Assembly (NCBI GenBank): GCA_903834765.1
Contig: CAILKE010000067.1
Coordinates: 1-63,846, forward strand
Source of the DNA: an uncultured Bacteroidota bacterium
GTDB taxonomy: Bacteria > Bacteroidota > Bacteroidia > B-17B0 > Aurantibacillaceae
DNA length: 63,846 nt
Direction of reading: 5' to 3'
The notes under the pieces are model-generated. The model did not search any database, had not been told where the DNA came from, and was given only the letters and a program-made list of their open reading frames with translations. Both the position numbers and the translations under genes were made by a program. Positions 1 through 63,846 of the stretch are shown here, one piece after another (position 1 is the stretch's first letter; each line of letters begins with the position of its first letter).

Positions 1-53
1 TATGTCTAAATTATTGTTTTTTATTTACCGTATGGTATAGCCAGTTTATCTTC

Positions 54-71
54 TCCCGATAGCTATCGGGA
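54..71. repeat. 18-bp perfect palindrome TCCCGATAGCTATCGGGA
   Basis: The sequence TCCCGATAGCTATCGGGA is its own reverse complement over all 18 bases, and its GC content is far above that of its surroundings. It lies outside any gene. My recollection is that palindromes of this kind recur between genes in Bacteroidota, but no second copy was noticed in this window. A role as a terminator or protein-binding site is inference. Confidence 0.6.
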
Positions 72-263
72 TGTGTTTGTGTTTCGGCAAACATGGCTAA
101 TTCATATTAGTATTTGACATGAGGGTTGTTTAAAGTTGCCTTGTTATTAAGACAGTAAATTATAGTCATAAAGAACGTTTTATTTTATAGTAACTGTATT
201 TTATTTTTAAAAAATAAGTTCAATATTCTAAAGTTAAATTTACTTTATTTAATTTTCATGTTT

Positions 264-300
264 AAAACAATATTTTCCATATTTTGGAAAATATTGTTTT
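264..300. terminator. Hairpin, possible terminator
   Basis: AAAACAATATTTTCC at 264-278 pairs perfectly with GGAAAATATTGTTTT at 286-300, leaving a 7-nt loop. The right arm ends in a T run and the left arm begins with an A run, so it could act in either direction. It is most likely the end of a transcript coming from beyond the left edge. Confidence 0.5.
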
Positions 301-391
301 TAAAGAAATCAAATATTTTTTTGAAATTTAATCCGATTTTTTAGTTTGATTTTTTTTAGTTGTTTTATTATGACTGTTTCTTTTAAACATT

Positions 392-399
392 TACTTTTA
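392..399 (+). promoter_or_regulatory. -7 box TACTTTTA for the deacetylase gene
   Basis: TACTTTTA fits the Bacteroidota -7 element (TAnnTTTG, last base variable). It overlaps the first possible ATG at 399, so transcription would begin near 404-406. That favours the ATG at 408 as the start codon. No clear -33 TTTG is seen. Confidence 0.4.
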
Positions 400-407
400 T
401 GGTAAAA

Positions 408-1019
408 ATGAAGTTTTTAATTCGCCCTCCTCAACTATTAAGGAATTTGTATAAAGATTCTCTTTGGCGAATGGATAAAACTAAACCTATTATTTATTTA
501 ACCTTTGATGATGGTCCTATTCCTGAATTAACACCTTGGATTTTAGATATTTTGAAACAATATCAAATAACAGCTACTTTTTTTTGTGTAGGCGAAAATA
601 TCGACAAAAATCCTGAAATTTTTAAGCGAATTTTAGAGGAAGGTCATCAAGTTGGAAATCATACATACAATCACTTAAAAGGTTGGCAAACTAAAAAAAA
701 GGATTATTTAGACAATGTTGCTAGGTGCCAAACACTGACGCAAACTAAATTATTCAGGGCTCCTTATGGTCGCATAAACCGAAAGCAGTATAAGCTATTA
801 GTTAAAGAATATAAAATAGTTTTTTGGGATGTATTAAGTTATGACTATGATAAATTCACTAGTCCCGAAAGATGCCTTGAAAACAGCATTAAACATTCTC
901 AAAACGGAAGTATCATTGTTTTTCATGATAATATAAAGGCAGAAAAAAACATAAAGTATGCTTTACCAAAATATATAGATTATTTTTTGAAATTAAATTA
1001 TAAATTTGCAAGTCTTTAA
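408..1019 (+). CDS. Polysaccharide deacetylase family protein (NodB domain)
   Basis: Carbohydrate esterase family 4-type metal-dependent deacetylase, expected to remove N- or O-acetyl groups from a cell-surface polysaccharide. Counting from the ATG at 408 (203 aa), it shows TFDDGP at residues 32-37 (catalytic Asp and metal Asp), HTYNH at 85-89 (the two metal His), RAPYG at 117-121 and FHDN at 172-175 (catalytic His). The NodB domain fills almost the whole protein. No classical signal peptide is seen, although the N-terminus is basic. An ATG at 399 would add three residues but lies inside the likely -7 box. The next gene starts 19 bases downstream, so the two may share a transcript. The substrate cannot be told from the sequence. 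Confidence 0.9.
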   Translation: MKFLIRPPQLLRNLYKDSLWRMDKTKPIIYLTFDDGPIPELTPWILDILKQYQITATFFCVGENIDKNPEIFKRILEEGHQVGNHTYNHLKGWQTKKKDYLDNVARCQTLTQTKLFRAPYGRINRKQYKLLVKEYKIVFWDVLSYDYDKFTSPERCLENSIKHSQNGSIIVFHDNIKAEKNIKYALPKYIDYFLKLNYKFASL

Positions 1020-1038
1020 TTTTAATTATATTTTTTCA

Positions 1039-1386
1039 ATGAAATTTTCATATATCATAATAATCACTTTTATTTTAGGATTTATTTCTTGTAATCAAAG
1101 TACATCTTTAAAAACAGCTACTTTCCAAGTATGGGGCAACTGCGATAAATGCAAGAAAACGATTGAAACATCCGTTTCAATTAAAGGAGTTAATGAAAAA
1201 AATTGGAATGTAGAATCTAAACTGATGACCATTAAATTTGATACAACCATTATTAGTCTTGAAGAAGTTGAACAACTTATTGCTAAAGTAGGCTATGATA
1301 ATGATATGTATTATGGTGATGATTATGCTTATGGAAAATTAGAATCATGTTGCCAATTCGAGCGTAAGCCTTTCGATTCGAAATAA
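1039..1386 (+). CDS. Heavy-metal-associated (HMA) domain lipoprotein
   Basis: A 115-aa exported protein. Residues 1-17 form a hydrophobic signal ending in a lipobox (GFIS-C18), so it is predicted to be a lipoprotein. The rest is one HMA-type ferredoxin fold with the metal-binding pair C35-x-x-C38 in the motif GNCDKC, and a second Cys pair (SCC) lies near the C-terminus. Proteins of this kind bind Cu(I) or similar ions in the periplasm; the actual metal is not shown. The frame is open upstream to 1006, but that start lies inside the previous gene and would put 11 residues before the signal peptide, so the ATG at 1039 is chosen. Confidence 0.8.
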   Translation: MKFSYIIIITFILGFISCNQSTSLKTATFQVWGNCDKCKKTIETSVSIKGVNEKNWNVESKLMTIKFDTTIISLEEVEQLIAKVGYDNDMYYGDDYAYGKLESCCQFERKPFDSK

Positions 1387-1454
1387 GTCTTAAAAAACAC
1401 ACTCTTACTTATATTTTTTTCTTCTCTAAAATCTTTTCTGTAATTTCAACCATT

Positions 1455-2726
1455 ATGAATAGTTATGGTCGTTTTTGTATGTATGTTACATTCGTGGTAT
1501 TTATAATCGCGGCATGTACTAATCAAAAGGTAAATCAAACTACTAGCGACAGTCTTTACAAAAAAGATAATAATGAATTGAATTCAAAGTATGTGATTTA
1601 TCATATAAATGATTCAGTTAGCCAGCTTTTTTATGATATTTCAAACGAAACCATCGTTTATAAAAAAACAGATACAAGTGCTTCTTTTTATAGTGATGTT
1701 AGATTGTTTTTACAAATCAGCTTAGAAGATAATTTATCAGCAACTAAAGATACTTCTTCTGTTATTATTAGAGATAGGCAAACAACTGTTGATTATAAGC
1801 AATTGAAAGGTTCCTTATATTTCACATTAAAAAGTGGATTCAATTATCATATTACTGTCAATGTATTTGACGCTAATAAAAAAACAAAATACATAACAGC
1901 TCTCTATACAGATAAAACAAGCAAAGAAACGCGCCAGAATTTTTTAGCAACAAGTTCATCTAACACTGTTTTTTTCGGAGCTTATTACAAACCGCAAGAG
2001 TTAGTGTATTTATCTTCGGAACGCCATAAAGAAAAATTATTTACGGTTGATTATTTTAAATCTACGTTTCGATTAGCGATTCCTCCTTTTAGTTTGGAAC
2101 CTATGCCGCGCTTTAGTTACAAGCCAGACAGTTCATTTAGCGTGTATGCGAGAGATGAAAAAATAGAATTAAATATGCCATCCAATGGTTTTTATCATTT
2201 AAAAACAAATGAAGAAACAAAAGATGGCGTCACGTTTTTTGTTTACGAATCTGCTTATCCTAAAATTAAAAATGCAGAGCAAATGATTTTAGCTACCCGT
2301 TATATAATGGCTAAAAAAGAATTTGAAATGTGTATGAATTCAACCGATAAAAAAATAGCCATTGATAAATTTTGGTTGGATATAGGCGGAAGTAGTGAAA
2401 GAGCGAAAGAGCTGATTAGAAAATATTATGGACGCGTGCAAGAGGCTAATAAATTATTTACGAGCTATCAAGAAGGTTGGAAAACCGATAGAGGTATGGT
2501 ATACATTGTATTTGGAGCGCCAAACAAAGTAAGTAAACGTAAAAATGGGGAGGTATGGACTTATGGCGAATCAGGAAATTCGAACGCTGTTTTTTTTCAA
2601 TTTATCAAAGTCATTAATCCCTTTACGGATAACGATTATATCTTGGAACGAAATGAATCCTTTAAAATGCCATGGTACCAAGCCGTTGATATGTGGCGAC
2701 AAGGAAGAGTGTATTTAGATAATTAG
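1455..2726 (+). CDS. GWxTD domain-containing lipoprotein
   Basis: A 423-aa protein with a short N-terminal hydrophobic segment and a lipobox-like Cys (FIIAAC, residue 21). The C-terminal third carries the signature of the GWxTD family: a helix-rich stretch (WLDIGG...AKELIRKYYGR) followed by EGWKTDRGMVYIVFGAP, then EVWTYGE and a hydrophobic strand. The middle part looks like beta-sandwich repeats. GWxTD proteins are frequent in Bacteroidota and related phyla, and their molecular role is not established. The gene converges on pyrG with only 7 bases between the stop codons. Confidence 0.85.
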   Translation: MNSYGRFCMYVTFVVFIIAACTNQKVNQTTSDSLYKKDNNELNSKYVIYHINDSVSQLFYDISNETIVYKKTDTSASFYSDVRLFLQISLEDNLSATKDTSSVIIRDRQTTVDYKQLKGSLYFTLKSGFNYHITVNVFDANKKTKYITALYTDKTSKETRQNFLATSSSNTVFFGAYYKPQELVYLSSERHKEKLFTVDYFKSTFRLAIPPFSLEPMPRFSYKPDSSFSVYARDEKIELNMPSNGFYHLKTNEETKDGVTFFVYESAYPKIKNAEQMILATRYIMAKKEFEMCMNSTDKKIAIDKFWLDIGGSSERAKELIRKYYGRVQEANKLFTSYQEGWKTDRGMVYIVFGAPNKVSKRKNGEVWTYGESGNSNAVFFQFIKVINPFTDNDYILERNESFKMPWYQAVDMWRQGRVYLDN

Positions 2727-2733
2727 TTTATAA

Positions 2734-4344
2734 TTATATTTTTTCTCCCAAACAAGCTTTTACAAAATTCACAAATAACGGATGTGGATTTTCTACTGTG
2801 CTCTTATATTCAGGATGAAATTGTACGCCAATAAAAAAGGGATGTGATGGGATCTCTACAATCTCAGCTAATTCAGCATGAGGGTTTAAGCCCGAAAGAA
2901 CCATACCAGCATCTTTAAACAACTTAGTGTATTCGTTATTAAATTCATAACGGTGGCGATGGCGCTCATTAATATCGGTTTTACCATATATTTTGTGAGC
3001 TAGGGTTCCCTCTACAATTCGGCAAGGATAAGAACCTAAACGCATAGTGCCTCCCATGTGAGAAATATTTTTTTGAGCTTCCAATAAATCAATAACTGGA
3101 GCTGAAGTTGCAGGATTCATTTCGCGACTATGCGCATCTTTTAAACCCAATACATGTCTGGCAAATTCAATAACGGAACATTGCATACCCAAACAAATTC
3201 CTAAAAAAGGAACGTTGTTTTCGCGTGCATATTTAATTGCGGATATTTTCCCTTCAATGCCTCTGTTTCCAAATCCTGGGGCTACTAATACACCTTTTAT
3301 ATTTTTAAGTTTTTCTTTAACGTTCTCGTCTGTTAAATTTTCGCTATGTATCCACTCTACGCTTACTTTGCAATCGTTTATTGCACCTGCATGAATAAAG
3401 GCTTCAGCAATAGATTTATAAGATTCTTTTAATTCAACGTATTTACCAACTAATCCAATGGTTACTTCTTTAGTAGGATTATAAAATTTATTTAAAAAGT
3501 TTTTCCATTTTTCTAAATGAACTTCGGTAGGCGTAGTAACATTTAATTTTTTTAAGACAATCTCATCCAATTTCTCTTTTTCCATTAATAATGGAACTTC
3601 GTAAATGGTTGGTGCATCTAAGGCCTCAATAACCGCATCAGGAGAGACATTACAGAATAAGGCAATTTTTCGTCTAATGTCAGAACTTATTTCGTGTTCC
3701 GAACGGCATACTAAAATATCAGGTTGAACACCATATTCTAATAATAATTTAACGGAGTGTTGAGTTGGTTTTGTTTTTAATTCGCCAGATGTTGCTAAAT
3801 AAGGCAATAAAGTTAAATGAATAACTGTACAATCTTCGCCTAATTCCCATTTCAATTGACGCACAGCTTCAATATATGGTAGAGATTCGATATCACCTAC
3901 GGTTCCACCAATTTCGGTAATCACAAATTGAAATTGACCAGTTTTTCCTAAGATTTTAATTCTGTTTTTAATTTCGTCGGTAATATGTGGAATAACTTGA
4001 ACAGTTTTACCTAAAAACTCACCTTTACGCTCTTTTTCAATCACAGATTGGTAAATACGCCCTGTTGTAACATTATTAGCCTGAGAGGTAGGTACATTTA
4101 AAAAACGCTCGTAGTGTCCTAAATCCAAGTCAGTTTCAGCACCATCTTCGGTTACGTAGCATTCGCCATGTTCGTATGGATTTAAAGTGCCCGGATCGAT
4201 ATTGATATATGGGTCTAATTTTTGAATCGTCACGGTAAATCCTCTTGCTTGAAGCAATTTAGCTAAAGATGCTGCGATAATTCCTTTTCCTAGAGAAGAT
4301 GTTACACCACCGGTAACAAAGATGTATTTAGTATTAACTGACAT
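2734..4344 (-). CDS. pyrG: CTP synthase
   Basis: Catalyses ATP-dependent amination of UTP to CTP with glutamine as nitrogen donor, in the cytoplasm. The 536-aa length is standard. The N-terminal amidoligase domain begins with [13 protein letters not shown] (P-loop) and has [13 protein letters not shown]. The C-terminal class I glutaminase domain has the nucleophile Cys in GICLGMQC and the His/Glu pair in FHPEY. All active-site motifs are present, so the enzyme should be functional. A -7-like box (TATCTTTA on the minus strand) lies 22 bases upstream of the ATG. Confidence 0.98.
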
Positions 4345-4366
4345 AGCGATTTTATTGAACCGCAGG

Positions 4367-4374
4367 TAAAGATA
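4367..4374 (-). promoter_or_regulatory. -7 box TATCTTTA for pyrG
   Basis: On the minus strand the sequence reads TATCTTTA, a TAnnTTTA variant of the Bacteroidota -7 element, ending 22 bases upstream of the pyrG ATG. The same octamer occurs ahead of the lipoprotein gene at 57396. Confidence 0.4.
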
Positions 4375-4492
4375 GGTTAATTTTTTGGAATTTTAGGACA
4401 GGAGTTTTAAGTATTTATTCAACTAAATTAAACTAAGGAAAAAGATAGAAAGATAAAAACTCATTAATATCAATTTCATCAACGTATAAGCC

Positions 4493-5971
4493 TTAATTTA
4501 CTAAAATGTAATTTTTCAAATAATTATTTCTCCAGGATTTATTGGCTGATGCATTGAGGTATTCTAACACGGGTTTATTATCGGTATTAATGATGTTTGT
4601 ATTTGAATAAATGATTGGAGATAACTCATTATCTAGGGTTACATTTAATGGCTTCATGCTCGCTACTATTAAGAGATTTCGATAATCTTCGTCTTCGCTG
4701 GTTGTGCATATTTTTAAATCAAATCCTGCATTTTTAAGCGTAGATAATAAACATTGAGTGCCAAGGCCTCTGCTACCAGCTAAATAGCCATGTGAGTTAA
4801 TCAGCATGACGCCATTGGTTGTTAGCAGTGTTTTTAATTTTCGTAAACTTTCCTGAGTAATCACATACGAAGGTTGCTCTTCGGCTTTATATAAATCAAA
4901 AACAATGAGGTTGAATTTTTTTTCACATACATTAATAAAATGTCTTGCATCATCACAGTGAGTTTCAATGTTTGTATTGAGGTAAAAAAAACGTTTTGCT
5001 ACATTGATAATTCGTTCATCAAACTCCACACTAGTGAGGTTATATTCATGATATGATAACAGATTTGCAATAACTCCTCCGCCAAGGCCTAATAACAAAG
5101 CATCACCCTTAGGCATGTAATTTAAGTTTTTTTGAAATAAATTGATATAATCAGATACAGGCTGATTATTTTGTAAATTCATTTCGGTTTGAATGATGTT
5201 ATTAATAAGTAACCGTCTGATAATGATATCAGGATTTGAAGGTTGTGGTTCATCTCTGATTTCGAGTTTACCAAAAACACCTTCTGTTTGAAAAATAGTA
5301 AATTTATTTTTATGTATATGAGTAAAGCTGTAGATGATTATTAATAAAGGAACGACAATGATTCCATATAATTTTTTATTTTTAAAAATAGGAATTAAAA
5401 TCAAAATAGATAACCCTAATATACTGGCAAAAATAAATAGAGTAAACATAATGCCATAAGAAGGAATTAAATAAAATCCACATAAAAAAGTAGCAACGAT
5501 TCCTCCTAAGGTTGATATGGCATATATCTTACCGCTGTTTTCTCCGCTTTCATTTGCACTTGATGTTAATAAAGAAATGATTAAAGGAGAAGCTGCTCCT
5601 AAACATAACATTGGAGGAAATATAATAGCGCAAGAAGATAATATAACTGCTGGAATCAATGATAAATGATAAGCGATGGTGTTAAAATATAAGCTTATTG
5701 TAGGCATCATACAGATAAAAATAATGGCACTAAATAAGATAATTAATAATAGTTTTTCTTTATGAAGCCGCTTGCTTAATTGACCACCAATAAAATAGCC
5801 ACTTGCTAAACCTCCTAATGTTATAGCCATAATAGAGCTCCATACGTATAAACTACTTCCAAAAATGGGTGCTAATAATTTGGCGCCACAAATTTCAGCA
5901 GCCATTACCGCAGAGCCTTCTGCTAAGGAAATGAGGTATAGTTTATATGATCTTAAAACGGTACTCATCAT
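4493..5971 (-). CDS. Membrane protein fused to a spermidine-synthase-like domain
   Basis: A 492-aa fusion. About 200 residues at the N-terminus form six or seven transmembrane helices resembling half of a major-facilitator transporter. The C-terminal part (about 220-492) is a Rossmann methyltransferase-like fold of the spermidine synthase family with the nucleotide motif LLLGLGGGV near residue 290, then VEFDERI and an acidic strand end (LIVFDLYK). The family is widespread, its members are often called fused MFS/spermidine synthase, and polyamine synthesis has not been shown for most of them. The gene is 36 bases downstream of the GH3 fusion on the same strand, so cotranscription is likely. 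Two adjacent ATGs (5971 and 5968) are possible starts. Confidence 0.8.
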   Translation of the reverse strand: MMSTVLRSYKLYLISLAEGSAVMAAEICGAKLLAPIFGSSLYVWSSIMAITLGGLASGYFIGGQLSKRLHKEKLLLIILFSAIIFICMMPTISLYFNTIAYHLSLIPAVILSSCAIIFPPMLCLGAASPLIISLLTSSANESGENSGKIYAISTLGGIVATFLCGFYLIPSYGIMFTLFIFASILGLSILILIPIFKNKKLYGIIVVPLLIIIYSFTHIHKNKFTIFQTEGVFGKLEIRDEPQPSNPDIIIRRLLINNIIQTEMNLQNNQPVSDYINLFQKNLNYMPKGDALLLGLGGGVIANLLSYHEYNLTSVEFDERIINVAKRFFYLNTNIETHCDDARHFINVCEKKFNLIVFDLYKAEEQPSYVITQESLRKLKTLLTTNGVMLINSHGYLAGSRGLGTQCLLSTLKNAGFDLKICTTSEDEDYRNLLIVASMKPLNVTLDNELSPIIYSNTNIINTDNKPVLEYLNASANKSWRNNYLKNYILVN

Positions 5972-6007
5972 TTAAATAGAAGTATTACACAATTTTATTT
6001 TTAGTAA

Positions 6008-8959
6008 TTAAGGAACTAAAGGCATTCTTAAAGATTCATAAAGCGTACGATGTATTTTTCCTCTGATACCAAGTTTTGCTAATTTATTTTCGTCGGCATT
6101 TGGATATACTCTGTTAGATAAGAATATAAAGATTAATCCATTTGTAGGATCAGCCCACGCGAACGTGCCTGTAAAGCCGCTATGTCCGTAACTTTGTAAA
6201 CTACATTCTTTGGTAACAGGGCTTTCTTTTTTTACATCAAATTCTGGTTTATCAAAACATAAGCCTCTACGATTATCAAGAAATTGAGAACTAGTATATT
6301 GTCTTATCACTGAGCTATCTAATAATTGCAATCCATTGTATTCTCCTTTGTTTAATAATAATTCCATCACTAAAGCCACATCCATCGCAGAACCAAATAA
6401 ACCGGCATGCCCAGCAATTCCGCCCATTAACGCTGCTCCTTGATCGTGAACATATCCTCTTACTAATTGTTTACGGAACTTTGTATCATTTTCGGTTGGT
6501 GCAATTTGATTTAGTGGATACTTAGTCAACGGTAAGTAAGTAAGCCCACAATTTAGTGGTGTATAAAATGTTTTTTGTACATACTCATTAATAGGTTTTC
6601 CTGTTTTATTTTCAATTAATTTTTTAGAAAAATAATAACCAATATCGCTGTACAAATATTTCCCTTTAGTCTCCAGTCTACTATCCAAAATTTGTTTGTA
6701 AATAGAATCAGTATAACTTTTGATTACAAATAATTTCTTAGCCACTGGTATAGGAAATTTTAGTGATGCTGTATCACTGTAGTAACCATCTTTGTAGTTA
6801 TTAGATTTATCAAGGGTTTTGAAGTAAAAAGGCAACCATGCTTGCAATCCAGATTGATGCGTGAGTATATCCTTGTAATTCAGATCGTACTTATTTGTTT
6901 CTTTGTATTCAGGAAAATAATAACCTAAGTTTTGATTATAGTCAAAAAGTTTTTGTTCCGATAATTTCATTAAGGCTAACGAGGTGGATAATATTTTTGT
7001 TAATGATGCTAAATCATAAATCGTATTATTTGTCACTTTATCTGCATTGACATCGTAGGTTAGTTTCCCAAAGTTTTTTTGATAAAATACAGCCCCATTT
7101 TTAATAGCAATAATTTGACAACCTGGATAAGCCTGTTCTTTGATTCCATATCGCGCAATAGAATCTACTTCTGATAATTTTTTTACGTCAATACCTAATT
7201 CTTCAGGCGTTACAAATTTTAATCTAATTTGTTTTTTCAATTCAAGTCCAGTGCCTGCTTTAAATAAATTAGTTGAAACAGGCAATGTTCCATTAACGGT
7301 TATAGCTCCCATAACTGCATTTGCTGCTGCTTTTTGACTGAATACATTATTTTCATATACGTTTAAAATTGCAACGGATTTTTCTATACCCTGTAATTTA
7401 TTAATTAAGTATGGATTAGAAAATAAACAAGCAATTGTTGGTTTTTCATTGCAAATAGTGGAAATAAGTTCTATAGAAGATTCTGGACAACCGAAATTAT
7501 TTTCAGGCTTATAAGTTGTTTTATTTAATTGTAAAATTACGACATCGTAGTTTTTAATTTTTGAAAATAATGTATCTCTATCTTTTTTAGCTGCATCATG
7601 ATCAATTCCTAAGTGTGTTATTTTACTGTATTTATTAATTGTTTCAGAGAAAGCATTTTGAGATTTATCTCCTATAGATATTTCAATTACTTTTAATGAA
7701 TCTAATTTTTTAAGTGGTAAAATAGAGCGATCATTTTTTAATAAAGTGAGAGATGCTTCGGAAAGTTTGGTATTTAAGACATTAGAAGCAGTTGAATTTA
7801 AATCTTTTACTAAATTTTTTGGATTTACATATTGCTTGTTATTAAGTCCACACCAAAATTTAGCTTTTAATATTTTTTTACAACGAGCATCAATTTCTTC
7901 TTGTGTAATTTGTCCGTTACTCACCGCGATTTTTATTTGTTCGATTGCTTTTGGAACATTTTCAGCAAACAATAATACATCGTTACCTGCTAAAAGTGCT
8001 TTCACATCTACCATTCCAGGCTCATAAAACTTAGCAACTCCTTTCATATTAAGAGCATCCGTAAATATTAAGCCCTGAAATCCTAATTGTTTTTTTAATA
8101 GATCTTGAACAATATATGGAGATAGGGTAGAGGCTGTATTTGTTGTGGTATCATAGCAGGGTACAAATAAATGTGCCACCATAATACTTGATAAACCTTG
8201 ATCGAATAGTTGTTTGAATGGAAAGAGTTCGAGCGAATCCATTCTTTCTTTACAAGCACTAATAACGGGCAGAGTTTTATGTGAATCACTATCTGTATCA
8301 CCATGTCCCGGAAAATGTTTACCATTCGCCATCACTCCTTCTGCTTGCAAACCTTTCATGTACATTACTGCTTTGTGCGCGACTTTATATTTATTTTCTC
8401 CAAAGCTTCGCATCCCAATTACTGGGTTTAAGGGGTTGTTATTCACGTCGGCTACTGGCGCAAAATTCACATGAATCCCCATTCGCTTGCATTCACGAGC
8501 AATTTGTTTACCCATTTCAAAAATTAAACTATCGTTTTTTATTGCTCCTAAAGTCATTTGTCGCGGATACTTAGGCGTACTATCCAAACGCATCGCTAAT
8601 CCCCATTCACCATCAATAGAAATTAATAAGGGCGTTTTTGATAAACGTTGGTAATAGTTGTTTAGTTTGGCTTCACGCATCGGACCGCCTTGCATAAAAA
8701 TTAATCCACCAATATGATAGTTTTCTATCAATTCACGAATCTCGCGAACATGCTTCATATCTTTATTGCTATAGGCAGCTACCATAAATAATTGAGCTAA
8801 ACGCTGGTCGCTATTAAGCGAATTGAAAACGGAATCCACCCAACGCGATTCTAATTTCAAGAAGTCAGGTTCTTTTGTTGTTTTTGGTTCCGGCTTAATA
8901 AATGCTGAAATAACCAACAAAGGAATAATATATAATGCTTTTTTTAAATTCTGAATCAT
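6008..8959 (-). CDS. GH3 beta-N-acetylglucosaminidase (NagZ-like) fused to a class C beta-lactamase-type serine hydrolase
   Basis: A 983-aa exported two-enzyme protein. A hydrophobic N-terminal segment (residues 5-22) is a signal peptide or anchor. Residues about 35-380 are a glycoside hydrolase family 3 domain with the NagZ hallmark KHFPGHG near 212, followed by a DSH triad, and a catalytic Asp in FTDALNMKG. A short linker domain (about 400-580) precedes a serine beta-lactamase-like domain (about 590-975) with SLTK (SxxK, near 651), YSD (YxN position, near 770) and HSGFTG (HxG box, near 925). The likely role is peptidoglycan turnover: removing GlcNAc from muropeptides and cleaving or transferring on peptide stems. 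It starts divergently from the methyltransferase gene. Confidence 0.93.
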   Translation of the reverse strand: MIQNLKKALYIIPLLVISAFIKPEPKTTKEPDFLKLESRWVDSVFNSLNSDQRLAQLFMVAAYSNKDMKHVREIRELIENYHIGGLIFMQGGPMREAKLNNYYQRLSKTPLLISIDGEWGLAMRLDSTPKYPRQMTLGAIKNDSLIFEMGKQIARECKRMGIHVNFAPVADVNNNPLNPVIGMRSFGENKYKVAHKAVMYMKGLQAEGVMANGKHFPGHGDTDSDSHKTLPVISACKERMDSLELFPFKQLFDQGLSSIMVAHLFVPCYDTTTNTASTLSPYIVQDLLKKQLGFQGLIFTDALNMKGVAKFYEPGMVDVKALLAGNDVLLFAENVPKAIEQIKIAVSNGQITQEEIDARCKKILKAKFWCGLNNKQYVNPKNLVKDLNSTASNVLNTKLSEASLTLLKNDRSILPLKKLDSLKVIEISIGDKSQNAFSETINKYSKITHLGIDHDAAKKDRDTLFSKIKNYDVVILQLNKTTYKPENNFGCPESSIELISTICNEKPTIACLFSNPYLINKLQGIEKSVAILNVYENNVFSQKAAANAVMGAITVNGTLPVSTNLFKAGTGLELKKQIRLKFVTPEELGIDVKKLSEVDSIARYGIKEQAYPGCQIIAIKNGAVFYQKNFGKLTYDVNADKVTNNTIYDLASLTKILSTSLALMKLSEQKLFDYNQNLGYYFPEYKETNKYDLNYKDILTHQSGLQAWLPFYFKTLDKSNNYKDGYYSDTASLKFPIPVAKKLFVIKSYTDSIYKQILDSRLETKGKYLYSDIGYYFSKKLIENKTGKPINEYVQKTFYTPLNCGLTYLPLTKYPLNQIAPTENDTKFRKQLVRGYVHDQGAALMGGIAGHAGLFGSAMDVALVMELLLNKGEYNGLQLLDSSVIRQYTSSQFLDNRRGLCFDKPEFDVKKESPVTKECSLQSYGHSGFTGTFAWADPTNGLIFIFLSNRVYPNADENKLAKLGIRGKIHRTLYESLRMPLVP

Positions 8960-9054
8960 GACGTTAAAATACTCGATTTATGAGTGTTCAATCGAATTGA
9001 ATTTTATTGTTTTTAACAGAGATGTTTTGATAGCTAGTAATTTATTTAAATAGT

Positions 9055-9062
9055 TACTTTTG
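9055..9062 (+). promoter_or_regulatory. -7 box TACTTTTG for the methyltransferase gene
   Basis: TACTTTTG is an exact TAnnTTTG match, and a TTTG at 9026-9029 could be the -33 element, though the 25-base spacing is long. The box covers the TTG at 9060 that would otherwise extend the reading frame, so it supports the ATG at 9075 as the start with a leader of only a few bases. Confidence 0.6.
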
Positions 9063-9074
9063 CAAAAAAAGATC

Positions 9075-9884
9075 ATGGATAGCCAAATAGATTATATTCT
9101 TAAAAATAAGAATACGTGGAATATGAAAACAGAACATCATATTGTTTCTGATTTTTATGATGTTGAGAATTTCATAAATGGAAAATCTTCTTTAAACAAT
9201 ATTGAACTTGATTTATTGGGAGACATTTCTGGTAAAACAGTATTGCATCTTCAATGTCATTTCGGACAAGATACCTTATCTCTGGAGCGAATGGGGGCAA
9301 CAGTTACAGGTGTTGATTTATCTGATAAAGCAATAGAACAGGCAAATATTTTGGCAAAAAAATTGAGTAGTAAAGCTACATTTATCTGTTGTGATGTCTA
9401 TGATTTGCCTAAGCATTTAAATGAAAAATTTGATATCGTTTATACAAGCTATGGTACTATAGGTTGGTTGCCTGACATTGATAAATGGGCCAATATTATT
9501 TCCATGTTTTTAAAACCTCAAGGTAAATTTATATTTGTGGATTTTCATCCAGTAGTTTGGATGTTTGATAATGACTTTAATTACATTCAATATAATTATT
9601 TTAAAAATGAGCCCATTGTAGAAATAGAAGAAGGAACATATGCAAATACCAGTGCTCCTATTCAAACAGAATCTATCACTTGGAATCATAGTATCAGTGA
9701 AGTCCTTACCTCATTATTAACTATTGGATTAGAGCTTCAAGCATTTGGTGAGTATAATTATTCGCCCTATAATTGTTTTAAAAATATGGAAGAATTTGAT
9801 CCAAAAAAATTCCGTATTAAGTCATTAGAAAATAAAATACCTATGGTATATTCTATTGTAGCATCAAAAAAAATGCTACTTTAG
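9075..9884 (+). CDS. Class I SAM-dependent methyltransferase
   Basis: A 269-aa cytoplasmic methyltransferase. The SAM-binding motif I reads VLHLQCHFGQDTLSLE near residues 50-65, followed by the acidic end of beta-2 (GVDLSDKAIE) and a motif IV-like strand (FDIVYTSYGTIGW). The C-terminal half holds the variable substrate region (DFHPVVWMFD). This belongs to the UbiE/Bud23-like general group; the substrate cannot be assigned. An upstream in-frame TTG (9060) lies inside the -7 box and was rejected as start. The serA-like gene follows 36 bases later and may be cotranscribed. Confidence 0.85.
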   Translation: MDSQIDYILKNKNTWNMKTEHHIVSDFYDVENFINGKSSLNNIELDLLGDISGKTVLHLQCHFGQDTLSLERMGATVTGVDLSDKAIEQANILAKKLSSKATFICCDVYDLPKHLNEKFDIVYTSYGTIGWLPDIDKWANIISMFLKPQGKFIFVDFHPVVWMFDNDFNYIQYNYFKNEPIVEIEEGTYANTSAPIQTESITWNHSISEVLTSLLTIGLELQAFGEYNYSPYNCFKNMEEFDPKKFRIKSLENKIPMVYSIVASKKMLL

Positions 9885-9920
9885 GATTTTCAAAGTGAAA
9901 ATTTAATTTTTTTAATTAAA

Positions 9921-10874
9921 ATGATGAGTAAATTAATTTTAGCAAATGATGGTATAGACGCCATTGGAAAAGAATTACTAGAAAAGGCAGGGTATACAGT
10001 TGTGACTGAAAAAGTATCTCAAGAAAATTTAATTAATGAAATTAATTTAAAAGGCTATGTCGCTCTCACCGTTCGTAGCGCAACTAAAGTTCGTCAAGAT
10101 GTTTTAGACGCTTGCCCAAATTTAAAAGTAATAGGTCGTGGCGGTGTTGGTATGGATAATATTGATGTGGATTACGCACGTTCTAAAGGTTTGCAAGTTA
10201 TTAATACACCAGCTGCTTCAAGCAATTCTGTTGCTGAGTTAGTGTTTGCACATTTATTTTCGGCAGTTCGTTTTGTGTATGATAGTAATAGAACTATGCC
10301 TTCATTTGGTAACACTAAATTTGATGATTTAAAGAAAAAGTATTCAAATGGAATTGAATTACGCAATAAAACCATTGGTGTTATTGGGTTTGGACGGATT
10401 GGTCAGTCTGTTGCTAAAATAGCATTAGGTTGTGGCATGAAAGTTCTGGCTTACGATCCCTATGTAATAGAAGCAAAGTTAAATTTAGAAATATACGGAG
10501 CTTCTGGTTTTTCTATAGATGTTAAAACTGTTCCTTTGGAAGAACTCATTTCTAAATCAGATATAATATCGGTGCATGTTCCTGGCGGTAAAATGATTAC
10601 TGCTAATGAAATTAGTCACATGAAAGATGGTGTTATTTTGATTAATGCATCAAGAGGCGGAGTTATTGATGAAGTTGATTTACTAGCAGGATTGAATTCA
10701 GATAAAATTGCTCATGCCTGTTTAGATGTATTTGAAAATGAACCAACGCCAAGCGAAATCATATTAAAACATCCTAAAATATCATTAACACCTCACATTG
10801 GAGCAGCTACTAATGAAGCGCAAGAGCGCATTGGTGTTGAATTAGCCTCTAAGCTGATAGAAGCGTTATCTTAA
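9921..10874 (+). CDS. serA: D-3-phosphoglycerate dehydrogenase (short form)
   Basis: NAD-dependent D-2-hydroxyacid dehydrogenase, most likely oxidising 3-phosphoglycerate in the first step of serine synthesis. At 317 aa it is the short type without an ACT domain. The substrate loop is GRGGVGMDNID and the Rossmann motif is GFGRIG. The catalytic Arg is in NASRGGVIDE, the Glu in FENEP and the His in LTPHIGAA. These motifs are closer to 3-phosphoglycerate dehydrogenase than to other D-hydroxyacid dehydrogenases, but a related substrate cannot be ruled out. No serC or serB lies nearby. ATGs at 9921 and 9924 are both possible starts. A 16-bp bidirectional hairpin follows the stop. Confidence 0.85.
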   Translation: MMSKLILANDGIDAIGKELLEKAGYTVVTEKVSQENLINEINLKGYVALTVRSATKVRQDVLDACPNLKVIGRGGVGMDNIDVDYARSKGLQVINTPAASSNSVAELVFAHLFSAVRFVYDSNRTMPSFGNTKFDDLKKKYSNGIELRNKTIGVIGFGRIGQSVAKIALGCGMKVLAYDPYVIEAKLNLEIYGASGFSIDVKTVPLEELISKSDIISVHVPGGKMITANEISHMKDGVILINASRGGVIDEVDLLAGLNSDKIAHACLDVFENEPTPSEIILKHPKISLTPHIGAATNEAQERIGVELASKLIEALS

Positions 10875-10891
10875 GTATTTAAGTTTTATTA

Positions 10892-10927
10892 TTTAAAAGT
10901 TATGCAAACTATTGCATAACTTTTAAA
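10892..10927. terminator. Bidirectional terminator, 16-bp perfect stem
   Basis: TTTAAAAGTTATGCAA (10892-10907) and TTGCATAACTTTTAAA (10912-10927) pair perfectly around a 4-nt loop. The A-rich left and T-rich right flanks suit termination from both sides. It sits between the convergent serA and membrane-protein genes, and the stop codon of the minus-strand gene falls in its loop. Confidence 0.85.
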
Positions 10928-11430
10928 TTTTTGGAATATAAAAACACAAATACTAAATCGCACAGTATCATTAATATCAAAGACACCATCATAAATAATG
11001 CTCCTGTCCCTGGCGATAAACCTGGAATTGAAATCTTACTTCCGTCTACAAATAAATAACTGATATAAGGCAGTATTTCTGCAACGGCGTAAATGTAAAA
11101 TCCTTTTTTATTTAAGTTCCACATCATGATGACTCCTAAAAGTGATCCTAACATAAAAACTAAATTAAAGTAAGGTGAAAGTTTTAAATAAATATTACTT
11201 TCCATAGTAGCATACATATCTTCCATTTGATCCGCCATAACAGGATTAATTGTCCTCAATTGTTCAACACTCTGTTGATGATTTTCTGGTGTGTTTTGAA
11301 CAATATTCATTGCACTTGAAATGATTGTAAAGGCACACATCACAAAACTAAGGACGCACAATACAGTTAATAGTTGCGGGCGCTTTGGTTTTTCTTGAAA
11401 CGAATCAATTTGTATAGTTGAGTTTTCCAT
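10909..11430 (-). CDS. Four-helix integral membrane protein of unknown function
   Basis: A 173-aa protein not recognised as a named family. After a polar, Pro/Lys-rich N-terminus (about 20 residues) there are four hydrophobic segments: around residues 20-43, 85-105, 110-127 and 140-165. A soluble loop of about 40 residues rich in Gln, Glu and Met lies between the first and second. It is followed on the same strand by another small membrane protein gene and is convergent with serA. No catalytic motif was seen. Confidence 0.65.
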   Translation of the reverse strand: MENSTIQIDSFQEKPKRPQLLTVLCVLSFVMCAFTIISSAMNIVQNTPENHQQSVEQLRTINPVMADQMEDMYATMESNIYLKLSPYFNLVFMLGSLLGVIMMWNLNKKGFYIYAVAEILPYISYLFVDGSKISIPGLSPGTGALFMMVSLILMILCDLVFVFLYSKNLKVMQ

Positions 11431-11464
11431 AATTTTAAATAACTTTTTTTTAATAGTTAGTATA

Positions 11465-11502
11465 AAAACTAAAGGAGCAACTATTGCTGCTCCTTTAGTT
11501 TT
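11465..11502 (-). terminator. Intrinsic terminator of the small membrane protein gene
   Basis: AAAACTAAAGGAGCA (11465-11479) pairs over 15 bp with TGCTCCTTTAGTTTT (11488-11502), with an 8-nt loop. Read on the minus strand the stem is followed by a T run, directly downstream of the stop at 11520. Confidence 0.85.
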
Positions 11503-11519
11503 ATAAATGTTAAGGCAGA

Positions 11520-11960
11520 CTAATGTACTTCTAAAGAATCAGTAACATTTTGCATAACAGCTTCCATTTCTTGACGTAATTTTGCTGTATCTAAGTTTTC
11601 AATTCCTTTTTTCAATTCATCACCTAATGCTCCGCCAGCAGTTTGCATTTTACCAATGCCCATTACTAACATAGCAGTCATAATAACTGCAATGATACCA
11701 ATAATCATTCCTGCAACAGCTAAGCCTTTTTTTCCGCCAGTTTTGCCTAATTTCATCATGCCCATTACAGATAATCCTGTACCAGCTAAACATAAAATTA
11801 ACCAAAAGATGCCTAAACCATATCCTCCACCTGCAAGTGCAGATACAGCAACAATACCAGCAATAATAAAATAAAATACTAATCCTACTAAAGAGATTAC
11901 GAATCCGGCTACTGCCATTCCTTTTCCTTCAGGTTTTTGTGTTTGTGTAGTTTCTTCCAT
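11520..11960 (-). CDS. DUF4190-like small membrane protein
   Basis: A 146-aa protein with three hydrophobic helices rich in Gly, Ala and Ile, and an internal repeat: GKGMAVAGFVISLVGLV near residue 12 resembles GKKGLAVAGMIIGIIAVI near residue 76. This repeated glycine-rich pattern is typical of DUF4190-type membrane proteins. The C-terminal 45 residues are a charged, probably helical tail (LGDELKKGIENLDTAKL). The function is unknown. It has its own terminator at 11465-11502, and about 200 bases without a gene separate it from the M61 peptidase gene. Confidence 0.7.
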   Translation of the reverse strand: MEETTQTQKPEGKGMAVAGFVISLVGLVFYFIIAGIVAVSALAGGGYGLGIFWLILCLAGTGLSVMGMMKLGKTGGKKGLAVAGMIIGIIAVIMTAMLVMGIGKMQTAGGALGDELKKGIENLDTAKLRQEMEAVMQNVTDSLEVH

Positions 11961-12161
11961 GTTTTTTTTGTTTTAAAGTTTATATTAATTTTTAGTTATT
12001 ACAAAAAAAGTATAATTTTAGTGTTTAACCAAATTTAACAAACTTAGTTATTAACAAACGTCGAATGATAAAGCCTCTTTATATGTTATTAAATTAGATT
12101 AGTCTATAGCTTAACAATTATGTGAAGAATATATAACGTTCGCTTAAAGTCTTATTTAATT

Positions 12162-13880
12162 CTATGAATTTAATAAAACCCATTTATTGAAATTGAAATT
12201 AGAATTCTCTTTTTGTTTCAATCTGAACATATCAAAATAGGATAACTTTGTTTCAGATTTGAAAATTTTTATAGACTTAAGCAATTGATTTGATGAAATT
12301 GTTAATTCAATATCCTCATCTTTAAAATAAGTCATCCAATCATTGAAATCATTTTTTAAAGTATAACCATTAACCGCAAGAATCTCATCACCTATACTTA
12401 GCTTTGCATCCCAACTTGGCGAATCTGGCGCAATTAATGAAATCTTTCTGTTGTTGCCAAAATCAATGGTTTTGAAACCGTATAATGCTTCGCACACATT
12501 ATGACTTGGTGTTTTTTGCATCTCAATATCTAAGTATGCAAAACACTCATTTAAAGGTATTTCAAAATTGGCATTACCATAAACGTAATTAGCAAAAAAA
12601 TCTTTTAAACTTATGCCAGCAAATGTTTCACATATTGCAATGACCTCGTTTTCCGTATAGCCTTTGTTTTTTTTCCCGAACTCATTATATAAAATTCTAC
12701 AAACATCTTTTAAACTTTTGGTATTGTTGGTGTGCCTCATAATCATTACGTCTAGCATAAATGCAATTAAATTTCCCTCGTCATAAATAGATGTTTTTCG
12801 ATAAGGTGAACCAGGAACGTAACCATCAAGCCACGTATCCCAGCTAGAATCAGCCACTGATAAATTGAATCGCCCGTAATTATGAAAGTGCTTAACTAAG
12901 CGTTCTTCAAGTGTTTCAAAATATTGTTCAGGTGAAAATACTCCGCTGGTAAGTAACATCACATCTCCATAATAAGTTGTAAAGCCTTCATATACATAAC
13001 CAGTTCGCGCATAATTTTCTTTCGTGAAATCGTAAGGTAACATTTCAATTGGACGAATGTATTTTATATTCCAAGTATGAAATAATTCGTGAGATGATAC
13101 GCCTAATAAGCTTTCGTAAGTGGCTCCTGAATTAATGCTATAACCTTGACCAAGTGCAATGACAGTTGATTTTTGATGTTCTACGCCGTGATAAAATTTG
13201 AATGGCAACACTTGAAATATAAAGTGATAGTAATTCACTGGGAAACTACCCCAAAAACTAATCTGTGTTTGGGTAAATTTTATAAAGTCTGTTTTTATTT
13301 TATTGAAATCAGGTTTACATTCACCATTAAAGTGTAGCCAAAATTTAATGCCATTGACTTCATAAAAATCCGATTGAATCTTAGCGCTGGCAATAAAAGG
13401 CGAATCAGCTAATTCATCAAATGAATGTGCAGTTAATGTTTTATGATCAACAAGTAAAGATGTAGCTATCTTGTAATTATTAGGAATATCAAGCTCTACA
13501 ATATGTTGTTCGTTCTTACGATTTGGAACATACATGCATAAATGAACAGGGTTTACATACAGTTGTGTTTCATCAGCATAACAATTCCCAGCATTAATCT
13601 CAGAAGTATAATAACTATACGTTACTTTAATTTGCTTGGTATTAGAGGTTTCTATCAGCCATAAGTCTTTAGTAGTTTTGCTATATTTCAAGGCATTTCC
13701 TTGCTCATCAAATACTTCAACATGTTTGACATTTTTCGCAAAATTACCTAATTCATAGCGACCTGGGCGCCAAGCGGGTAATTGAAGTTCAATGGTTGTA
13801 GAGGTAATATCATTAATCGTTAAGTCAACATCAATATAATGAGAACTTGGATTTTTCAAATGTAATTTATAATGAATCAT
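12162..13880 (-). CDS. M61 family metallopeptidase with PDZ domain
   Basis: A 572-aa zinc aminopeptidase of the glycyl-aminopeptidase type (MEROPS M61). The N-terminal beta-sandwich (1-165) starts directly without a signal peptide. The zinc site HELFH lies near residue 262 in SSHELFHTWNIKYIRP, with the downstream Glu in YVYEGFTTYYGD. A C-terminal PDZ-like module (about 470-540) contains LIAPDSPSWDAKLSIGDEI. The preference for Gly or Ala N-termini is family knowledge. The gene is divergent from the TPR gene at 13945, with -7 boxes for each facing away from one another in the 64-bp gap. Confidence 0.9.
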   Translation of the reverse strand: MIHYKLHLKNPSSHYIDVDLTINDITSTTIELQLPAWRPGRYELGNFAKNVKHVEVFDEQGNALKYSKTTKDLWLIETSNTKQIKVTYSYYTSEINAGNCYADETQLYVNPVHLCMYVPNRKNEQHIVELDIPNNYKIATSLLVDHKTLTAHSFDELADSPFIASAKIQSDFYEVNGIKFWLHFNGECKPDFNKIKTDFIKFTQTQISFWGSFPVNYYHFIFQVLPFKFYHGVEHQKSTVIALGQGYSINSGATYESLLGVSSHELFHTWNIKYIRPIEMLPYDFTKENYARTGYVYEGFTTYYGDVMLLTSGVFSPEQYFETLEERLVKHFHNYGRFNLSVADSSWDTWLDGYVPGSPYRKTSIYDEGNLIAFMLDVMIMRHTNNTKSLKDVCRILYNEFGKKNKGYTENEVIAICETFAGISLKDFFANYVYGNANFEIPLNECFAYLDIEMQKTPSHNVCEALYGFKTIDFGNNRKISLIAPDSPSWDAKLSIGDEILAVNGYTLKNDFNDWMTYFKDEDIELTISSNQLLKSIKIFKSETKLSYFDMFRLKQKENSNFNFNKWVLLNS

Positions 13881-13899
13881 AAGGATGATTTTTAGAGGT

Positions 13900-13936
13900 T
13901 AAATATACATAAGATAACCAAAAAAAATTATATTTA
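13900..13936. promoter_or_regulatory. Divergent promoter pair, two TATATTTA -7 boxes
   Basis: TATATTTA occurs on the minus strand at 13900-13907 (for the M61 gene, ATG at 13880) and on the plus strand at 13929-13936 (for the TPR gene, ATG at 13945). Both fit TAnnTTTA. Transcription of the TPR gene would start within a few bases of its ATG, giving a nearly leaderless mRNA. Confidence 0.5.
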
Positions 13937-13944
13937 CAGGTAAA

Positions 13945-15027
13945 ATGAGAATCCTAATTCTGCTGATATTAACTACGATTAATTGTGTTGCACAAGTAAC
14001 TGATTCGTTATTATATCAATTAAAAAATATACCAAACGATACAGAGCGCGTTAACCAAATTTACAAATCTGGATTTGAAATACGTAACAGTAATCCTGAA
14101 GTAGCTTATCAATATGCCTTAGCTTGTGAAAAAGAAGCTTTGAAATCCAATAGCAATAAGCATTTAGCGAAGAGTTATAATTTGTTAGGGGTTTTGTTTT
14201 TCAAAAAAGGAGATTATGCATCAGCAATCAAGTTCCAAAAACAAGCCTTGGGCCTGAATCAAGCTGCTGATTATAACTTAGGAATGGCTATTAATGAAAC
14301 TAATTTAGGAAATATTTATACTGAATTAAATTATTTTAATCAGGCTGAAGCATACTATTTAAAGGCATTAAAAGTATATAATGTGCTAGATAATAAGTTG
14401 CAAATCACACGCTGCTTAATGAATATTGGTTCTTTGAAAAATGATCAAAAACAATATGAAGCCGCTAAAATGCAATTTAAAGAAGCACTTGTTTATGCCA
14501 ATGAAATTGGAGATTTAGAGCTCATCAGTGATTGTAATAGTAATATAGGTACTAATTTCATAAACTTAAATAACTTAGATAGTGCTTTAATTTATTTAGA
14601 AGAAGGCTTGAAATTACGTGAAATGATAGACAATGAGCTTGAGAAAGCTAATAGTTATAATAATCTGGCACATTTACATATTTTAAAAAAAGAGTTTGAC
14701 AAGGCTAAAAATTATTTGGATTTGTCTCAAACTATTTGCAATAAATACGATTATCCTGAAGCTAAAGTTGAATTGTACGGAAACTTATCCTTTTATTACG
14801 AGTCACAAAAACAATTTGAATCAGCTTTGATTTGGCAAAAAAAGCAAGTTGCCTTAAACGATAGTTTACAAAAAATAAATAAAGAAAATAGTCAATTGCA
14901 ATTTTTGAATGAAGAGCAATCTCTTTCAACATCTACTGATGGGTTTACTTCTAATCCATGGCTGTATGGAATTATCGGATTTCTAAGTATAATTATTATA
15001 GCACTAATTATTAAACGAAAAAAATGA
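13945..15027 (+). CDS. Exported TPR-repeat protein with C-terminal membrane anchor
   Basis: A 360-aa protein with a signal peptide (residues 1-17, cut likely after VAQ). Five or six tetratricopeptide repeats follow (about 35-280), e.g. SYNLLGVLFFKKGDYASAI and INETNLGNIYTELNYFNQAE. A single transmembrane helix (PWLYGIIGFLSIIIIALII) sits at the end with a positive tail. Similar architectures in Bacteroidota usually continue into a histidine kinase, LuxR or SpoIIE output domain; this one stops after the helix, so it looks like a sensor or scaffold without its own output. Its stop overlaps the next start codon (ATGA). Confidence 0.8.
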   Translation: MRILILLILTTINCVAQVTDSLLYQLKNIPNDTERVNQIYKSGFEIRNSNPEVAYQYALACEKEALKSNSNKHLAKSYNLLGVLFFKKGDYASAIKFQKQALGLNQAADYNLGMAINETNLGNIYTELNYFNQAEAYYLKALKVYNVLDNKLQITRCLMNIGSLKNDQKQYEAAKMQFKEALVYANEIGDLELISDCNSNIGTNFINLNNLDSALIYLEEGLKLREMIDNELEKANSYNNLAHLHILKKEFDKAKNYLDLSQTICNKYDYPEAKVELYGNLSFYYESQKQFESALIWQKKQVALNDSLQKINKENSQLQFLNEEQSLSTSTDGFTSNPWLYGIIGFLSIIIIALIIKRKK

Positions 15028-15368
15028 GTAAAAAAGAAAATAACAACCGTGTAAACGTAGTTTATTCTACTAACCCTAATTTTATTTATCAAAATGAGGA
15101 AGAGCAAACACAAGTGACGTTGCCTGCTCAACAGCAAAATTTGAAATTATTTTTAGACAGAATAGGCGGTGGAAAAGCTGTAACTCGCATCAGTGGATTT
15201 ATTGGCACGGAAGCGGATTTGAATGATCTGGCCAAAACATTAAAACAAAAGTGTGGCGTTGGCGGTAATGCTAAAGATGGCAATATCCTTATACAAGGAG
15301 ATAACCGAGATAAACTATTAGATTTATTACTAAAAGCCAATTATAAGGCAAAAAAAGCTGGCGGATAA
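15024..15368 (+). CDS. SUI1/YciH translation initiation factor family protein
   Basis: A 114-aa protein of the eIF1/SUI1 family. A basic N-terminal tail of about 40 residues is followed by the SUI1 fold (45-110), with GGKAVTRISGF, the loop CGVGGNAKDG and IQGDNRDKL. Bacterial members (YciH) are thought to influence initiation fidelity on the small ribosomal subunit; the exact role is uncertain. The ATG overlaps the stop of the TPR gene by four bases, indicating translational coupling. Confidence 0.9.
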   Translation: MSKKENNNRVNVVYSTNPNFIYQNEEEQTQVTLPAQQQNLKLFLDRIGGGKAVTRISGFIGTEADLNDLAKTLKQKCGVGGNAKDGNILIQGDNRDKLLDLLLKANYKAKKAGG

Positions 15369-15483
15369 TTTTAGTTTTGAATGTTTAATTTTAAGTTTTG
15401 AATAGTATCTTTAAACAGAATTTTAATTATACACTTATCTAATTAATAAACCACTTAATTAAACAACACTAAAACTAAACACA

Positions 15484-16008
15484 ATGGAACCAATGATTGA
15501 ATTATTAAAAATCTTAATCCCCGCAGGTGCTGTATTTGCTGCTGCTTACTTTTTAGTAAAACGTTTTTTAGATAACGATCAAAAACGTCGTGAACATGAA
15601 TTAAAAAAGAGCGCTCAAGGTTTAATTACACCTCTTAAAATACAAGCTTACGAGCGTATTGTTATTTTTTTGGAGCGAATCAATCCTAATAGTTTGGTTA
15701 TAAGGGTTAATAAGAACGGCATGAATAGTCGACAATTACATAGCGAATTAATAAATGCAGTTAAAACAGAATATGAGCATAATTTATCGCAGCAAATTTA
15801 TGTGTCTTATGGAGCTTGGGAATTAGTAAAAAATGCTAAAGAAGAAGTTGTTCAATTAATTAATATTTCTTCATCTAAAGTCGCTTCCGAAGCGAATAGC
15901 TCTGAATTAGCTATTATGATACTAAACATTACGGCTAACTTAAATAAAAAATTACCAAACGAAATAGCCTTAGAATATTTGAAAAAAGAAATTGTGCAAA
16001 CGATTTAA
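15484..16008 (+). CDS. Conserved membrane-anchored protein upstream of mutA
   Basis: A 174-aa protein with one N-terminal transmembrane helix (residues 9-26) followed by a cytosolic helical domain. The stretch IQAYERIVIFLERINPNSLV resembles a conserved Bacteroidota family that I know only as uncharacterised. It starts the transcript leading into mutA, 18 bases downstream. No catalytic motif is visible. A role linked to the mutase is a guess from position only. Confidence 0.75.
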   Translation: MEPMIELLKILIPAGAVFAAAYFLVKRFLDNDQKRREHELKKSAQGLITPLKIQAYERIVIFLERINPNSLVIRVNKNGMNSRQLHSELINAVKTEYEHNLSQQIYVSYGAWELVKNAKEEVVQLINISSSKVASEANSSELAIMILNITANLNKKLPNEIALEYLKKEIVQTI

Positions 16009-16026
16009 TAAAATTTTAGTACTATC

Positions 16027-17358
16027 ATGCAAAAACTATTTACTGAATTTAATGCAACTACTGCTCAACAGTGGAAAGAACAATTGATTAAAGATCTAAA
16101 AGGAATTGATTACGATACCCTTGTATGGAAAACCAATGCAGGATTGAATATACAACCCTTTTATACCTCCGAAACGACAACACAAAAAACACCTTTAGTA
16201 TTTTCGCATAACGATTGGGCTATTTGTGAATACATCTTAGTGAAGAATGAAAAGGAAGCCAATACTCATGCCTTGAATGCATTATCAAACGGCGCTTCTG
16301 GAATAGTGTTTGTGATTGATCAAAAAATTGACAGTGCCATTTTATTAAAAGGAATCTCTGTTCAGCATATTTATACCTTATTTAAAATTTCTTATGCATT
16401 TGTTGAGGAGCTTCAAAATACTCTTCAATCCATTGAATGCGGCAATCAATGTTTTATTGATACAGATGTGATTGCACATTTAGCTCAAACTGGTAATTGG
16501 AATTCATCTCAAGAAAAAGATTTAGATTCTCAAAAATTTAATTCTACACTTGTTATTGATGGACGCTTATATCAAGAGGCAGGAGCTAACATCATAAATG
16601 AATTAGCTTTCACTTTATCTCAGTTGAATGATTATTTAGCCTATCATTCTGAACATAATTCTTTAACGACTATAAAAAAAGTACATCTTTCTGTTTCGGT
16701 TGGTGGAGATTTCTTTATGGAAATAGCCAAACTACGAGCCTTACGTAATTTAGTTAACTTTTTATTAAATCAATATAAATTAAAATCGGAAGTTCATATT
16801 CATGGACAATCAACCTCTATTAATAAAAGTTCAATTGATAGTTATACTAATATGCTTCGTTCTACAACAGAGGCAATGAGCGCTTCTATAGGTGGATGCG
16901 ATAGTATTGTTGTGTTGCCTTTTGATGCTTCATTTAATGAGCCGACAGATTTCAGTATGCGTATGGCTCGTAATCAACAATTGATTTTAAAGGAAGAAAG
17001 TTATTTGAATAAAGTAGCAGATATGGCTGCAGGATCTTATTACATTGAAAATACAACAAAGACACTTTGTGAAAAAGCTTGGCAGCAATTTAAACACATT
17101 GAAAGCAAAGGCGGATTAATCGAAAGTTTAAAAGCAAATATCATTCAAGATATTATTACGAAAGATGCTGAAACCCTTTTGAATCAAGTAGAAGTAGGTA
17201 AAGTTGTTTTAGTAGGTGTTAATAAATTTCAAAATAAAGCAGAAGTCATCCATGATATTATTAAAGAAACCGTTTCAAAAATAAACGCTAAAACATTGAT
17301 CAATCCTATAAAGGAAATAAGGTTAAGTGAAAGTTTTGAAAAGGTACATTCAAATTAA
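16027..17358 (+). CDS. mutA: Methylmalonyl-CoA mutase small (beta) subunit
   Basis: Non-catalytic partner of the MutB subunit in the adenosylcobalamin-dependent conversion between (R)-methylmalonyl-CoA and succinyl-CoA. At 443 aa it is somewhat shorter than many MutA proteins. It keeps the TIM-barrel region with SVSVGGDFFMEIAKLRALR and a degenerate FNEPTDFSMRMARNQQ matching the mutase active-site strand. It lacks a complete C-terminal B12 domain, as expected of small subunits whose B12 site has decayed. It precedes mutB by 39 bases in the same direction. Confidence 0.93.
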   Translation: MQKLFTEFNATTAQQWKEQLIKDLKGIDYDTLVWKTNAGLNIQPFYTSETTTQKTPLVFSHNDWAICEYILVKNEKEANTHALNALSNGASGIVFVIDQKIDSAILLKGISVQHIYTLFKISYAFVEELQNTLQSIECGNQCFIDTDVIAHLAQTGNWNSSQEKDLDSQKFNSTLVIDGRLYQEAGANIINELAFTLSQLNDYLAYHSEHNSLTTIKKVHLSVSVGGDFFMEIAKLRALRNLVNFLLNQYKLKSEVHIHGQSTSINKSSIDSYTNMLRSTTEAMSASIGGCDSIVVLPFDASFNEPTDFSMRMARNQQLILKEESYLNKVADMAAGSYYIENTTKTLCEKAWQQFKHIESKGGLIESLKANIIQDIITKDAETLLNQVEVGKVVLVGVNKFQNKAEVIHDIIKETVSKINAKTLINPIKEIRLSESFEKVHSN

Positions 17359-17397
17359 AACATCATTGATCAATTCATTTTTTAAGACAAAGAAGGC

Positions 17398-19527
17398 ATG
17401 CGTAAAGATTTTTCAAATATAGAATATAACCAAACTGTCATTTCGAGCGGAGACGAGAAACAACAAGCTAATTTTTTAACTCCCGAACAGATAGAATTAA
17501 AGCCTCAATACACAGCTAACGATTTATTTGAAGCAGAGCACTTAAATTTTGGGGCGGGTGTGCCTCCTTTTTTACGCGGTCCATACTCAAGTATGTATGT
17601 TCAAAATCCTTGGACTGTAAGACAATATGCAGGTTTTAGTACTGCTGAAGAAAGTAATGCGTTTTACCGTCGTAATTTGGCAGGTGGACAAAAAGGATTA
17701 TCTGTTGCTTTTGATTTGGCAACACACCGCGGTTATGATAGTGATCATGAGCGAGTAGAGGGTGACGTTGGTAAAGCAGGTGTTGCTATCGATTCTATCT
17801 TAGACATGAAAGTATTATTCGATCAAATTCCGCTCGATCAAATGAGTGTGAGTATGACCATGAATGGTGCTGTTTTACCAATACTTGCTTTTTATATTGT
17901 AGCTGCCGAAGAGCAAGGAGTTGGCATGGATAAATTAACAGGCACAATTCAAAATGATATTTTAAAAGAATTCATGGTGCGTAATACCTATATCTATCCG
18001 CCTGATGCTTCTATGAAGATTATTGCTGATATTTTTGAATTCACGTCGCAAAAAATGCCAAAGTTTAATTCTATTTCTATTAGTGGTTATCACATGCAAG
18101 AAGCTGGAGCAACTGCTGATATAGAGTTAGCATACACTTTAGCAGATGGCTTAGAATATATCCGCACAGGAATTAAAGCAGGATTAGATATAGATGCATT
18201 TGCGCCTCGCTTATCATTTTTCTGGGCAATTGGCATGAACCATTTTATGGAGATTGCCAAAATGCGCGCTGCACGTATGTTGTGGGCTAAAATGGTTAAA
18301 CAATTTAATCCTAAGTCTGCTAAATCAATGGCATTGCGAACGCATTGTCAAACAAGCGGTTGGAGCTTAACTGAACAAGATCCTTTTAATAATGTGGCTC
18401 GTACTACAATTGAGGCATTGGCAGCGGCAATGGGACATACTCAAAGTTTACATACAAATGCCTTAGATGAAGCGATTGCCTTGCCAACAGATTTTAGCGC
18501 ACGTATCGCTCGTAACACGCAAATCTATTTACAACAAGAAACCAATGTTTGCAAAGTGGTTGATCCTTGGGGAGGTTCGTATTATGTGGAATATTTAACT
18601 CAACAAATTACCGAAAAAGCATGGGCATTAATTGAGGAAGTTGAAAAGTTGGGAGGCATGGCAAAGGCAATAGAAACTGGTATTCCGAAGATGCGTATTG
18701 AAGAAGCAGCTGCTCGTAAGCAAGCACGCATTGATGGAGGTAAAGATATCATCGTTGGTGTTAATCAATACCAAACCGAAGAAAAAACAACGATTGAAAT
18801 TTTAGATGTTGATAATGCAAAAGTGCGTACGCAACAATTAGAACGTTTAGCAACATTAAAAGCAGAAAGAAATCATACTGAGGTTGAAATTGCTTTAAAT
18901 GCTTTAACTGAAGCCGCTAAAACTAATCAAGGTAATTTATTAGAATTAGCTATTAATGCAGCTCGTGTGCGTTGTTCGTTAGGAGAAATTTCATTAGCAC
19001 TCGAAAAAGTATATGGTCGTTATAAAGCTAATATACGTAGTATTTCGGGAGTATATAGTAAGGAAATAAGTATGGATAAATATTTTTTACAAGCAAAAGA
19101 ATTGGCAGATAAGTTTGCTGAATTGGATGGTCGTCGCCCACGCATTATGATTGCGAAAATGGGACAGGATGGACATGATAGAGGCGCTAAAGTTATTTCA
19201 ACTAGTTTCGCTGATATGGGCTTTGATGTGGATATTGGTCCTTTATTTCAAACACCGGCAGAAGCAGCTAAACAAGCTGTTGAGAACGATGTACATATTT
19301 TAGGAGTGAGCAGTTTGGCGGCAGGTCACAAAACCCTTATTCCACAAGTCATCGCAGAACTTAAAAAATATGGTCGTGAAGATATTATGGTAATTGCGGG
19401 TGGCGTTATTCCTCAACAAGATTATGATTTTCTTTATAAAGCAGGTGTATCAGGTGTTTTTGGACCAGGAACTATTATTAGTAAAAGTGCCATTGATATT
19501 TTAGAGAAGTTGATCGAGAGATTGTAG
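17398..19527 (+). CDS. mutB: Methylmalonyl-CoA mutase large (alpha) subunit
   Basis: Catalytic subunit, 709 aa, normal for the family. The N-terminal TIM barrel has [15 protein letters not shown], the substrate motif [13 protein letters not shown] and [15 protein letters not shown]. The C-terminal cobalamin domain (about 575-705) has [11 protein letters not shown], whose His is the lower cobalt ligand (DxHxxG), and [11 protein letters not shown]. Residues about 14-21 (TVISSGDE) are encoded by a DNA stretch (17437-17460) that looks like one arm of the genome's REP-like palindrome (compare 46969-46992), an odd insertion in the otherwise conserved N-terminal arm. No epimerase or MeaB chaperone gene is in the window. 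Confidence 0.97.
17437..17460 (+). repeat. REP-like half-element inside the mutB reading frame
   Basis: These 24 bases match the left arm of the palindrome at 46969-46992 at about 20 of 24 positions (shared core TTCGAGCG, then AG-CGAGAA). They are translated in frame as part of the MutB N-terminal linker. The match suggests that a repeat arm was captured by the gene, but coincidence cannot be excluded without a genome-wide copy count. Confidence 0.45.
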
Positions 19528-19719
19528 CTTTTGTTAAGATTTTCAATGCCTCTATATTTTAATTTATTTTTTGATGATTTTTGATTTAATCAATTAGATA
19601 TTACCAGTTATGGTCAAAAACCGACCAGTTACAAATTGAGAGTGTAAAAATCTGTTAAATCTATTTCTTTGGCACAGGCATTGAAATAAGTATTGCAAAC
19701 AAATTTAAAAATAGAAATC

Positions 19720-20622
19720 ATGAAAAATTCTATACACTTTATCACAACCGTTTTATCAGTAACAATTAGTTTAAACTCTATAGCTCAACATCGCACTAGA
19801 GGAAACGAAAATCAACAACCTAATCAGAATTCTCAAAACCAATCTCAAAACCAATCTCAACAGCAAAGCCAAGTTCAAACTCAGCATCAATCATACGATA
19901 CTCGTTGGGGTCATGGCCATCATAATGGTTGGAATAATTGGGGCGGAGGAATAACCGTTCAAATTGGCAATACACCAAATTACGGTTACAATAACTACGG
20001 TTATGGAAATAATTATTACAGTAATTATAATAACAATTACAACAATTATTATTCTATTAAAAATGCCGCACGTAACTCGTTAAGGCAAGCTGCTCAATTG
20101 ATTGGAAATGCATTACAGTTCTCAGACTGGAATGATACATATTCTCCTTGGTTAGCAAAAGCAATTCGTCACCAACAATACGCTAAACAGCTTTATTTTT
20201 GGGGAGATTATGCAGGATCTTTAAATCATGCAGAACGTGCTGGTTTCTTAGCTTGGAATACCTTAACGTATTTTAATAACGGAATTGGATATAATAATGG
20301 TTACGGAAATAATGGTAATTACCAAGATCCTTATCAAGACCCAAACAATCCTTATTATAGAAAAGGAAATTCACAATCAACGAATCCGAATTCAACTAAC
20401 CAAAATAATACAAGTACTAATAATGCTGATGATAATTTTGGATATAGAAAAAGTCAAAGTACCCAAACAGATAATTCTAAAGAACAGAATAAAAGCAATG
20501 ATATTCAGACAAACACAAAAAATAGCATACAAAAAGCAGAGGTTGATAGTCAGTTGCCACAAAGTAAATTAAGTGATCAAGAGCTATTAAAAACCAATGC
20601 AAAAGAATTAGATGTTGAATAA
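19720..20622 (+). CDS. Exported Asn/Gln/Tyr-rich low-complexity protein
   Basis: A 300-aa protein from the ATG at 19720, which begins a clear signal peptide (MKNSIHFITT... ending SIAQ, about 23 residues). The in-frame TTG at 19693 would put nine extra polar residues in front and was rejected. A Gln/Asn-rich linker (24-60) is followed by a Gly/Asn/Tyr region with NNYGYGNNYYSNYNN-type repeats (85-120). A compact, conserved-looking helical part comes next (125-195; AARNSLRQAAQLIGNAL), and the Ser/Asn/Gln-rich tail is disordered. The function is unknown; it is probably a secreted or surface protein. Terminator at 20648-20674. Confidence 0.75.
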   Translation: MKNSIHFITTVLSVTISLNSIAQHRTRGNENQQPNQNSQNQSQNQSQQQSQVQTQHQSYDTRWGHGHHNGWNNWGGGITVQIGNTPNYGYNNYGYGNNYYSNYNNNYNNYYSIKNAARNSLRQAAQLIGNALQFSDWNDTYSPWLAKAIRHQQYAKQLYFWGDYAGSLNHAERAGFLAWNTLTYFNNGIGYNNGYGNNGNYQDPYQDPNNPYYRKGNSQSTNPNSTNQNNTSTNNADDNFGYRKSQSTQTDNSKEQNKSNDIQTNTKNSIQKAEVDSQLPQSKLSDQELLKTNAKELDVE

Positions 20623-20647
20623 AATGGATTATCTTTAATTATTGTCG

Positions 20648-20674
20648 AAAAGTCTTGCTAATTGCAAGACTTTT
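20648..20674 (+). terminator. Intrinsic terminator
   Basis: AAAAGTCTTGC (20648-20658) pairs with GCAAGACTTTT (20664-20674) around a 5-nt loop, followed by a C and eight T residues. It lies 26 bases after the stop of the Asn-rich protein gene. Confidence 0.9.
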
Positions 20675-20768
20675 CTTTTTTTTCTGTTATCTTTAAGTGT
20701 TTCGTTTTATTATTTTTTACTATAATAGCATAAATAATTGATTGAATATTTATTTATATAATTATGAA

Positions 20769-20815
20769 ATACCCATCATGCACACAAGGCAAATACTAGT
20801 GAAGATGATGGGTAT
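20769..20815. promoter_or_regulatory. 11-bp inverted repeat in the leader of the P-type ATPase gene
   Basis: ATACCCATCAT (20769-20779) and ATGATGGGTAT (20805-20815) pair perfectly, separated by 25 bases. It lies about 35-80 bases upstream of the probable original ATG (20851) of the Mg-type P-ATPase. There is no T run, so it is not a simple terminator. A structured RNA leader or an operator for a dimeric regulator are both possible. Confidence 0.4.
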
Positions 20816-20948
20816 AACATTTGACAATTAAAAAACAATAATATCTACACATGAATATTTCTTCGGATTATTTGAAAGCATTTATAGCAGTTTAAATACT
20901 AGTATTGCTGGTTTATCCAATGAAATAGCTAAACAACGACTAGTTGAA

Positions 20949-23363
20949 TTGCATAAATCAGAAAAAAAAGAAACGCGTTTTAAGCGAGAGTTTAAATTAT
21001 TAGTTCGCCAATTTACAAACCCATTAATTTTATTATTAGTGGTTGCGGTTGTACTTTCAGCTGTTTTAGGTGAGAATTCTGATACGCTTATTATCTTATT
21101 TATTTTGATAAGTACTGGGTTAATGAGTTTCTTTCAAGAACAGCAAGCAGTTAGGGCTGTAGAGAAACTTCAACAAATTATAAAACTAAAATGTTTGGTG
21201 GTTCGAGATGGAAAAGAGGAATCAATTAATACAGAAGATGTTGTTCAAGGCGATATTATTATATTTAATGCTGGTGACATTATACCTGCCGATTGCCGGA
21301 TCATCAGTAGTAACGAACTTCATGTCAACGAAAGCACTTTAACAGGAGAATCCTTTCCAGTAGAAAAAATGGAAGGTACTCTTAAAGAGTCGTCAACAAT
21401 TGCTGCTAAAACTAATTGTTTGTGGAAAGGAACAAGTGTTGTTAGCGGTAAGGCAACTGCTATTGTTCTATTTACAGGGTTTGATTCGGTTTTCGGTAAA
21501 ATACAAAAAAGTATATCTAATCAGTCTGAAACAGCTTTTGAAAAAGGTATTAAGCATTTTGGTTTTTTTATTCTTCAAATAACTGTTGTTTTATCGTTAT
21601 TGATATTAGGGGTAAATCTATATTTCAAAAAGCCGTTGTTTGATTCTATTTTATTTTCATTGGCAATAGCCGTTGGAATGGCTCCTGAGTTATTACCAGC
21701 TATCATGACATTTGCTATGTCTGCAGGTGCAAAGCGAATGATGACGAAAAAAGTAATCGTTAAAAAATTATCTTCTATTTTTAATTTTGGTGAGGTTGAT
21801 ATTTTATGTACTGATAAAACTGGAACAATTACGGAAGGTATTATTGAGGTGAAGGAAATGATTGATCCACAAGGCAAACCAAATGAATCGTTAAAAAAGT
21901 GGGCTTATATGAATTCATTTTTTCAAAATGGATTTAATAATCCCATCGATGAAGCAATTATTAAGCTCAATATTAACATTGATGGTTATGAAAAAGTTGA
22001 TGAAATACCTTATGATTTTATAAGAAAGAGATTATCTGTTTTGGTTAAATCACAAAATACAAATACAATTATTACCAAAGGTGCTGTTATAAATATATTA
22101 GGGATTTGTAATACTTATGAAGTTAATGGTGTTGTATATGAAATAACTGAAAGTGTTAAAGAAAATATTGAAACCATATTTAAAAATTATGGCGAACAAG
22201 GGTTAAGAGCAATAGGTCTTTGTAAAAAAGAGAATCATGTCGGAATCTTGAAAAAAGAGGACGAAACGAAGATGGTCTTTCTTGGCTTTATACTTTTAAT
22301 GGATCCGTTAAAAGAAAGTGCTGTTGATTCGATTGAAAAGTTAAATAAGCTAAATGTAAGTACTAAAATTATTACGGGAGATAACCGTTACATCGCTATG
22401 TATACGGCTAAACAATTAGGTATACCTGAACCTAAAATTTTAACAGGAGAAGATCTTAATACGATGTCACCGGAAGCATTGGCGGTTCAGGCGGTTCAGA
22501 CTAATGTTTTTGCGGAAATAGAACCTCACCAAAAGGAAAGAATAATCAAAGCTTTACAAAAGGCAGGCAAAACGGTTGCTTATATGGGCGATGGCATTAA
22601 TGATGTAGCCGCTATACATGCAGCAGATGCAGGCATTTCAGTAAATGATGCGGTGGATGTAGCGAAAGAAGTTGCAGATTTTGTGTTGTTAGAAAAAGAT
22701 TTATCAGTTTTAGTAGATGGTATTTTGGAAGGAAGAAAATCATTTGCCAACTCTATGAAATATATTTTAATTAATACAGGAGCTACGTTTGGTAATATGT
22801 TTAGTGTGGCCGGTGCATCTCTTATGCTTCCATTTTTACCAATGCTACCAAAGCAAATATTACTGACTAATTTCTTGACAGACTTTCCTTACTTATCGGT
22901 AGCATCAGATAACGTAGATGATGAGGCGCTAGCAAAACCTGGGCAATGGGATATGAAGGTGATTCGAAATTTCATGATCGTATTTGGTATTCATAGTTCT
23001 TTATTTGACGGTATAACATTTTATATCATGTATTTTCATTTTAAGTTAACTGATTCTAATTTCCAAACGGGTTGGTTTTTAGAATCGGTTTTAACAGAGT
23101 TATGTATCTTATTTATCATTCGAACTAAAAGATCTTTCGTTTATAGTAGGCCAGGAAAGGCATTGATAATTACCAGTGCTATTGCATTTGTCATTACAAT
23201 CATTTTACCTATATCGCCTTTAGCTGTCTCTTTAAGTTTAGGAATTGCGCATACTCAGCAGATCATCTCTATTGCCTTAATATTATTGTTATATGTCATT
23301 ACGGCGGACGGGTTAAAGATATTGTTCTTTAAATTTCAAGAACGAAAAAGAATGGCATCTTAA
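20949..23363 (+). CDS. Magnesium-type P-type ATPase (P3B, MgtA-like), N-terminus probably frameshifted
   Basis: ATP-driven cation pump of the inner membrane, most like MgtA/MgtB. Motifs: LTGES (actuator domain), VGMAPELLPAIMTF (M4, matching the MgtA-type TPELLP), CTDKTGTITEG (phosphorylated Asp), ITGDN and YMGDGINDVAA. About eight further hydrophobic segments follow the usual order, and 804 residues run from the TTG at 20949. The family's N-terminal motif (LNTSIAGLSNEIAKQRL) is present just upstream in the same frame from about 20885, but that frame has no ATG, GTG or TTG. An ATG at 20851 begins a fitting start (MNISSDYLK) that goes out of frame at the A run 20875-20877. One added A there would join them, giving about 837 residues. 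Confidence 0.85.
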   Translation: MHKSEKKETRFKREFKLLVRQFTNPLILLLVVAVVLSAVLGENSDTLIILFILISTGLMSFFQEQQAVRAVEKLQQIIKLKCLVVRDGKEESINTEDVVQGDIIIFNAGDIIPADCRIISSNELHVNESTLTGESFPVEKMEGTLKESSTIAAKTNCLWKGTSVVSGKATAIVLFTGFDSVFGKIQKSISNQSETAFEKGIKHFGFFILQITVVLSLLILGVNLYFKKPLFDSILFSLAIAVGMAPELLPAIMTFAMSAGAKRMMTKKVIVKKLSSIFNFGEVDILCTDKTGTITEGIIEVKEMIDPQGKPNESLKKWAYMNSFFQNGFNNPIDEAIIKLNINIDGYEKVDEIPYDFIRKRLSVLVKSQNTNTIITKGAVINILGICNTYEVNGVVYEITESVKENIETIFKNYGEQGLRAIGLCKKENHVGILKKEDETKMVFLGFILLMDPLKESAVDSIEKLNKLNVSTKIITGDNRYIAMYTAKQLGIPEPKILTGEDLNTMSPEALAVQAVQTNVFAEIEPHQKERIIKALQKAGKTVAYMGDGINDVAAIHAADAGISVNDAVDVAKEVADFVLLEKDLSVLVDGILEGRKSFANSMKYILINTGATFGNMFSVAGASLMLPFLPMLPKQILLTNFLTDFPYLSVASDNVDDEALAKPGQWDMKVIRNFMIVFGIHSSLFDGITFYIMYFHFKLTDSNFQTGWFLESVLTELCILFIIRTKRSFVYSRPGKALIITSAIAFVITIILPISPLAVSLSLGIAHTQQIISIALILLLYVITADGLKILFFKFQERKRMAS

Positions 23364-23468
23364 AAAATTAAACGAAAATTCTTTGTTTAATTTAAACTTT
23401 ATAATATTTTATGGATTATGATGATAAGTAAGTTTAATACTTTATCATTGCACTCTCAAATTTAGTTA

Positions 23469-24264
23469 ATGTCCAAGCTCTCAACTGAAGAAAAATTTAT
23501 TGATGTTTCTGATTATGGAAGAACAATAGCAGTAGCTTGTGCTCAAAAATTAAAACATACTAAAGTAACTGCTATTCACATTACCTTATTGTTTGCGGTT
23601 TGCGGTTTGCGGCTTGATTGCTGTGTATTGCATTTTGAAGAATTATTATATTCTAGCTGGATTTTTTTTAATCTTAAAATCAATTATTGATGCGATTGAT
23701 GGAGAGTTAGCTCGAGCTAAACAAACACCTTCTTATATAGGTAGATATTTGGATTCTGTGTTTGATAATATTTTAAATTTTTTATTTTTCATCTCTATCT
23801 GTTATGTTACGCTATCTTCATGGTGGATAGGTTTGATAGCATACGCGTGTATGCAATTGCAAGGAACTTTGTATAATTACTATTATGTTATTTTACGAAC
23901 GAATACAGCTGGAGGAGATACAACTAGTAAGATATTTGAAACTAAAAGACCTTCAGCATTATTGGGTGAAAATCAAAAAGTGGTAAATGTTTTATTTATC
24001 ATGTACCTTTTATTATACAGCGTGTATGATAAAATAATTTACACTTTCGATAGAAAAGCGTATAATATTGTTTCTATTCCTAATTGGTTTATGACGATGA
24101 TTTCTATTTACGGATTAGGTTTTCAATTATTGATAATGGCGGTTATGCTAACATTTGGAATGATTGATTTTATTGTTCCTTTCTTTATCTGTTATACTTC
24201 ATTTATAGTTGTATTTGTTACTATTAGAAAGGTTTTTATTAATCAAAGAAAAGTTACCAAATAA
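23469..24264 (+). pseudogene. CDP-alcohol phosphatidyltransferase, interrupted by a 7-bp repeat
   Basis: Integral membrane enzyme that would transfer a phosphatidyl group from a CDP-alcohol to an alcohol acceptor. The frame from the ATG at 23469 runs 73 codons and stops at 23690. From 23613 the next frame carries the full catalytic signature DxxDGxxARx8GxxxDxxxD (DAIDGELAR...GRYLDSVFD) and four or five membrane helices. The switch falls at three tandem copies of TTTGCGG (23592-23612). Removing one copy gives an unbroken 262-aa protein reading HITLLFAVCGLIAVYC through the junction. It may therefore be a true mutation, a phase-variable switch or an assembly error. It converges on the helicase gene, with three bases between stops. 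Confidence 0.8.
23592..23612 (+). repeat. Three tandem TTTGCGG heptamers
   Basis: Three perfect copies of TTTGCGG lie head to tail (23592-23598, 23599-23605, 23606-23612) inside the phosphatidyltransferase gene. Seven is not a multiple of three, so each gain or loss of a copy changes the frame. Two copies restore the gene; three break it. Confidence 0.95.
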
Positions 24265-24267
24265 AAT

Positions 24268-25410
24268 TTAGTATCCTTTTAAATCAATAGTGTTGCCATT
24301 AATTAAGGTTGCGCTCTTCCCCATTTTTTTCTGAATAACTTTAAAATGATGTTCTTCTTCAGGACTCACTAAGGAAATAGCTTCACCAGAAGATTCCGCT
24401 CTGCCAGTTCTGCCAATTCGGTGAACATAATCTTTTGGAGAACGAGGTAATTCGTAATTAATTACATAAGGTAAAAATTTTATATCTATACCACGTGCCA
24501 TTAAATCAGTGGCTACAAGTACTCTTATTTTTCCCGATTTAAATAAACTTAAAGCTTCAGTTCGAGCCTCTTGACTTTTTTTACTGTGGACCGCGTATGC
24601 ATCAATTCCATTGGCGTTGAGCTTAACAGCTACAGCATCGGCTCTATGAACAGATGACGTAAATACTAATACTTGTTTTATTTTATTTTGTTTAATAATG
24701 TAGCGCAGTAAGGGGCCTTTTTTTTCTTCTGTGATTAAATAAGCAAATTGTTTTATTAAGTCTAAATTTTTAACCTCTTCTTCAACTTTAACAACAATAG
24801 GGTTGCGTAATAAATTTCTGTTAATGTTGTTTAAGTCATCACTCAAAGTGGCTGAAAATAATAGGTTTTGACGTTTTTTAGGTAGTAAACCAAATACCTG
24901 AGTCATCTCTTCTTTAAACCCTAGATTAAGCATTTTATCAGCTTCATCAATCACTAAAATTTTTACAGCCGATAAAGAAACAGCTCTTGTAGAAATTAAT
25001 TCTAATAATCGTCCGGGTGTTGCTACCAATATCTCAACACCTTGCAAGGCTATCATTTGAGGGTTAATAGCTACGCCACCAAATACTGCTAAACTTTTTG
25101 TTTTTTCTGGTAATTTATTGCTTAAGGCTTTAAATACTTCATTTACCTGCATGGCAAGTTCTCTGGTTGGAACTAATACCAATGCTTTAATGTGTCTGTT
25201 TTTAGTAGTTGTTTGTGTTTGAAATTGTTCTAATATGGGTAAAACAAAGCTGGCAGTTTTACCTGAGCCAGTTTGAGCGATTCCTAAAATATCTTTGCCT
25301 TCTAAAATGGCTGGTATAGCTTCAGTTTGAATAGGATAGGGCTTAGCATAGTTTTGCTCAGCTAAAGCTATTTGTAAAGCAGGTGATAATCCAAGAGAAG
25401 AAAATGGCAT
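24268..25410 (-). CDS. DEAD-box RNA helicase (RhlE-like)
   Basis: ATP-dependent RNA helicase, 380 aa, consisting of the two RecA-like domains with almost no C-terminal tail. Seen in order: Q motif (PFSSLGL...YPIQTEAI), AQTGSGKT (Walker A), PTRELA, TPGRLLE, DEAD, SAT, and in domain two VLVATDLMARGIDI and HRIGRTGR. Short, tail-less members of the RhlE group act in ribosome assembly or RNA turnover, often at low temperature; the specific substrate is not known. The start (MPFSSLGLSPAL) places the Q motif in the expected position. Confidence 0.93.
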   Translation of the reverse strand: MPFSSLGLSPALQIALAEQNYAKPYPIQTEAIPAILEGKDILGIAQTGSGKTASFVLPILEQFQTQTTTKNRHIKALVLVPTRELAMQVNEVFKALSNKLPEKTKSLAVFGGVAINPQMIALQGVEILVATPGRLLELISTRAVSLSAVKILVIDEADKMLNLGFKEEMTQVFGLLPKKRQNLLFSATLSDDLNNINRNLLRNPIVVKVEEEVKNLDLIKQFAYLITEEKKGPLLRYIIKQNKIKQVLVFTSSVHRADAVAVKLNANGIDAYAVHSKKSQEARTEALSLFKSGKIRVLVATDLMARGIDIKFLPYVINYELPRSPKDYVHRIGRTGRAESSGEAISLVSPEEEHHFKVIQKKMGKSATLINGNTIDLKGY

Positions 25411-25533
25411 AATATGTTTGATATGAATAATATTGATTTAAAGCCCAAATATAAGATTTTGTAAGGTTTTTAAATGAACTTTATAAACAATAGAATAGTC
25501 TTTTGGCTAATTTGATTTTTAATTCAACTCATG

Positions 25534-25572
25534 TTAAACTTTTTTCTATTTTAAATGTTTAGTTTACATTTG
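25534..25572 (+). promoter_or_regulatory. carH promoter with putative operator
   Basis: TACATTTG at 25565-25572 is an exact -7 box ending 10 bases before the TTG start codon, so the transcript has almost no leader. Just upstream, TTAAAC (25534-25539) and GTTTAG (25557-25562) are separated by exactly 17 bases. The same TTAAAC-N17-GTTTAG arrangement occurs at 33602-33630 in the divergent folE/photolyase promoter. AAATGT (25553-25558) and ACATTT (25566-25571) also form an inverted repeat overlapping the -7 box. Autoregulation through these repeats is inference. Confidence 0.5.
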
Positions 25573-25582
25573 ACTTTAAATA

Positions 25583-26470
25583 TTGAAACAGAAAGGAACA
25601 TATTCGATTAAAGACCTTGAGCAATTTTCAGGCATTAAGGCACATACCATTCGTATTTGGGAAGTTCGTTATGGGTTATTAAAGCCTAGTAGAACTGATA
25701 CTAACATTCGTTATTACGATGATGAGCAATTAAAACGTTTGTTAAATATTTCGTATTTAATAAAAAATGGATTAAAGGTTTCTAAAATTAGCTTGATGGA
25801 TTCCAATGAGCTTTACGATATCTTGACTTCTTTTTATAATGGCCAAGAAAAGGATCAGTCAACTGATGATAAAATAAATAATCTAGTAGTTGCTATGATT
25901 GATCTAAATGAAGATTTATTTGAAACCGTATTTTCTTCTGCAGTTCGCCATTTAGGATTTGAAAATGCTGTAACAAAGGTAATTTATCCTTTTTTGGATA
26001 AAGTAGGTCTGCTCTGGACAATGGGGAATATTCAGCCAGCACAAGAGCATTTTATCAGTAATTTAATACGACAAAAAATAATAGTTGCTATTGATAAACA
26101 ATCTATATTTAAAAATCCAATTTCTAAATTTTTGTTGTTTTTGCCTGAAGGCGAAATGCACGAAATAGGCCTATTATTAGCTAATTATATGATTCGTGAA
26201 AAAGGTAATCAAACTATATATTTAGGGCAAAATGTACCTTTAGAAGATGTATTGCAGGTTTGTGATACTTACGCTCCTAATTACATTTTCAGCTATATTA
26301 CCATACCTCGAGCGGAAGAAGAATTAAAATCTTTTTTTGATAAATTATCGAATTCTGTAAAAAAAGGCAAGGTACTTGTTTCAGGCAATTTACCAGAAAT
26401 CTCATTTAAGTTGCCCGCTAATCTTAAGCGTGTAACATCCATAAAAGATTTAGCTAAAATTTTAGAATAG
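25583..26470 (+). CDS. carH: CarH/LitR-type MerR regulator, B12-dependent photoreceptor
   Basis: A 295-aa transcription factor. Residues 6-75 are a MerR winged helix (YSIKDLEQFSGIKAHTIRIWEVRYG). Residues about 90-180 are the four-helix cobalamin-cap domain with the Wx9EH motif (W145, E155, H156). Residues about 183-290 are a Rossmann B12 domain with ExHxxG (E191-H193-G196), whose His can ligate cobalt. In CarH proteins, adenosylcobalamin in the dark makes DNA-binding tetramers, and light breaks the Co-C bond and releases the DNA. The start is TTG, set 10 bases after an exact -7 box. It faces the photolyase operon, which it probably represses in the dark (inference). Confidence 0.88.
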   Translation: MKQKGTYSIKDLEQFSGIKAHTIRIWEVRYGLLKPSRTDTNIRYYDDEQLKRLLNISYLIKNGLKVSKISLMDSNELYDILTSFYNGQEKDQSTDDKINNLVVAMIDLNEDLFETVFSSAVRHLGFENAVTKVIYPFLDKVGLLWTMGNIQPAQEHFISNLIRQKIIVAIDKQSIFKNPISKFLLFLPEGEMHEIGLLLANYMIREKGNQTIYLGQNVPLEDVLQVCDTYAPNYIFSYITIPRAEEELKSFFDKLSNSVKKGKVLVSGNLPEISFKLPANLKRVTSIKDLAKILE

Positions 26471-26483
26471 TATTTTATATTTC

Positions 26484-26579
26484 CTATTCTTTTTTTTGTT
26501 TTTCTTGAAGTGCTAAGTAAAATCCTATTGCAAATATTATTGTAATAAGTGAAGCGAAATATGGTATTATATCTGCCAT
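26484..26579 (-). CDS. 31-aa single-helix membrane protein
   Basis: A tiny gene whose protein (MADIIPYFASL...) is one hydrophobic helix of about 20 residues (Ile/Phe/Ala-rich) followed by a charged tail (QEKQKKE). It starts one base after the stop of the 58-aa membrane gene, so the two form an operon. From memory, similar pairs of tiny membrane proteins occur in other Bacteroidota, with no known function. It lies between carH (convergent) and the cryptochrome gene. Confidence 0.5.
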   Translation of the reverse strand: MADIIPYFASLITIIFAIGFYLALQEKQKKE

Positions 26580-26580
26580 T

Positions 26581-26757
26581 TTATTTAGATTGAATAAGTT
26601 TTAAATAAATCCCAAATGCTAATATTGAAGGAACCCAAATTCCAATAAATGTTGCATTTTCTTTTTCTCCTAGATAAAATAATATTTCAGAGAATATTAA
26701 CGAAAGTAAAGCAGCTAAAAAAAGCAACTTGTCTGATATTGTAAATTTTTTAAACAT
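26581..26757 (-). CDS. 58-aa two-helix membrane protein
   Basis: A small protein starting MFKKFTISDKLLFLAALLS, with helices at about 9-30 and 37-55 joined by a short polar turn (GEKENATF) and a conserved-looking WVPSILAFGIY. It is encoded 63 bases downstream of cryptochrome DASH on the same strand and immediately upstream of the 31-aa gene. Readthrough from the photolyase operon is possible. The function is unknown. Confidence 0.6.
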   Translation of the reverse strand: MFKKFTISDKLLFLAALLSLIFSEILFYLGEKENATFIGIWVPSILAFGIYLKLIQSK

Positions 26758-26820
26758 TTTTTATTATATTTTTAATTAACTGTTACTATTAAGACAGTTT
26801 AATTACTAAATTGTTTAAAA

Positions 26821-28122
26821 TTATTTTAAATAATTATTTAACCACAAATTTCTAAACTCTTTTTTAGCATCGTAATCATGAGCTTGCTTTTCAATATTAA
26901 AAACTCGGTTTCCACGTGGATCGTTTCCTACACCTGCTAAATAAGCCCAATTTCCCCAATTGCTGCAAACATCATAATCTATTAATTGCATTTCAAAATA
27001 AGCAGCGCCATAGCGCCAATCTAATTTTAAATTGTTACATAAATAGCTCGCTACGTTTTGGCGGCCGCGGTTACTCATATAACCAGTATGTTTAAGCTCT
27101 ATCATATTTGCGTCAATAAAATCAACCCCTGTTTGTCCGTTAATCCAAGTTTGTAAAGCTTCGTTGTTATGCTGATGTAAATTATCTGTTTTTGTTTTTA
27201 AACCAGTTTGTTGAAAAAACTTATTCGAATATTTTTTCATCATAAACCTAAAGTAATCACGCCACAGTAATTCAAATTCTAACCAATACGTCGATTCGTT
27301 TGCTGAAAATTGAGCTTCATATTTTTTTAATTCATAATAAATTTCACGCGGCGACAAACAGCCGATGGCTAACCACGCCGAAAATTTAGTAGAATAATTT
27401 TCGCCTATCATTCCGTTACGAGTTTCTTTATAAGTAGAAATAGCATGTGTTTTAAAAAAATAATTTTTCAATCTTTTATAGCCTTCAGTTTCTCCTCCTT
27501 TAAAATCAATAACCGCTCGGCAATCTTTAGTAATGTTATCTAAACCTAATTGTTCTATTCTAGGTAAATTTAGCTCATCAATCATTGGCGAATTGATAAT
27601 ACTTGGCATTAAAAATACTTCTCTAATAGTAGATTCTTTTTCAATTCGTTTTCTGAAACTTGTAAATATATCAGGTATATCTTTTAGTGCAAAAGGTAAA
27701 TCTTGCGCATGGTACAAAGTGCTTGTACTGAAGGTTTCGAGAGGACAATGTAATTTCCATAGTTCTTTTTCTACCTGCATTTGAGTTTGCTTCTCTTCAT
27801 AGGCAACTTCTTTTTTACTAAATACTTTTCGAACATTATATTTTTTTACAAGTTTAAATAATTCTTCTTCTGGTTTTCCTCTCACAATAATTAAACCCGA
27901 GCCGCAATTACGTAGGCTTTTATCTAAATCAACTAAAGATTCTAATAAAAATTGTGTTCTGAAATTTCCTGTTTTATTAAATCCAAATTCGGTTGCTTTA
28001 TAATGAGCTTCGTCAAAACAATACACAGGTATAATTTCATCGCTTTGTTCAATAGCTCGAACTAAGGTTTCGTTATCGTGAAGGCGTAAATCGGTTTTAA
28101 ACCAAACGATGGAAGTTTTCAT
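26821..28122 (-). CDS. Cryptochrome DASH family protein
   Basis: Flavoprotein of the photolyase/cryptochrome superfamily, 433 aa. The N-terminal alpha/beta antenna domain starts IVWFKTDLRLHDNETL, and the C-terminal FAD-binding domain has SNRGRQNVASYL, LDWRYGAAYFEMQLIDYDVCSNWGNW and AGVGNDPR. The last two stretches are typical of the DASH clade. DASH proteins repair cyclobutane dimers in single-stranded or looped DNA, use FAD and usually a methenyl-tetrahydrofolate antenna, and may also act in signalling. It lies 11 bases downstream of the FeS-BCP photolyase and is the last large gene of the operon. Confidence 0.92.
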   Translation of the reverse strand: MKTSIVWFKTDLRLHDNETLVRAIEQSDEIIPVYCFDEAHYKATEFGFNKTGNFRTQFLLESLVDLDKSLRNCGSGLIIVRGKPEEELFKLVKKYNVRKVFSKKEVAYEEKQTQMQVEKELWKLHCPLETFSTSTLYHAQDLPFALKDIPDIFTSFRKRIEKESTIREVFLMPSIINSPMIDELNLPRIEQLGLDNITKDCRAVIDFKGGETEGYKRLKNYFFKTHAISTYKETRNGMIGENYSTKFSAWLAIGCLSPREIYYELKKYEAQFSANESTYWLEFELLWRDYFRFMMKKYSNKFFQQTGLKTKTDNLHQHNNEALQTWINGQTGVDFIDANMIELKHTGYMSNRGRQNVASYLCNNLKLDWRYGAAYFEMQLIDYDVCSNWGNWAYLAGVGNDPRGNRVFNIEKQAHDYDAKKEFRNLWLNNYLK

Positions 28123-28133
28123 TTATTTAAAAT

Positions 28134-29684
28134 TTAAAGTTCATTTATGTGTTTTAAATAGTAATCTGCTTGTTCTAATATTTCCGCTTTGGCTTTAGGC
28201 TCCATGCGTCGCCACACATTATACATCATACCTATGCGAGGATTTTTCGATAATTTTGATTCGTGCTTATCATAAAAATTCCAATACAAACTATTAAATG
28301 GACAAGCTTTATCACCCGTTTTTTTTGATTTATCATAATAGCATCCTGCACAATACGAACTCATTTTATTAATATAGGTTGCTGAGCTCACATAGGGTTT
28401 TGAACCTACAATACCACCATCTGCAAATTGACTCATGCCACGAGTATTTGTAATTTCAACCCAATCAAACGCGTCTATATAAATTCCTAAATACCACGCA
28501 TCTACTTCATCAGGATTTACACCTGCTAACAAAGCAAAGTTGCCAGTTATCATTAAACGCTGTATGTGATGAGCATAAGCAAATTGTAACGATTGAGTAA
28601 TAGCATTTTTCAAACAATTCATTTTTGTTTTGCCTGTCCAAAACCACTGCGGTAATTTTTCGGTATGTTCAAAATAATTAAGTGTGGCGTATTCGGGCAT
28701 TTTGAGCCAATAAATCCCACGCATGTATTCTCTCCAACCAATTATTTGCCTCACAAAACCTTCTAATTGATTGTATTCAATCTCATCCGGTCTTTTATTA
28801 TACTCCGAAATAGCTCTATTTACAACCTCTTGTGGTGAGAGTAATTTTGTATTCATTGAAAACGATAGTCGTGAGTGATACAACGACCATTCGTTTGGTG
28901 CCATAGCATCTTGAAAAGTGCCAAACAATGGCAAACAATTTTCCACAAAATAATCTAGTAATTTTATTGATTGTTCTTTATTTATTGGCCATAAAAAATT
29001 CTTAGAATCAACAGTTCCAATCGTTTTTATAGTTGTTTTCTTCAGCTCGGCTTCAATTACAGTAACATTATTAGTAAATAAATAGGGTGCTGTTGGTTTA
29101 TGTTCTTTAGGTAACTTTTGTCGATTATCTTCATCAAAATTCCATTTCCCATGCAAAGGTTTATCACCATCGATAATAAGTACTTGATGTTTTTTTCGCA
29201 TGTAACGATAAAAGGTTTCCATCAAATACAATTTTTTGCCTTCAAATAAATTACCTAATTCCTTGCGAGTGCTATAAAAATGTTCAGTATCAAATATATT
29301 TGATTTTATATTTAGAGATTTAGCATAATTCTTTAAATGCTCATCAACTCTATACTCATCGGGAAGTTGGTACTCAAACTGCGTGAAATTATTTTTTAAA
29401 ATAAGTAAATCACAATTTTTATCAAAGCGTTGTAAATTGTTTTTATCGTTTAACTTTATATAAATAATGTTGTGTTTTTGTTGTTTTAATTCTTCTGAAA
29501 ATTGCTGCATAGCTGCAAAAATTCCAAGTACCTTTTGTATATGATGTTGCGCATAATCAGTTTCGGTGCGTATTTCCATCATGACATAAGTAACTTTCTC
29601 ATCAACCGTTTTAAACCAAGAATGATTTATATTGAGTTGATCCCCTAATATCAGTCGCAGTATTTTGTTTTTTGTAATCGCCAT
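28134..29684 (-). CDS. FeS-BCP photolyase (prokaryotic 6-4 photolyase type)
   Basis: A 516-aa member of the photolyase-related (DPRP) family, begun by RLILGDQLNINHSWF. Four cysteines match the iron-sulfur ligands of this clade: one in KMNCLKNAI near residue 355, then CAGC near 444 and a Cys 12 residues further in KACPFNSLYW. The FAD pocket region includes HHIQRLMITGNFALL and DAFDWVEITNTRGMSQFADGG. Characterised members repair 6-4 photoproducts using FAD, a 4Fe-4S cluster and a lumazine antenna. Its start is two bases after the DUF2256 stop, implying tight coupling. Confidence 0.93.
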   Translation of the reverse strand: MAITKNKILRLILGDQLNINHSWFKTVDEKVTYVMMEIRTETDYAQHHIQKVLGIFAAMQQFSEELKQQKHNIIYIKLNDKNNLQRFDKNCDLLILKNNFTQFEYQLPDEYRVDEHLKNYAKSLNIKSNIFDTEHFYSTRKELGNLFEGKKLYLMETFYRYMRKKHQVLIIDGDKPLHGKWNFDEDNRQKLPKEHKPTAPYLFTNNVTVIEAELKKTTIKTIGTVDSKNFLWPINKEQSIKLLDYFVENCLPLFGTFQDAMAPNEWSLYHSRLSFSMNTKLLSPQEVVNRAISEYNKRPDEIEYNQLEGFVRQIIGWREYMRGIYWLKMPEYATLNYFEHTEKLPQWFWTGKTKMNCLKNAITQSLQFAYAHHIQRLMITGNFALLAGVNPDEVDAWYLGIYIDAFDWVEITNTRGMSQFADGGIVGSKPYVSSATYINKMSSYCAGCYYDKSKKTGDKACPFNSLYWNFYDKHESKLSKNPRIGMMYNVWRRMEPKAKAEILEQADYYLKHINEL

Positions 29685-29686
29685 AT

Positions 29687-29824
29687 TTATTTAATTTTTC
29701 TGCATTTATCACTGCAATATTTTACATCATTCCAATTCTTTTCCCACTTTTTTCGCCACGTAAATGGCTTATTGCAAGCGTCACATATTTTTGATGGTAG
29801 GTTTTGTTTTTTGACGCCTTTCAT
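29687..29824 (-). CDS. DUF2256 small zinc-ribbon-like protein
   Basis: A 45-aa protein. The sequence has the DUF2256 pattern: [10 protein letters not shown], then [15 protein letters not shown], then [10 protein letters not shown]. Two C-x-x/x-x-x-C pairs (ICDAC and YCSDKC) probably bind zinc, and the centre is rich in Trp, Lys and Arg. Genes of this family are frequently found beside photolyases, and their role is unknown. It ends two bases before the FeS-BCP photolyase start, which makes a role in handling DNA or loading a cofactor plausible, but that is inference. Confidence 0.88.
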
Positions 29825-29894
29825 GTTGATATTTTTTATTAATTAATATATCGTTAGTCTGTTTTTGTCATTTAGTTGTTTTAAAAAGTTTTTA

Positions 29895-31403
29895 TTAGTT
29901 CCTACGTTTATCTGTTTTCTTTTTCATAGTTAAATGTGATGTTGGATTATTGACATGCTTTTCTAAAATTCGTTTACCTTCTATTTTTACATCATCTTGT
30001 TTTCTAAAACTCCAAACAACATCACTTGCATACTTTCTTGTTTCGTCAATATTAACAATAGGTTCGGGGTAATCTAATCCTATATGACAATTATATATAC
30101 TTTGCTCAATTGCCGATAATTTCCAAGGTTCGTGTATAAATTCTGTTGGAACATCTTTTAATTCAGGAATCCATTGTTTTATAAATAAGCCATCAGCGTC
30201 ATGTTCTTCCGAATTTTTAATGGGGTTATAAATACGTATGGTATTAATGCCCGTTGTGCCACTTTGCATTTGTAATTGCGGATAGTGTATGCCTGGTTCA
30301 TAATCTAAAAATTGACGAGCTAGAAAATGAAGTTCTCGCCAATCTTGCCACAAATTAAACACAAAAAAAGAAACTACCATGGCGCGCATTCTAAAATTTA
30401 TATAACCCGTCGCTACAAGGCAACGCATACAGGCATCTACAAGTGGTACGCCAGTTTGCCCATTTTGCCATGCAGTAATATAAGTTTCGTTTTTAGGTTT
30501 AATTAAGCCGTTATATGCTTTATTTATATTTTCAAATTCATAACGGCATTCGTCTTCAAACTTTTGCATAAAATGGCAGTGCCAATGCAAGCGCGATACA
30601 AAATTTGTTATAGCTCTTTTATTATTTGATTCTTGGTAGTGTTGCTTTGTATATTGATATACCATCCGCATACTAATGTTGCCGTAAGTGAGGTATGGGG
30701 ATAAGCGACTACAACCTTTACGACTTAACAAAGGCTTGCTGATATGCTTACTGTAATTTTCAACTCGTTCTTTTATAAAACTATCCATGTAACGCCAAGC
30801 CCAATATTCTCCGCCTTGTTGGAAGTTTTTATTTCGTGTTATAATTTCTATAGGCAACACTTTTCCTCGAAGTGTATCATATAAATTCTGATTTAAGGTA
30901 ACGATATTCCAATGTGTTTCATCTATCAATTTTGGAGGCTCTGTCATTTTATCTTGCCATCTTTTTTCCCAATTGGTTCGTCTTTTTAATTTTCTAATAA
31001 CACCATGCAATTGGGTTTCATTCCACTCAATGCTATGCGATTTAAAAAAATGCTGCATAGATATATCTCTGTCGTAGGTTAATTTATTTCCAACTTCCTG
31101 ATGCGAAAAAACTGTTTTAATATTGTAGTGTTTTACGAGTTCGTTAAAAACCGTTTCTACTTCGTTATGAAATAGATGGATCTGTGCATTTAACGTTTTT
31201 AATTTTATGTTCATCTCAAGTAATGATTCATATACAAAACGCCAATGTCTTATATCGCTGTCGTGATAAGACATTACGGATGGTTCAAAAAAATAAATAA
31301 ACAGTATTGGTAGGTTTTGTTGTTGAGATAAAAATAATGGTTCGTGATCTGTAAATCTTAAATCACGTTTAAACCAAACAATATTAATGGCTGTTTTACT
31401 CAC
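29895..31403 (-). CDS. Deoxyribodipyrimidine photolyase / cryptochrome
   Basis: A 502-aa photolyase-superfamily protein. The antenna domain starts [18 protein letters not shown]. The FAD domain has [48 protein letters not shown] and [17 protein letters not shown]. It differs from the DASH and FeS clades in this operon and is likely a CPD-type or plant-like bacterial cryptochrome/photolyase; the exact lesion is not certain. The frame is open upstream to 31547, but those 48 residues overlap flavin reductase. The GTG at 31403 overlaps the flavin reductase stop by four bases (GTGA) and gives the usual N-terminus, so it is chosen. Confidence 0.9.
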
Positions 31404-32044
31404 AATGAGTTCAATTCCGACGTTTTTATAAATGGTTTCGCATAAGATAATCTCGCAATTTTTTCGGTACGGTGGTAACTGTCTAGCCCCGAAACGGTAA
31501 TGGTCCCTGCTTTTTCTAAATCCACAAACCCATCTGTTTGTATGCAATCTTCAGGTATTGACACTGATTTTATTTTTGCAATAATAATAATCGTCCCATT
31601 TTCTTGAATATCTATTTTTTGAGAAAAATTAGCCACTACTTGAATTTTACTTTCTTTTACGAAAGGAGCGTAGCACCCGGCTTTATATTCTTCGGTTAAA
31701 TGTGTTTCTTCAAACTCGCTAATATCTTTTGGATAGCGAGCAGAAGTTTGGTGTGCGTTTTTATAAAATGCTTCATGAACATGATTAACCGTGAATTCAC
31801 CTGTTTCTAAAATATTACTTAAGGTATGTCTATCAACAGAATCAGGACGAACAATGAATCCGAACATAGGTGGATTAGCGCCTATATGAAATAAAGAATT
31901 AAAAACTGCTAGATTAGTATTTCCTTCTCGACTTCTAGTGCCTATTAATGCTAAGCTTTTAAAGCCACCTAACGAATTTATAAAAGTGGCTCTAAAACGT
32001 TTCTCAAAAGCAAGTATATCGTTTAAATTAAATTCTTTGTTCAT
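31400..32044 (-). CDS. Flavin reductase (DIM6/NTAB) family protein
   Basis: A 214-aa FMN-binding split-barrel protein. [36 protein letters not shown] matches the flavin-binding strand-turn of the flavin reductase/flavoredoxin family, followed by [17 protein letters not shown]. It may supply reduced flavin, which photolyases need as FADH-, or act on another small molecule; this is an inference from context. It sits between the SDR gene (one base gap) and the photolyase gene (four-base overlap). Confidence 0.87.
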
Positions 32045-32045
32045 A

Positions 32046-32738
32046 TTAGTTTAGCTTTAAAGTACCCATTCCACCATCTACGGCAAGTATTTGACCTGTA
32101 ATCCAAGATGCTTTTTCGGACAATAAAAATACTATGGATTCAGCCAACTCTTCAGGTGTACCAACTTTTTTAAGAGGATTTCGTTTTTGTGAAGCTTCCA
32201 TTTTTTCTGTTGTATTTATAAACCGATCTGCTAGAGGCGTTTGAGTTAATGATGGTGCAATAGCATTAACACGAATATTAGGTGCTAGTTCAGCAGCTAG
32301 GGATTTTGTTAATCCTTCTAATGCACCTTTAGCCATTGCTATTGAGGTATGAAATGGCATACCGCTTTGCGCTGCAACCGAACTTATAAAAACAATAGAT
32401 GCATTAGAACTTTGTTTAAGTTGGTTATAATAACTTTGAACGCATAAAGCAGCACCTAAGGCATTAATTTCATAATCAATTACATATTCTTTGGCGGTAA
32501 ACCGGTGAAAGGGTTTTAGATTAATAGTTCCAGGGAAATAGACTAAGCCATCAATAACCCCATTAATACTAGGAAATAATGAGCTTTCGTATTTGTCTAA
32601 TTGATAAAATTCGTCGTATGGAAATGCATTTTCTTTAGTGGAAATTCCAATTACCTTATGACCTTCATTTTGTAAGATAATAGCAGTTTTTTCTGCCATA
32701 GCGCTGGAAGCCCCTGCAAATAGATATGTTTTACTCAT
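32046..32738 (-). CDS. Short-chain dehydrogenase/reductase
   Basis: A 230-aa NAD(P)-dependent oxidoreductase. The N-terminal cofactor motif is unusual (FAGASSAMAEKTA in place of TGxxxGxG). The remaining SDR features are normal: FISSVAAQ with the catalytic Ser, a shifted active-site region (SIAMAKGALEGLTKSLA, where the usual Tyr of YxxxK appears replaced), NAIAPS, and the end ITGQILAVDGGMG. The missing Tyr suggests altered or lost classical activity. It overlaps the DUF2805 gene by eight bases. SDRs of this kind recur in photolyase clusters. Confidence 0.85.
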   Translation of the reverse strand: MSKTYLFAGASSAMAEKTAIILQNEGHKVIGISTKENAFPYDEFYQLDKYESSLFPSINGVIDGLVYFPGTINLKPFHRFTAKEYVIDYEINALGAALCVQSYYNQLKQSSNASIVFISSVAAQSGMPFHTSIAMAKGALEGLTKSLAAELAPNIRVNAIAPSLTQTPLADRFINTTEKMEASQKRNPLKKVGTPEELAESIVFLLSEKASWITGQILAVDGGMGTLKLN

Positions 32739-33108
32739 ATTTTTTTCTTTTTGATATTTTATTAAACGTAATAGTGCGTTGGAGTGTGCATTTGAAGCGG
32801 TTTATGGAAGGGTTTCTAGTTTTTGCGTGTTTGGTTTTACAATTGCTGGCTCGTTCTCTCCATAATTTATAGCTTTTAAATTTTAAATGCTTTTTCATGA
32901 CTGCTTTCACCTCATTTTCACTTAGCCCAAATTGAATTTTAATAGCATCAAAGGTTGTTCTATCTTCCCAAGCCATTTCAATAATACGATTTATATCAAT
33001 GGTTGATGTTGCTTTTATAGGAATCTCTAATTCCTTTTCCATATAGGCCATAGGAGAAGGCAAATCGCTGTAATGGCAGTAATTATTATTATCTTCAGTC
33101 ATCATCAA
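32731..33108 (-). CDS. DUF2805 / TIGR03643 family protein
   Basis: A 125-aa, very basic protein. Its core (about residues 37-90) reads DINRIIEMAWEDRTTFDAIK followed by FGLSENEVKAVMKKHLKFKSYKLWRERAS, a helix-turn-helix-like pattern that is the hallmark of the DUF2805 family. The C-terminal 35 residues are Lys/Arg/Thr-rich and may touch nucleic acid. The family is common beside photolyases and its function is unknown. Three ATGs in a row allow starts at 33108, 33105 or 33102. It begins six bases after the SRPBCC stop. Confidence 0.85.
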   Translation of the reverse strand: MMMTEDNNNYCHYSDLPSPMAYMEKELEIPIKATSTIDINRIIEMAWEDRTTFDAIKIQFGLSENEVKAVMKKHLKFKSYKLWRERASNCKTKHAKTRNPSINRFKCTLQRTITFNKISKRKKYE

Positions 33109-33114
33109 ATTAAA

Positions 33115-33573
33115 TTATTGATTGAACAATTGATTTACTTTTTTATAACGGTAATCGAACACTTCTTTCAATTGTTTTTTTACAAATAATTCATTCGCTA
33201 ATTTTCCTAATATGCCTAAGGGTAATTTATAATGAACTAAATCATTCATCTCAATACCTTGAGCTGTTTCTATTAAAAAATGTTTATGGTGCCAAAATGC
33301 GTATGGGCCAAAGCGCTGTTCATCAACAAAATAATTTTTGTCTTTTACGTGGGTTATTTCTGTTACCCAATTTAACTTCACTCCTAAAATAGGGCTTACA
33401 TTGTACTCAATAATTTGTCCAGCATACATCGTATCTCCATGCAAATCATTTAATATCTTAAAGCCCATGTAATCAGGGGTTATGGTAGCAAGATTTTTTG
33501 GTGAACTCATAAAGTCCCAAACAGTATTTAGGTCACTTTTTATAAGTTGGCTAGTTTGTAAAGAATGTAACAT
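33115..33573 (-). CDS. SRPBCC (START-like) family protein, first gene of the photolyase operon
   Basis: A 152-aa helix-grip protein. It has the pattern SDLNTVWDFMSSPKNLATITPDYMGFKI near the N-terminus, the aromatic strand DEQRFGPYAFWHHKHF, and a C-terminal amphipathic helix (KKQLKEVFDYRYKKVNQLF). Such domains form a pocket for a hydrophobic ligand. Members with this motif set often sit at the head of SDR/photolyase clusters, and the ligand is unknown. Its promoter lies in the 78-bp gap shared with folE, with a TACATTTA -7 box enclosed by an inverted repeat. Confidence 0.87.
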   Translation of the reverse strand: MLHSLQTSQLIKSDLNTVWDFMSSPKNLATITPDYMGFKILNDLHGDTMYAGQIIEYNVSPILGVKLNWVTEITHVKDKNYFVDEQRFGPYAFWHHKHFLIETAQGIEMNDLVHYKLPLGILGKLANELFVKKQLKEVFDYRYKKVNQLFNQ

Positions 33574-33575
33574 GT

Positions 33576-33640
33576 TTTTGTTTAATAAATGTATTTATAT
33601 CTTAAACAAAATTGAATCGTAATTGTTTAGCATTAAACAA
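33576..33640. promoter_or_regulatory. Divergent promoter of the photolyase operon and folE with two inverted repeats
   Basis: Inverted repeat 1: TTTTGTTTAA (33576-33585) and TTAAACAAAA (33602-33611), 10 bp each, 16 apart. The 16-base interval begins with the minus-strand -7 box TACATTTA (33586-33593) of the SRPBCC-led operon. Inverted repeat 2: TTGTTTA (33623-33629) and TAAACAA (33634-33640), 4 apart, just upstream of folE (ATG 33652). Between the two, TTAAAC (33602-33607) and GTTTAG (33625-33630) repeat the 17-base spacing found at the carH promoter. A shared repressor is a natural reading but is not proven. Confidence 0.55.
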
Positions 33641-33651
33641 CTTGATATCTT

Positions 33652-34371
33652 ATGAAAAATAATTTAATAGAAATAAATACCTTGTTAAATGGTAACCGCA
33701 TTTCATTAAGCGAATTAACTATTGAGGAAATTGGCGATGAACATATCAGTACAGGTATTGAAACTCCAATGATGCCTCATGCTTTTGATATGAGTGATGA
33801 AGAAAAAATTCGTAAAATCGAATTTCATTTCAAAGAAATTATGGAGACGATGGGTTTAGACTTAAGCGATGATAGTTTAAAGGGCACACCAAATAGAGTG
33901 GCGAAAATGTATATACAGGAAATATTTAGCGGATTAAACCCAGCAAATAAGCCAAAAATCGCTTTATTTGAAAATAAATACCAATATAATCAAATGTTGG
34001 TTGAGAAAGATATTACGTTTTATAGTAACTGCGAGCATCATTTTGTACCCATTTTTGGAAAAGCTCATTTGGCTTATATATCTTCAGGAAAAGTGATTGG
34101 TTTATCAAAGCTCAACCGTATAGTTAATTATTATGCCAAAAGACCACAAGTTCAAGAGCGATTAACGATACAAATTGCAAAAGAAATGCAAGAGGCCTTA
34201 GGAACCGAAGATGTAGCCGTATTAATTGACGCTAAGCATTTATGTGTATCTTCGCGTGGTATTAAAGATAATAGTTCTGCAACAGTAAGCTCATATTATG
34301 GAGGCAAATTTGAAAACGAACAAGTAAGAAATGAATTTTTAAAATACATCGATTTAAAAACTAACTATTAA
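33652..34371 (+). CDS. folE: GTP cyclohydrolase I (type IA)
   Basis: Converts GTP to 7,8-dihydroneopterin triphosphate, the first step to folate and other pterins. A 239-aa cytoplasmic enzyme with an N-terminal extension of about 60 residues. Conserved motifs: YSNCEHHFVPIFGKAHLAYI (zinc Cys and catalytic His), GLSKLNRIV, RPQVQERLTIQIA and HLCVSSRGIKD (second zinc Cys). It is divergent from the photolyase operon. Methenyl-tetrahydrofolate is the usual antenna of DASH cryptochromes, so supply of a light-harvesting pterin is a reasonable but unproven reason for its location. Its stop overlaps the next ATG by one base (TAATG). Confidence 0.96.
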   Translation: MKNNLIEINTLLNGNRISLSELTIEEIGDEHISTGIETPMMPHAFDMSDEEKIRKIEFHFKEIMETMGLDLSDDSLKGTPNRVAKMYIQEIFSGLNPANKPKIALFENKYQYNQMLVEKDITFYSNCEHHFVPIFGKAHLAYISSGKVIGLSKLNRIVNYYAKRPQVQERLTIQIAKEMQEALGTEDVAVLIDAKHLCVSSRGIKDNSSATVSSYYGGKFENEQVRNEFLKYIDLKTNY

Positions 34372-34793
34372 TGTTTGTAAATCCAATTGATAAAGATAAA
34401 GTAGCTGAAAATCCAGGATTATTGCCATATGCGCACAATGTGGGCAGCATTTCTGTTAATCCAGAAGATGTTGGAAAGCTTAAATCTCGCGCTTTATCAG
34501 CTATGCAAGAGCAAACTACCAAGCAATTAGCTCAAATACAAAAGCAGGTAGAATTATTGGCTCAGCAGGCTATTGAAATTAAAAAGCGTATAGAAATTAG
34601 TGAGAAAATATATACAGCAAAGATGTCCTTCGAGCCTTTTGTGGGCAACGTATATTATTTATATGAGCAGGACGAAATATTTAAATTAATGTTAATTGCT
34701 CCAGATGAGTGGGGTAGATCAAAAAAAGAATCTCTTCATTTTATTGCGAGTGTTAGGCTTTTGAGCGATCATACTTGGGAAGTATTAAATTAA
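34371..34793 (+). CDS. DUF2452 family protein
   Basis: A 140-aa cytoplasmic protein. It shows the family's landmarks: NPGLLPYAHNVGS near the start, a Gln-rich helix predicted to be a coiled coil (residues 45-75; QLAQIQKQVELLAQQA), ISEKIYTAKMSFEPFVGNVYYLY, and PDEWG followed by VRLLSDHTWEV at the end. The function is not known. It is coupled to folE by a one-base overlap, and the pair ends at an 18-bp terminator. Confidence 0.88.
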   Translation: MFVNPIDKDKVAENPGLLPYAHNVGSISVNPEDVGKLKSRALSAMQEQTTKQLAQIQKQVELLAQQAIEIKKRIEISEKIYTAKMSFEPFVGNVYYLYEQDEIFKLMLIAPDEWGRSKKESLHFIASVRLLSDHTWEVLN

Positions 34794-34812
34794 AAATCAG
34801 AAGTATATTTCA

Positions 34813-34852
34813 TAAAAAATCCCATTTACTGATGAGTAAATGGGATTTTTTA
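34813..34852. terminator. Bidirectional terminator, 18-bp stem
   Basis: A perfect stem joins 34813-34830 with 34835-34852 around the 4-nt loop GATG. The core is ATCCCATTTACT paired with AGTAAATGGGAT, with A runs on the left and T runs on the right. It separates the convergent DUF2452 and outer-membrane protein genes. Confidence 0.92.
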
Positions 34853-34868
34853 TTTTGAGGATTAAATA

Positions 34869-35738
34869 CTAAAATAAAACACCGATGTTAATTTGAACAC
34901 CATCGCTTAAAGCGCTTTGTTTAGACGCAGTAGTTCCTCCAGCTGTGTTAATATTAGTTTTTATATCATTAATCATTGAGCTAGAAGTAGCTGTGTATTG
35001 ATTAATAAATCCTCTGATATAGTTAACGCTTAAAAATAATGAAGTACTTCCTGAGATATTGTATTCAGCTCCTATTCCAACGTTTAGTGCTAAATTAATA
35101 GGAACTATATCGCCTGGAGGACGCATATCTGATATCGTACTTGTGCCATTATATTCATATTGATTTATGTTATTACTACTGTTGTATTTTAATAATGTAA
35201 TTTCATCTTCTGCCCTGTATTTAGTTTGAACGGCAATGTTTCCACCAAACATACCGAAGTATTTAAACCCAGAAATGTCTTTAGTCATTAATTTTAATAA
35301 TACTGGAATAGTGATATAAGTTGCTTTTATACTTCTACTTTTTAGTTCATAAAAATTATAATCACTGTTATTGGAGCTATTTATTCCATTTGCATTATTA
35401 TTGAAATTTAAATTTTTAGATTCAATATATTCTGTATTGTCTTTATTTAATGCATAACCTTGACCAGCTTTATAGGTTTGTTTACCACCTAAAAAGTCGC
35501 CACCAATACCAGTTACAAATGACGCTGTAGAATTAATTCTAAATTCTAATTGCAAACCAAACCCAAACCCAAATTTTGTTCCGCCATTATCAATTATCTT
35601 AGTATCGTTACTTCTCAACCAAGTTGGAGTTGGAGTAACTTTTAATCCAAATCGTAATTTTTTATTAGAAGCCTCTTGAGAAACTAATGTATTAACTAAC
35701 AATATAGTACTTGAAACTAAAACTAAAATCTTTTTCAT
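34869..35738 (-). CDS. Outer-membrane beta-barrel protein
   Basis: A 289-aa protein with a signal peptide (about 20 residues, ending LVSQ). The mature part is made of alternating-hydrophobicity strands typical of small Bacteroidota porin-like barrels (LRFGLKVTPTPTWLR, FGFGFGLQLEFRINSTASFVTGIG, GIGAEYNISGSTSLFLSVNYIRGF) and ends with a strand terminating in Phe (VQINIGVLF), the usual outer-membrane assembly signal. No ligand is predicted. It is divergent from gldB. Confidence 0.82.
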   Translation of the reverse strand: MKKILVLVSSTILLVNTLVSQEASNKKLRFGLKVTPTPTWLRSNDTKIIDNGGTKFGFGFGLQLEFRINSTASFVTGIGGDFLGGKQTYKAGQGYALNKDNTEYIESKNLNFNNNANGINSSNNSDYNFYELKSRSIKATYITIPVLLKLMTKDISGFKYFGMFGGNIAVQTKYRAEDEITLLKYNSSNNINQYEYNGTSTISDMRPPGDIVPINLALNVGIGAEYNISGSTSLFLSVNYIRGFINQYTATSSSMINDIKTNINTAGGTTASKQSALSDGVQINIGVLF

Positions 35739-35790
35739 TTATTTGTTTTTTTTATAATTTAACAATGTAAAAATAATATAAATAATCAAC

Positions 35791-36813
35791 ATGAATTACA
35801 TTTTAAAATTAAGCTTTATAATTTTAACAGTTCATTTTTTAACAGGTTGTAAACACAATCAAATGGATATTGATACAAGTAGTGTCTCCATGGAGCCTAT
35901 AATATTTAAGCGCTTAGATAAAGATGTTTTTACATTAACACCAGAAAATGTGACACAAAAAACAAGCGAATTTCAAAAAAAATATACCACTTTTTATACA
36001 CGTTATATTACTTCTATCGTCAATAATGGTGGCATAAACGACTCTTTATATTCACAAAGTATTCTTCGATTTATTAGTGACAAAGAAATGAATGCAGCGT
36101 ATATAGATATAAATAAAATATATTCTGATAATGACGTTGAATTAATAGGAGATGAGATGACGGAAGCAGTTAAACGCTTTAAAGTGTTTTTTCCAAAGCG
36201 AAAAACTCCAAAGCAATTTGTAACCTTTATGAGTGGATTTAATTATAACGTGGTGTATTCTGATTCTACTCTAGGTATAGGACTTGATATGTATTTAGGT
36301 AAAAATAATGCATTTTATAGTATGTTGCAATTTCCGAAATTCAAAACACATTCTATGAATAAGGAACATATTGTTTCGGATGCAGTAAGAGGTTGGGTTA
36401 TTTCAGAATTTGATAACGCAGAGCCTACTAATAATTTATTAAATCATTTAATTTTTTATGGAAAAATATTTTATGTAACAGATGCATTAATTCCTAACGT
36501 GAACGATTCATTGAAAATAGGTTATACATCAGCTCAAATGAAGTATTGTAAAACCTTCGAAAAAAACCTATGGGGATTTTTTGCTAAGGATAATAAACTA
36601 TATGAAAATGATATCAAGTTAGTAACGGAATACACTAATGACGGACCTTTTACAGGATCTATCAGTAAAGAATGTCCACCACGCATTATCATGTGGTTAG
36701 GCTGGCAAATCGTAAAATCCTATATGGAGCACAACGACAAAGTAACGTTAGAAGAGTTAATGAATGAAAAAGACCCACAGAAAATTTTAGCCAAATCAAA
36801 ATACAAACCCTAA
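35791..36813 (+). CDS. gldB: Gliding motility lipoprotein GldB
   Basis: A 340-aa lipoprotein. Signal residues 1-19 end in LTGC, followed by PIIFKRLDKDVFTLTP, GFNYNVVYSDSTLGIGLDMYLGKN, and the C-terminal PPRIIMWLGWQIVKSYM, the conserved block of GldB. In Flavobacterium, GldB is needed for gliding and for a stable motility/type IX secretion apparatus, though its exact task is not settled. The fold resembles that of DUF2268-type metallopeptidases, but no intact HExxH is seen here. No gldC follows; an SprT-like gene comes 54 bases downstream. Confidence 0.88.
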   Translation: MNYILKLSFIILTVHFLTGCKHNQMDIDTSSVSMEPIIFKRLDKDVFTLTPENVTQKTSEFQKKYTTFYTRYITSIVNNGGINDSLYSQSILRFISDKEMNAAYIDINKIYSDNDVELIGDEMTEAVKRFKVFFPKRKTPKQFVTFMSGFNYNVVYSDSTLGIGLDMYLGKNNAFYSMLQFPKFKTHSMNKEHIVSDAVRGWVISEFDNAEPTNNLLNHLIFYGKIFYVTDALIPNVNDSLKIGYTSAQMKYCKTFEKNLWGFFAKDNKLYENDIKLVTEYTNDGPFTGSISKECPPRIIMWLGWQIVKSYMEHNDKVTLEELMNEKDPQKILAKSKYKP

Positions 36814-36867
36814 TAGAGATTGAAGGGATAGTAAAAAATAAAAGGGATTTAAGGGACAAAATAAATC

Positions 36868-37506
36868 ATGCATCTTAGAGAGCAGCAAATACAGCGTAAT
36901 TCGGAGATATTAAAAAAATATATTCCCGAATATGCTATTCCTACCATTGCTGTATGGATCATCGAATTTGATTTTAAATTAAAAATAACTAAAGAGCGAT
37001 CAACTAAATTAGGAGATTATACTTCACCGAGAGATGGACTAAATCATGTGATTACTGTTAATCATAATTTGAATCAGTATTCGTTTTTTGTAACGTTGGT
37101 GCATGAAATTGCTCATTTAAAAACATATAATACGCATAAAAATAGAGTCAGTCCGCATGGCGAAGAATGGAAACAGTCTTTCAGAGAACTGATGACACCA
37201 TTTTTAAGTACCGATCATTTGCCTTTGGATATAATATATGCCCTTCGTAAATATCTCTTAAATCCTGCAGCAGCAAGCTGTAGTGACGTCACGTTGATGC
37301 GCACCTTGAAATTATATGATACAGATACATCGAATGCGCATTTAGTATTATTAGAACATTTACCTTACCGCACCCATTTTATTTTTAATGGTGATCGTAT
37401 TTTTGAAAAAGGCGAAAAGCTTCGTAAGCGCTTTAGATGCAAGGAAATAAGCACAGGCTCTATTTATTTATTTAGTCCTTTAGCAGAAGTAGAAGTGGTT
37501 GGTTGA
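36868..37506 (+). CDS. SprT-like zinc metalloprotein
   Basis: A 212-aa cytoplasmic protein of the SprT/Spartan-like family. The zinc motif HEIAHLKTY (HExxH) occurs near residue 79, preceded by ITVNHNLNQYSFFVTLV and followed by the third-ligand region HGEEWKQSFRELM. The C-terminal part lacks a clear Cys4 zinc ribbon: only a Cys in KRFRCKEI remains of the usual set. It is probably a protease or binding protein whose target is unknown. It may be cotranscribed with gldB. Confidence 0.85.
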   Translation: MHLREQQIQRNSEILKKYIPEYAIPTIAVWIIEFDFKLKITKERSTKLGDYTSPRDGLNHVITVNHNLNQYSFFVTLVHEIAHLKTYNTHKNRVSPHGEEWKQSFRELMTPFLSTDHLPLDIIYALRKYLLNPAAASCSDVTLMRTLKLYDTDTSNAHLVLLEHLPYRTHFIFNGDRIFEKGEKLRKRFRCKEISTGSIYLFSPLAEVEVVG

Positions 37507-37547
37507 TTTTAGTTTATTTAATCTCTTTCATCATACGCCTTTGTAAC

Positions 37548-37657
37548 GTCACTTCGAGTAGAAATGCCTGCCCTTTGCATTTCGTATCGAGAAGTTATTT
37601 TAAGAATAGTTCTCGATACAAAAAATGAAAAGAACGCATTTTTTTACTCGAACCGAC
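37548..37657. repeat. Cloverleaf-shaped palindromic element between convergent genes
   Basis: An outer stem (TTCGAGTA 37553-37560 with TACTCGAA 37645-37652, extended by GTC/GAC at 37548-37550 and 37655-37657) encloses three hairpins that tile without gaps. Arm 1 pairs GAAATGC 37561-37567 with GCATTTC 37577-37583. Arm 2 pairs GTATCGAGAA 37584-37593 with TTCTCGATAC 37610-37619. Arm 3 pairs AAAAAATG 37620-37627 with CATTTTTT 37637-37644. It resembles a REP or MITE-like element or a structured RNA. It shares TTCGAG and CGAGAA blocks with the repeats at 17437 and 46968. Confidence 0.75.
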
Positions 37658-37668
37658 ATTGAATAGAT

Positions 37669-38571
37669 TTACTTCTTAGTCAATGCTTTAAACACATCTT
37701 CTAATTTTTGTTCTTCCTTATTTAATGTTAATACACCAATATTATTTTTAACAGCATAGTTAAATAATTCTTTACGAACGTCGCTTTCGATTGATGCAAC
37801 AATCTTCCATGTTTTATCTACCAACACAGCATCCTCCACTCCAGTGATTGATTTGATAGCTTGTAAAGAAACATCTTTATCAAATTCAACAGTAATTAGT
37901 TGCTTGGTTGTATTTTGTTGTAGCGTTTGGGTTTGATCGTTGGCTACAATCTCGCCTTTATTAATGATAATCACACGATCACACATGGCTTCTACTTCCT
38001 GCATAATATGCGTGCTGAGCATCACGGTTTTTTCTTTTCCTAATTTAATAATTAAGGCACGTATATCTTCTAATTGATTAGGGTCTAAACCCGTTGTAGG
38101 TTCATCCATAATTAGTACTTTAGGGTCGTGTATCATCGCTTGCGCTAAACCTACTCGCTGACGGTATCCTTTAGATAGAGCTCCAATTTTTTTATTTTGT
38201 TCTATTTGTAAGCCCGTCGTTTCAATCATTTCTTTGACGCGTTCTTTGGTGTTTTTTATTTTATAAAGGTTACCAGTAAACTCTAAAAATTCTTTCACAT
38301 ACATATCCAAATACAAAGGATTATGTTCGGGTAAATAACCAATTTGTTTTCTGACCTCAATACTTTGCTCATTTGTGTCGAATCCACAAACACTCACCGT
38401 TCCTTCTGTTGGGGGAATGTAGCATGTTATAATTTTCATCATGGTACTTTTTCCAGCACCATTTGGTCCTAAAAAACCAACAATCTCATTGCTTCCCACA
38501 TTAAACGATACATTATTTAATGCTTTTTGTTCGCCGTATAACTTGGTGATATTTTTTACTTCTATCGACAT
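37669..38571 (-). CDS. gldA: Gliding-associated ABC transporter ATP-binding subunit GldA
   Basis: A 300-aa ATPase. Walker A GPNGAGKST, signature LSKGYRQRVGLAQAM, Walker B VLIMDEPTTGLDP and the H-loop STHIMQEVEAMCDR are all intact. The long identity-like stretches IGYLPEHNPLYLDMYV and LDPNQLEDIR match GldA of gliding Bacteroidota. GldA works with membrane subunits GldF and GldG, which are not in this window. The ATG at 38571 gives the conserved MSIEVKNITK start; an in-frame ATG at 38586 would add five residues. Confidence 0.85.
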   Translation of the reverse strand: MSIEVKNITKLYGEQKALNNVSFNVGSNEIVGFLGPNGAGKSTMMKIITCYIPPTEGTVSVCGFDTNEQSIEVRKQIGYLPEHNPLYLDMYVKEFLEFTGNLYKIKNTKERVKEMIETTGLQIEQNKKIGALSKGYRQRVGLAQAMIHDPKVLIMDEPTTGLDPNQLEDIRALIIKLGKEKTVMLSTHIMQEVEAMCDRVIIINKGEIVANDQTQTLQQNTTKQLITVEFDKDVSLQAIKSITGVEDAVLVDKTWKIVASIESDVRKELFNYAVKNNIGVLTLNKEEQKLEDVFKALTKK

Positions 38572-38639
38572 AAAATTTATTTGCATTTCAAAAATACAGA
38601 ATTTATTTAGGCTATTATAAAATAATTGTATTGGTATTA

Positions 38640-38945
38640 ATACGATTTGGTTATTACGTAATTATACTCATTGGTAATGGTGCGGTTGGCGAGGACGAAC
38701 AGAGCCGGATTGAGCCATAAAGTATAGTAAACATTAATGAACGAAATAGATTGTATTATATGTAAATATTGAATAGAATAAGAGCGTAGGATTGTCAAAA
38801 ATGCGGGCAGAGTAGCGGTGAATCGAGAATTCAAGGATTTAGCGGTAGCGTAAAATCCGTAGAATTCCGAGAGGAGCGTGGTGCATATTTTTGACTTGAT
38901 TTTTTGTTTCTTTTTGATTTAAGCAAAAAGAAAATAAAAAAAGAA
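38640..38945. repeat. Structured, GC-richer non-coding tract upstream of rsgA
   Basis: In the 424 bases between the start codons of gldA and rsgA no gene is supported. From 38794 to 38895 a long imperfect palindrome is closed by GTCAAAAATGC (38794-38804) and GCATATTTTTGAC (38883-38895). Inside it, GAATTC (38827-38832) with GGATTT (38835-38840) pairs with AAATCC (38853-38858) and GAATTC (38862-38867). A second hairpin follows, TTTCTTTTTG against CAAAAAGAAA (about 38908-38935). The region is richer in G than its surroundings. It is probably a repeat element or structured RNA. Confidence 0.55.
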
Positions 38946-38995
38946 ATCCACTATCGAAAACAACATGAAAGTAAAAAAATAGATACCTTAGCACC

Positions 38996-39931
38996 ATGAC
39001 AGGTTTAGTTGTAAAATCTACAGGAAGTTGGTATGCTGTGCGCCTCGAAAACGCAGAGTTGATTGAATGTCGTTTAAAAGGCAAGATTCGCTTAGACGAC
39101 CGAAAAACAACTAATCCCGTTGCTGTGGGAGATACTGTAGATATAGAACGTAATATTGATGGCAATAATCAAATTACAAATATACATCCTCGTAAAAACT
39201 ACATTATCCGTAAATCTATCAATTTATCCAAGCAAGCACATATTATAGCCAGTAATTTAGATCAGGCCATTCTGGTGGCTACCATTGTAGCGCCTCGCAC
39301 GTCTTTAGGGTTTATTGATCGTTTTTTGGTTACGGCTGAAGCTTATGGAATTCCCGCTAAAATTATATTTAATAAAAAAGATGTGTTGGATGAAGAGATG
39401 CTAGAACTTCAGCAAGAGATGATGAACTTATATACGAACATCGGTTATGAATGTTATTCTGTTAGCTCCTTTGATAAAAAAGACATAGAGTTTTTGAAAA
39501 CGTTATTGAAAGATAAAATCACCTTATTATCAGGTCATAGTGGAGTAGGGAAGTCGACCTTAGTGAATGCCATTGAACCGAGATTAGATTTAAAAACTGG
39601 CGATATTTCTTCTGCACATTTAAAAGGCATGCACACAACTACCTTTGCCGAATTATTTCCACTATCGTTTGGTGGCGATATCATTGACTCTCCTGGCATA
39701 AAGGAATTAGGTTTAGTGGAAATGAAAAAAGAAGAAGTTGGACAGTATTTTTTAGAAATACATAAAGCCAGTGCAAATTGTAAATTCAATAATTGTTTGC
39801 ATGTGAATGAACCACATTGCGCTGTATTAAAGGCTGTGGAAGAAGGAGCTATTTCGAGCGAACGTTACCAAAGCTATTTAGGAATACTTAATGGCGAAGA
39901 AATGGATTGGAAAGAATGGGAAATTAGATAG
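38996..39931 (+). CDS. rsgA: Ribosome small-subunit-dependent GTPase A
   Basis: Circularly permuted GTPase that helps mature the 30S ribosomal subunit. At 311 aa it shows an N-terminal OB fold (1-75), then G motifs in permuted order: FNKKD (G4), GHSGVGKSTL (G1, near residue 180) and DSPGIKE (G3). A C-terminal zinc domain has CKFNNCLHVNEPHC. All metal ligands are present. It is divergent from gldA, with a repeat-rich gap upstream, and a short interrupted hairpin follows its stop. Confidence 0.96.
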   Translation: MTGLVVKSTGSWYAVRLENAELIECRLKGKIRLDDRKTTNPVAVGDTVDIERNIDGNNQITNIHPRKNYIIRKSINLSKQAHIIASNLDQAILVATIVAPRTSLGFIDRFLVTAEAYGIPAKIIFNKKDVLDEEMLELQQEMMNLYTNIGYECYSVSSFDKKDIEFLKTLLKDKITLLSGHSGVGKSTLVNAIEPRLDLKTGDISSAHLKGMHTTTFAELFPLSFGGDIIDSPGIKELGLVEMKKEEVGQYFLEIHKASANCKFNNCLHVNEPHCAVLKAVEEGAISSERYQSYLGILNGEEMDWKEWEIR

Positions 39932-39947
39932 TTTGTCTAATTAAAAA

Positions 39948-39970
39948 ACTCATCCAATTATTGAATGAGT
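39948..39970 (+). terminator. Probable terminator after rsgA
   Basis: ACTCATCCAA (39948-39957) pairs with TTGAATGAGT (39961-39970) with one mismatch and a tiny loop, followed by CTTTTAATTATT. The stem begins 17 bases after the stop codon. Confidence 0.6.
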
Positions 39971-39984
39971 CTTTTAATTATTCG

Positions 39985-40180
39985 AATAAACCACCATTAC
40001 AAATCCTTCATCAACGCTTTATACAGTTCTATCATTCCTTCTATATCTTTTTTATGAACCTTTTCGTTTGGCGTATGTACAAATTGTTCGGCAGCGCCTA
40101 CAAAGCACCAATCCCAAACGTTTTCGGCCGTATGTAATTCCTTGGCATCACTGCCACCAGAGCCTTCTACTTCTAATTGA
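39985..40180. repeat. 196-bp direct repeat, left copy
   Basis: This stretch matches 42764-42959 over 196 bases without gaps; about seven mismatches were counted by eye. Identity falls sharply beyond 40180. The repeats bracket the TPR/SpoIIE phosphatase gene, and the right copy is the 3' end of the intact M42 peptidase gene. Confidence 0.92.
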
Positions 40181-40203
40181 TGGGCTAATTGATGCTTTTT
40201 GTA
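39997..40203 (-). pseudogene. Truncated M42 peptidase, C-terminal fragment
   Basis: On the minus strand this stretch encodes about the last 65 residues of the M42 peptidase at 42776, including GSGGSDAKEL and FVHTPNEKVHKKDI, and ends with the same stop codon. Upstream residues differ (KKHQLAHQLEVEG against KKYKLPFQLEVEG), and then the homology is lost. It has no start codon or catalytic core and is therefore a remnant. It is evidence of a duplication or insertion event around the neighbouring TPR/SpoIIE gene. Confidence 0.85.
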
Positions 40204-40278
40204 AAGTAATCATAGTCTATTTTTTCAACTTTATAGAAGTATTTATATATTTGTTTATCAGCATTAAAATTATTTAGT

Positions 40279-42723
40279 ATGAATTTTAAACTTTATTTAT
40301 ATACAATTTTAGCAATTTTATTTTGTTTTAACATTAATGCTCAAAACATTAATTCTTTAAATGATGCTCTAAAAAATGCTAAACATGATACAACTCGTTC
40401 AAAAATTTTGATTGATATGACTGAATTATTGTATCTCTCCAAAGAAGATACAGTAATTCCTTTATGCAATGAGGCTTTGTTAATTATTGAGAAAAACTTA
40501 AAAAATGCAAATCAACTTGAAAAAAGATCATTTTTAAAAACAAAACTTCGTGCATTACACAATATTAGTGGAATATATGTTACTCAAGGAGAAATGAAGT
40601 TAGCGCTCGAATACTGCGAAAAAGGTTTAGAAGTAGGAAAGGAAACAAAAGACATGAAAGGAACTGCCAGCTCATATTATAATATGGGTTTAATATATAA
40701 GAAACAAGGTAATATAGAAAAATCACTAGAGAATTACACAAAAAGTTTAAAAATACGTGAGGATATAAATGATAAAAAAGGAGCAGCTTCATGTTTAAAT
40801 GGATTAGCTGTAATACAACATAACAGAGGTAACATAAACTTAGCATTAGATTGTCATCATAGAAGTTTAAAATTACGTGAAGAATTAAATGACAAAAGAG
40901 GAACGGCCCTATCATTAAATAATATTGGAAACATTTATGAGCAACAAGGCGATGCATCAAAGGCCTTAGAATACTATTTAAAGGCATTAAAAATACAGGA
41001 AGAAATAAATGACAAATATGGGATTTCTATGTCATTAAATAATATTGGAGCAACTTTTATGGCTCAAAAAAAATATACCCTGGCAGAAGATTATTATAAT
41101 AAAAGTTTACTATTATGCTATGAAATTAAAAATAATGAAGGGATATATACAGCTCTAAATAACTTAGCAGAAATTTATTCAAAAGAAAATAATATTGAAA
41201 AAGAATGTGAATATTATGAAAGAGCACTACAAATTGCCGAAAAAATAGGTAATAAAAGAGGAATAGCTGGAGTACTAAGTAATTTGGCTTTGACATATGC
41301 AGAACAAAACAAATTAGAAGAAGGGAAAGCATTAGCTGAAAAGAGTTATAATATGTCAAAGGAACTAAATGATGTAGACAAAATAGCTCATTCAAGTTAT
41401 GTACTTAGTCAAATCTATGCCAAAATGAATAATTGGAAAGATGCATATTTAATGCGAGAAATATATAAATCATCAAGTGATAGTCTAACAAGCATTACAA
41501 ACAGAAAAGCAAGTTTTAAAAAAGAATTGCAATATGAATATGAACGTAAAGAAGAAATTGCGAAAGTTGAATTTGAAAAACAACAAGTTTTAAAAAATAT
41601 TCAAATTGAAAAAAATAAACAACAACTTATTTTGGTTCAACAAAAGAATAAATTAAATGAATTAAATTTCAACAATGTACAATTAGCTTTAAATCAAAAA
41701 AAGGCCGAGTCTGAAAATCAAAAAAAAGAAGTTGAAATCTTAAGCAAAGATAAACAACTAAAAGAGGTAGAAGCAATTCAAAAAAATAAAGAATTCGAAA
41801 AACAAAAGGTAATCCGTAATTCATTCATAGGAGGTTTTGTTCTTGTTCTTGTTTTAGCATTATTTGTTCTAAGAAGTTATATTCAAAAACAAAAAGCGAA
41901 TAAAGAACTTGCACAAAAAAATACTTTAATTGAACAGCAAAAACATTTAGTTGAAGAAAAGCATAAAGAAATAACAGATAGTATTAATTATGCTGAACGT
42001 ATTCAAAGAAGTTTATTAGCGAGTGAAAATATATTAAACGATAATTTAAATGAATATTTTGTTTTTTTTCAACCAAAAGACATAGTGAGTGGAGATTTTT
42101 ATTGGGCAAATAAATTAAGTAATAATCAATTTGCTTTAGTAACTGCCGATAGCACAGGGCATGGAGTGCCAGGAGCTATTATGAGCATTTTAAATGTATC
42201 GTGTTTAGAGAAAGCTACAGAAGCAGCTAATTTAACAAAACCTGCAGATATCTTGAATTATACTAGAACTAAAATAATAGAAACTCTAAAAAAAGATGGA
42301 ACCATTGAAGGCGGTAAAGATGGCATGGATTGTAGTTTAATTAGTTTTGATATAACTAATAGCAATTTAACTTACTCAGCTGCAAATAACCCAATTTGGA
42401 TTATTAGGGATGAAAAAATAATGGAATTTGCACCAGACAAAATGCCTGTTGGTAAACATGACAGAGATTCTGTTTCTTTTACAGAGCATGCCATTGAGCT
42501 TAAAAAAAATGATATGATATATACATTAACTGATGGAATGCCTGATCAATTTGGAGGTTTAAAAGGTAAAAAGTTTATGTACAAACAATTAAAGGAATTA
42601 TTAATATCTATTGCTCATCTATCAATGCAAAATCAAAAAGAAATGTTAGCCAATACTTTAAATAACTGGAAAGGTAATATAGAACAAGTGGATGATATTA
42701 CAATTATTGGTATTCGGATTTAA
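40279..42723 (+). CDS. TPR sensor with SpoIIE/PP2C-type serine phosphatase output
   Basis: An 814-aa signalling protein. Signal peptide 1-21 (ending NINAQ), then about seven tetratricopeptide repeats (about 60-400) with the repeating ALEYYLKALKIQEEINDKYG-like unit, a Lys/Glu/Gln-rich coiled coil (about 415-515), one transmembrane helix (about 517-535), a second coiled coil, and a cytosolic SpoIIE phosphatase (about 570-814). The phosphatase shows FQPKDIVSGDFYWA, TADSTGHGVPGA, GMDCSLI and YTLTDGMPDQFGG, which supply the metal Asp residues. Such proteins are thought to control anti-anti-sigma switches. It is flanked by 196-bp direct repeats, so it may be a late insertion. Confidence 0.92.
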   Translation: MNFKLYLYTILAILFCFNINAQNINSLNDALKNAKHDTTRSKILIDMTELLYLSKEDTVIPLCNEALLIIEKNLKNANQLEKRSFLKTKLRALHNISGIYVTQGEMKLALEYCEKGLEVGKETKDMKGTASSYYNMGLIYKKQGNIEKSLENYTKSLKIREDINDKKGAASCLNGLAVIQHNRGNINLALDCHHRSLKLREELNDKRGTALSLNNIGNIYEQQGDASKALEYYLKALKIQEEINDKYGISMSLNNIGATFMAQKKYTLAEDYYNKSLLLCYEIKNNEGIYTALNNLAEIYSKENNIEKECEYYERALQIAEKIGNKRGIAGVLSNLALTYAEQNKLEEGKALAEKSYNMSKELNDVDKIAHSSYVLSQIYAKMNNWKDAYLMREIYKSSSDSLTSITNRKASFKKELQYEYERKEEIAKVEFEKQQVLKNIQIEKNKQQLILVQQKNKLNELNFNNVQLALNQKKAESENQKKEVEILSKDKQLKEVEAIQKNKEFEKQKVIRNSFIGGFVLVLVLALFVLRSYIQKQKANKELAQKNTLIEQQKHLVEEKHKEITDSINYAERIQRSLLASENILNDNLNEYFVFFQPKDIVSGDFYWANKLSNNQFALVTADSTGHGVPGAIMSILNVSCLEKATEAANLTKPADILNYTRTKIIETLKKDGTIEGGKDGMDCSLISFDITNSNLTYSAANNPIWIIRDEKIMEFAPDKMPVGKHDRDSVSFTEHAIELKKNDMIYTLTDGMPDQFGGLKGKKFMYKQLKELLISIAHLSMQNQKEMLANTLNNWKGNIEQVDDITIIGIRI

Positions 42724-42763
42724 AACATTTCAAGAAAATAGATTCGCCTTTTTTTATTATTAA

Positions 42764-42959
42764 AATAAACCACCATTACAAATCCTTCATCAACGCTTTA
42801 TATAGTTCTATCATTCCTTCTATATCTTTTTTATGAACCTTTTCGTTAGGTGTATGAACAAATTGTTCGGCAGCGCCTACAAAGCACCAATCCCAAACGT
42901 TTTCGGCCATTTGTAATTCCTTGGCATCACTGCCACCGGAGCCTTCTACTTCTAATTGA
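42764..42959. repeat. 196-bp direct repeat, right copy
   Basis: This is the partner of 39985-40180, equal in length and about 96% identical by eye. It comprises the 3' end of the intact M42 peptidase gene and a few bases after its stop codon. Confidence 0.92.
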
Positions 42960-43693
42960 AAAGGTAATTTGTATTTTTTAGCAATGTCAATTAATTTATT
43001 GACGTAGCTCCTGCGAGGTATCATACTGTCGCGCAGGCTAATAACAGGGCCTTTGGCAGGAAACACACCATCTGAAATCCAAGAGATATCGGAAATCAAT
43101 GATTGAGAAATATCGTATTTTTCTGCTAAGTATTTTTGTAAGTAAGACACGCTTCCTCCCCCATGTTCTTCCCAAGTACTAAAAACGATAGCGCCATCCT
43201 TTAGTGTTTCTGCTACTTTCAAGGCATTGTAACAACCCAAGCGATTGTCCATATAACAACATTGCACGTAGTCTTTATCTTCTCTCCAATCGGCTTTAAA
43301 TACTAATTCGGTTCCTGTATCAAAATTACGATTAGCTTTATATTCTAACGCGTCTTTTACAATATTCAAAGTTGCTTCGCATTTACCTTTGCTATCGCTG
43401 CCAACTAATTCGTATCCTTTTTCTAAACGAGGACCTCCAATTTTAACAAGTTGTTTGCCGTAGCGTACCGTAAAACCAATACTATCAGTATGTGCAAAAA
43501 TTGCAGTCCGCGGTTTACCAAATACTAAAATGATATTGTCCTGAAAGCCTTTACCATGAATGACCTTTGGTTTATGTTTCCAGTTTTTAGATTCTTTTTT
43601 TATGTAGTCTAAAATAAATTCTTTCATTGCTACTTCATTTCCGCTTGGCGAATGAATAGCACACATTGTTTTTAATAAGGATAAGTCTTTCAT
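42776..43693 (-). CDS. M42 family metallopeptidase
   Basis: A 305-aa cytoplasmic aminopeptidase-like protein. Metal and catalytic residues of the M42 pattern are visible: HTDSIGF (first His/Asp), YMDNRLGCYNAL (bridging Asp), STWEEHGGGS (catalytic Glu and metal Glu), SDISW (metal Asp) and VHTPNEKVH near the C-terminus (last His). These enzymes form large dodecamers that trim peptides. It is slightly shorter than typical M42 enzymes (about 340-360 aa). A truncated second copy of its 3' end lies at 39997-40203. Confidence 0.87.
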   Translation of the reverse strand: MKDLSLLKTMCAIHSPSGNEVAMKEFILDYIKKESKNWKHKPKVIHGKGFQDNIILVFGKPRTAIFAHTDSIGFTVRYGKQLVKIGGPRLEKGYELVGSDSKGKCEATLNIVKDALEYKANRNFDTGTELVFKADWREDKDYVQCCYMDNRLGCYNALKVAETLKDGAIVFSTWEEHGGGSVSYLQKYLAEKYDISQSLISDISWISDGVFPAKGPVISLRDSMIPRRSYVNKLIDIAKKYKLPFQLEVEGSGGSDAKELQMAENVWDWCFVGAAEQFVHTPNEKVHKKDIEGMIELYKALMKDL

Positions 43694-43853
43694 GTAAATT
43701 TTAATATGTAAAATTGCTGAGTAATAGATTTATGATATTCAAATGTAATAAAATCAACGTTTAAATTAAACTTTTAAAATGATTAAGAGTCTGTTTAACA
43801 AACAAAAATTGTAACTTTATTAGGTAAATAAAAAATAGAAATATTATCTCAAA

Positions 43854-45422
43854 ATGAAAAAACTACTTTTGCTATTATCACTTATTTATGTAGGTTTTGT
43901 AAATTCTCAAAACATTAATTTATCTAATTTAAATGTATTTGAAGGAGAGCCATACATAGCAATCAATCCACAAAACAATCAAAACATAGTAGTGGCATGG
44001 ATGGGTTATGTTTTTGGAAGTGGCTCGGCCTTAACGATAAAAACTAAGCAATCAACAGACGGAGGACTAACTTGGTCCACATCTGTAAACTTGCCTCATA
44101 TGTCACCAAACTTTAAGTCAGCTGATGTATCAATAGCGTTTGATGGAACTGGAAAATTATTTTTAAGTTATATCGACTACAGAGAATCGCCCGATTCTGG
44201 AGGAGTGTATTTAACGAAATCGTTAAATAGCGGCACAACATGGAGCACCCCAGTTAAGGTAATTGATGCTATGGCTGACGGTTCAAAATCACCGTTAGAT
44301 AGACCTTGGTTATGCGTTGATAATACCGGCAATAATATTTATATAACTTCAAAGCCTGCTCCTTGGATTTTACCGCCCAACCGACCTTATTTTATGTGTT
44401 CAACAAATGGGGGTGCGAGTTTTAATACTTGGCGTTATATAGATACAGCTAATTACTTGGTAGGTAATGTTATTGCTGCTCCTATGGCTGTGCCAGCAAT
44501 TACAGGTAATACGATGATTGCTATATATCCAAGTTATTTACCATCACAAAGTGTTTTTGCAAAATACATTCTAGCTAAAACAATTAATAAAGGTGGTACT
44601 TTTGTATACAGTACTGTCTTTAATTCAACTTTTAATACTGCCGCATCAAACGATTCAGCTAAATTAAGTTATCGATTAATTATAAATCCTGCCAATAGCA
44701 ATCATTACGTATTTATAGTAATTGGCAGTTTATCAGGTGTTGACTATGATGTATACATGACAGAAACTATGAATGCAGGTGCAAGTTGGTTGCCTCTTGT
44801 GCGTATAAATGATGACGCTATTAATAATGGTAAAATGCAGGATTTGATTTGGGCAGATTTTGACAACAATGGCGACCTAGCAATTACTTGGCGAGATAGA
44901 AGAAATGGAGCAGGGTCAGGATATGCAAGATCATCTGAAATATATGCTGTATTTAGAGCCGCTGGCTCATCAACGTTTACCCCAAATTTTAAAATCAGCA
45001 ATATACTTGAATCTTATGGGAATATATTAGCACAAAGTGGAAATGATGTGATGAGCATGGTTTTGAGAAATGATACATTACATGTAGTTTGGGGAAGCAC
45101 TAGAGATGGTTCATTAGATATCTGGTATTCTCGCTCGAAAGCATCCACTGGTGCTGTAACAGATGTTAAACTATTAAATAGTGAATCGTTTGTTATAAAC
45201 ACATTCCCTAATCCTATTAATGATGAATTAATTGTAACGGTAAACAATAAAAAAACAATTGATGTTTTAGAAATTTATTCTATTGAAGGAAAATTAGTTT
45301 ATTCCCAAAAATGCAAAGTTCTAGAAATAAAAGTAGATTTAAAAGAACTAACAGTGGGTACTTATATTTTAAAAATGCAACAAGGAGAGTTAATATCTTA
45401 TAAAAAATTTGTAAAGCAATAA
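43854..45422 (+). CDS. Secreted sialidase-like beta-propeller protein with T9SS sorting domain
   Basis: A 522-aa secreted protein. The signal peptide (1-18, ending VNSQ) precedes a domain (about 25-430) of beta-propeller repeats with Asp-box-like turns (STDGGLTWST, SLNSGTTWSTP, STNGGASFNTW, TMNAGASWLP), as in BNR/sialidase-type proteins. The C-terminal 80 residues are a type A type IX secretion sorting domain (TFPNPINDELIV, GKLVYSQ, LTVGTYILKMQ, KKFVKQ). It should be secreted or attached to the surface by the T9SS. The catalytic Arg triad and Tyr of true sialidases were not confirmed, so the substrate is unknown. Confidence 0.85.
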   Translation: MKKLLLLLSLIYVGFVNSQNINLSNLNVFEGEPYIAINPQNNQNIVVAWMGYVFGSGSALTIKTKQSTDGGLTWSTSVNLPHMSPNFKSADVSIAFDGTGKLFLSYIDYRESPDSGGVYLTKSLNSGTTWSTPVKVIDAMADGSKSPLDRPWLCVDNTGNNIYITSKPAPWILPPNRPYFMCSTNGGASFNTWRYIDTANYLVGNVIAAPMAVPAITGNTMIAIYPSYLPSQSVFAKYILAKTINKGGTFVYSTVFNSTFNTAASNDSAKLSYRLIINPANSNHYVFIVIGSLSGVDYDVYMTETMNAGASWLPLVRINDDAINNGKMQDLIWADFDNNGDLAITWRDRRNGAGSGYARSSEIYAVFRAAGSSTFTPNFKISNILESYGNILAQSGNDVMSMVLRNDTLHVVWGSTRDGSLDIWYSRSKASTGAVTDVKLLNSESFVINTFPNPINDELIVTVNNKKTIDVLEIYSIEGKLVYSQKCKVLEIKVDLKELTVGTYILKMQQGELISYKKFVKQ

Positions 45423-45550
45423 TTCTACTAATCAATTATATAATGATAAAAAAAGAATTTTAATGTGGTAATTTATCTTGGAAATAGCCGTAAACCCAAG
45501 TACCTGTGAGCTTTAAATAAGTGTGCTAAAATTATGAAAGGTGTATATTA

Positions 45551-46429
45551 TTAATAAGCGATCTTTTTTAATTTTGCTTTTACTGTATCATTAGGCTCTA
45601 CTAAAGGTAAACGAACGGTTGGTTTCGTTATGTTTTTTTGAGCTAACACTACTTTTACACCACCCGGATTTCCATCAGCAAATAATTGTTCGGTAATTTC
45701 CATTAATTTATAATGTAATTTTTGCGCAGATTTTAAATCGTGAACTAAGGCAAAGCGCACCATGTCGCTAAAGTCTTTTGGATATGCATTTGCAACTACT
45801 GATATCACACCATCTGCACCACTGGCAATTAAAGGCAAAGTTAAATTATCGTCACCACTAATGATTAAGAAATTATCAGGACGGTGTTTTATGATTTTCA
45901 TACACTGCTCAATGTTTCCACTAGCTTCTTTAATTGCAATGATGTTTTTAAATTCTTTTGCTAAACGAATGGTTGTGTCCCATGCAATATTTGATGCGGT
46001 GCGTCCTGGAACATTATATAAAATAATTGGTAAGGGACTTGCTTTAGCAATAGCTTTATAATGTTGGTAAATTCCTTCTTGAGAAGGTTTGTTATAATAA
46101 GGAGAAACTGATAGTATAGCTGAGAAGCCAGTTAAATCATCCTTTTTCAAAGACTCTACTAATTCAGCTGTGTTATTTCCACCAACACCTAAAACTAAAG
46201 GAATACGGTTTTTGTTTGTTTTAATGATATGAGCAATCACTTGGTGCTTTTCTTCCTTTGATAAGGTGGCTGTTTCGCTGGTAGTTCCTAAAACAACGAT
46301 GTATTCTACTCGCCCTTTTATGATGTGTTCTACTAATTTTGTTAGCGCTGGAAAATCAACTTCTCCTTTGATTGTAAATGGTGTTACAATTGCCACACCT
46401 GTTCCTGTAAAATTTATTGCTTTTGACAT
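45551..46429 (-). CDS. dapA: 4-hydroxy-tetrahydrodipicolinate synthase
   Basis: Condenses pyruvate with aspartate semialdehyde in the lysine/diaminopimelate pathway. A TIM barrel of 292 aa, the usual size. Seen: GTTSETATLSKEE (substrate loop), SPYYNKPSQEGIYQHY (catalytic Tyr), and IIAIKEASGN with the Schiff-base Lys. It follows the DUF6913-like gene with two bases between and probably shares its transcript. Confidence 0.96.
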   Translation of the reverse strand: MSKAINFTGTGVAIVTPFTIKGEVDFPALTKLVEHIIKGRVEYIVVLGTTSETATLSKEEKHQVIAHIIKTNKNRIPLVLGVGGNNTAELVESLKKDDLTGFSAILSVSPYYNKPSQEGIYQHYKAIAKASPLPIILYNVPGRTASNIAWDTTIRLAKEFKNIIAIKEASGNIEQCMKIIKHRPDNFLIISGDDNLTLPLIASGADGVISVVANAYPKDFSDMVRFALVHDLKSAQKLHYKLMEITEQLFADGNPGGVKVVLAQKNITKPTVRLPLVEPNDTVKAKLKKIAY

Positions 46430-46431
46430 TT

Positions 46432-46959
46432 TTAGTTTGTTGTGTTAATCATGTTTAAATATACAATTACTTGTTTTAAGTAATCTGAAATTTTGGATGT
46501 TTTATCGAAGTTAATTGTAATGTCGAAGTTTGGGTTTTGATAGCGAGCGATTTTACATTTTGCTGTTATTAATTTGCTCAAAGCAAAAGATTGAAACTGT
46601 TCTGAATCTCCTAAATTAATAAGTACGTCATAAGAGGTCGTATTCAATTTATTCAAGGCATCATCCGTTGGTAATTGAAATAAAGAAAAATTCTTTTTAT
46701 CCATAATAACATGTTCAAATGATGGATTAGGAGCTTGTTCAGGCTTACCAGTATAGATGATGACCACTTGAACGGTTATATTATCTTTCTTAGATGCATT
46801 GATGAAATCGACAAGTTCGCTTAATTGATTATCATAAGCAATCATTACAATCTTGGATATTTTATTCCAAGAGAAAAATTGCTTAGTCAATTTTGTCACG
46901 CCAAGGCGTGATTCTTTTTTAGAAAGTAAATAAGTCGATATGTTGTTTAGTAAAGACAT
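46432..46959 (-). CDS. DUF6913-like conserved protein upstream of dapA
   Basis: A 175-aa protein of a Bacteroidota family often adjacent to dapA (family name given from memory). It has an alpha/beta look, with strands KIVMIAYDNQLSELVDFI, VQVVIIYTGK and SYDVLINLGDSEQFQSFALSKL, and no clear catalytic motif. The frame is open to 47004, but the extra 15 residues are encoded entirely by a REP-like palindrome (46968-47026). The ATG at 46959 (MSLLNNISTYLL) is therefore the better start. Confidence 0.75.
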   Translation of the reverse strand: MSLLNNISTYLLSKKESRLGVTKLTKQFFSWNKISKIVMIAYDNQLSELVDFINASKKDNITVQVVIIYTGKPEQAPNPSFEHVIMDKKNFSLFQLPTDDALNKLNTTSYDVLINLGDSEQFQSFALSKLITAKCKIARYQNPNFDITINFDKTSKISDYLKQVIVYLNMINTTN

Positions 46960-46967
46960 GTATTTTT

Positions 46968-47026
46968 TGTCAGTTCGAGCGAAGTCGAGAACCTTAATAG
47001 TCATTTCGACTTCTCTCGATGTGACA
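46968..47026. repeat. REP-like palindrome upstream of the dapA operon
   Basis: TGTCA (46968-46972) pairs with TGACA (47022-47026). After small mismatches, TTCGAG, GAAGTCGA and flanking bases pair with TCGACTTC and CTCGA on the right, giving a hairpin of about 19 paired bases in three blocks. The left arm (46969-46992) matches the in-frame insertion in mutB (17437-17460) at about 20 of 24 positions. Confidence 0.75.
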
Positions 47027-47039
47027 GGTATATTAATAT

Positions 47040-47873
47040 TTATTTATTATTCTCCATTTTTTTTGCTTCGTTCCAAAACACATCCATTTCTGCCAAAGTG
47101 CAATCTGCTAGAGCCTTGCCTTGAGATAAGATTTTTTGTTCCATGTAATTAAAACGAGATATGAATTTTTTATTTGTTTTTTCTAAAGCGTCTTCTGCAT
47201 TGATATTTAAAAAACGGGCATAATTAATTAATGCAAATAATACATCGCCTAATTCCGATTCCATTTTTTTATGATTTAATTCTTTGTAAGTATCATCAAT
47301 AGCTATATTTGCATTAGTCACTTCTGCTTGTAACTCACCTAATTCTTCTTGTACTTTTTCCCAAACTTGACTAGGATCTTCCCAATCAAAACCGATAGCT
47401 CTTGCTTTATCTTGAATGCGTAAGGCTTTTAATAAAGAAGGCATGCTTTTCGGGACACCTGATAATGCACCTTTATTTCCTTCTGTTTGTTTTAACTTTT
47501 CCCAATTAGTAATTACTTCGTCTGCATCTTTGACTTTCACGTCACCATAAATATGTGGGTGACGGAAGATCATTTTTTCGCATAAGGAATTGATGACATC
47601 AGTGATATTAAAATCGTTAGTTTCGCTGGCAATTTTAGAATAGAATACTAAATGTAATAGCACATCGCCAATCTCTTTTTTGATTTCGGTTTTATCTCCT
47701 TTTAAAATGGCATCACTTAATTCGTATGTTTCTTCGATTGTTAAATGTCGCAATGTTTCCATGGTTTGTTTTTGATCCCAAGGGCATTTCGCTCTCAGGT
47801 CATCCATTACGTCTAATAAGCGCTTAAACGCTATTAATCTCTTATCTGTTGGGTCTATATGTATTTCGTTCAC
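47040..47873 (-). CDS. mazG: Nucleoside triphosphate pyrophosphohydrolase MazG
   Basis: Hydrolyses (d)NTPs to the monophosphate and pyrophosphate. At 277 aa it has two MazG domains. The first reads LRAKCPWDQKQTMETLRHLTIEETYELSDAI with metal-binding Glu/Asp residues and GDVLLHLVFYSKIA. The second has VQEELGELQAEV and ESELGDVLFALINYARF. The helix KMIFRHPHIYGDVKV between them is typical. The REP-like palindrome and the DUF6913/dapA pair follow on the same strand. Confidence 0.95.
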   Translation of the reverse strand: MNEIHIDPTDKRLIAFKRLLDVMDDLRAKCPWDQKQTMETLRHLTIEETYELSDAILKGDKTEIKKEIGDVLLHLVFYSKIASETNDFNITDVINSLCEKMIFRHPHIYGDVKVKDADEVITNWEKLKQTEGNKGALSGVPKSMPSLLKALRIQDKARAIGFDWEDPSQVWEKVQEELGELQAEVTNANIAIDDTYKELNHKKMESELGDVLFALINYARFLNINAEDALEKTNKKFISRFNYMEQKILSQGKALADCTLAEMDVFWNEAKKMENNK

Positions 47874-47993
47874 TTTTTTATTTGGTTTTGTTTTTCATGC
47901 GCGATTCAGCATCTATTTGTTATTATAGTTAGTCTATGAATTGTATAGTGGCAAAGTCAAATAAAATCAACATTACTATTTTATTTATATAAA

Positions 47994-49343
47994 TTACAGT
48001 GATTTTAAAATCTCATTCTCAACTTCTGTGCTGTCCCATTTAGCTTCTATATCAGGCATGGCCATTATTTTATCCATAATAGCTTGTTGCTTATTCCCAT
48101 TTAATAATGCTTCACTATACCTTATACTCGGCGTGTAAGTTACCATGCTATATAATGGAATCCATTTCTCAGGATGCTTTGCATTAAAATGAGCTTCAAT
48201 TTTCTTTTGCAATAAAAAGGTTTTATCAGCCGTTTTATCTCGCATTTCCACAAAATTAGCGATTGCTAAATCGGCAATAGCATCTCCATCTGGTTTGCGC
48301 AAGTCTTCGTATTCCTTTAAGCAAGCTCCATTTAAGTCGCCATGCTTATTCATTAATTCATTCAATACCACACAATCTTCAAAACCACAATTCATACCTT
48401 GTCCATAAAAAGGCACAATAGCATGAGCAGCATCTCCAATTAAGGCAATTTTTTCGTCCCATACCCAAGGCTTACATTTAACTGTAACCAAGCTAGATGT
48501 GGGATTCGTAAACCAATCATCTAATAATGTTGGCATTAATGGAACTGCATCAGGAAATTCCTGTTTGCAAAATGCCATCACATCCTCTTTTGTTTTTAAT
48601 GCATCAAACGATACTTTTCCTTCCATTTGAAAAAATAATGTACACGTGAAACTGCCGTCCATATTTGGTAAAGCAATCATCATAAAGCTACCTCGTGGCC
48701 AGATATGCAGACAATTTTTTTCAATTAAATGCTCTCCATTTGGTCCAGCAGGAATAACTAACTCTTTATAACCTGCATCTATATAAAATTGCTGGTAATC
48801 AAAACGATCTGATTGAAATTGCATTTGTGTTCGAACCGCACTAAATGCACCATCAGAACCTAATATGATATCACTTTTAACATGACTCGTTTTATTTGTA
48901 TGTGTATTATGAAACGATATTTCGTTTGATTTTCTATCTAATTTATCACAACGTTCTTCAAAATGTAACGTTACATTTGGCTGATGTTCGGCCAAATCCA
49001 TTAATCGCATATTAATACCACCACGTGATACAGAATAGATTGCTTGATTATCTTTTCCGTATGCTTGATAATTAGATGAACCATCTTTCATATGTATAGC
49101 ACGACCATACATTGGGATAGCAATTTTTTTAATTTCATCCGCAATGCCTACACCTTCTAAACCCCTCCAACCACGGTCACTTAAAGCTAAGTTAATAGAA
49201 CGACCGGCTATAATATCTGCCTTACGCATATCAGGTCGACGTTCATATACATCTACTTTATAACCACGTTTAGCTAAATAAATAGATACTAAAGAACCTA
49301 CTAATCCGGCTCCAACTACTGTAATATTTTTTTGAGTACTCAT
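47994..49343 (-). CDS. kmo: Kynurenine 3-monooxygenase
   Basis: FAD-dependent hydroxylase turning L-kynurenine into 3-hydroxykynurenine with NADPH and O2. A 449-aa flavoprotein with the N-terminal VVGAGLVGSLVSIYLAKRGY (dinucleotide motif), VYERRPDMRKADIIAGRSINLALSDRG (substrate Arg and family-specific loop), ALIGDAAHAIVPFYGQGMNCGFEDC (second FAD motif) and C-terminal hydrophobic residues as in other KMOs. No kynureninase or dioxygenase gene is in the window, so the tryptophan branch must be completed elsewhere. It is divergent from tilS. Confidence 0.93.
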   Translation of the reverse strand: MSTQKNITVVGAGLVGSLVSIYLAKRGYKVDVYERRPDMRKADIIAGRSINLALSDRGWRGLEGVGIADEIKKIAIPMYGRAIHMKDGSSNYQAYGKDNQAIYSVSRGGINMRLMDLAEHQPNVTLHFEERCDKLDRKSNEISFHNTHTNKTSHVKSDIILGSDGAFSAVRTQMQFQSDRFDYQQFYIDAGYKELVIPAGPNGEHLIEKNCLHIWPRGSFMMIALPNMDGSFTCTLFFQMEGKVSFDALKTKEDVMAFCKQEFPDAVPLMPTLLDDWFTNPTSSLVTVKCKPWVWDEKIALIGDAAHAIVPFYGQGMNCGFEDCVVLNELMNKHGDLNGACLKEYEDLRKPDGDAIADLAIANFVEMRDKTADKTFLLQKKIEAHFNAKHPEKWIPLYSMVTYTPSIRYSEALLNGNKQQAIMDKIMAMPDIEAKWDSTEVENEILKSL

Positions 49344-49492
49344 ACTTTTGTTTATTGATTGTTTTCCTATTTTAAACAGCTAATTTATCCTTTTCTTTGA
49401 TAAAACAAGCTAATTTAACATGAAAACAAAGTAATAGTTTTTAAAATTTATGATTGCTTGTTCTTTTAATTTTTCTTTCATTTTAATTGATG

Positions 49493-49500
49493 TAAATTTG
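49493..49500 (+). promoter_or_regulatory. -7 box TAAATTTG for tilS
   Basis: TAAATTTG is an exact TAnnTTTG match ending four bases before the GTG at 49505. Transcription would begin at about the start codon, so the tilS message is probably leaderless. Confidence 0.55.
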
Positions 49501-49504
49501 AAAT

Positions 49505-50827
49505 GTGCTTAAGCAATTTGAATTAAATATCTCTAAAAATACGCTTTTTAGTAAAACTGATAAACTATTGGTTGCTTTCAGTGGTGGCGTAGATTCAGTT
49601 GTTTTGGTTGACCTATTGCACAAAGCTGGATATAAAATTGAGTTAGCGCATTGCAACTTTCAATTAAGAGGTAATGAAGCAAACGATGATACCGCATTTT
49701 GTGAAAGCTACGCTAAATCAATCAGTGCTTTTTTTCATACAATTTATTTTGATACCGTAACCTATGCTTCAACACATAAGCTATCGATACAAATGGCAGC
49801 TAGGGAGTTGCGTTATGATTGGTTTAAAGGATTAAAAAAAGAACATCATTTTGATCATATTTTAACTGCACATCATGCCAATGATAATGTTGAAACTTTA
49901 TTAGTTAATTTAATAAGAGGCACTGGAATTAAGGGATTACAAGGCATACCTGAAAAACAAAATGACATGATTCGTCCCTTGTTATTTGCTACAAAAGAAG
50001 AAATTAGAGCATATGCGGTAAAAAACAAATTAGTATTTAGAGAAGACAGTAGTAATCAAGAAGTAAAATACAAACGTAATTTTATCCGTCATCATATTAT
50101 CCCACAGCTTAAAACGCTCAATCCATCATTAGAAGCAACGATTCATACTTCAGTTCAATTCTTTAAACAGTCATCCGACATTGTTTCTGAATTTGCTAAT
50201 TTAAAATTCAATCAAATATGTAAAGAAGAAAATGATTTAATGCAAATTGATATTTCTTTATTGAAAAATGAACCTCAAAAAGAAACCTTGTTATTTGAAT
50301 GGTTATATCCAAAAGGTTTTAAAACTAATCAAATTCAGCAATTGAGTGAGGTGTTGATGAGTAATTCATACATCGGTAAATTATTTTCTTCAGCTACTTA
50401 TCAGTTATTAGTAGATAGGCAATATATTTATGTAAAATTACTTACGTCATCACAATCAGATTTATCTTATACCATTCATTCTATTTCAGACACATTGCAT
50501 TTACCAATTACATTGAGGATAAGCGAAACATCTCATAATGACTTTAGTTTAGATACCAAAACAATTTCTATTTCGCTAACTTCTCTTTTATTTCCTTTAA
50601 CACTTCGTAAATGGAAAAAAGGAGATAAGTTTAAACCCTTTGGTATGAAGGGATTTAAGAAATTAAGCGATTTCTTTAAAGACCAAAAATTGTCTTTATT
50701 CGAAAAAGAACAAGTTTGGATTTTGGAAAACCCAGAGCATATTATTTGGTTAGTTGGTTATAGATTAGATGACCGTTGCAGAATAGATGAAGGTGAACAT
50801 AAAGCGGTTAAGATTTCGATTGAATGA
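49505..50827 (+). CDS. tilS: tRNA(Ile)-lysidine synthase
   Basis: Attaches lysine to C34 of tRNA-Ile(CAU), making it read AUA; essential in most bacteria. A 440-aa protein. The N-terminal ATP-pyrophosphatase domain has LLVAFSGGVDSVVLVDLL, AHCNFQLRG, AHHANDNVETLL and GIKGLQGIP. The C-terminal TilS domain has LRKWKKGDKFKPFGMKGFKKLSDFF. The GTG start follows a -7 box directly, and no in-frame ATG gives the complete N-terminal strand. A UbiA-type prenyltransferase gene follows 74 bases later. Confidence 0.95.
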   Translation: MLKQFELNISKNTLFSKTDKLLVAFSGGVDSVVLVDLLHKAGYKIELAHCNFQLRGNEANDDTAFCESYAKSISAFFHTIYFDTVTYASTHKLSIQMAARELRYDWFKGLKKEHHFDHILTAHHANDNVETLLVNLIRGTGIKGLQGIPEKQNDMIRPLLFATKEEIRAYAVKNKLVFREDSSNQEVKYKRNFIRHHIIPQLKTLNPSLEATIHTSVQFFKQSSDIVSEFANLKFNQICKEENDLMQIDISLLKNEPQKETLLFEWLYPKGFKTNQIQQLSEVLMSNSYIGKLFSSATYQLLVDRQYIYVKLLTSSQSDLSYTIHSISDTLHLPITLRISETSHNDFSLDTKTISISLTSLLFPLTLRKWKKGDKFKPFGMKGFKKLSDFFKDQKLSLFEKEQVWILENPEHIIWLVGYRLDDRCRIDEGEHKAVKISIE

Positions 50828-50901
50828 ACAAATTAAACAATTATTAATGTTGTTTACCGAAAATTATTTAGTAACTTTCTCACTTAAAATTAAAGAGCTC
50901 A

Positions 50902-51843
50902 TTGCTTAGAAATCCATTAATAGCATTTTTTAAATTAATAAGAATTGAAAACTTATTAATTATTGCAGTTACGCAGATCTGCATAAAATATTTAGTGCTT
51001 GCACCTCTTAACGAATATTCTAAATTCACCCCCTTTCTATTTATAGTTTCCCTTGTCAGTACTTTATTAATCGCAGCAGCAGGTTACATTATTAACGATT
51101 ATTTTGATGTGAAAACAGATAAAATTAATCGCCCTAATACAGTCGTAGTTGATGTAAGCATAAAACGTCGTTGGGCTATGTTATTTCATATTGCCTTAAA
51201 TGCTATTGGTTTGCTCTTAGGATTATATTTAGCATTAAAATGTAATCAATTAAAATTAGTAACAGTTCAAATTGTGAGTATCTTATTATTATGGTTTTAT
51301 TCTACTCATTTCAAAAAACAATTGTTAATTGGTAATATTATTGTATCCCTATTAACCGCTATTATTCCTTTGATGCCAATGGTTTACGATTATTATTTAT
51401 CTGGGCCAATTGATCCATTTACTCGAATGTTGCTAGCCCCTTATCTTAACAGGTTTCCTATTATTGTGCTTGCTTATGCAGCATTTGCTTTTTTAATGTC
51501 ATTCGCTCGTGAGGTTATTAAGGATATGGAAGATTACAAAGGTGATGCGCAAACAGGCTGTAAAACGATGCCTATCGTATGGGGCATGATTACGAGTAAG
51601 GTTGTTACTTTTTTTACTATACTTATTACAATTGGATTATTGCTTTTAGCGAGTCTTAAATTTTATAAAGAAAATCAATTAATAGCTGTATATTATATTT
51701 TCGGTCTCCTCGTTATTCCACTGATATTATTGATTATTCAAACTGTTAGAGCTAAAACAAGTGCTCATTTTAAAACGGCAAGTTTATTACTTAAATTTGT
51801 AATGTTATTTGGCATCTCCTTTTCCTTTATTTTAAAAAATTAA
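50902..51843 (+). CDS. UbiA-family prenyltransferase
   Basis: A 313-aa integral membrane enzyme with eight or nine helices. The two Asp-rich motifs are NDYFDVKTDKINRPN (near residue 66) and KDMEDYKGD (near 210), which bind the prenyl diphosphate through Mg. The pattern is closest to the geranylgeranylglycerol-phosphate geranylgeranyltransferase-like UbiA group common in Bacteroidota; the acceptor is not known. The start is TTG (50902), because no ATG precedes the first helix. A TAACTTTC sequence at about 50871-50878 is a weak -7 candidate. The maf gene starts one base after its stop. Confidence 0.88.
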   Translation: MLRNPLIAFFKLIRIENLLIIAVTQICIKYLVLAPLNEYSKFTPFLFIVSLVSTLLIAAAGYIINDYFDVKTDKINRPNTVVVDVSIKRRWAMLFHIALNAIGLLLGLYLALKCNQLKLVTVQIVSILLLWFYSTHFKKQLLIGNIIVSLLTAIIPLMPMVYDYYLSGPIDPFTRMLLAPYLNRFPIIVLAYAAFAFLMSFAREVIKDMEDYKGDAQTGCKTMPIVWGMITSKVVTFFTILITIGLLLLASLKFYKENQLIAVYYIFGLLVIPLILLIIQTVRAKTSAHFKTASLLLKFVMLFGISFSFILKN

Positions 51844-51844
51844 C

Positions 51845-52438
51845 ATGAACCTAGTAGAACAAAACATAAAAGAATTCCCATATCAAATTATTTTAGGCTC
51901 AAATTCTCCACGTCGCCAAGAATTATTAAAAAGTTTAGGCTTTACTTTTCTAAATAAACCTATTAACGCCGATGAATCGTATCCTATAGATTTAGTTGCA
52001 GAAGAAATTCCATTATACTTAGCTGAAAAAAAAGCTGATGCTTACGAAGAAGATATAAAAGATACAGAGATATTAATAACTGCAGATACCATTGTTTGGT
52101 GTGAAGGTAAAGCATTTAATAAACCGGCCAATTTTGTTGAAGGAAAAAAAATGTTGGAAACTTTAAGTGGAAAAATGCATGAAGTTTTTACAGGAATTTG
52201 TTTGAAAAGTGGTAATAAGCAAACCACATTTTATGATGTTAGTAAAGTGTATTTCAAAAAATTAAAACCCGAAGAAATTGAATATTATTTAATTAATTTC
52301 ACTCCATACGATAAAGCGGGAGGCTATGGCGTTCAGGACTGGTTGGGTTATATAGGCATTTATAAAATTGAAGGTAGTTTTTACAATGTGATGGGACTTC
52401 CTGTAAAAGATTTATACGAAGAGCTTATTAAATTTTAA
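51845..52438 (+). CDS. maf: Maf-family nucleotide pyrophosphatase
   Basis: Hydrolyses non-canonical or uridine/thymidine nucleotides to monophosphates. A 197-aa protein with LGSNSPRRQELLKSLGF (phosphate loop), ITADTIVW (catalytic Asp), SGKMHEVFTG and PYDKAGGYGVQDW, all diagnostic of Maf/YhdE. It starts one base after the UbiA-type gene and is certainly coupled with it. Confidence 0.95.
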   Translation: MNLVEQNIKEFPYQIILGSNSPRRQELLKSLGFTFLNKPINADESYPIDLVAEEIPLYLAEKKADAYEEDIKDTEILITADTIVWCEGKAFNKPANFVEGKKMLETLSGKMHEVFTGICLKSGNKQTTFYDVSKVYFKKLKPEEIEYYLINFTPYDKAGGYGVQDWLGYIGIYKIEGSFYNVMGLPVKDLYEELIKF

Positions 52439-52541
52439 GATGAGGCTATCGGAAGCTCATTAACCAATGTAAACTGCGCTTTAAAAAATTGTTCGCCTAA
52501 TAAATTCTATTTAATTGAATTGCCCTATAGTTGGTTCTCAA

Positions 52542-53318
52542 TTATATAGTTTCAATCAACTCATTAAAGTATGTTGTACTATGAGTTAATCTACTGCCAT
52601 ACCAACTAAATAGCTCGCCATCAACAATTAACACACGCGTTTTTGGTAAATGTTTTTTTAATTCTTTAACATGAGTTTCTTTAAAGGGATAAGGCTCTGA
52701 TGATAGATATATTAATTCAGGATTTAAGTTGATGATATCGTTTAAAGATAGAGTAGGGTAGCGACTATTTATATCAGAAATACAATTCTTTAGTCCTATT
52801 TTTTCGAGTAAATGCCCAATAAAAGTAGCTCTTCCAGCAACCATATATGGCTTATTCCAAATAAAATATAAAACTGTTTGATGCGTTTGTTTTAAATCTT
52901 TAAATGAAGTACTGATTTGCGATGTTATTTTTTTTGCGTCTTGAGACTTATTAACTAAGTCGCCAATGCCTTTTATCATTGATAAAGAATCATGTAATGT
53001 ATAAATGTCGCTTATCCATACGTCAAATTCTTTTTGCAATTCTACTATCTGAGTTTGGTCATTTTCTTCTTTATTACCAATAATTACATCAGGTTTCAAT
53101 GATCGTATTTTATCAATGTTTAGCGTTTTTGTGCCACCAATATGTGTAACTGATTGATGCATTTCTTTAGGATGAATACAGAATTTTGTAATACCCACTA
53201 GTTCTTCTCTTAAGCCTAAATCCCATAATAATTCAGATTGAGATGGAACAATAGAGATGATGCGTTTAGGAAAAGCATTTAATTCAATGGTGTTATTTAA
53301 TTGGTCGGTAAAAATCAT
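52542..53318 (-). CDS. BtuF-like helical-backbone metal/cobalamin-binding protein without signal peptide
   Basis: A 258-aa protein of the TroA-like/BtuF superfamily: two lobes joined by a long helix. Family landmarks: KRIISIVPSQSELLWDLGL, VGITKFCIHP, HIGGTKTLNIDKIRSLKPDVIIG and LIYLSSEPYPF. The family normally serves cobalamin or iron-chelate ABC import in the periplasm. This protein begins at the first strand with no signal peptide or lipobox, and no upstream in-frame start is evident, so it may be cytoplasmic or secreted by another route. No BtuC/BtuD genes lie nearby. Confidence 0.82.
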   Translation of the reverse strand: MIFTDQLNNTIELNAFPKRIISIVPSQSELLWDLGLREELVGITKFCIHPKEMHQSVTHIGGTKTLNIDKIRSLKPDVIIGNKEENDQTQIVELQKEFDVWISDIYTLHDSLSMIKGIGDLVNKSQDAKKITSQISTSFKDLKQTHQTVLYFIWNKPYMVAGRATFIGHLLEKIGLKNCISDINSRYPTLSLNDIINLNPELIYLSSEPYPFKETHVKELKKHLPKTRVLIVDGELFSWYGSRLTHSTTYFNELIETI

Positions 53319-53359
53319 TGTGTAAATTTCGGAAATTATATCGCATATTTACCAACTAA

Positions 53360-54247
53360 ATGAATGCTTCTGTTAAAGCCCATATTTCCTTATTTATCGC
53401 TCAAGTTATTTATGCATTAAATTATAGTATTGCAAAAGGTGTGATGCCTTTATATGTATCGCCTTTTGGAATAGTTATGCTTCGTATTATTGGAGCTTGT
53501 ATGTTGTTTTGGTTACTTTCATTGTTTTCTAAAACTGAAAAAGTTAGTAACTCTGATTTGAAAAAAATGGCATTCTTAGCTGTTTTTGGAGTGGTTGTTA
53601 ATCAAGCATTTTTCATATATGGATTATCGTTGACCAAGCCAATTAATTCGGCCATTATTATGATTAGCAATCCAATTGCTGTGATGTTATTTACTATTTT
53701 CATGTTTAAGGAAAAAATAACGGTATTAAAAATTACTGGTCTTGCACTTGGAATTTTTGGTGCACTTACTTTACTATTATTTAAAGGTTCATTTTCGTTT
53801 GGAAGTGAGACTGTAGCGGGAGATATGATGACTTTAGTAAACTCTCTATCTTGGGCAGTGTTTGTTGTTATGGCAAAGCCTTATATGCAAAAGTATCATA
53901 CAGTAACCTTTATGAAATGGGTATTTTTATTTGGACTGATTTATTTTATCCCAATAGGTTTACCTGATTTATTTGAAATACATTGGATGCAATTGCCATC
54001 ACATATCATATTCGCTTTATTTTTTATTGTAATAGCGACTACGTTTTTAGTTTATTTATTAAATATGTATGCTCTTAAGGCATTAAGTTCATCAGTAGTA
54101 AGTATGTATATTTATTTTCAACCTTTTTTAGCAACTCTTTTTGCAGTATGGCTTGGAAAAGATGAAATAACGCCTATTAAGATTATATCCGCTATACTTA
54201 TTATTTTAGGTGTTTATTTGGCTAGTAGGAAGTCTATTAGAGATTAA
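53360..54247 (+). CDS. EamA/DMT family transporter
   Basis: A 295-aa inner-membrane protein with ten hydrophobic helices in two EamA repeats (about 5-135 and 150-290). Repeat one contains NYSIAKGVMPLYVSPFG and MISNPIAVMLFTIFMFKEKIT, and repeat two has NSLSWAVFVVMAKPYM and QPFLATLFAVWLGKDEITPIKI. Members export or import metabolites such as amino acids or sugars; the substrate is unknown. It is divergent from the BtuF-like gene by 41 bases and ends at a terminator shared with the OMP gene. Confidence 0.88.
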   Translation: MNASVKAHISLFIAQVIYALNYSIAKGVMPLYVSPFGIVMLRIIGACMLFWLLSLFSKTEKVSNSDLKKMAFLAVFGVVVNQAFFIYGLSLTKPINSAIIMISNPIAVMLFTIFMFKEKITVLKITGLALGIFGALTLLLFKGSFSFGSETVAGDMMTLVNSLSWAVFVVMAKPYMQKYHTVTFMKWVFLFGLIYFIPIGLPDLFEIHWMQLPSHIIFALFFIVIATTFLVYLLNMYALKALSSSVVSMYIYFQPFLATLFAVWLGKDEITPIKIISAILIILGVYLASRKSIRD

Positions 54248-54398
54248 TTATTTCACAATAAAAGTATTTTTAACTACTACTTTTTGTGTTAGCCTAATTT
54301 AGAAAAGATAAGGAACATGAACAGTAAAACTTCATAATATAAATATATGCAACAATGATACTGTTATAGCTATTTTTTATTTTCATGTATAGGCATTA

Positions 54399-54430
54399 AA
54401 AAACCCCTTATCAAATGACAAGGGGTTTTT
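54399..54430. terminator. Bidirectional terminator
   Basis: AAAAACCCCTT (54399-54409) pairs with AAGGGGTTTTT (54420-54430), with A and T runs on the outside. It lies between the EamA transporter gene and the convergent outer-membrane protein gene. Confidence 0.9.
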
Positions 54431-54450
54431 ATAACAAATTCTAATATAGA

Positions 54451-55404
54451 TTAGAAATGGAAAGCTAAACGTAAACTTCCGCTAGCTCCGAAAATAGAAC
54501 CACTTACGTTAGAGTTTTTGTCAGTATCAATTACGAAAGATGTAGTTTTACCGCCAGCAATTTCAGTAGTAGAAATAGTTTGAGCTGAAGAACCGTTTGG
54601 AGTTCCAACTGATTCCCAAGTTGTAGATGTTCTTCCACCCATATTTAAGCCTAAGCCCCAACCAAATTCTCCACCTAAAGATATTTTTGGTAAGATGAAG
54701 TATTCAGCACCAATGAAAGCACGAATACCAAGTTGAACACCAACACCTGATTTAATTGTTGTAGCACGAGCGCCAGCAGCACTGATACCTGCGATACCAG
54801 TTGTAGTGCTTAAATTGTTAGCACCAGCAAAATTATCAGCAGCAGTTACGTCCACATTTGGAGTAGCTGTAGAAGTTGAATTAGCTAATAAAGCATTACC
54901 ATAAGTAAATGAATTTTTAGTAGATGTAAAATTTAATCCTAAATCAGCACCATAAAAACCTTGTAAACGAGTTTTCCCTTTACGTTTTTCATAACCAACT
55001 GAAATACCAACATTAGTGTTAGATTGAGACCATTTGTTATCTACTAATCTTGGAGCATCTGGATAAGATTGAACAGTTGCGTCCATTCTATTTGCTACAG
55101 CATTTGTAAATGATGGACCACCAAATCCTAAACGGATACCAACACGGTAAGCTGTTTTTGCATCTTTAAAGTATTTACCAACTATTGTTTGGTTTTGAGT
55201 AAAATAATTCCAGCTTGGAGCTACGTTATTAGTTGTTTTTCCAAAGAAATTACCTAAATAATTTAAAAAAGGCGTTGCATCTACAGAGATAGCGTAATCA
55301 CCAGCTTCTGGCAAAATTGGTTCTCCTTTTTTCGAAGTTAAATCTTGAGCAAATGCCGATGATACACCGAATGCCATTGCTACTAAAGCGATTGATTTTT
55401 TCAT
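54451..55404 (-). CDS. Outer-membrane beta-barrel protein
   Basis: A 317-aa protein with a signal peptide (MKKSIALVAMAFGVSSAFAQ, 20 residues). The mature part has strand-rich, amphipathic stretches (YRVGIRLGFGGPSF, TNVGISVGYEKRKGKTRLQGFYGADLGLNF, GVQLGIRAFIGAEYFILPKISLGGEFGWGL) and ends in LRLAFHF, the terminal-Phe signal for outer-membrane insertion. The codon choice looks more regular than in its neighbours, which may mean high expression. The family is not named; it is likely a porin-like or structural barrel. Confidence 0.83.
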   Translation of the reverse strand: MKKSIALVAMAFGVSSAFAQDLTSKKGEPILPEAGDYAISVDATPFLNYLGNFFGKTTNNVAPSWNYFTQNQTIVGKYFKDAKTAYRVGIRLGFGGPSFTNAVANRMDATVQSYPDAPRLVDNKWSQSNTNVGISVGYEKRKGKTRLQGFYGADLGLNFTSTKNSFTYGNALLANSTSTATPNVDVTAADNFAGANNLSTTTGIAGISAAGARATTIKSGVGVQLGIRAFIGAEYFILPKISLGGEFGWGLGLNMGGRTSTTWESVGTPNGSSAQTISTTEIAGGKTTSFVIDTDKNSNVSGSIFGASGSLRLAFHF

Positions 55405-55523
55405 ATTTGTTTTTTTTATTTATTGTTATTGTAAATTTGTAGATTTTCCGCACATCAAACTGCCAACTAAAAATTCAATTATTAACCCGTATATGTTCAT
55501 AACGTTTTAGGGTTATTTACCAA

Positions 55524-56201
55524 TTAGTTCTTGTTTTGTAACATGGGCACGAATTTAAATTTCCCGAATGCTTGTTTTTCAAACTCAGTAGCAGATTTTT
55601 TTGTAATCAAATTCATTACTTGCTCATCACCTTCACCAAGCGGAATAACAAGAATACCACCTATAGTAAGTTGAGCCAGCAGGGCTTCAGGGATATAAGG
55701 AGCTGCTGCGGTTACAATAATTTTATCGAAGGGAGCAAATTGTGGTAATCCTTTATAACCATCACCATAAACTAACTTAGCCCCTTTATATCCCAACTTT
55801 GGTAAAAATACTTTTGTTTTGTCGAAGAGTTCTTTTTGTCGTTCAATTGAATAAACCTTTGCGCCCATTTCTAATAGCACGGCGGTTTGGTAGCCACAAC
55901 CCGTTCCAATTTCTAAAATTTTATCACCTTTATTAATATTTAACTTTTCTGTTTGAAAGGCTACGGTAAAGGGATGTGAAATAGTTTGTCCTGCGCCAAT
56001 TTTGAGTGCTTTATCAGAATAGGCATGGTCGAGTAGGGCAGGTCGCTCAGTACTTTGGTCAAAAAATAAATGGCGAGGTATTTTTAAAATCGCATTTAAT
56101 ACATCTTTACTTACAATTCCTTTTTCTTTTAATTGTTCTACCAAGCGTTTGCGCTTACCTTGGTAAAGGTATTCGTCTTCTTTGTTTAGATTTAATAACA
56201 T
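55524..56201 (-). CDS. pcm: Protein-L-isoaspartate O-methyltransferase
   Basis: Repairs isoaspartyl residues in damaged proteins using SAM. A 225-aa cytoplasmic enzyme with PRHLFFDQSTERPALLDHAYSDKAL, the PCMT-specific GAGQTISHPFTVAFQTE, the SAM motif ILEIGTGCGYQTAVLLEMG and IIVTAAAPYIPEALLAQL. A TACATTTA -7 box on the minus strand ends only four bases before the ATG, implying a leaderless mRNA. It is divergent from the Gfo/Idh oxidoreductase gene. Confidence 0.95.
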   Translation of the reverse strand: MLLNLNKEDEYLYQGKRKRLVEQLKEKGIVSKDVLNAILKIPRHLFFDQSTERPALLDHAYSDKALKIGAGQTISHPFTVAFQTEKLNINKGDKILEIGTGCGYQTAVLLEMGAKVYSIERQKELFDKTKVFLPKLGYKGAKLVYGDGYKGLPQFAPFDKIIVTAAAPYIPEALLAQLTIGGILVIPLGEGDEQVMNLITKKSATEFEKQAFGKFKFVPMLQNKN

Positions 56202-56205
56202 GTTT

Positions 56206-56286
56206 TAAATGTATAGATAATAAACAAACGGCTTTTAATATTTTAAATTGATTTCTAACAAATGGCTTTTAATAGAATTATATTTG
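56206..56286. promoter_or_regulatory. Divergent pcm / oxidoreductase promoter with direct repeats
   Basis: Minus strand -7 box TACATTTA at 56206-56213 serves pcm; plus strand -7 box TATATTTG at 56279-56286 serves the oxidoreductase. Between them an 18-bp direct repeat (56223-56240 and 56257-56274; core GGCTTTTAATA) occurs twice with one mismatch, 34 bases apart. It could be a regulator site or a local duplication. Confidence 0.5.
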
Positions 56287-56303
56287 CGCCTTAAATTAAA
56301 TTG

Positions 56304-57281
56304 ATGATGAACATAGGAATTGTTGGCTTAGGACATTTAGGTAAGATTCATTTAAAATTACTGAGCGAAAGTTCATCTTTTAATGTTAGCTGTATTTTTG
56401 ATATTGATAATTCGCTTACTAAACAGTTAGCTTCTCATTACAATGTTAATGGCTCAGATAGCTACGATGATTTTCTTAAGCAGTGTGATGCAGTATGCGT
56501 TGTTACGCCCACGCCCACACATTTCGAATTAGTATCTACTGCTATTAAGCGAGGCAAACACGTATTTATAGAAAAGCCGGCAACGGATGATTTTAATGAT
56601 ACTAAAAAACTGATTAACCTCGCTAGAGAAGCAAGTGTTATAGTTCAAGTTGGTCATGTTGAACGATTTAATCCAGCTTTTACTGAAGCCAGAGCATATA
56701 TTCATAAACCTATACTTTTTGATGTACAACGATTAGCTACTTATAATTTAAGAGGGACAGATGTTTCAGTGGTGATGGATTTGATGATACATGATATAGA
56801 TTTAGTATTGAGTTCTATAAAAAGTAAAATCAAACGAATTTCGGCTACTGGATATACTTTGGTAAGTAAAACGACAGATATAGCAAATGCACGAATTGAG
56901 TTTGAAAATGGTTGCGTGGCAAATTTAACTGCAAACAGAGTAGCACTCAAAAATGTTCGCGAAATGAATATTTACCAAGAAAATGGATATGTATCAGTTG
57001 ATTTATTAAATAAAACTACCACTGTTAATATTATTGAACTGATTACAAAAGATAACTTAAAAAAGGGTTTATTAATAAATACAGGAGAGGGAAATCAGCA
57101 TTATCAAATAGTGGAAACGGAGTTAGATATTAAGCCAATAAATGCTATAAAATCCGAATTAGATTGTTTTCACGAAAGTATTACTAAAAAAACTCCCATT
57201 TCGGTTTCCTTATTGGATGCGGAAATAGCAATATTTGTAGCTCAAGAAATTGAAAATCAGATAAATAAATATAACGTATGA
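56304..57281 (+). CDS. Gfo/Idh/MocA family oxidoreductase
   Basis: A 325-aa NAD(P)-dependent sugar or sugar-nucleotide oxidoreductase. The Rossmann motif is GIVGLGHLGKIH at the N-terminus, followed by VVTPTPTHFE, the catalytic-region EKPA with the conserved Lys, VGHVERFNPA, and MDLMIHDIDLVL with the family His/Asp. Substrate unknown; related enzymes act on UDP-sugars or inositol. The frame extends to a TTG at 56301; the ATG at 56304 or 56307 is preferred because a -7 box (TATATTTG) sits 18 bases upstream. Confidence 0.9.
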   Translation: MMNIGIVGLGHLGKIHLKLLSESSSFNVSCIFDIDNSLTKQLASHYNVNGSDSYDDFLKQCDAVCVVTPTPTHFELVSTAIKRGKHVFIEKPATDDFNDTKKLINLAREASVIVQVGHVERFNPAFTEARAYIHKPILFDVQRLATYNLRGTDVSVVMDLMIHDIDLVLSSIKSKIKRISATGYTLVSKTTDIANARIEFENGCVANLTANRVALKNVREMNIYQENGYVSVDLLNKTTTVNIIELITKDNLKKGLLINTGEGNQHYQIVETELDIKPINAIKSELDCFHESITKKTPISVSLLDAEIAIFVAQEIENQINKYNV

Positions 57282-57372
57282 TTTATTTAAATGGGTATAA
57301 ACTTTGATTTTTATAGATTAAATTACCCTCATTTTTGCTATTATTTTGCTATGTCAATACAATAACATAGCC

Positions 57373-57380
57373 TATCTTTA
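57373..57380 (+). promoter_or_regulatory. -7 box TATCTTTA for the lipoprotein gene
   Basis: TATCTTTA fits TAnnTTTA and ends 15 bases before the ATG at 57396. The same octamer precedes pyrG. It may drive the whole polysaccharide gene set that follows. Confidence 0.4.
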
Positions 57381-57395
57381 CGTTTTAATACTGTT

Positions 57396-58253
57396 ATGAA
57401 AAAAACGATACTCATCCTTAGTTTATTTTTTAGTTTGGTTTTCTTGTTTTCATGCAGTAAAGATAGTTTAAAAGCGCCCACTGCTTCTTTTATGGTTTTT
57501 AGTAATCCTACCTTAAACATCACATCTTCTTCCCAAGGAGCAAACAGTTTAAAAGTTTCTGATGTTTGGTATTACATAGATGAACAATTTCAAGGTTGTT
57601 ATCCAATAGACGGTATAGTGCCAGTAGTAGCTAATGGGAGTGCTAATATTAAATTATTCGGCGGTATTAGAAATAATGGTATAGGATCAACAAGGCAGCC
57701 ATATTATTTTTTTAAACCTGTTTCATTTACTCAAGCAGTAGAACCAGGTAAAACATATACATATAGCCCTGTTTTTGAATATATTAGTAGTGCTAAGTTT
57801 CCTTTGAAAGAGAATTTTGAATTGACAGGAATATTGTTTCAAAATGCCGGCAATCCTGGAGATTCTTCCTATGTTATTGTTACAAATCCAAATTTAGTTT
57901 ATGGTGGCTCTGGTAAATCTCTATTTTTAGGAATGAGTGATGCAAAGCCTACCGCTAAAATAATTACAACTACTGCCAGCAACTTACCTTTAAGTGGTGC
58001 TCGTATTTATATGGAGTTAAACTATAAATCTAATCAAGAAATTACTGTCGGGGTTAATTGTGGTTCAGAACAAAGAGACGCCTTAGTTTTAAATGCATCA
58101 GATAATTGGAATAAAATTTATATTGATTTAACAACAGTTGTTAATACGACACCAACTTATTCATATTATAATTTTTATATATCTGCTTCAAAAAATGTGG
58201 ATGTTGCAAATCCAGCAATTTATATTGATAATGTAAAGGTGGTAACTGAATAA
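57396..58253 (+). CDS. Lipoprotein of unknown function at the head of the polysaccharide locus
   Basis: A 285-aa predicted lipoprotein. Signal residues 1-19 end in a lipobox (VFLFSC). The N-terminal half (25-130) looks like a beta-sandwich (SDVWYYIDEQFQGCYPIDGIVPV). The C-terminal half (about 150-285) resembles a carbohydrate-binding jelly roll (GKSLFLGM, ARIYMELNYKSNQEITVGV, YYNFYISAS, AIYIDNVKVV). Eight bases separate it from the sugar transferase gene, so it is probably part of that operon and may handle or detect the polysaccharide at the surface. The function is unproven. Confidence 0.75.
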   Translation: MKKTILILSLFFSLVFLFSCSKDSLKAPTASFMVFSNPTLNITSSSQGANSLKVSDVWYYIDEQFQGCYPIDGIVPVVANGSANIKLFGGIRNNGIGSTRQPYYFFKPVSFTQAVEPGKTYTYSPVFEYISSAKFPLKENFELTGILFQNAGNPGDSSYVIVTNPNLVYGGSGKSLFLGMSDAKPTAKIITTTASNLPLSGARIYMELNYKSNQEITVGVNCGSEQRDALVLNASDNWNKIYIDLTTVVNTTPTYSYYNFYISASKNVDVANPAIYIDNVKVVTE

Positions 58254-58260
58254 GTAATTT

Positions 58261-59682
58261 ATGAATAAAACTTTACAAACTCTTAAATATATTTTTGCTG
58301 ATTATACAGCAGCAGCATTGGCTTGGAGTTTATTTTATTTGTATCGTAAGTTTTTTATTGAACCTGATAAATTTGGGGTTTCTCCTGATGTCGTTTTTGA
58401 CAAACAATATACGCTTGGAATACTTATTTTACCTCTGTGTTGGTTGTTAGCTTATTATTTAACAGGCTTTTATAAAAATAGTTTTCGTAAATCTCGAATT
58501 AATGAATTGGTTCAAACTCTTGCTACATCGCTTATAGGAGTCACCTTTATTTTCTTTTTTATACTATTAGATGATTTTGTATCAAGTTATAAAGCGTATT
58601 ACAAAGTATATCTTGTATTATTTTTATTACATTTTTGTATAACCGCTGTTTTTCGTTTTATCCTATCTTCCATTACTAACTTTAAAATTAATAAAGGAAG
58701 TATTGGCTTCAATACCATTATAATAGGTTCAAACCAACGTGCCTTAAAAATTTATGAAGAAATTACTGAAACTAAAAAATTGTCTGGAAATAGATTTATA
58801 GGCTTCATACATTTGGATGAAAAAAATGGATTTTCAGAACAGCTAAAAATAAAACTTCCGCATTTGGGTGAGTATAAAGACTTAAAAGAGATTGTTCAAA
58901 AATATCAGGTTGAAGAAATTATTATCGCTATTGAATCATGGGAACATACTTACCTTGAAAAAATAATTAATGAACTCAATGATTTTGGGGTAATAATTAA
59001 AATTATTCCTGATATGTACGATATTTTATCAGGTCAAGTAAAGATGAATTCAATTTCTGGAGCAGCCTTAATAGAATTAAATAAACAAGTGATGCCAGAT
59101 TGGCAACAAGCAGTAAAACGTTTTGTTGATGTAACTGTGTCTTTAATAATATTGGTTTGTTTTAGCTGGGTTTACCTTATTTTGATGCTACTTGTGAGAT
59201 TAGATTCAAAAGGATCTATGTTTTTTTTACAAGATCGAATTGGAAAGGGAGGAAAATCATTTAAAATTATTAAGTTTAGAACAATGTATAGTGATGCCGA
59301 AAAATTTGGTCCATCTCTGTCTTGCAATAATGATCCCCGTATTACGCGCATAGGACGTTTTTTGCGGAAGGTTCGATTAGATGAAATACCACAGTTTTAT
59401 AATGTAATAATAGGAGATATGAGTTTGGTTGGCCCTCGACCTGAACGTAAATTTTTTATTGATCAAATTGTTGTTCATGCCCCACATTATGTTCATTTGC
59501 ATCGAGTAAGACCAGGCATTACAGGTTATGGGCAGGTAAAATATGGTTATGCCGAAAATATTGAGCAAATGGTTGAACGCATTCGTTTTGATTTATTATA
59601 CATTGAAAATATGAGTTTAATGATTGATTTTAAAATATTAGTCCATACGGTTTTGATAGTAGTGCAAGGAAGAGGAAAATAA
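58261..59682 (+). CDS. Undecaprenyl-phosphate sugar phosphotransferase (exopolysaccharide initiation)
   Basis: A 473-aa inner-membrane enzyme that would transfer a sugar-1-phosphate to undecaprenyl phosphate to begin a surface polysaccharide. Four or five N-terminal helices precede a Rossmann-like CoA-binding domain (about 150-260). A further membrane segment comes before the C-terminal bacterial sugar transferase domain, with KRFVDVTVSLIILV, FKIIKFRTMYSDAE, LRKVRLDEIPQFYNV, GDMSLVGPRPER and RPGITGYGQV. It is similar to the WcaJ/CpsE group. No flippase or polymerase is in the window. It is followed 54 bases later by rfbB. Confidence 0.93.
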   Translation: MNKTLQTLKYIFADYTAAALAWSLFYLYRKFFIEPDKFGVSPDVVFDKQYTLGILILPLCWLLAYYLTGFYKNSFRKSRINELVQTLATSLIGVTFIFFFILLDDFVSSYKAYYKVYLVLFLLHFCITAVFRFILSSITNFKINKGSIGFNTIIIGSNQRALKIYEEITETKKLSGNRFIGFIHLDEKNGFSEQLKIKLPHLGEYKDLKEIVQKYQVEEIIIAIESWEHTYLEKIINELNDFGVIIKIIPDMYDILSGQVKMNSISGAALIELNKQVMPDWQQAVKRFVDVTVSLIILVCFSWVYLILMLLVRLDSKGSMFFLQDRIGKGGKSFKIIKFRTMYSDAEKFGPSLSCNNDPRITRIGRFLRKVRLDEIPQFYNVIIGDMSLVGPRPERKFFIDQIVVHAPHYVHLHRVRPGITGYGQVKYGYAENIEQMVERIRFDLLYIENMSLMIDFKILVHTVLIVVQGRGK

Positions 59683-59736
59683 ATAATGTTGATTTTTTAA
59701 TTATATATGTCGAATTTTAAAGCTAAATAAAAAGTA

Positions 59737-60786
59737 ATGAAAGTATTAATCACAGGAGGAGCTGGATTTATTGGCTCACACGTAATAAGATTATTTGTAA
59801 ATAAATATCCAAATTACACATTCTACAATTTAGATAAATTAACTTATGCTGGTAATTTAGCTAATCTTCGTGATATCGAAAATAAACCTAATTATCACTT
59901 TATAAAAGGAGATATCGTTGATGCAGTTTTCATCAATAAATTATTTATTGAACATCAATTTAATGCTGTAATCCATTTAGCTGCCGAGAGCCATGTAGAT
60001 AGAAGTATTACTAACCCATTAGAATTTGTATATACAAATGTGATAGGTACTGTTAATTTATTAAATGCCGCCAAAGAACTTTATAAAAAAGATAATGCTT
60101 CTTTTTCTAAATTTTATCATGTTTCAACTGATGAGGTATACGGTTCTTTAGGAGATACTGGTTTATTCACTGAATCAACTGCTTACGATCCACATAGTCC
60201 TTATTCTGCATCTAAAGCTAGTTCTGATCATTTTGTAAGAGCGTATCATGATACTTATGGTTTACCTTGTGTTATTTCCAATTGCTCTAATAATTACGGT
60301 CCTTATCATTTTCCTGAAAAATTATTACCACTTTGTATTAATAATATTAAAAATAATAAACCCTTACCAATTTATGGTAAAGGAGAAAACATTCGTGATT
60401 GGTTATTCGTAGAAGATCATGCTCGTGCTATTGATATTATTTTTCATCAAGCAAAATTAGGAAGCACTTATAACATTGGTGGACATAACGAATGGACCAA
60501 TATCGACGTCATCAAATTATTATGTAATATGATGGACGAAAAATTAGGAAGAGAAAAAGGGACAAATCAAAAATTGATAACTTATGTAACCGATCGCGCA
60601 GGGCATGATTTACGTTATGCCATTGATTCTTCTAAACTTCAAAATGACTTGGGCTGGAAGCCATCTTTGCAATTTGAAGAGGGTTTATCTAAAACAGTTG
60701 ATTGGTATTTACAAAACGAGGAGTGGCTTAATAATGTCACTAGTGGCGCCTATCAGAGCTATTATGAAAAACAATATACTCACTAG
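59737..60786 (+). CDS. rfbB: dTDP-glucose 4,6-dehydratase
   Basis: Converts dTDP-glucose to dTDP-4-keto-6-deoxyglucose, a precursor of rhamnose and related sugars. A 349-aa extended SDR enzyme with GGAGFIGSHV, HLAAESHVDRSI, STDEVYGSLG, the catalytic YSASK, SNCSNNYGPYHFPEKL and RDWLFVEDHARAI. The companion genes rfbA, rfbC and rfbD are not in the window. It supplies a 6-deoxysugar for the polysaccharide started by the preceding transferase (inference). Confidence 0.96.
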   Translation: MKVLITGGAGFIGSHVIRLFVNKYPNYTFYNLDKLTYAGNLANLRDIENKPNYHFIKGDIVDAVFINKLFIEHQFNAVIHLAAESHVDRSITNPLEFVYTNVIGTVNLLNAAKELYKKDNASFSKFYHVSTDEVYGSLGDTGLFTESTAYDPHSPYSASKASSDHFVRAYHDTYGLPCVISNCSNNYGPYHFPEKLLPLCINNIKNNKPLPIYGKGENIRDWLFVEDHARAIDIIFHQAKLGSTYNIGGHNEWTNIDVIKLLCNMMDEKLGREKGTNQKLITYVTDRAGHDLRYAIDSSKLQNDLGWKPSLQFEEGLSKTVDWYLQNEEWLNNVTSGAYQSYYEKQYTH

Positions 60787-60822
60787 TTATAAATTTTGAA
60801 TTCTTAATATTGAATTAATTAT

Positions 60823-62250
60823 ATGACATTTAGTAGCATTACGTTTTTAATCTATTTTTTGCCTACGTTTTTATTGGCTTATCACCTTACGCCTAATAAA
60901 TATAAAAACGCATGCATACTTTTGTTTAGTATAGTTTTTTATGCTTGGGGAGGACCAAAATTTATTTTTGTGATTCTTGGTACAACTTTTCTGGATTTCT
61001 TTTTGGTCAATAAAATGCAAGAGGCCAAAACACAGAAAGGTAAAAAACAGTTATTAGTTATTTCACTGTTAATGAATTTAGGGTTATTATTTTATTTTAA
61101 ATATTCTAATTTTTTCATTGATAATATTAACGGCGTATTAAGTTTAGCAGGCGTTAAGCCTATTAGTTGGCTAAAAATTGTTTTACCAATTGGTATTTCA
61201 TTTTACACTTTTGAAAGTGTGACTTATGTAGTTGATGTTTATAGAGGTATCCACAAACCATTGAAAAACTTTTGGCATTATCAAACATACATTTTATTAT
61301 TTCCAAAACTCATTGCAGGGCCAATTGTTCGTTATCATGATATTGCAGACCAAATTACTAATCGCGAAAAAAATTACACACCTGAAGTAAAGTTAAGCGG
61401 ATTCTATACCTTTTGCATAGGCTTAGCTAAAAAAGTAATTATTGCTAATACGATTGGTGCACAAGCTGATGAAGTGTTTAAGTTAGATGCATCGCAAATA
61501 GATACTGCTGCTGCGTGGGTAGGGGCAATCGCTTATACATTTCAAATATATTTTGACTTTAGCGGGTATAGCGATATGGCAATTGGTATTTGTAAAATGA
61601 TAGGCATTCGCTTGCCTGAAAATTTCAACAATCCTTATTTATCTAGCAGTATTACTGAGTTTTGGCGCAGGTGGCACATAACATTAGGTGCTTGGATGAA
61701 AAATTATTTATACATTCCATTAGGTGGCAATCAAGTGAGTTCTCAAGCCAAATTATATAGAAATTTATTTATCGTGTTTTTAGTATCAGGCTTGTGGCAT
61801 GGTGCTAGTTGGAATTTTATTATTTGGGGAGCTTTTCATGGCTTCTTTTTAGTGATGGAACGCCTGTTCTTATTAAAAATATATAACAAAGCAGGAAAGA
61901 TTATTTCTACACTGCTCACATTTTTAATTGTGGTTGTAGGTTGGGTTTATTTCAGATTAGAAGATTTAACGCAGGCAAATCATATTGTAAAAACCATGTT
62001 TAGTTTTAATTTCTTTGACGGTAAGTTTACTCCTCATAACGACTTTTATTTTTCTTTAGCACTTTCTATTCTATTTTCATTCTTTGCATTTATGCCATAT
62101 ACCAAGTCAATTCAAACAAAAATATATGGCGAAGTTCACACAACAACTTCTAATGTATTGATGCTTACAATCTCTATATTATTGTTTTATATTTCACTGA
62201 GTTATATAGCAGCGCTTGATTTTAATCCATTTATTTACTTTAGATTTTAA
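60823..62250 (+). CDS. MBOAT O-acyltransferase (AlgI-like)
   Basis: A 475-aa membrane protein with about 11 helices. Key features: FYTFESVTYVVDVYRG, YFDFSGYSDMAIGICKMIGI, FWRRWHITLGAWMKNYLYIPLGGN, and LWHGASWNFIIWGAFHG with the catalytic His. This is the AlgI/DltB pattern: the protein passes acyl groups across the membrane for O-acetylation of a surface polysaccharide. The gene for a matching AlgX/J-like partner lies six bases downstream. The polysaccharide is not known. Confidence 0.95.
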   Translation: MTFSSITFLIYFLPTFLLAYHLTPNKYKNACILLFSIVFYAWGGPKFIFVILGTTFLDFFLVNKMQEAKTQKGKKQLLVISLLMNLGLLFYFKYSNFFIDNINGVLSLAGVKPISWLKIVLPIGISFYTFESVTYVVDVYRGIHKPLKNFWHYQTYILLFPKLIAGPIVRYHDIADQITNREKNYTPEVKLSGFYTFCIGLAKKVIIANTIGAQADEVFKLDASQIDTAAAWVGAIAYTFQIYFDFSGYSDMAIGICKMIGIRLPENFNNPYLSSSITEFWRRWHITLGAWMKNYLYIPLGGNQVSSQAKLYRNLFIVFLVSGLWHGASWNFIIWGAFHGFFLVMERLFLLKIYNKAGKIISTLLTFLIVVVGWVYFRLEDLTQANHIVKTMFSFNFFDGKFTPHNDFYFSLALSILFSFFAFMPYTKSIQTKIYGEVHTTTSNVLMLTISILLFYISLSYIAALDFNPFIYFRF

Positions 62251-62256
62251 GAGTTT

Positions 62257-63567
62257 ATGAAAAAGAAATCCTATAATCTATTTGTTATTATTGCTTTTTT
62301 AGCCTTGCTATTTCCTATGTTAGCTGGTTTTATGAAGAAAGATAAAAACCCGCATTTAACGGGCATTGTTATTAATAATGTTAATCCAGATTCTACATTT
62401 ACCAAAGATCAATGGTTTAGTGGCGAATATCAAAGTTTAAAAGATGATTATAATAATGATCATTGGGCATTTAAAGAAAAATTTGTTCGTTTAAATAATC
62501 AATTTTATTATGATGTATTTAATCAATTACGTGTTAATGGCTTTGTATCAGGGAAAGAAAACTATGTATATAGCGAGGGATATATTTTTTCTGCCTATGG
62601 CGATGATTATGTAGGCGATGAAAAAATAAAGACAAAATTAGAAAAAGCAAAAGTTGTTCAAGATTCACTTAAGAAAAAGGGAATTGATTTATTGTTAGTA
62701 TTTGCGCCTGGGAAAGGTGAGTATTGTATTGAACAAATTGAAGATAAATACAAGCATGCTATTACTAAAACTAATTATCAAGAATATATTTCTGTATCAA
62801 AGCGTTTAGGAATTAATGTACTTGATTTAAAAGCCTATTTTCAAAAACTAAAACCAACAGCCCAATACCCTTTATTTCCTCAGTTTGGGCATCATTGGAG
62901 TTATTATGGCGAATGCATTGCAGTAGATACAATTATTGGACATATTGAAAATTTACATCACTGTGATTTACCTGACATTACTTGGAAAAACATTGAGGTG
63001 GTTGATACAGCTCGTAGTAGGGATGCTGATGTATTAAAAAGCATGAATTTGTATACTAATCCTAAACAGTTAATGAAATTGGCTTATCCCGAAGTATTAT
63101 TTGAACAAGATACATTGAAGAATATAACCAGGGTTCTAACAATTTCGGATAGCTATTGGTATGGTCCTGTATACTTGGGAGTTCCTCAAAATTGCTTTGC
63201 TGGTGGGCAGTTTTGGTATTATTATAATAAGATCATTCCAAATCCAAGCGCTACCGAAAAAGTAGAAGTATGGCAATTAGATTTTAAACAAAATATTGAG
63301 AGTAATCAGGTAATTATGTTACTATATTCTGATGGTAATTTACCAAACTTTGGAAATACATTTATTGAAGATGCATACGAATTATATACGAATCCTAAAA
63401 AATACTACGAACGAGTTGAAAAAACAAAAACACTTAAAGAATTTGAAAAACAAATTCGTGAGAAACCCTTATTGTTAAAAAAAGCAACTAAAAAATCCTT
63501 CGACCTTCAAATCCCTTTAGATTCGGCTATCAAGCTTGATGCGATGAAATTAGGCGGAATTAGTTAA
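62257..63567 (+). CDS. AlgX/AlgJ-like SGNH acetyltransferase partner protein
   Basis: A 436-aa protein anchored by an N-terminal helix (residues 5-22) with the rest in the periplasm. A SGNH-like domain is visible: FVSGKENYVYSEGY (entry), LLVFAPGKGEYC, HHWSYYGECIAVD (Asp/His region) and LTISDSYWYGPVYLGV with the likely catalytic Ser. The C-terminus is charged and helical. In alginate systems AlgI passes acetyl groups across the membrane, and AlgJ or AlgX places them on the polymer; this gene and the MBOAT gene look like such a pair. No other gene follows within the window. Confidence 0.87.
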   Translation: MKKKSYNLFVIIAFLALLFPMLAGFMKKDKNPHLTGIVINNVNPDSTFTKDQWFSGEYQSLKDDYNNDHWAFKEKFVRLNNQFYYDVFNQLRVNGFVSGKENYVYSEGYIFSAYGDDYVGDEKIKTKLEKAKVVQDSLKKKGIDLLLVFAPGKGEYCIEQIEDKYKHAITKTNYQEYISVSKRLGINVLDLKAYFQKLKPTAQYPLFPQFGHHWSYYGECIAVDTIIGHIENLHHCDLPDITWKNIEVVDTARSRDADVLKSMNLYTNPKQLMKLAYPEVLFEQDTLKNITRVLTISDSYWYGPVYLGVPQNCFAGGQFWYYYNKIIPNPSATEKVEVWQLDFKQNIESNQVIMLLYSDGNLPNFGNTFIEDAYELYTNPKKYYERVEKTKTLKEFEKQIREKPLLLKKATKKSFDLQIPLDSAIKLDAMKLGGIS

Positions 63568-63846
63568 ATAATCAATTTTAATTATTTGTAAATAAAAATA
63601 GAATTAAGTTACTTATTATATACTTTCATAGTTTAGAATTAATATCAAAATAATCTTTATGATTTAAAAATTTGGTCTTTTGGTAGAATATTTAAATACG
63701 CTTAATTGCTCTCACGTTGAATTTCCAACAATGGTATTGGGCAGATGACTCGACGGATTCTGTTTACAAAAAAATTGTTACAATTTATAAAGACCGTATA
63801 GAATTAAGTGATTATTATTCCCTGGGATGCTGTATGTCTATTAAAA
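63568..63846. other. Right-edge region with an incomplete open frame
   Basis: A/T-rich non-coding DNA follows the stop at 63567. From about 63692 a plus-strand frame stays open to the window edge. It could start at a TTG (63717) and reads FQQWYWADDSTDSVYKKIV, but it has no ATG before the last four codons and no promoter or ribosome-site signal. Whether it is a gene start or the end of a remnant cannot be decided here. Confidence 0.3.

Follow-up and report, generated by a model that had tools for sequence, protein, structure and literature searches.

The 63,846-nucleotide stretch of DNA analyzed here (the window) carries what is likely, judging from its sequence and that of its relatives, a light-induced photoprotection regulon governed by a CarH-like protein, acting directly and, in a probable second tier, through an ECF-type sigma factor. 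The island at its center consists of the gene for the CarH-like protein, a ten-ORF minus-strand run and a divergent folE-DUF2452 pair. All of these genes except carH fan out from a single 78-bp promoter between folE and the gene for an SRPBCC-like protein. Without light, the CarH-like protein, bound to adenosylcobalamin, would occupy a 36-bp palindrome in this promoter and block both divergent transcription units; light, by breaking the cobalt-carbon bond, would release the protein from the DNA and thereby permit transcription of folE-DUF2452 and of the ten-ORF repair run.

Island layout and the CarH-like regulator

The features of the island are as follows.

25535..25561, plus strand: TAAAC-N17-GTTTA element upstream of carH, ECF-promoter-like, its AAC 46 bp before the start codon
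25565-25572: TAnnTTTG box downstream of that element, read by eye
25583..26470, plus strand: CarH-like MerR regulator with B12-binding domain (TTG start; profiles, alignment)
26484..26579, minus strand: 31-aa ORF, last of the run, membrane protein by eye
26581..26757, minus strand: 58-aa ORF, membrane protein by eye
26821..28122, minus strand: DASH cryptochrome (TIGR02765, 573.1 bits, over the cut-off of 317)
28134..29684, minus strand: FeS-BCP (PF04244) photolyase (PF04244, 233.9 bits; C357, C445, C448 and C461 present)
29687..29824, minus strand: DUF2256 protein, 45 aa, four-cysteine zinc-finger-like (75.5 bits)
29895..31547, minus strand: photolyase/cryptochrome-family protein (ORF from TTG)
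31400..32044, minus strand: flavin reductase-like protein (59.9 bits)
32046..32738, minus strand: short-chain dehydrogenase, SDR (profile matches)
32731..33108, minus strand: DUF2805/TIGR03643 protein (112 bits)
33115..33573, minus strand: SRPBCC-like protein (label from the sequence-only reading; recurrent island member)
33576..33611, no strand: palindrome TTTTGTTTAA-N16-TTAAACAAAA with exact arms, proposed CarH operator
33603..33629, no strand: TAAAC-N17-GTTTA element of the island promoter, ECF-promoter-like
33623..33640, no strand: TTGTTTA-N4-TAAACAA inverted repeat (sequence match)
33652..34371, plus strand: folE, GTP cyclohydrolase I (TIGR00063, 231.8 bits, cut-off 181.6)
34371..34793, plus strand: DUF2452 protein (53.2 bits)

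The genes named in an earlier, sequence-only reading of this DNA are present where it had placed them, with profile matches for most families. Its nine-gene island likewise stands as far as the genes are concerned, with the minus-strand run extended to ten ORFs, since both tiny membrane proteins (58 and 31 aa) are present; among the relatives' loci examined, homologues of these two were confined to a single further genome, where they are neighbors and adjoin a photolyase (L157). The SRPBCC label fared less evenly: the gene recurs in such islands, but the family assignment found no backing, as Pfam gave no match for the window protein at E≤1 or for two homologues at E≤0.001. Because the ORF of the photolyase/cryptochrome-family protein overlaps the flavin reductase gene, its true start is probably near 31430 rather than at the TTG. 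The proposal that the island provides its own flavin is not supported by these genes, since a flavin reductase reduces flavin and makes none; a pterin connection by way of folE is plausible.

In many relatives' loci, the island families recur together beyond chance, in shuffled order. The gene-neighborhood survey that had been suggested as a check came out in favor of the association, with photolyase, folE and crt genes far commoner around carH in relatives than the estimated chance level; proximity of carH to carotenoid genes is a trait shared with CarH/class I LitR regulons.

The regulator itself comprises a MerR DNA-binding domain and two B12-binding domains, the profiles MerR_1 and B12-binding_2 scoring above their cut-offs and PF02310 (B12-binding) below (20.4 of 32.1); its Rossmann part aligns to TtCarH, with the His of the latter kept. 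As in CarH/class I LitR of Thermus thermophilus, Bacillus megaterium and Myxococcales, the MerR and B12-binding domains are accompanied by the Wx9EH motif and the lower ligand His177. The W-x9-EH and ExHxxG motifs can be read directly in the protein, and the CarH signature GxxW/EH/GxxH/GxxxP appears, by eye, as GLLW, EH, GEMH and GQNVP. All four residues of the AdoCbl pocket (W131, E141, H142 and H177) are present in the window protein and kept in 68 of 70 homologues. His132, which in CarH becomes the upper ligand after light, is replaced by T in the window protein and, unlike in CarH/class I LitR, is found in only 1/70 homologues. Since homologues without His132 are reported to be light responsive (in the part of PMC11796333 available to us), we did not take this residue as defining for CarH. 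The score against the NCBIfam equivalog NF052513 (118.5 bits) stayed below the 400-bit cut-off, and we therefore call the protein CarH-like rather than CarH. Exclusion of three genomes matched weakly and in the MerR domain alone (G021, G033 and G102) lowers the CarH count from 70 to 67; of the 80 named genomes, 50 were searched for CarH, and 46 had it.

A palindrome and an ECF-promoter-like element

Within 3.6 Mb of relatives' loci, the palindrome core GTTTAA-Ng-TTAAAC is sharply confined in its spacing, with 84 matches at a gap of 16, 18 at a gap of 17 and 0 to 5 at each of the remaining gaps between 4 and 30 (overlaps included). The resulting 100 distinct sites, in 74 loci, lie at ECF-type sigma genes (35), carH (18), further island genes (19) and other ORFs (28). 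Moreover, 26 of the 41 sigma ORFs adjoining carH carry the palindrome, and the recurrence, in many relatives, of a palindrome-bearing sigma gene next to carH points to probable control of the regulon by CarH along two routes, one direct and one via such a sigma factor. Within the window, only the exact-armed copy matches with ≤3 mismatches, a looseness at which 22/100 shuffles also matched. The palindrome's half-site TAAACA, the top 6-mer upstream of carH (22/32), fits the TnnACA motif given for studied CarH operators in the portion of PMC9304148 consulted. The 28 sites at other ORFs, among them those of a repeated family of ~218 aa to which searches gave no name, might indicate that another dimeric regulator binds the palindrome and that CarH does not regulate the island; given the 18 sites at carH itself, the 26/41 adjoining sigma ORFs and the operator-like half-site, we consider this quite improbable and retain the palindrome as the putative CarH operator.

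The second element, AAC-N17-GTT, occurs at 38/70 carH upstream regions, 29/41 in the discovery loci and 9/29 in held-out loci, where shuffles averaged 2.4 and in 0/300 cases reached 9/29. It is also present at 41/97 island promoters away from carH versus 66/691 others (p 2.4e-14; intergenic gaps of <45 bp were dropped and overlapping regions merged), unevenly by family: DUF2805 14/25, PF04244 6/11, DUF2256 4/19 and FolE 0/6. With such elements common to carH and island promoters in relatives, also where the two are unlinked, the earlier idea of a light-switched repair and photoprotection module has gained ground, and we infer light control with good support. In 62 new FeS-BCP loci, AAC-N17-GTT was not enriched (10/87 versus 23/354, p 0.09); L264, which duplicates a class-sample locus, was excluded from this set. 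Another 17 loci, from other phyla or of unclear phylum, were set apart; in these, neither AAC-N17-GTT nor the palindrome was enriched.

We initially read AAC-N17-GTT as the CarH operator, and a symmetrised matrix was built on that basis, but this reading was dropped for the asymmetry of the element once the palindrome had been found: an A/T run follows AAC in 18/32 cases and precedes GTT in 3/32. The element thus resembles a -35/-10 pair with fixed spacing, oriented to the gene, in which we take AAC as the -35 and GTT as the -10 by analogy to ECF promoters; it is probably an ECF-sigma promoter. A sigma gene lies ≤1.3 kb from carH in 24/41, 6/29, 4/12 and 0/18 loci of four sets, and discovery loci without an adjacent sigma gene still have the element in 13/17 cases. 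No ECF-type sigma gene was found in the window or in four other stretches of this genome that were searched.

The asymmetric, ECF-promoter-like form of the element, together with its presence at 41/97 island promoters of the class sample, where the strict palindrome occurs at 1/97 (the window's own), lends some weight to a different explanation, namely, that the island is light induced through an ECF sigma factor responding to singlet oxygen or a membrane signal, with CarH controlling only carotenoids and itself and its adjacency being incidental. In the class sample, direct control of the island by CarH would be exceptional, and the element types of carH and island agree weakly there, genome by genome. 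The window promoter nevertheless contains the exact-armed palindrome, which in relatives marks the carH-adjacent sigma ORFs and, in Flavobacteriaceae-rich loci, 13/82 island genes versus 12/361 others; we therefore regard control by an ECF sigma factor alone as unlikely and favor CarH acting directly and, probably, via the sigma factor.

Across the window, the carH-derived matrix scores highest on the promoter element at 33603..33629, which was absent from the training set. In a 19.5-kb crt region of this genome, the two best matches precede crtI and crtB, to which the regulon is predicted to extend; this extension and the probable sigma tier were no part of the sequence-only reading. A site within a coding gene (6441-6479) scores 15.3, above the carH site (13.6), so the matrix score alone is not specific. 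A further photolyase on contig C4 is not counted as a regulon member: its start has a weak match (9.6), which three other sites of the same stretch outscore.

In Flavobacteriaceae, the spacing GTT-N22-AAC occurs at 14/18 carH genes and, in Flavobacteriaceae-rich loci, at 30/87 island promoters versus 28/347 others. At the carH genes of Flavobacteriaceae, TGAACA shares bases with the start codon (ATGAACAAT); it was retained solely for the recurrence of this spacing at island promoters, where it mostly falls clear of start codons.

Other motifs were discarded. The inverted repeat TTGTTTA-N4-TAAACAA of the island promoter is the only zero-mismatch copy among the matches listed in the 3.63-Mb genome; it is absent from carH upstream regions of relatives (0/32), and neither the repeat with ≤2 mismatches (3 versus 3.02 expected) nor the lone half-site TTGTTTA (42 versus 39.1 in shuffles) exceeds chance in the window. 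Canonical CarH direct repeats (tandem 11-bp TnnACA) are absent, the spacing of 11 showing no enrichment (1/32 carH upstream regions versus 15/867 others); a palindrome in place of tandem 11-bp repeats is a further departure from CarH/class I LitR. The k-mer TGGCGAAA from island upstream regions was taken to be DUF2256 coding sequence.

DUF2256 and DUF2805

Both families had been proposed as hidden members of the module. For DUF2805, profile and promoter bear this out; for DUF2256, profile and adjacency do so, but its own promoters are not enriched. A PF04244 photolyase is accompanied by DUF2256 in 35/35 Bacteroidia-class genomes (family labels were assigned in only part of the 119 genomes) and in 45/52 of a Pseudomonadota sample. 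The window's FeS-BCP photolyase (560 bits to 7ykn, the four cysteines in aligned places) resembles the FeS-BCP/prokaryotic (6-4) photolyases 7ykn and PhrB in its PF04244 domain and four Fe-S cysteines, and differs from those described in having DUF2256 as a genomic companion. Since 11/35 PF04244 proteins have none of the four Fe-S cysteines while DUF2256 is found in all 35 genomes, we ruled out a role in Fe-S maturation; by this co-occurrence, the most likely role of DUF2256 is that of an accessory to PF04244-type photolyases with or without the cluster. Ties to other photolyase classes, assigned by hand, are less sharp (long, 22/26; DASH-like, 22/23; short, 8/9).

The DUF2256 cysteines C14, C17, C37 and C41 (CX2C-X19-CX3C) are invariant in the 37 of 41 sequences that were aligned (the DUF2805 alignment likewise holds 37/41, and that of PF04244 18/35). 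DUF2256 has been placed in the TRASH clan with DUF329 (PMC4047054, seen in part). In a Foldseek search, YacG ranked first without significance (E 0.7); unlike YacG/zf-FCS, DUF2256 has a conserved WRKKW core and a further Trp. The fold search with DUF2805 gave no significant match; its predicted model is all-helical, which we read as a possible HTH. Among open PMC literature containing the term DUF2256, no title concerned photolyases.

Known light-responsive systems and significance

A photolyase island as predicted target and, in many relatives, an ECF-type sigma gene next to carH set the present system apart from CarH/class I LitR. Photolyase, folE and SDR genes also occur in the class II LitR (PplR/PmlR) regulon of Pseudomonas, in which, according to the sections of PMC9758184 at hand, phrB, cryB and folE are light induced and an SDR gene lies in the phrB cluster; those LitRs retain just one of the B12-binding domains and work together with a LOV protein, and the gene set and phylum differ. 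Proteorhodopsin-bearing marine Flavobacteriia are enriched in a photolyase gene cluster, for which the part of its description that we consulted names no regulator or operator. No report on a CarH operator in Bacteroidota was found in open PMC literature.

As a broader and decidedly tentative proposal, Bacteroidota may own a two-tier B12 light circuit in which a His132-less CarH acts on a sigma-gene palindrome and directly on repair genes, with DUF2256 an accessory zinc finger needed by PF04244 photolyases across phyla. The elements described here offer exact, mutable candidate sites for light regulation in this phylum, and DUF2256 and DUF2805, families without known function, become tied to photorepair. 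A Chryseobacterium with light-induced carotenoids has been reported, in the excerpt of PMC7064467 available, to lack car or lit operon genes; as a MAG deposited under the name Chryseobacterium does contain a CarH-like gene, our sites provide a ready explanation to test there. Finally, the natural set of His132-less CarH homologues may serve to probe how the photosignal leaves cobalamin.

The photolyase island and the surroundings of carH

The window's genome comprises 3.63 Mb in 79 contigs. Of the named records behind the 80 retained FeS-BCP loci, the closest is a MAG deposited under the name Chitinophaga pinensis, whose FeS-BCP protein is 81% identical to the window's. The gene calls and families proposed for the island by the sequence-only reading held up, with the reservations that the SRPBCC label has no family match behind it and that two tiny ORFs turn the minus-strand gene set into a ten-ORF run. 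By its coordinates, this run converges with carH at the run's end. A DEAD-box helicase gene (24268 to 25410), divergent from carH, shares a 172-bp intergenic region with it, and at 7 of 41 loci a member of this family is found no more than 6.5 kb from carH; a methylmalonyl-CoA mutase pair (16027 to 19527), an adenosylcobalamin enzyme, is located 6 kb from carH.

When 6.5 kb on each side of 41 carH genes, including the window's, was compared, a sigma-factor family was found at 26 loci, a photolyase family at 13, CrtB at 12, CrtI at 10, Nudix at 9, FolE at 8, an SRPBCC-like family at 6, SDR at 5, and flavin reductase at 4. One sigma gene and the crtI, crtB, and Nudix homologues of this genome were named by Pfam/NCBIfam, the remaining cluster labels being assigned by eye. 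Given about two photolyase genes per 3.5 Mb, fewer than one of the 41 loci would be expected to have a photolyase neighbor by chance, a figure that is an estimate rather than a computed control. Near its own carH gene, the window contains neither a sigma gene nor a crt gene; crtI and crtB of this genome are on another contig.

Co-occurrence of DUF2256 with photolyases

Family presence was counted in 119 genomes drawn evenly across the Bacteroidia. CarH-like proteins occurred in 70 (E ≤ 0.001; 67 without three weak MerR-domain matches), PF03441 photolyases in 74, DUF2805 and DUF2256 in 41 each, and PF04244, the FeS-BCP photolyase family, in 35. DUF2256 was present in all 35 PF04244 genomes versus 6 of the 84 others (p = 2.8e-24) and, with the comparison restricted to the 74 photolyase genomes, in 35/35 versus 6/39 (p = 3.1e-15); presence and absence were also concordant within 15 mixed-status families. 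Other accessory photolyase classes are tracked by DUF2256 too, less sharply, and 33 of the 35 PF04244 genomes have DUF2805. Among 249 genomes of the Pseudomonadota, the phylum of a Dechloromonas MAG, 52 had PF04244, at least 52 had DUF2256, and at least 45 had both (p = 1.7e-34), with at most 28 DUF2256 candidates scored per genome and misses therefore possible. In 22 of these 45 pairs the genes lay within 5 kb, and in 18 they were >50 kb apart or on different contigs. For the 80 named PF04244 loci, DUF2256 was found within the fetched stretch in 51 and elsewhere in 20 of the 29 remaining genomes (71/80 in total); a search of the locus stretch and then of the rest of the genome did not find it in nine.

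All four Fe-S cysteines are missing from 11 of the 35 PF04244 proteins, and since the genomes concerned still have DUF2256, a role for DUF2256 in cluster assembly is unlikely. Eleven such proteins (L040, L043, and L150 to L158, loci from relatives) represent a cluster-free branch of the family. Separately, four aligned DUF2805 proteins (window 33040 to 33108, L035, L059, and L070) have a common N-terminal extension with a C-x-YS-x-LPS-like motif ahead of the domain, and a recurrent family adjoins DUF2805 or PF04244 genes (L036, L044, L052, L059, L070, L134, and L148, whose member matches DUF429). In the portions of the open-access (PMC) literature consulted, no tie of DUF2256, DUF2805, or DUF2452 to photolyases was found.

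Sensor residues of the CarH homologues

Residues W131, E141, H142, and H177 of Thermus CarH (TtCarH) are kept in 69, 69, 70, and 69 of 70 homologues, respectively, and His132 in 1. According to published work, His132 is the upper ligand of TtCarH after light, and most of the protein remains tetrameric without it (PMC10442372). Because other light-responsive homologues without His132 have been described (PMC11796333), its loss is a class-wide variant and does not disprove light sensing. At a position of the DNA-binding domain (KAHTIRIWE) that is Glu in Thermus CarH, 69 of 70 homologues have His, in line with a different operator. Light-induced carotenoids have been reported for a Chryseobacterium, with car or lit operon genes reported absent (PMC7064467); a CarH-like gene is present at L351, which belongs to the same genome as L257, a MAG deposited under the name Chryseobacterium gleum.

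Repeat elements and the predicted regulon

Among the open-access matches listed, none named a CarH operator in Bacteroidota in its title or at the start of its abstract. The top 6-mer upstream of carH was TAAACA/TGTTTA (22/32 versus 195/867). An AAC-N17-GTT element preceded carH in 29/41 discovery, 9/29 held-out, and 6/12 further cases, and in the class sample it occurred at 41 of 97 island promoters away from carH versus 66 of 691; other gaps from 8 to 27 were found at 3 to 12% of the same islands. It was not enriched at island promoters of Flavobacteriaceae-rich loci. The element is asymmetric, a property that fits a promoter better than the binding site of a dimer, and it is probably an ECF promoter.

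A second element, GTT-N22-AAC, was present in 14 of 18 carH upstream regions from more distant relatives, most of them Flavobacteriaceae according to their record titles, and at 30/87 versus 28/347 island promoters away from carH in Flavobacteriaceae-rich loci (33/82 versus 56/361 for gaps 22 and 23 combined). Its full form, read by eye, is the palindrome TTTTGTTTAA-N16-TTAAACAAAA, whose core had 84 occurrences with a gap of 16 and 18 with a gap of 17, compared with 0 to 5 for each other gap. The 100 distinct sites (sigma genes, 35; carH, 18; further island genes, 19; other ORFs, 28) come from loci picked for carH or island genes, and the tally is therefore not genome-wide. The palindrome was present on 26 of 41 carH-adjacent sigma ORFs, and some of the 28 other ORFs resemble crtI. 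It also precedes repeated ORF families of ~218 aa (L283, L285, L286, L288, L305, L311, and L318) and ~142 aa (L284, L285, L305, and L318), which are possible further regulon members.

By coordinates, one divergent promoter serves folE-DUF2452 and the entire minus-strand run; in it, the palindrome and the AAC-N17-GTT element have their middle half-site in common.

Features of the window promoter
33574-33651, divergent promoter (78 bp)
33576-33611, palindrome
33603-33629, AAC-N17-GTT element
33623-33640, third repeat

Of the 97 island promoters in the class sample, no other had the strict palindrome. The window's carH has an AAC-N17-GTT element 46 bp ahead of its start, and the two top-scoring matches in 19.5 kb elsewhere in this genome precede crtB and the presumed crtI start, the latter match falling within the longest ORF called; the match at one additional photolyase gene is weak. 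The chain of events by which light would act on transcription is inferred from homology. On the basis of element matches at these genes and at the island/folE promoter, the regulon in this genome is predicted to comprise carH, the island, folE-DUF2452, crtI, and crtB.
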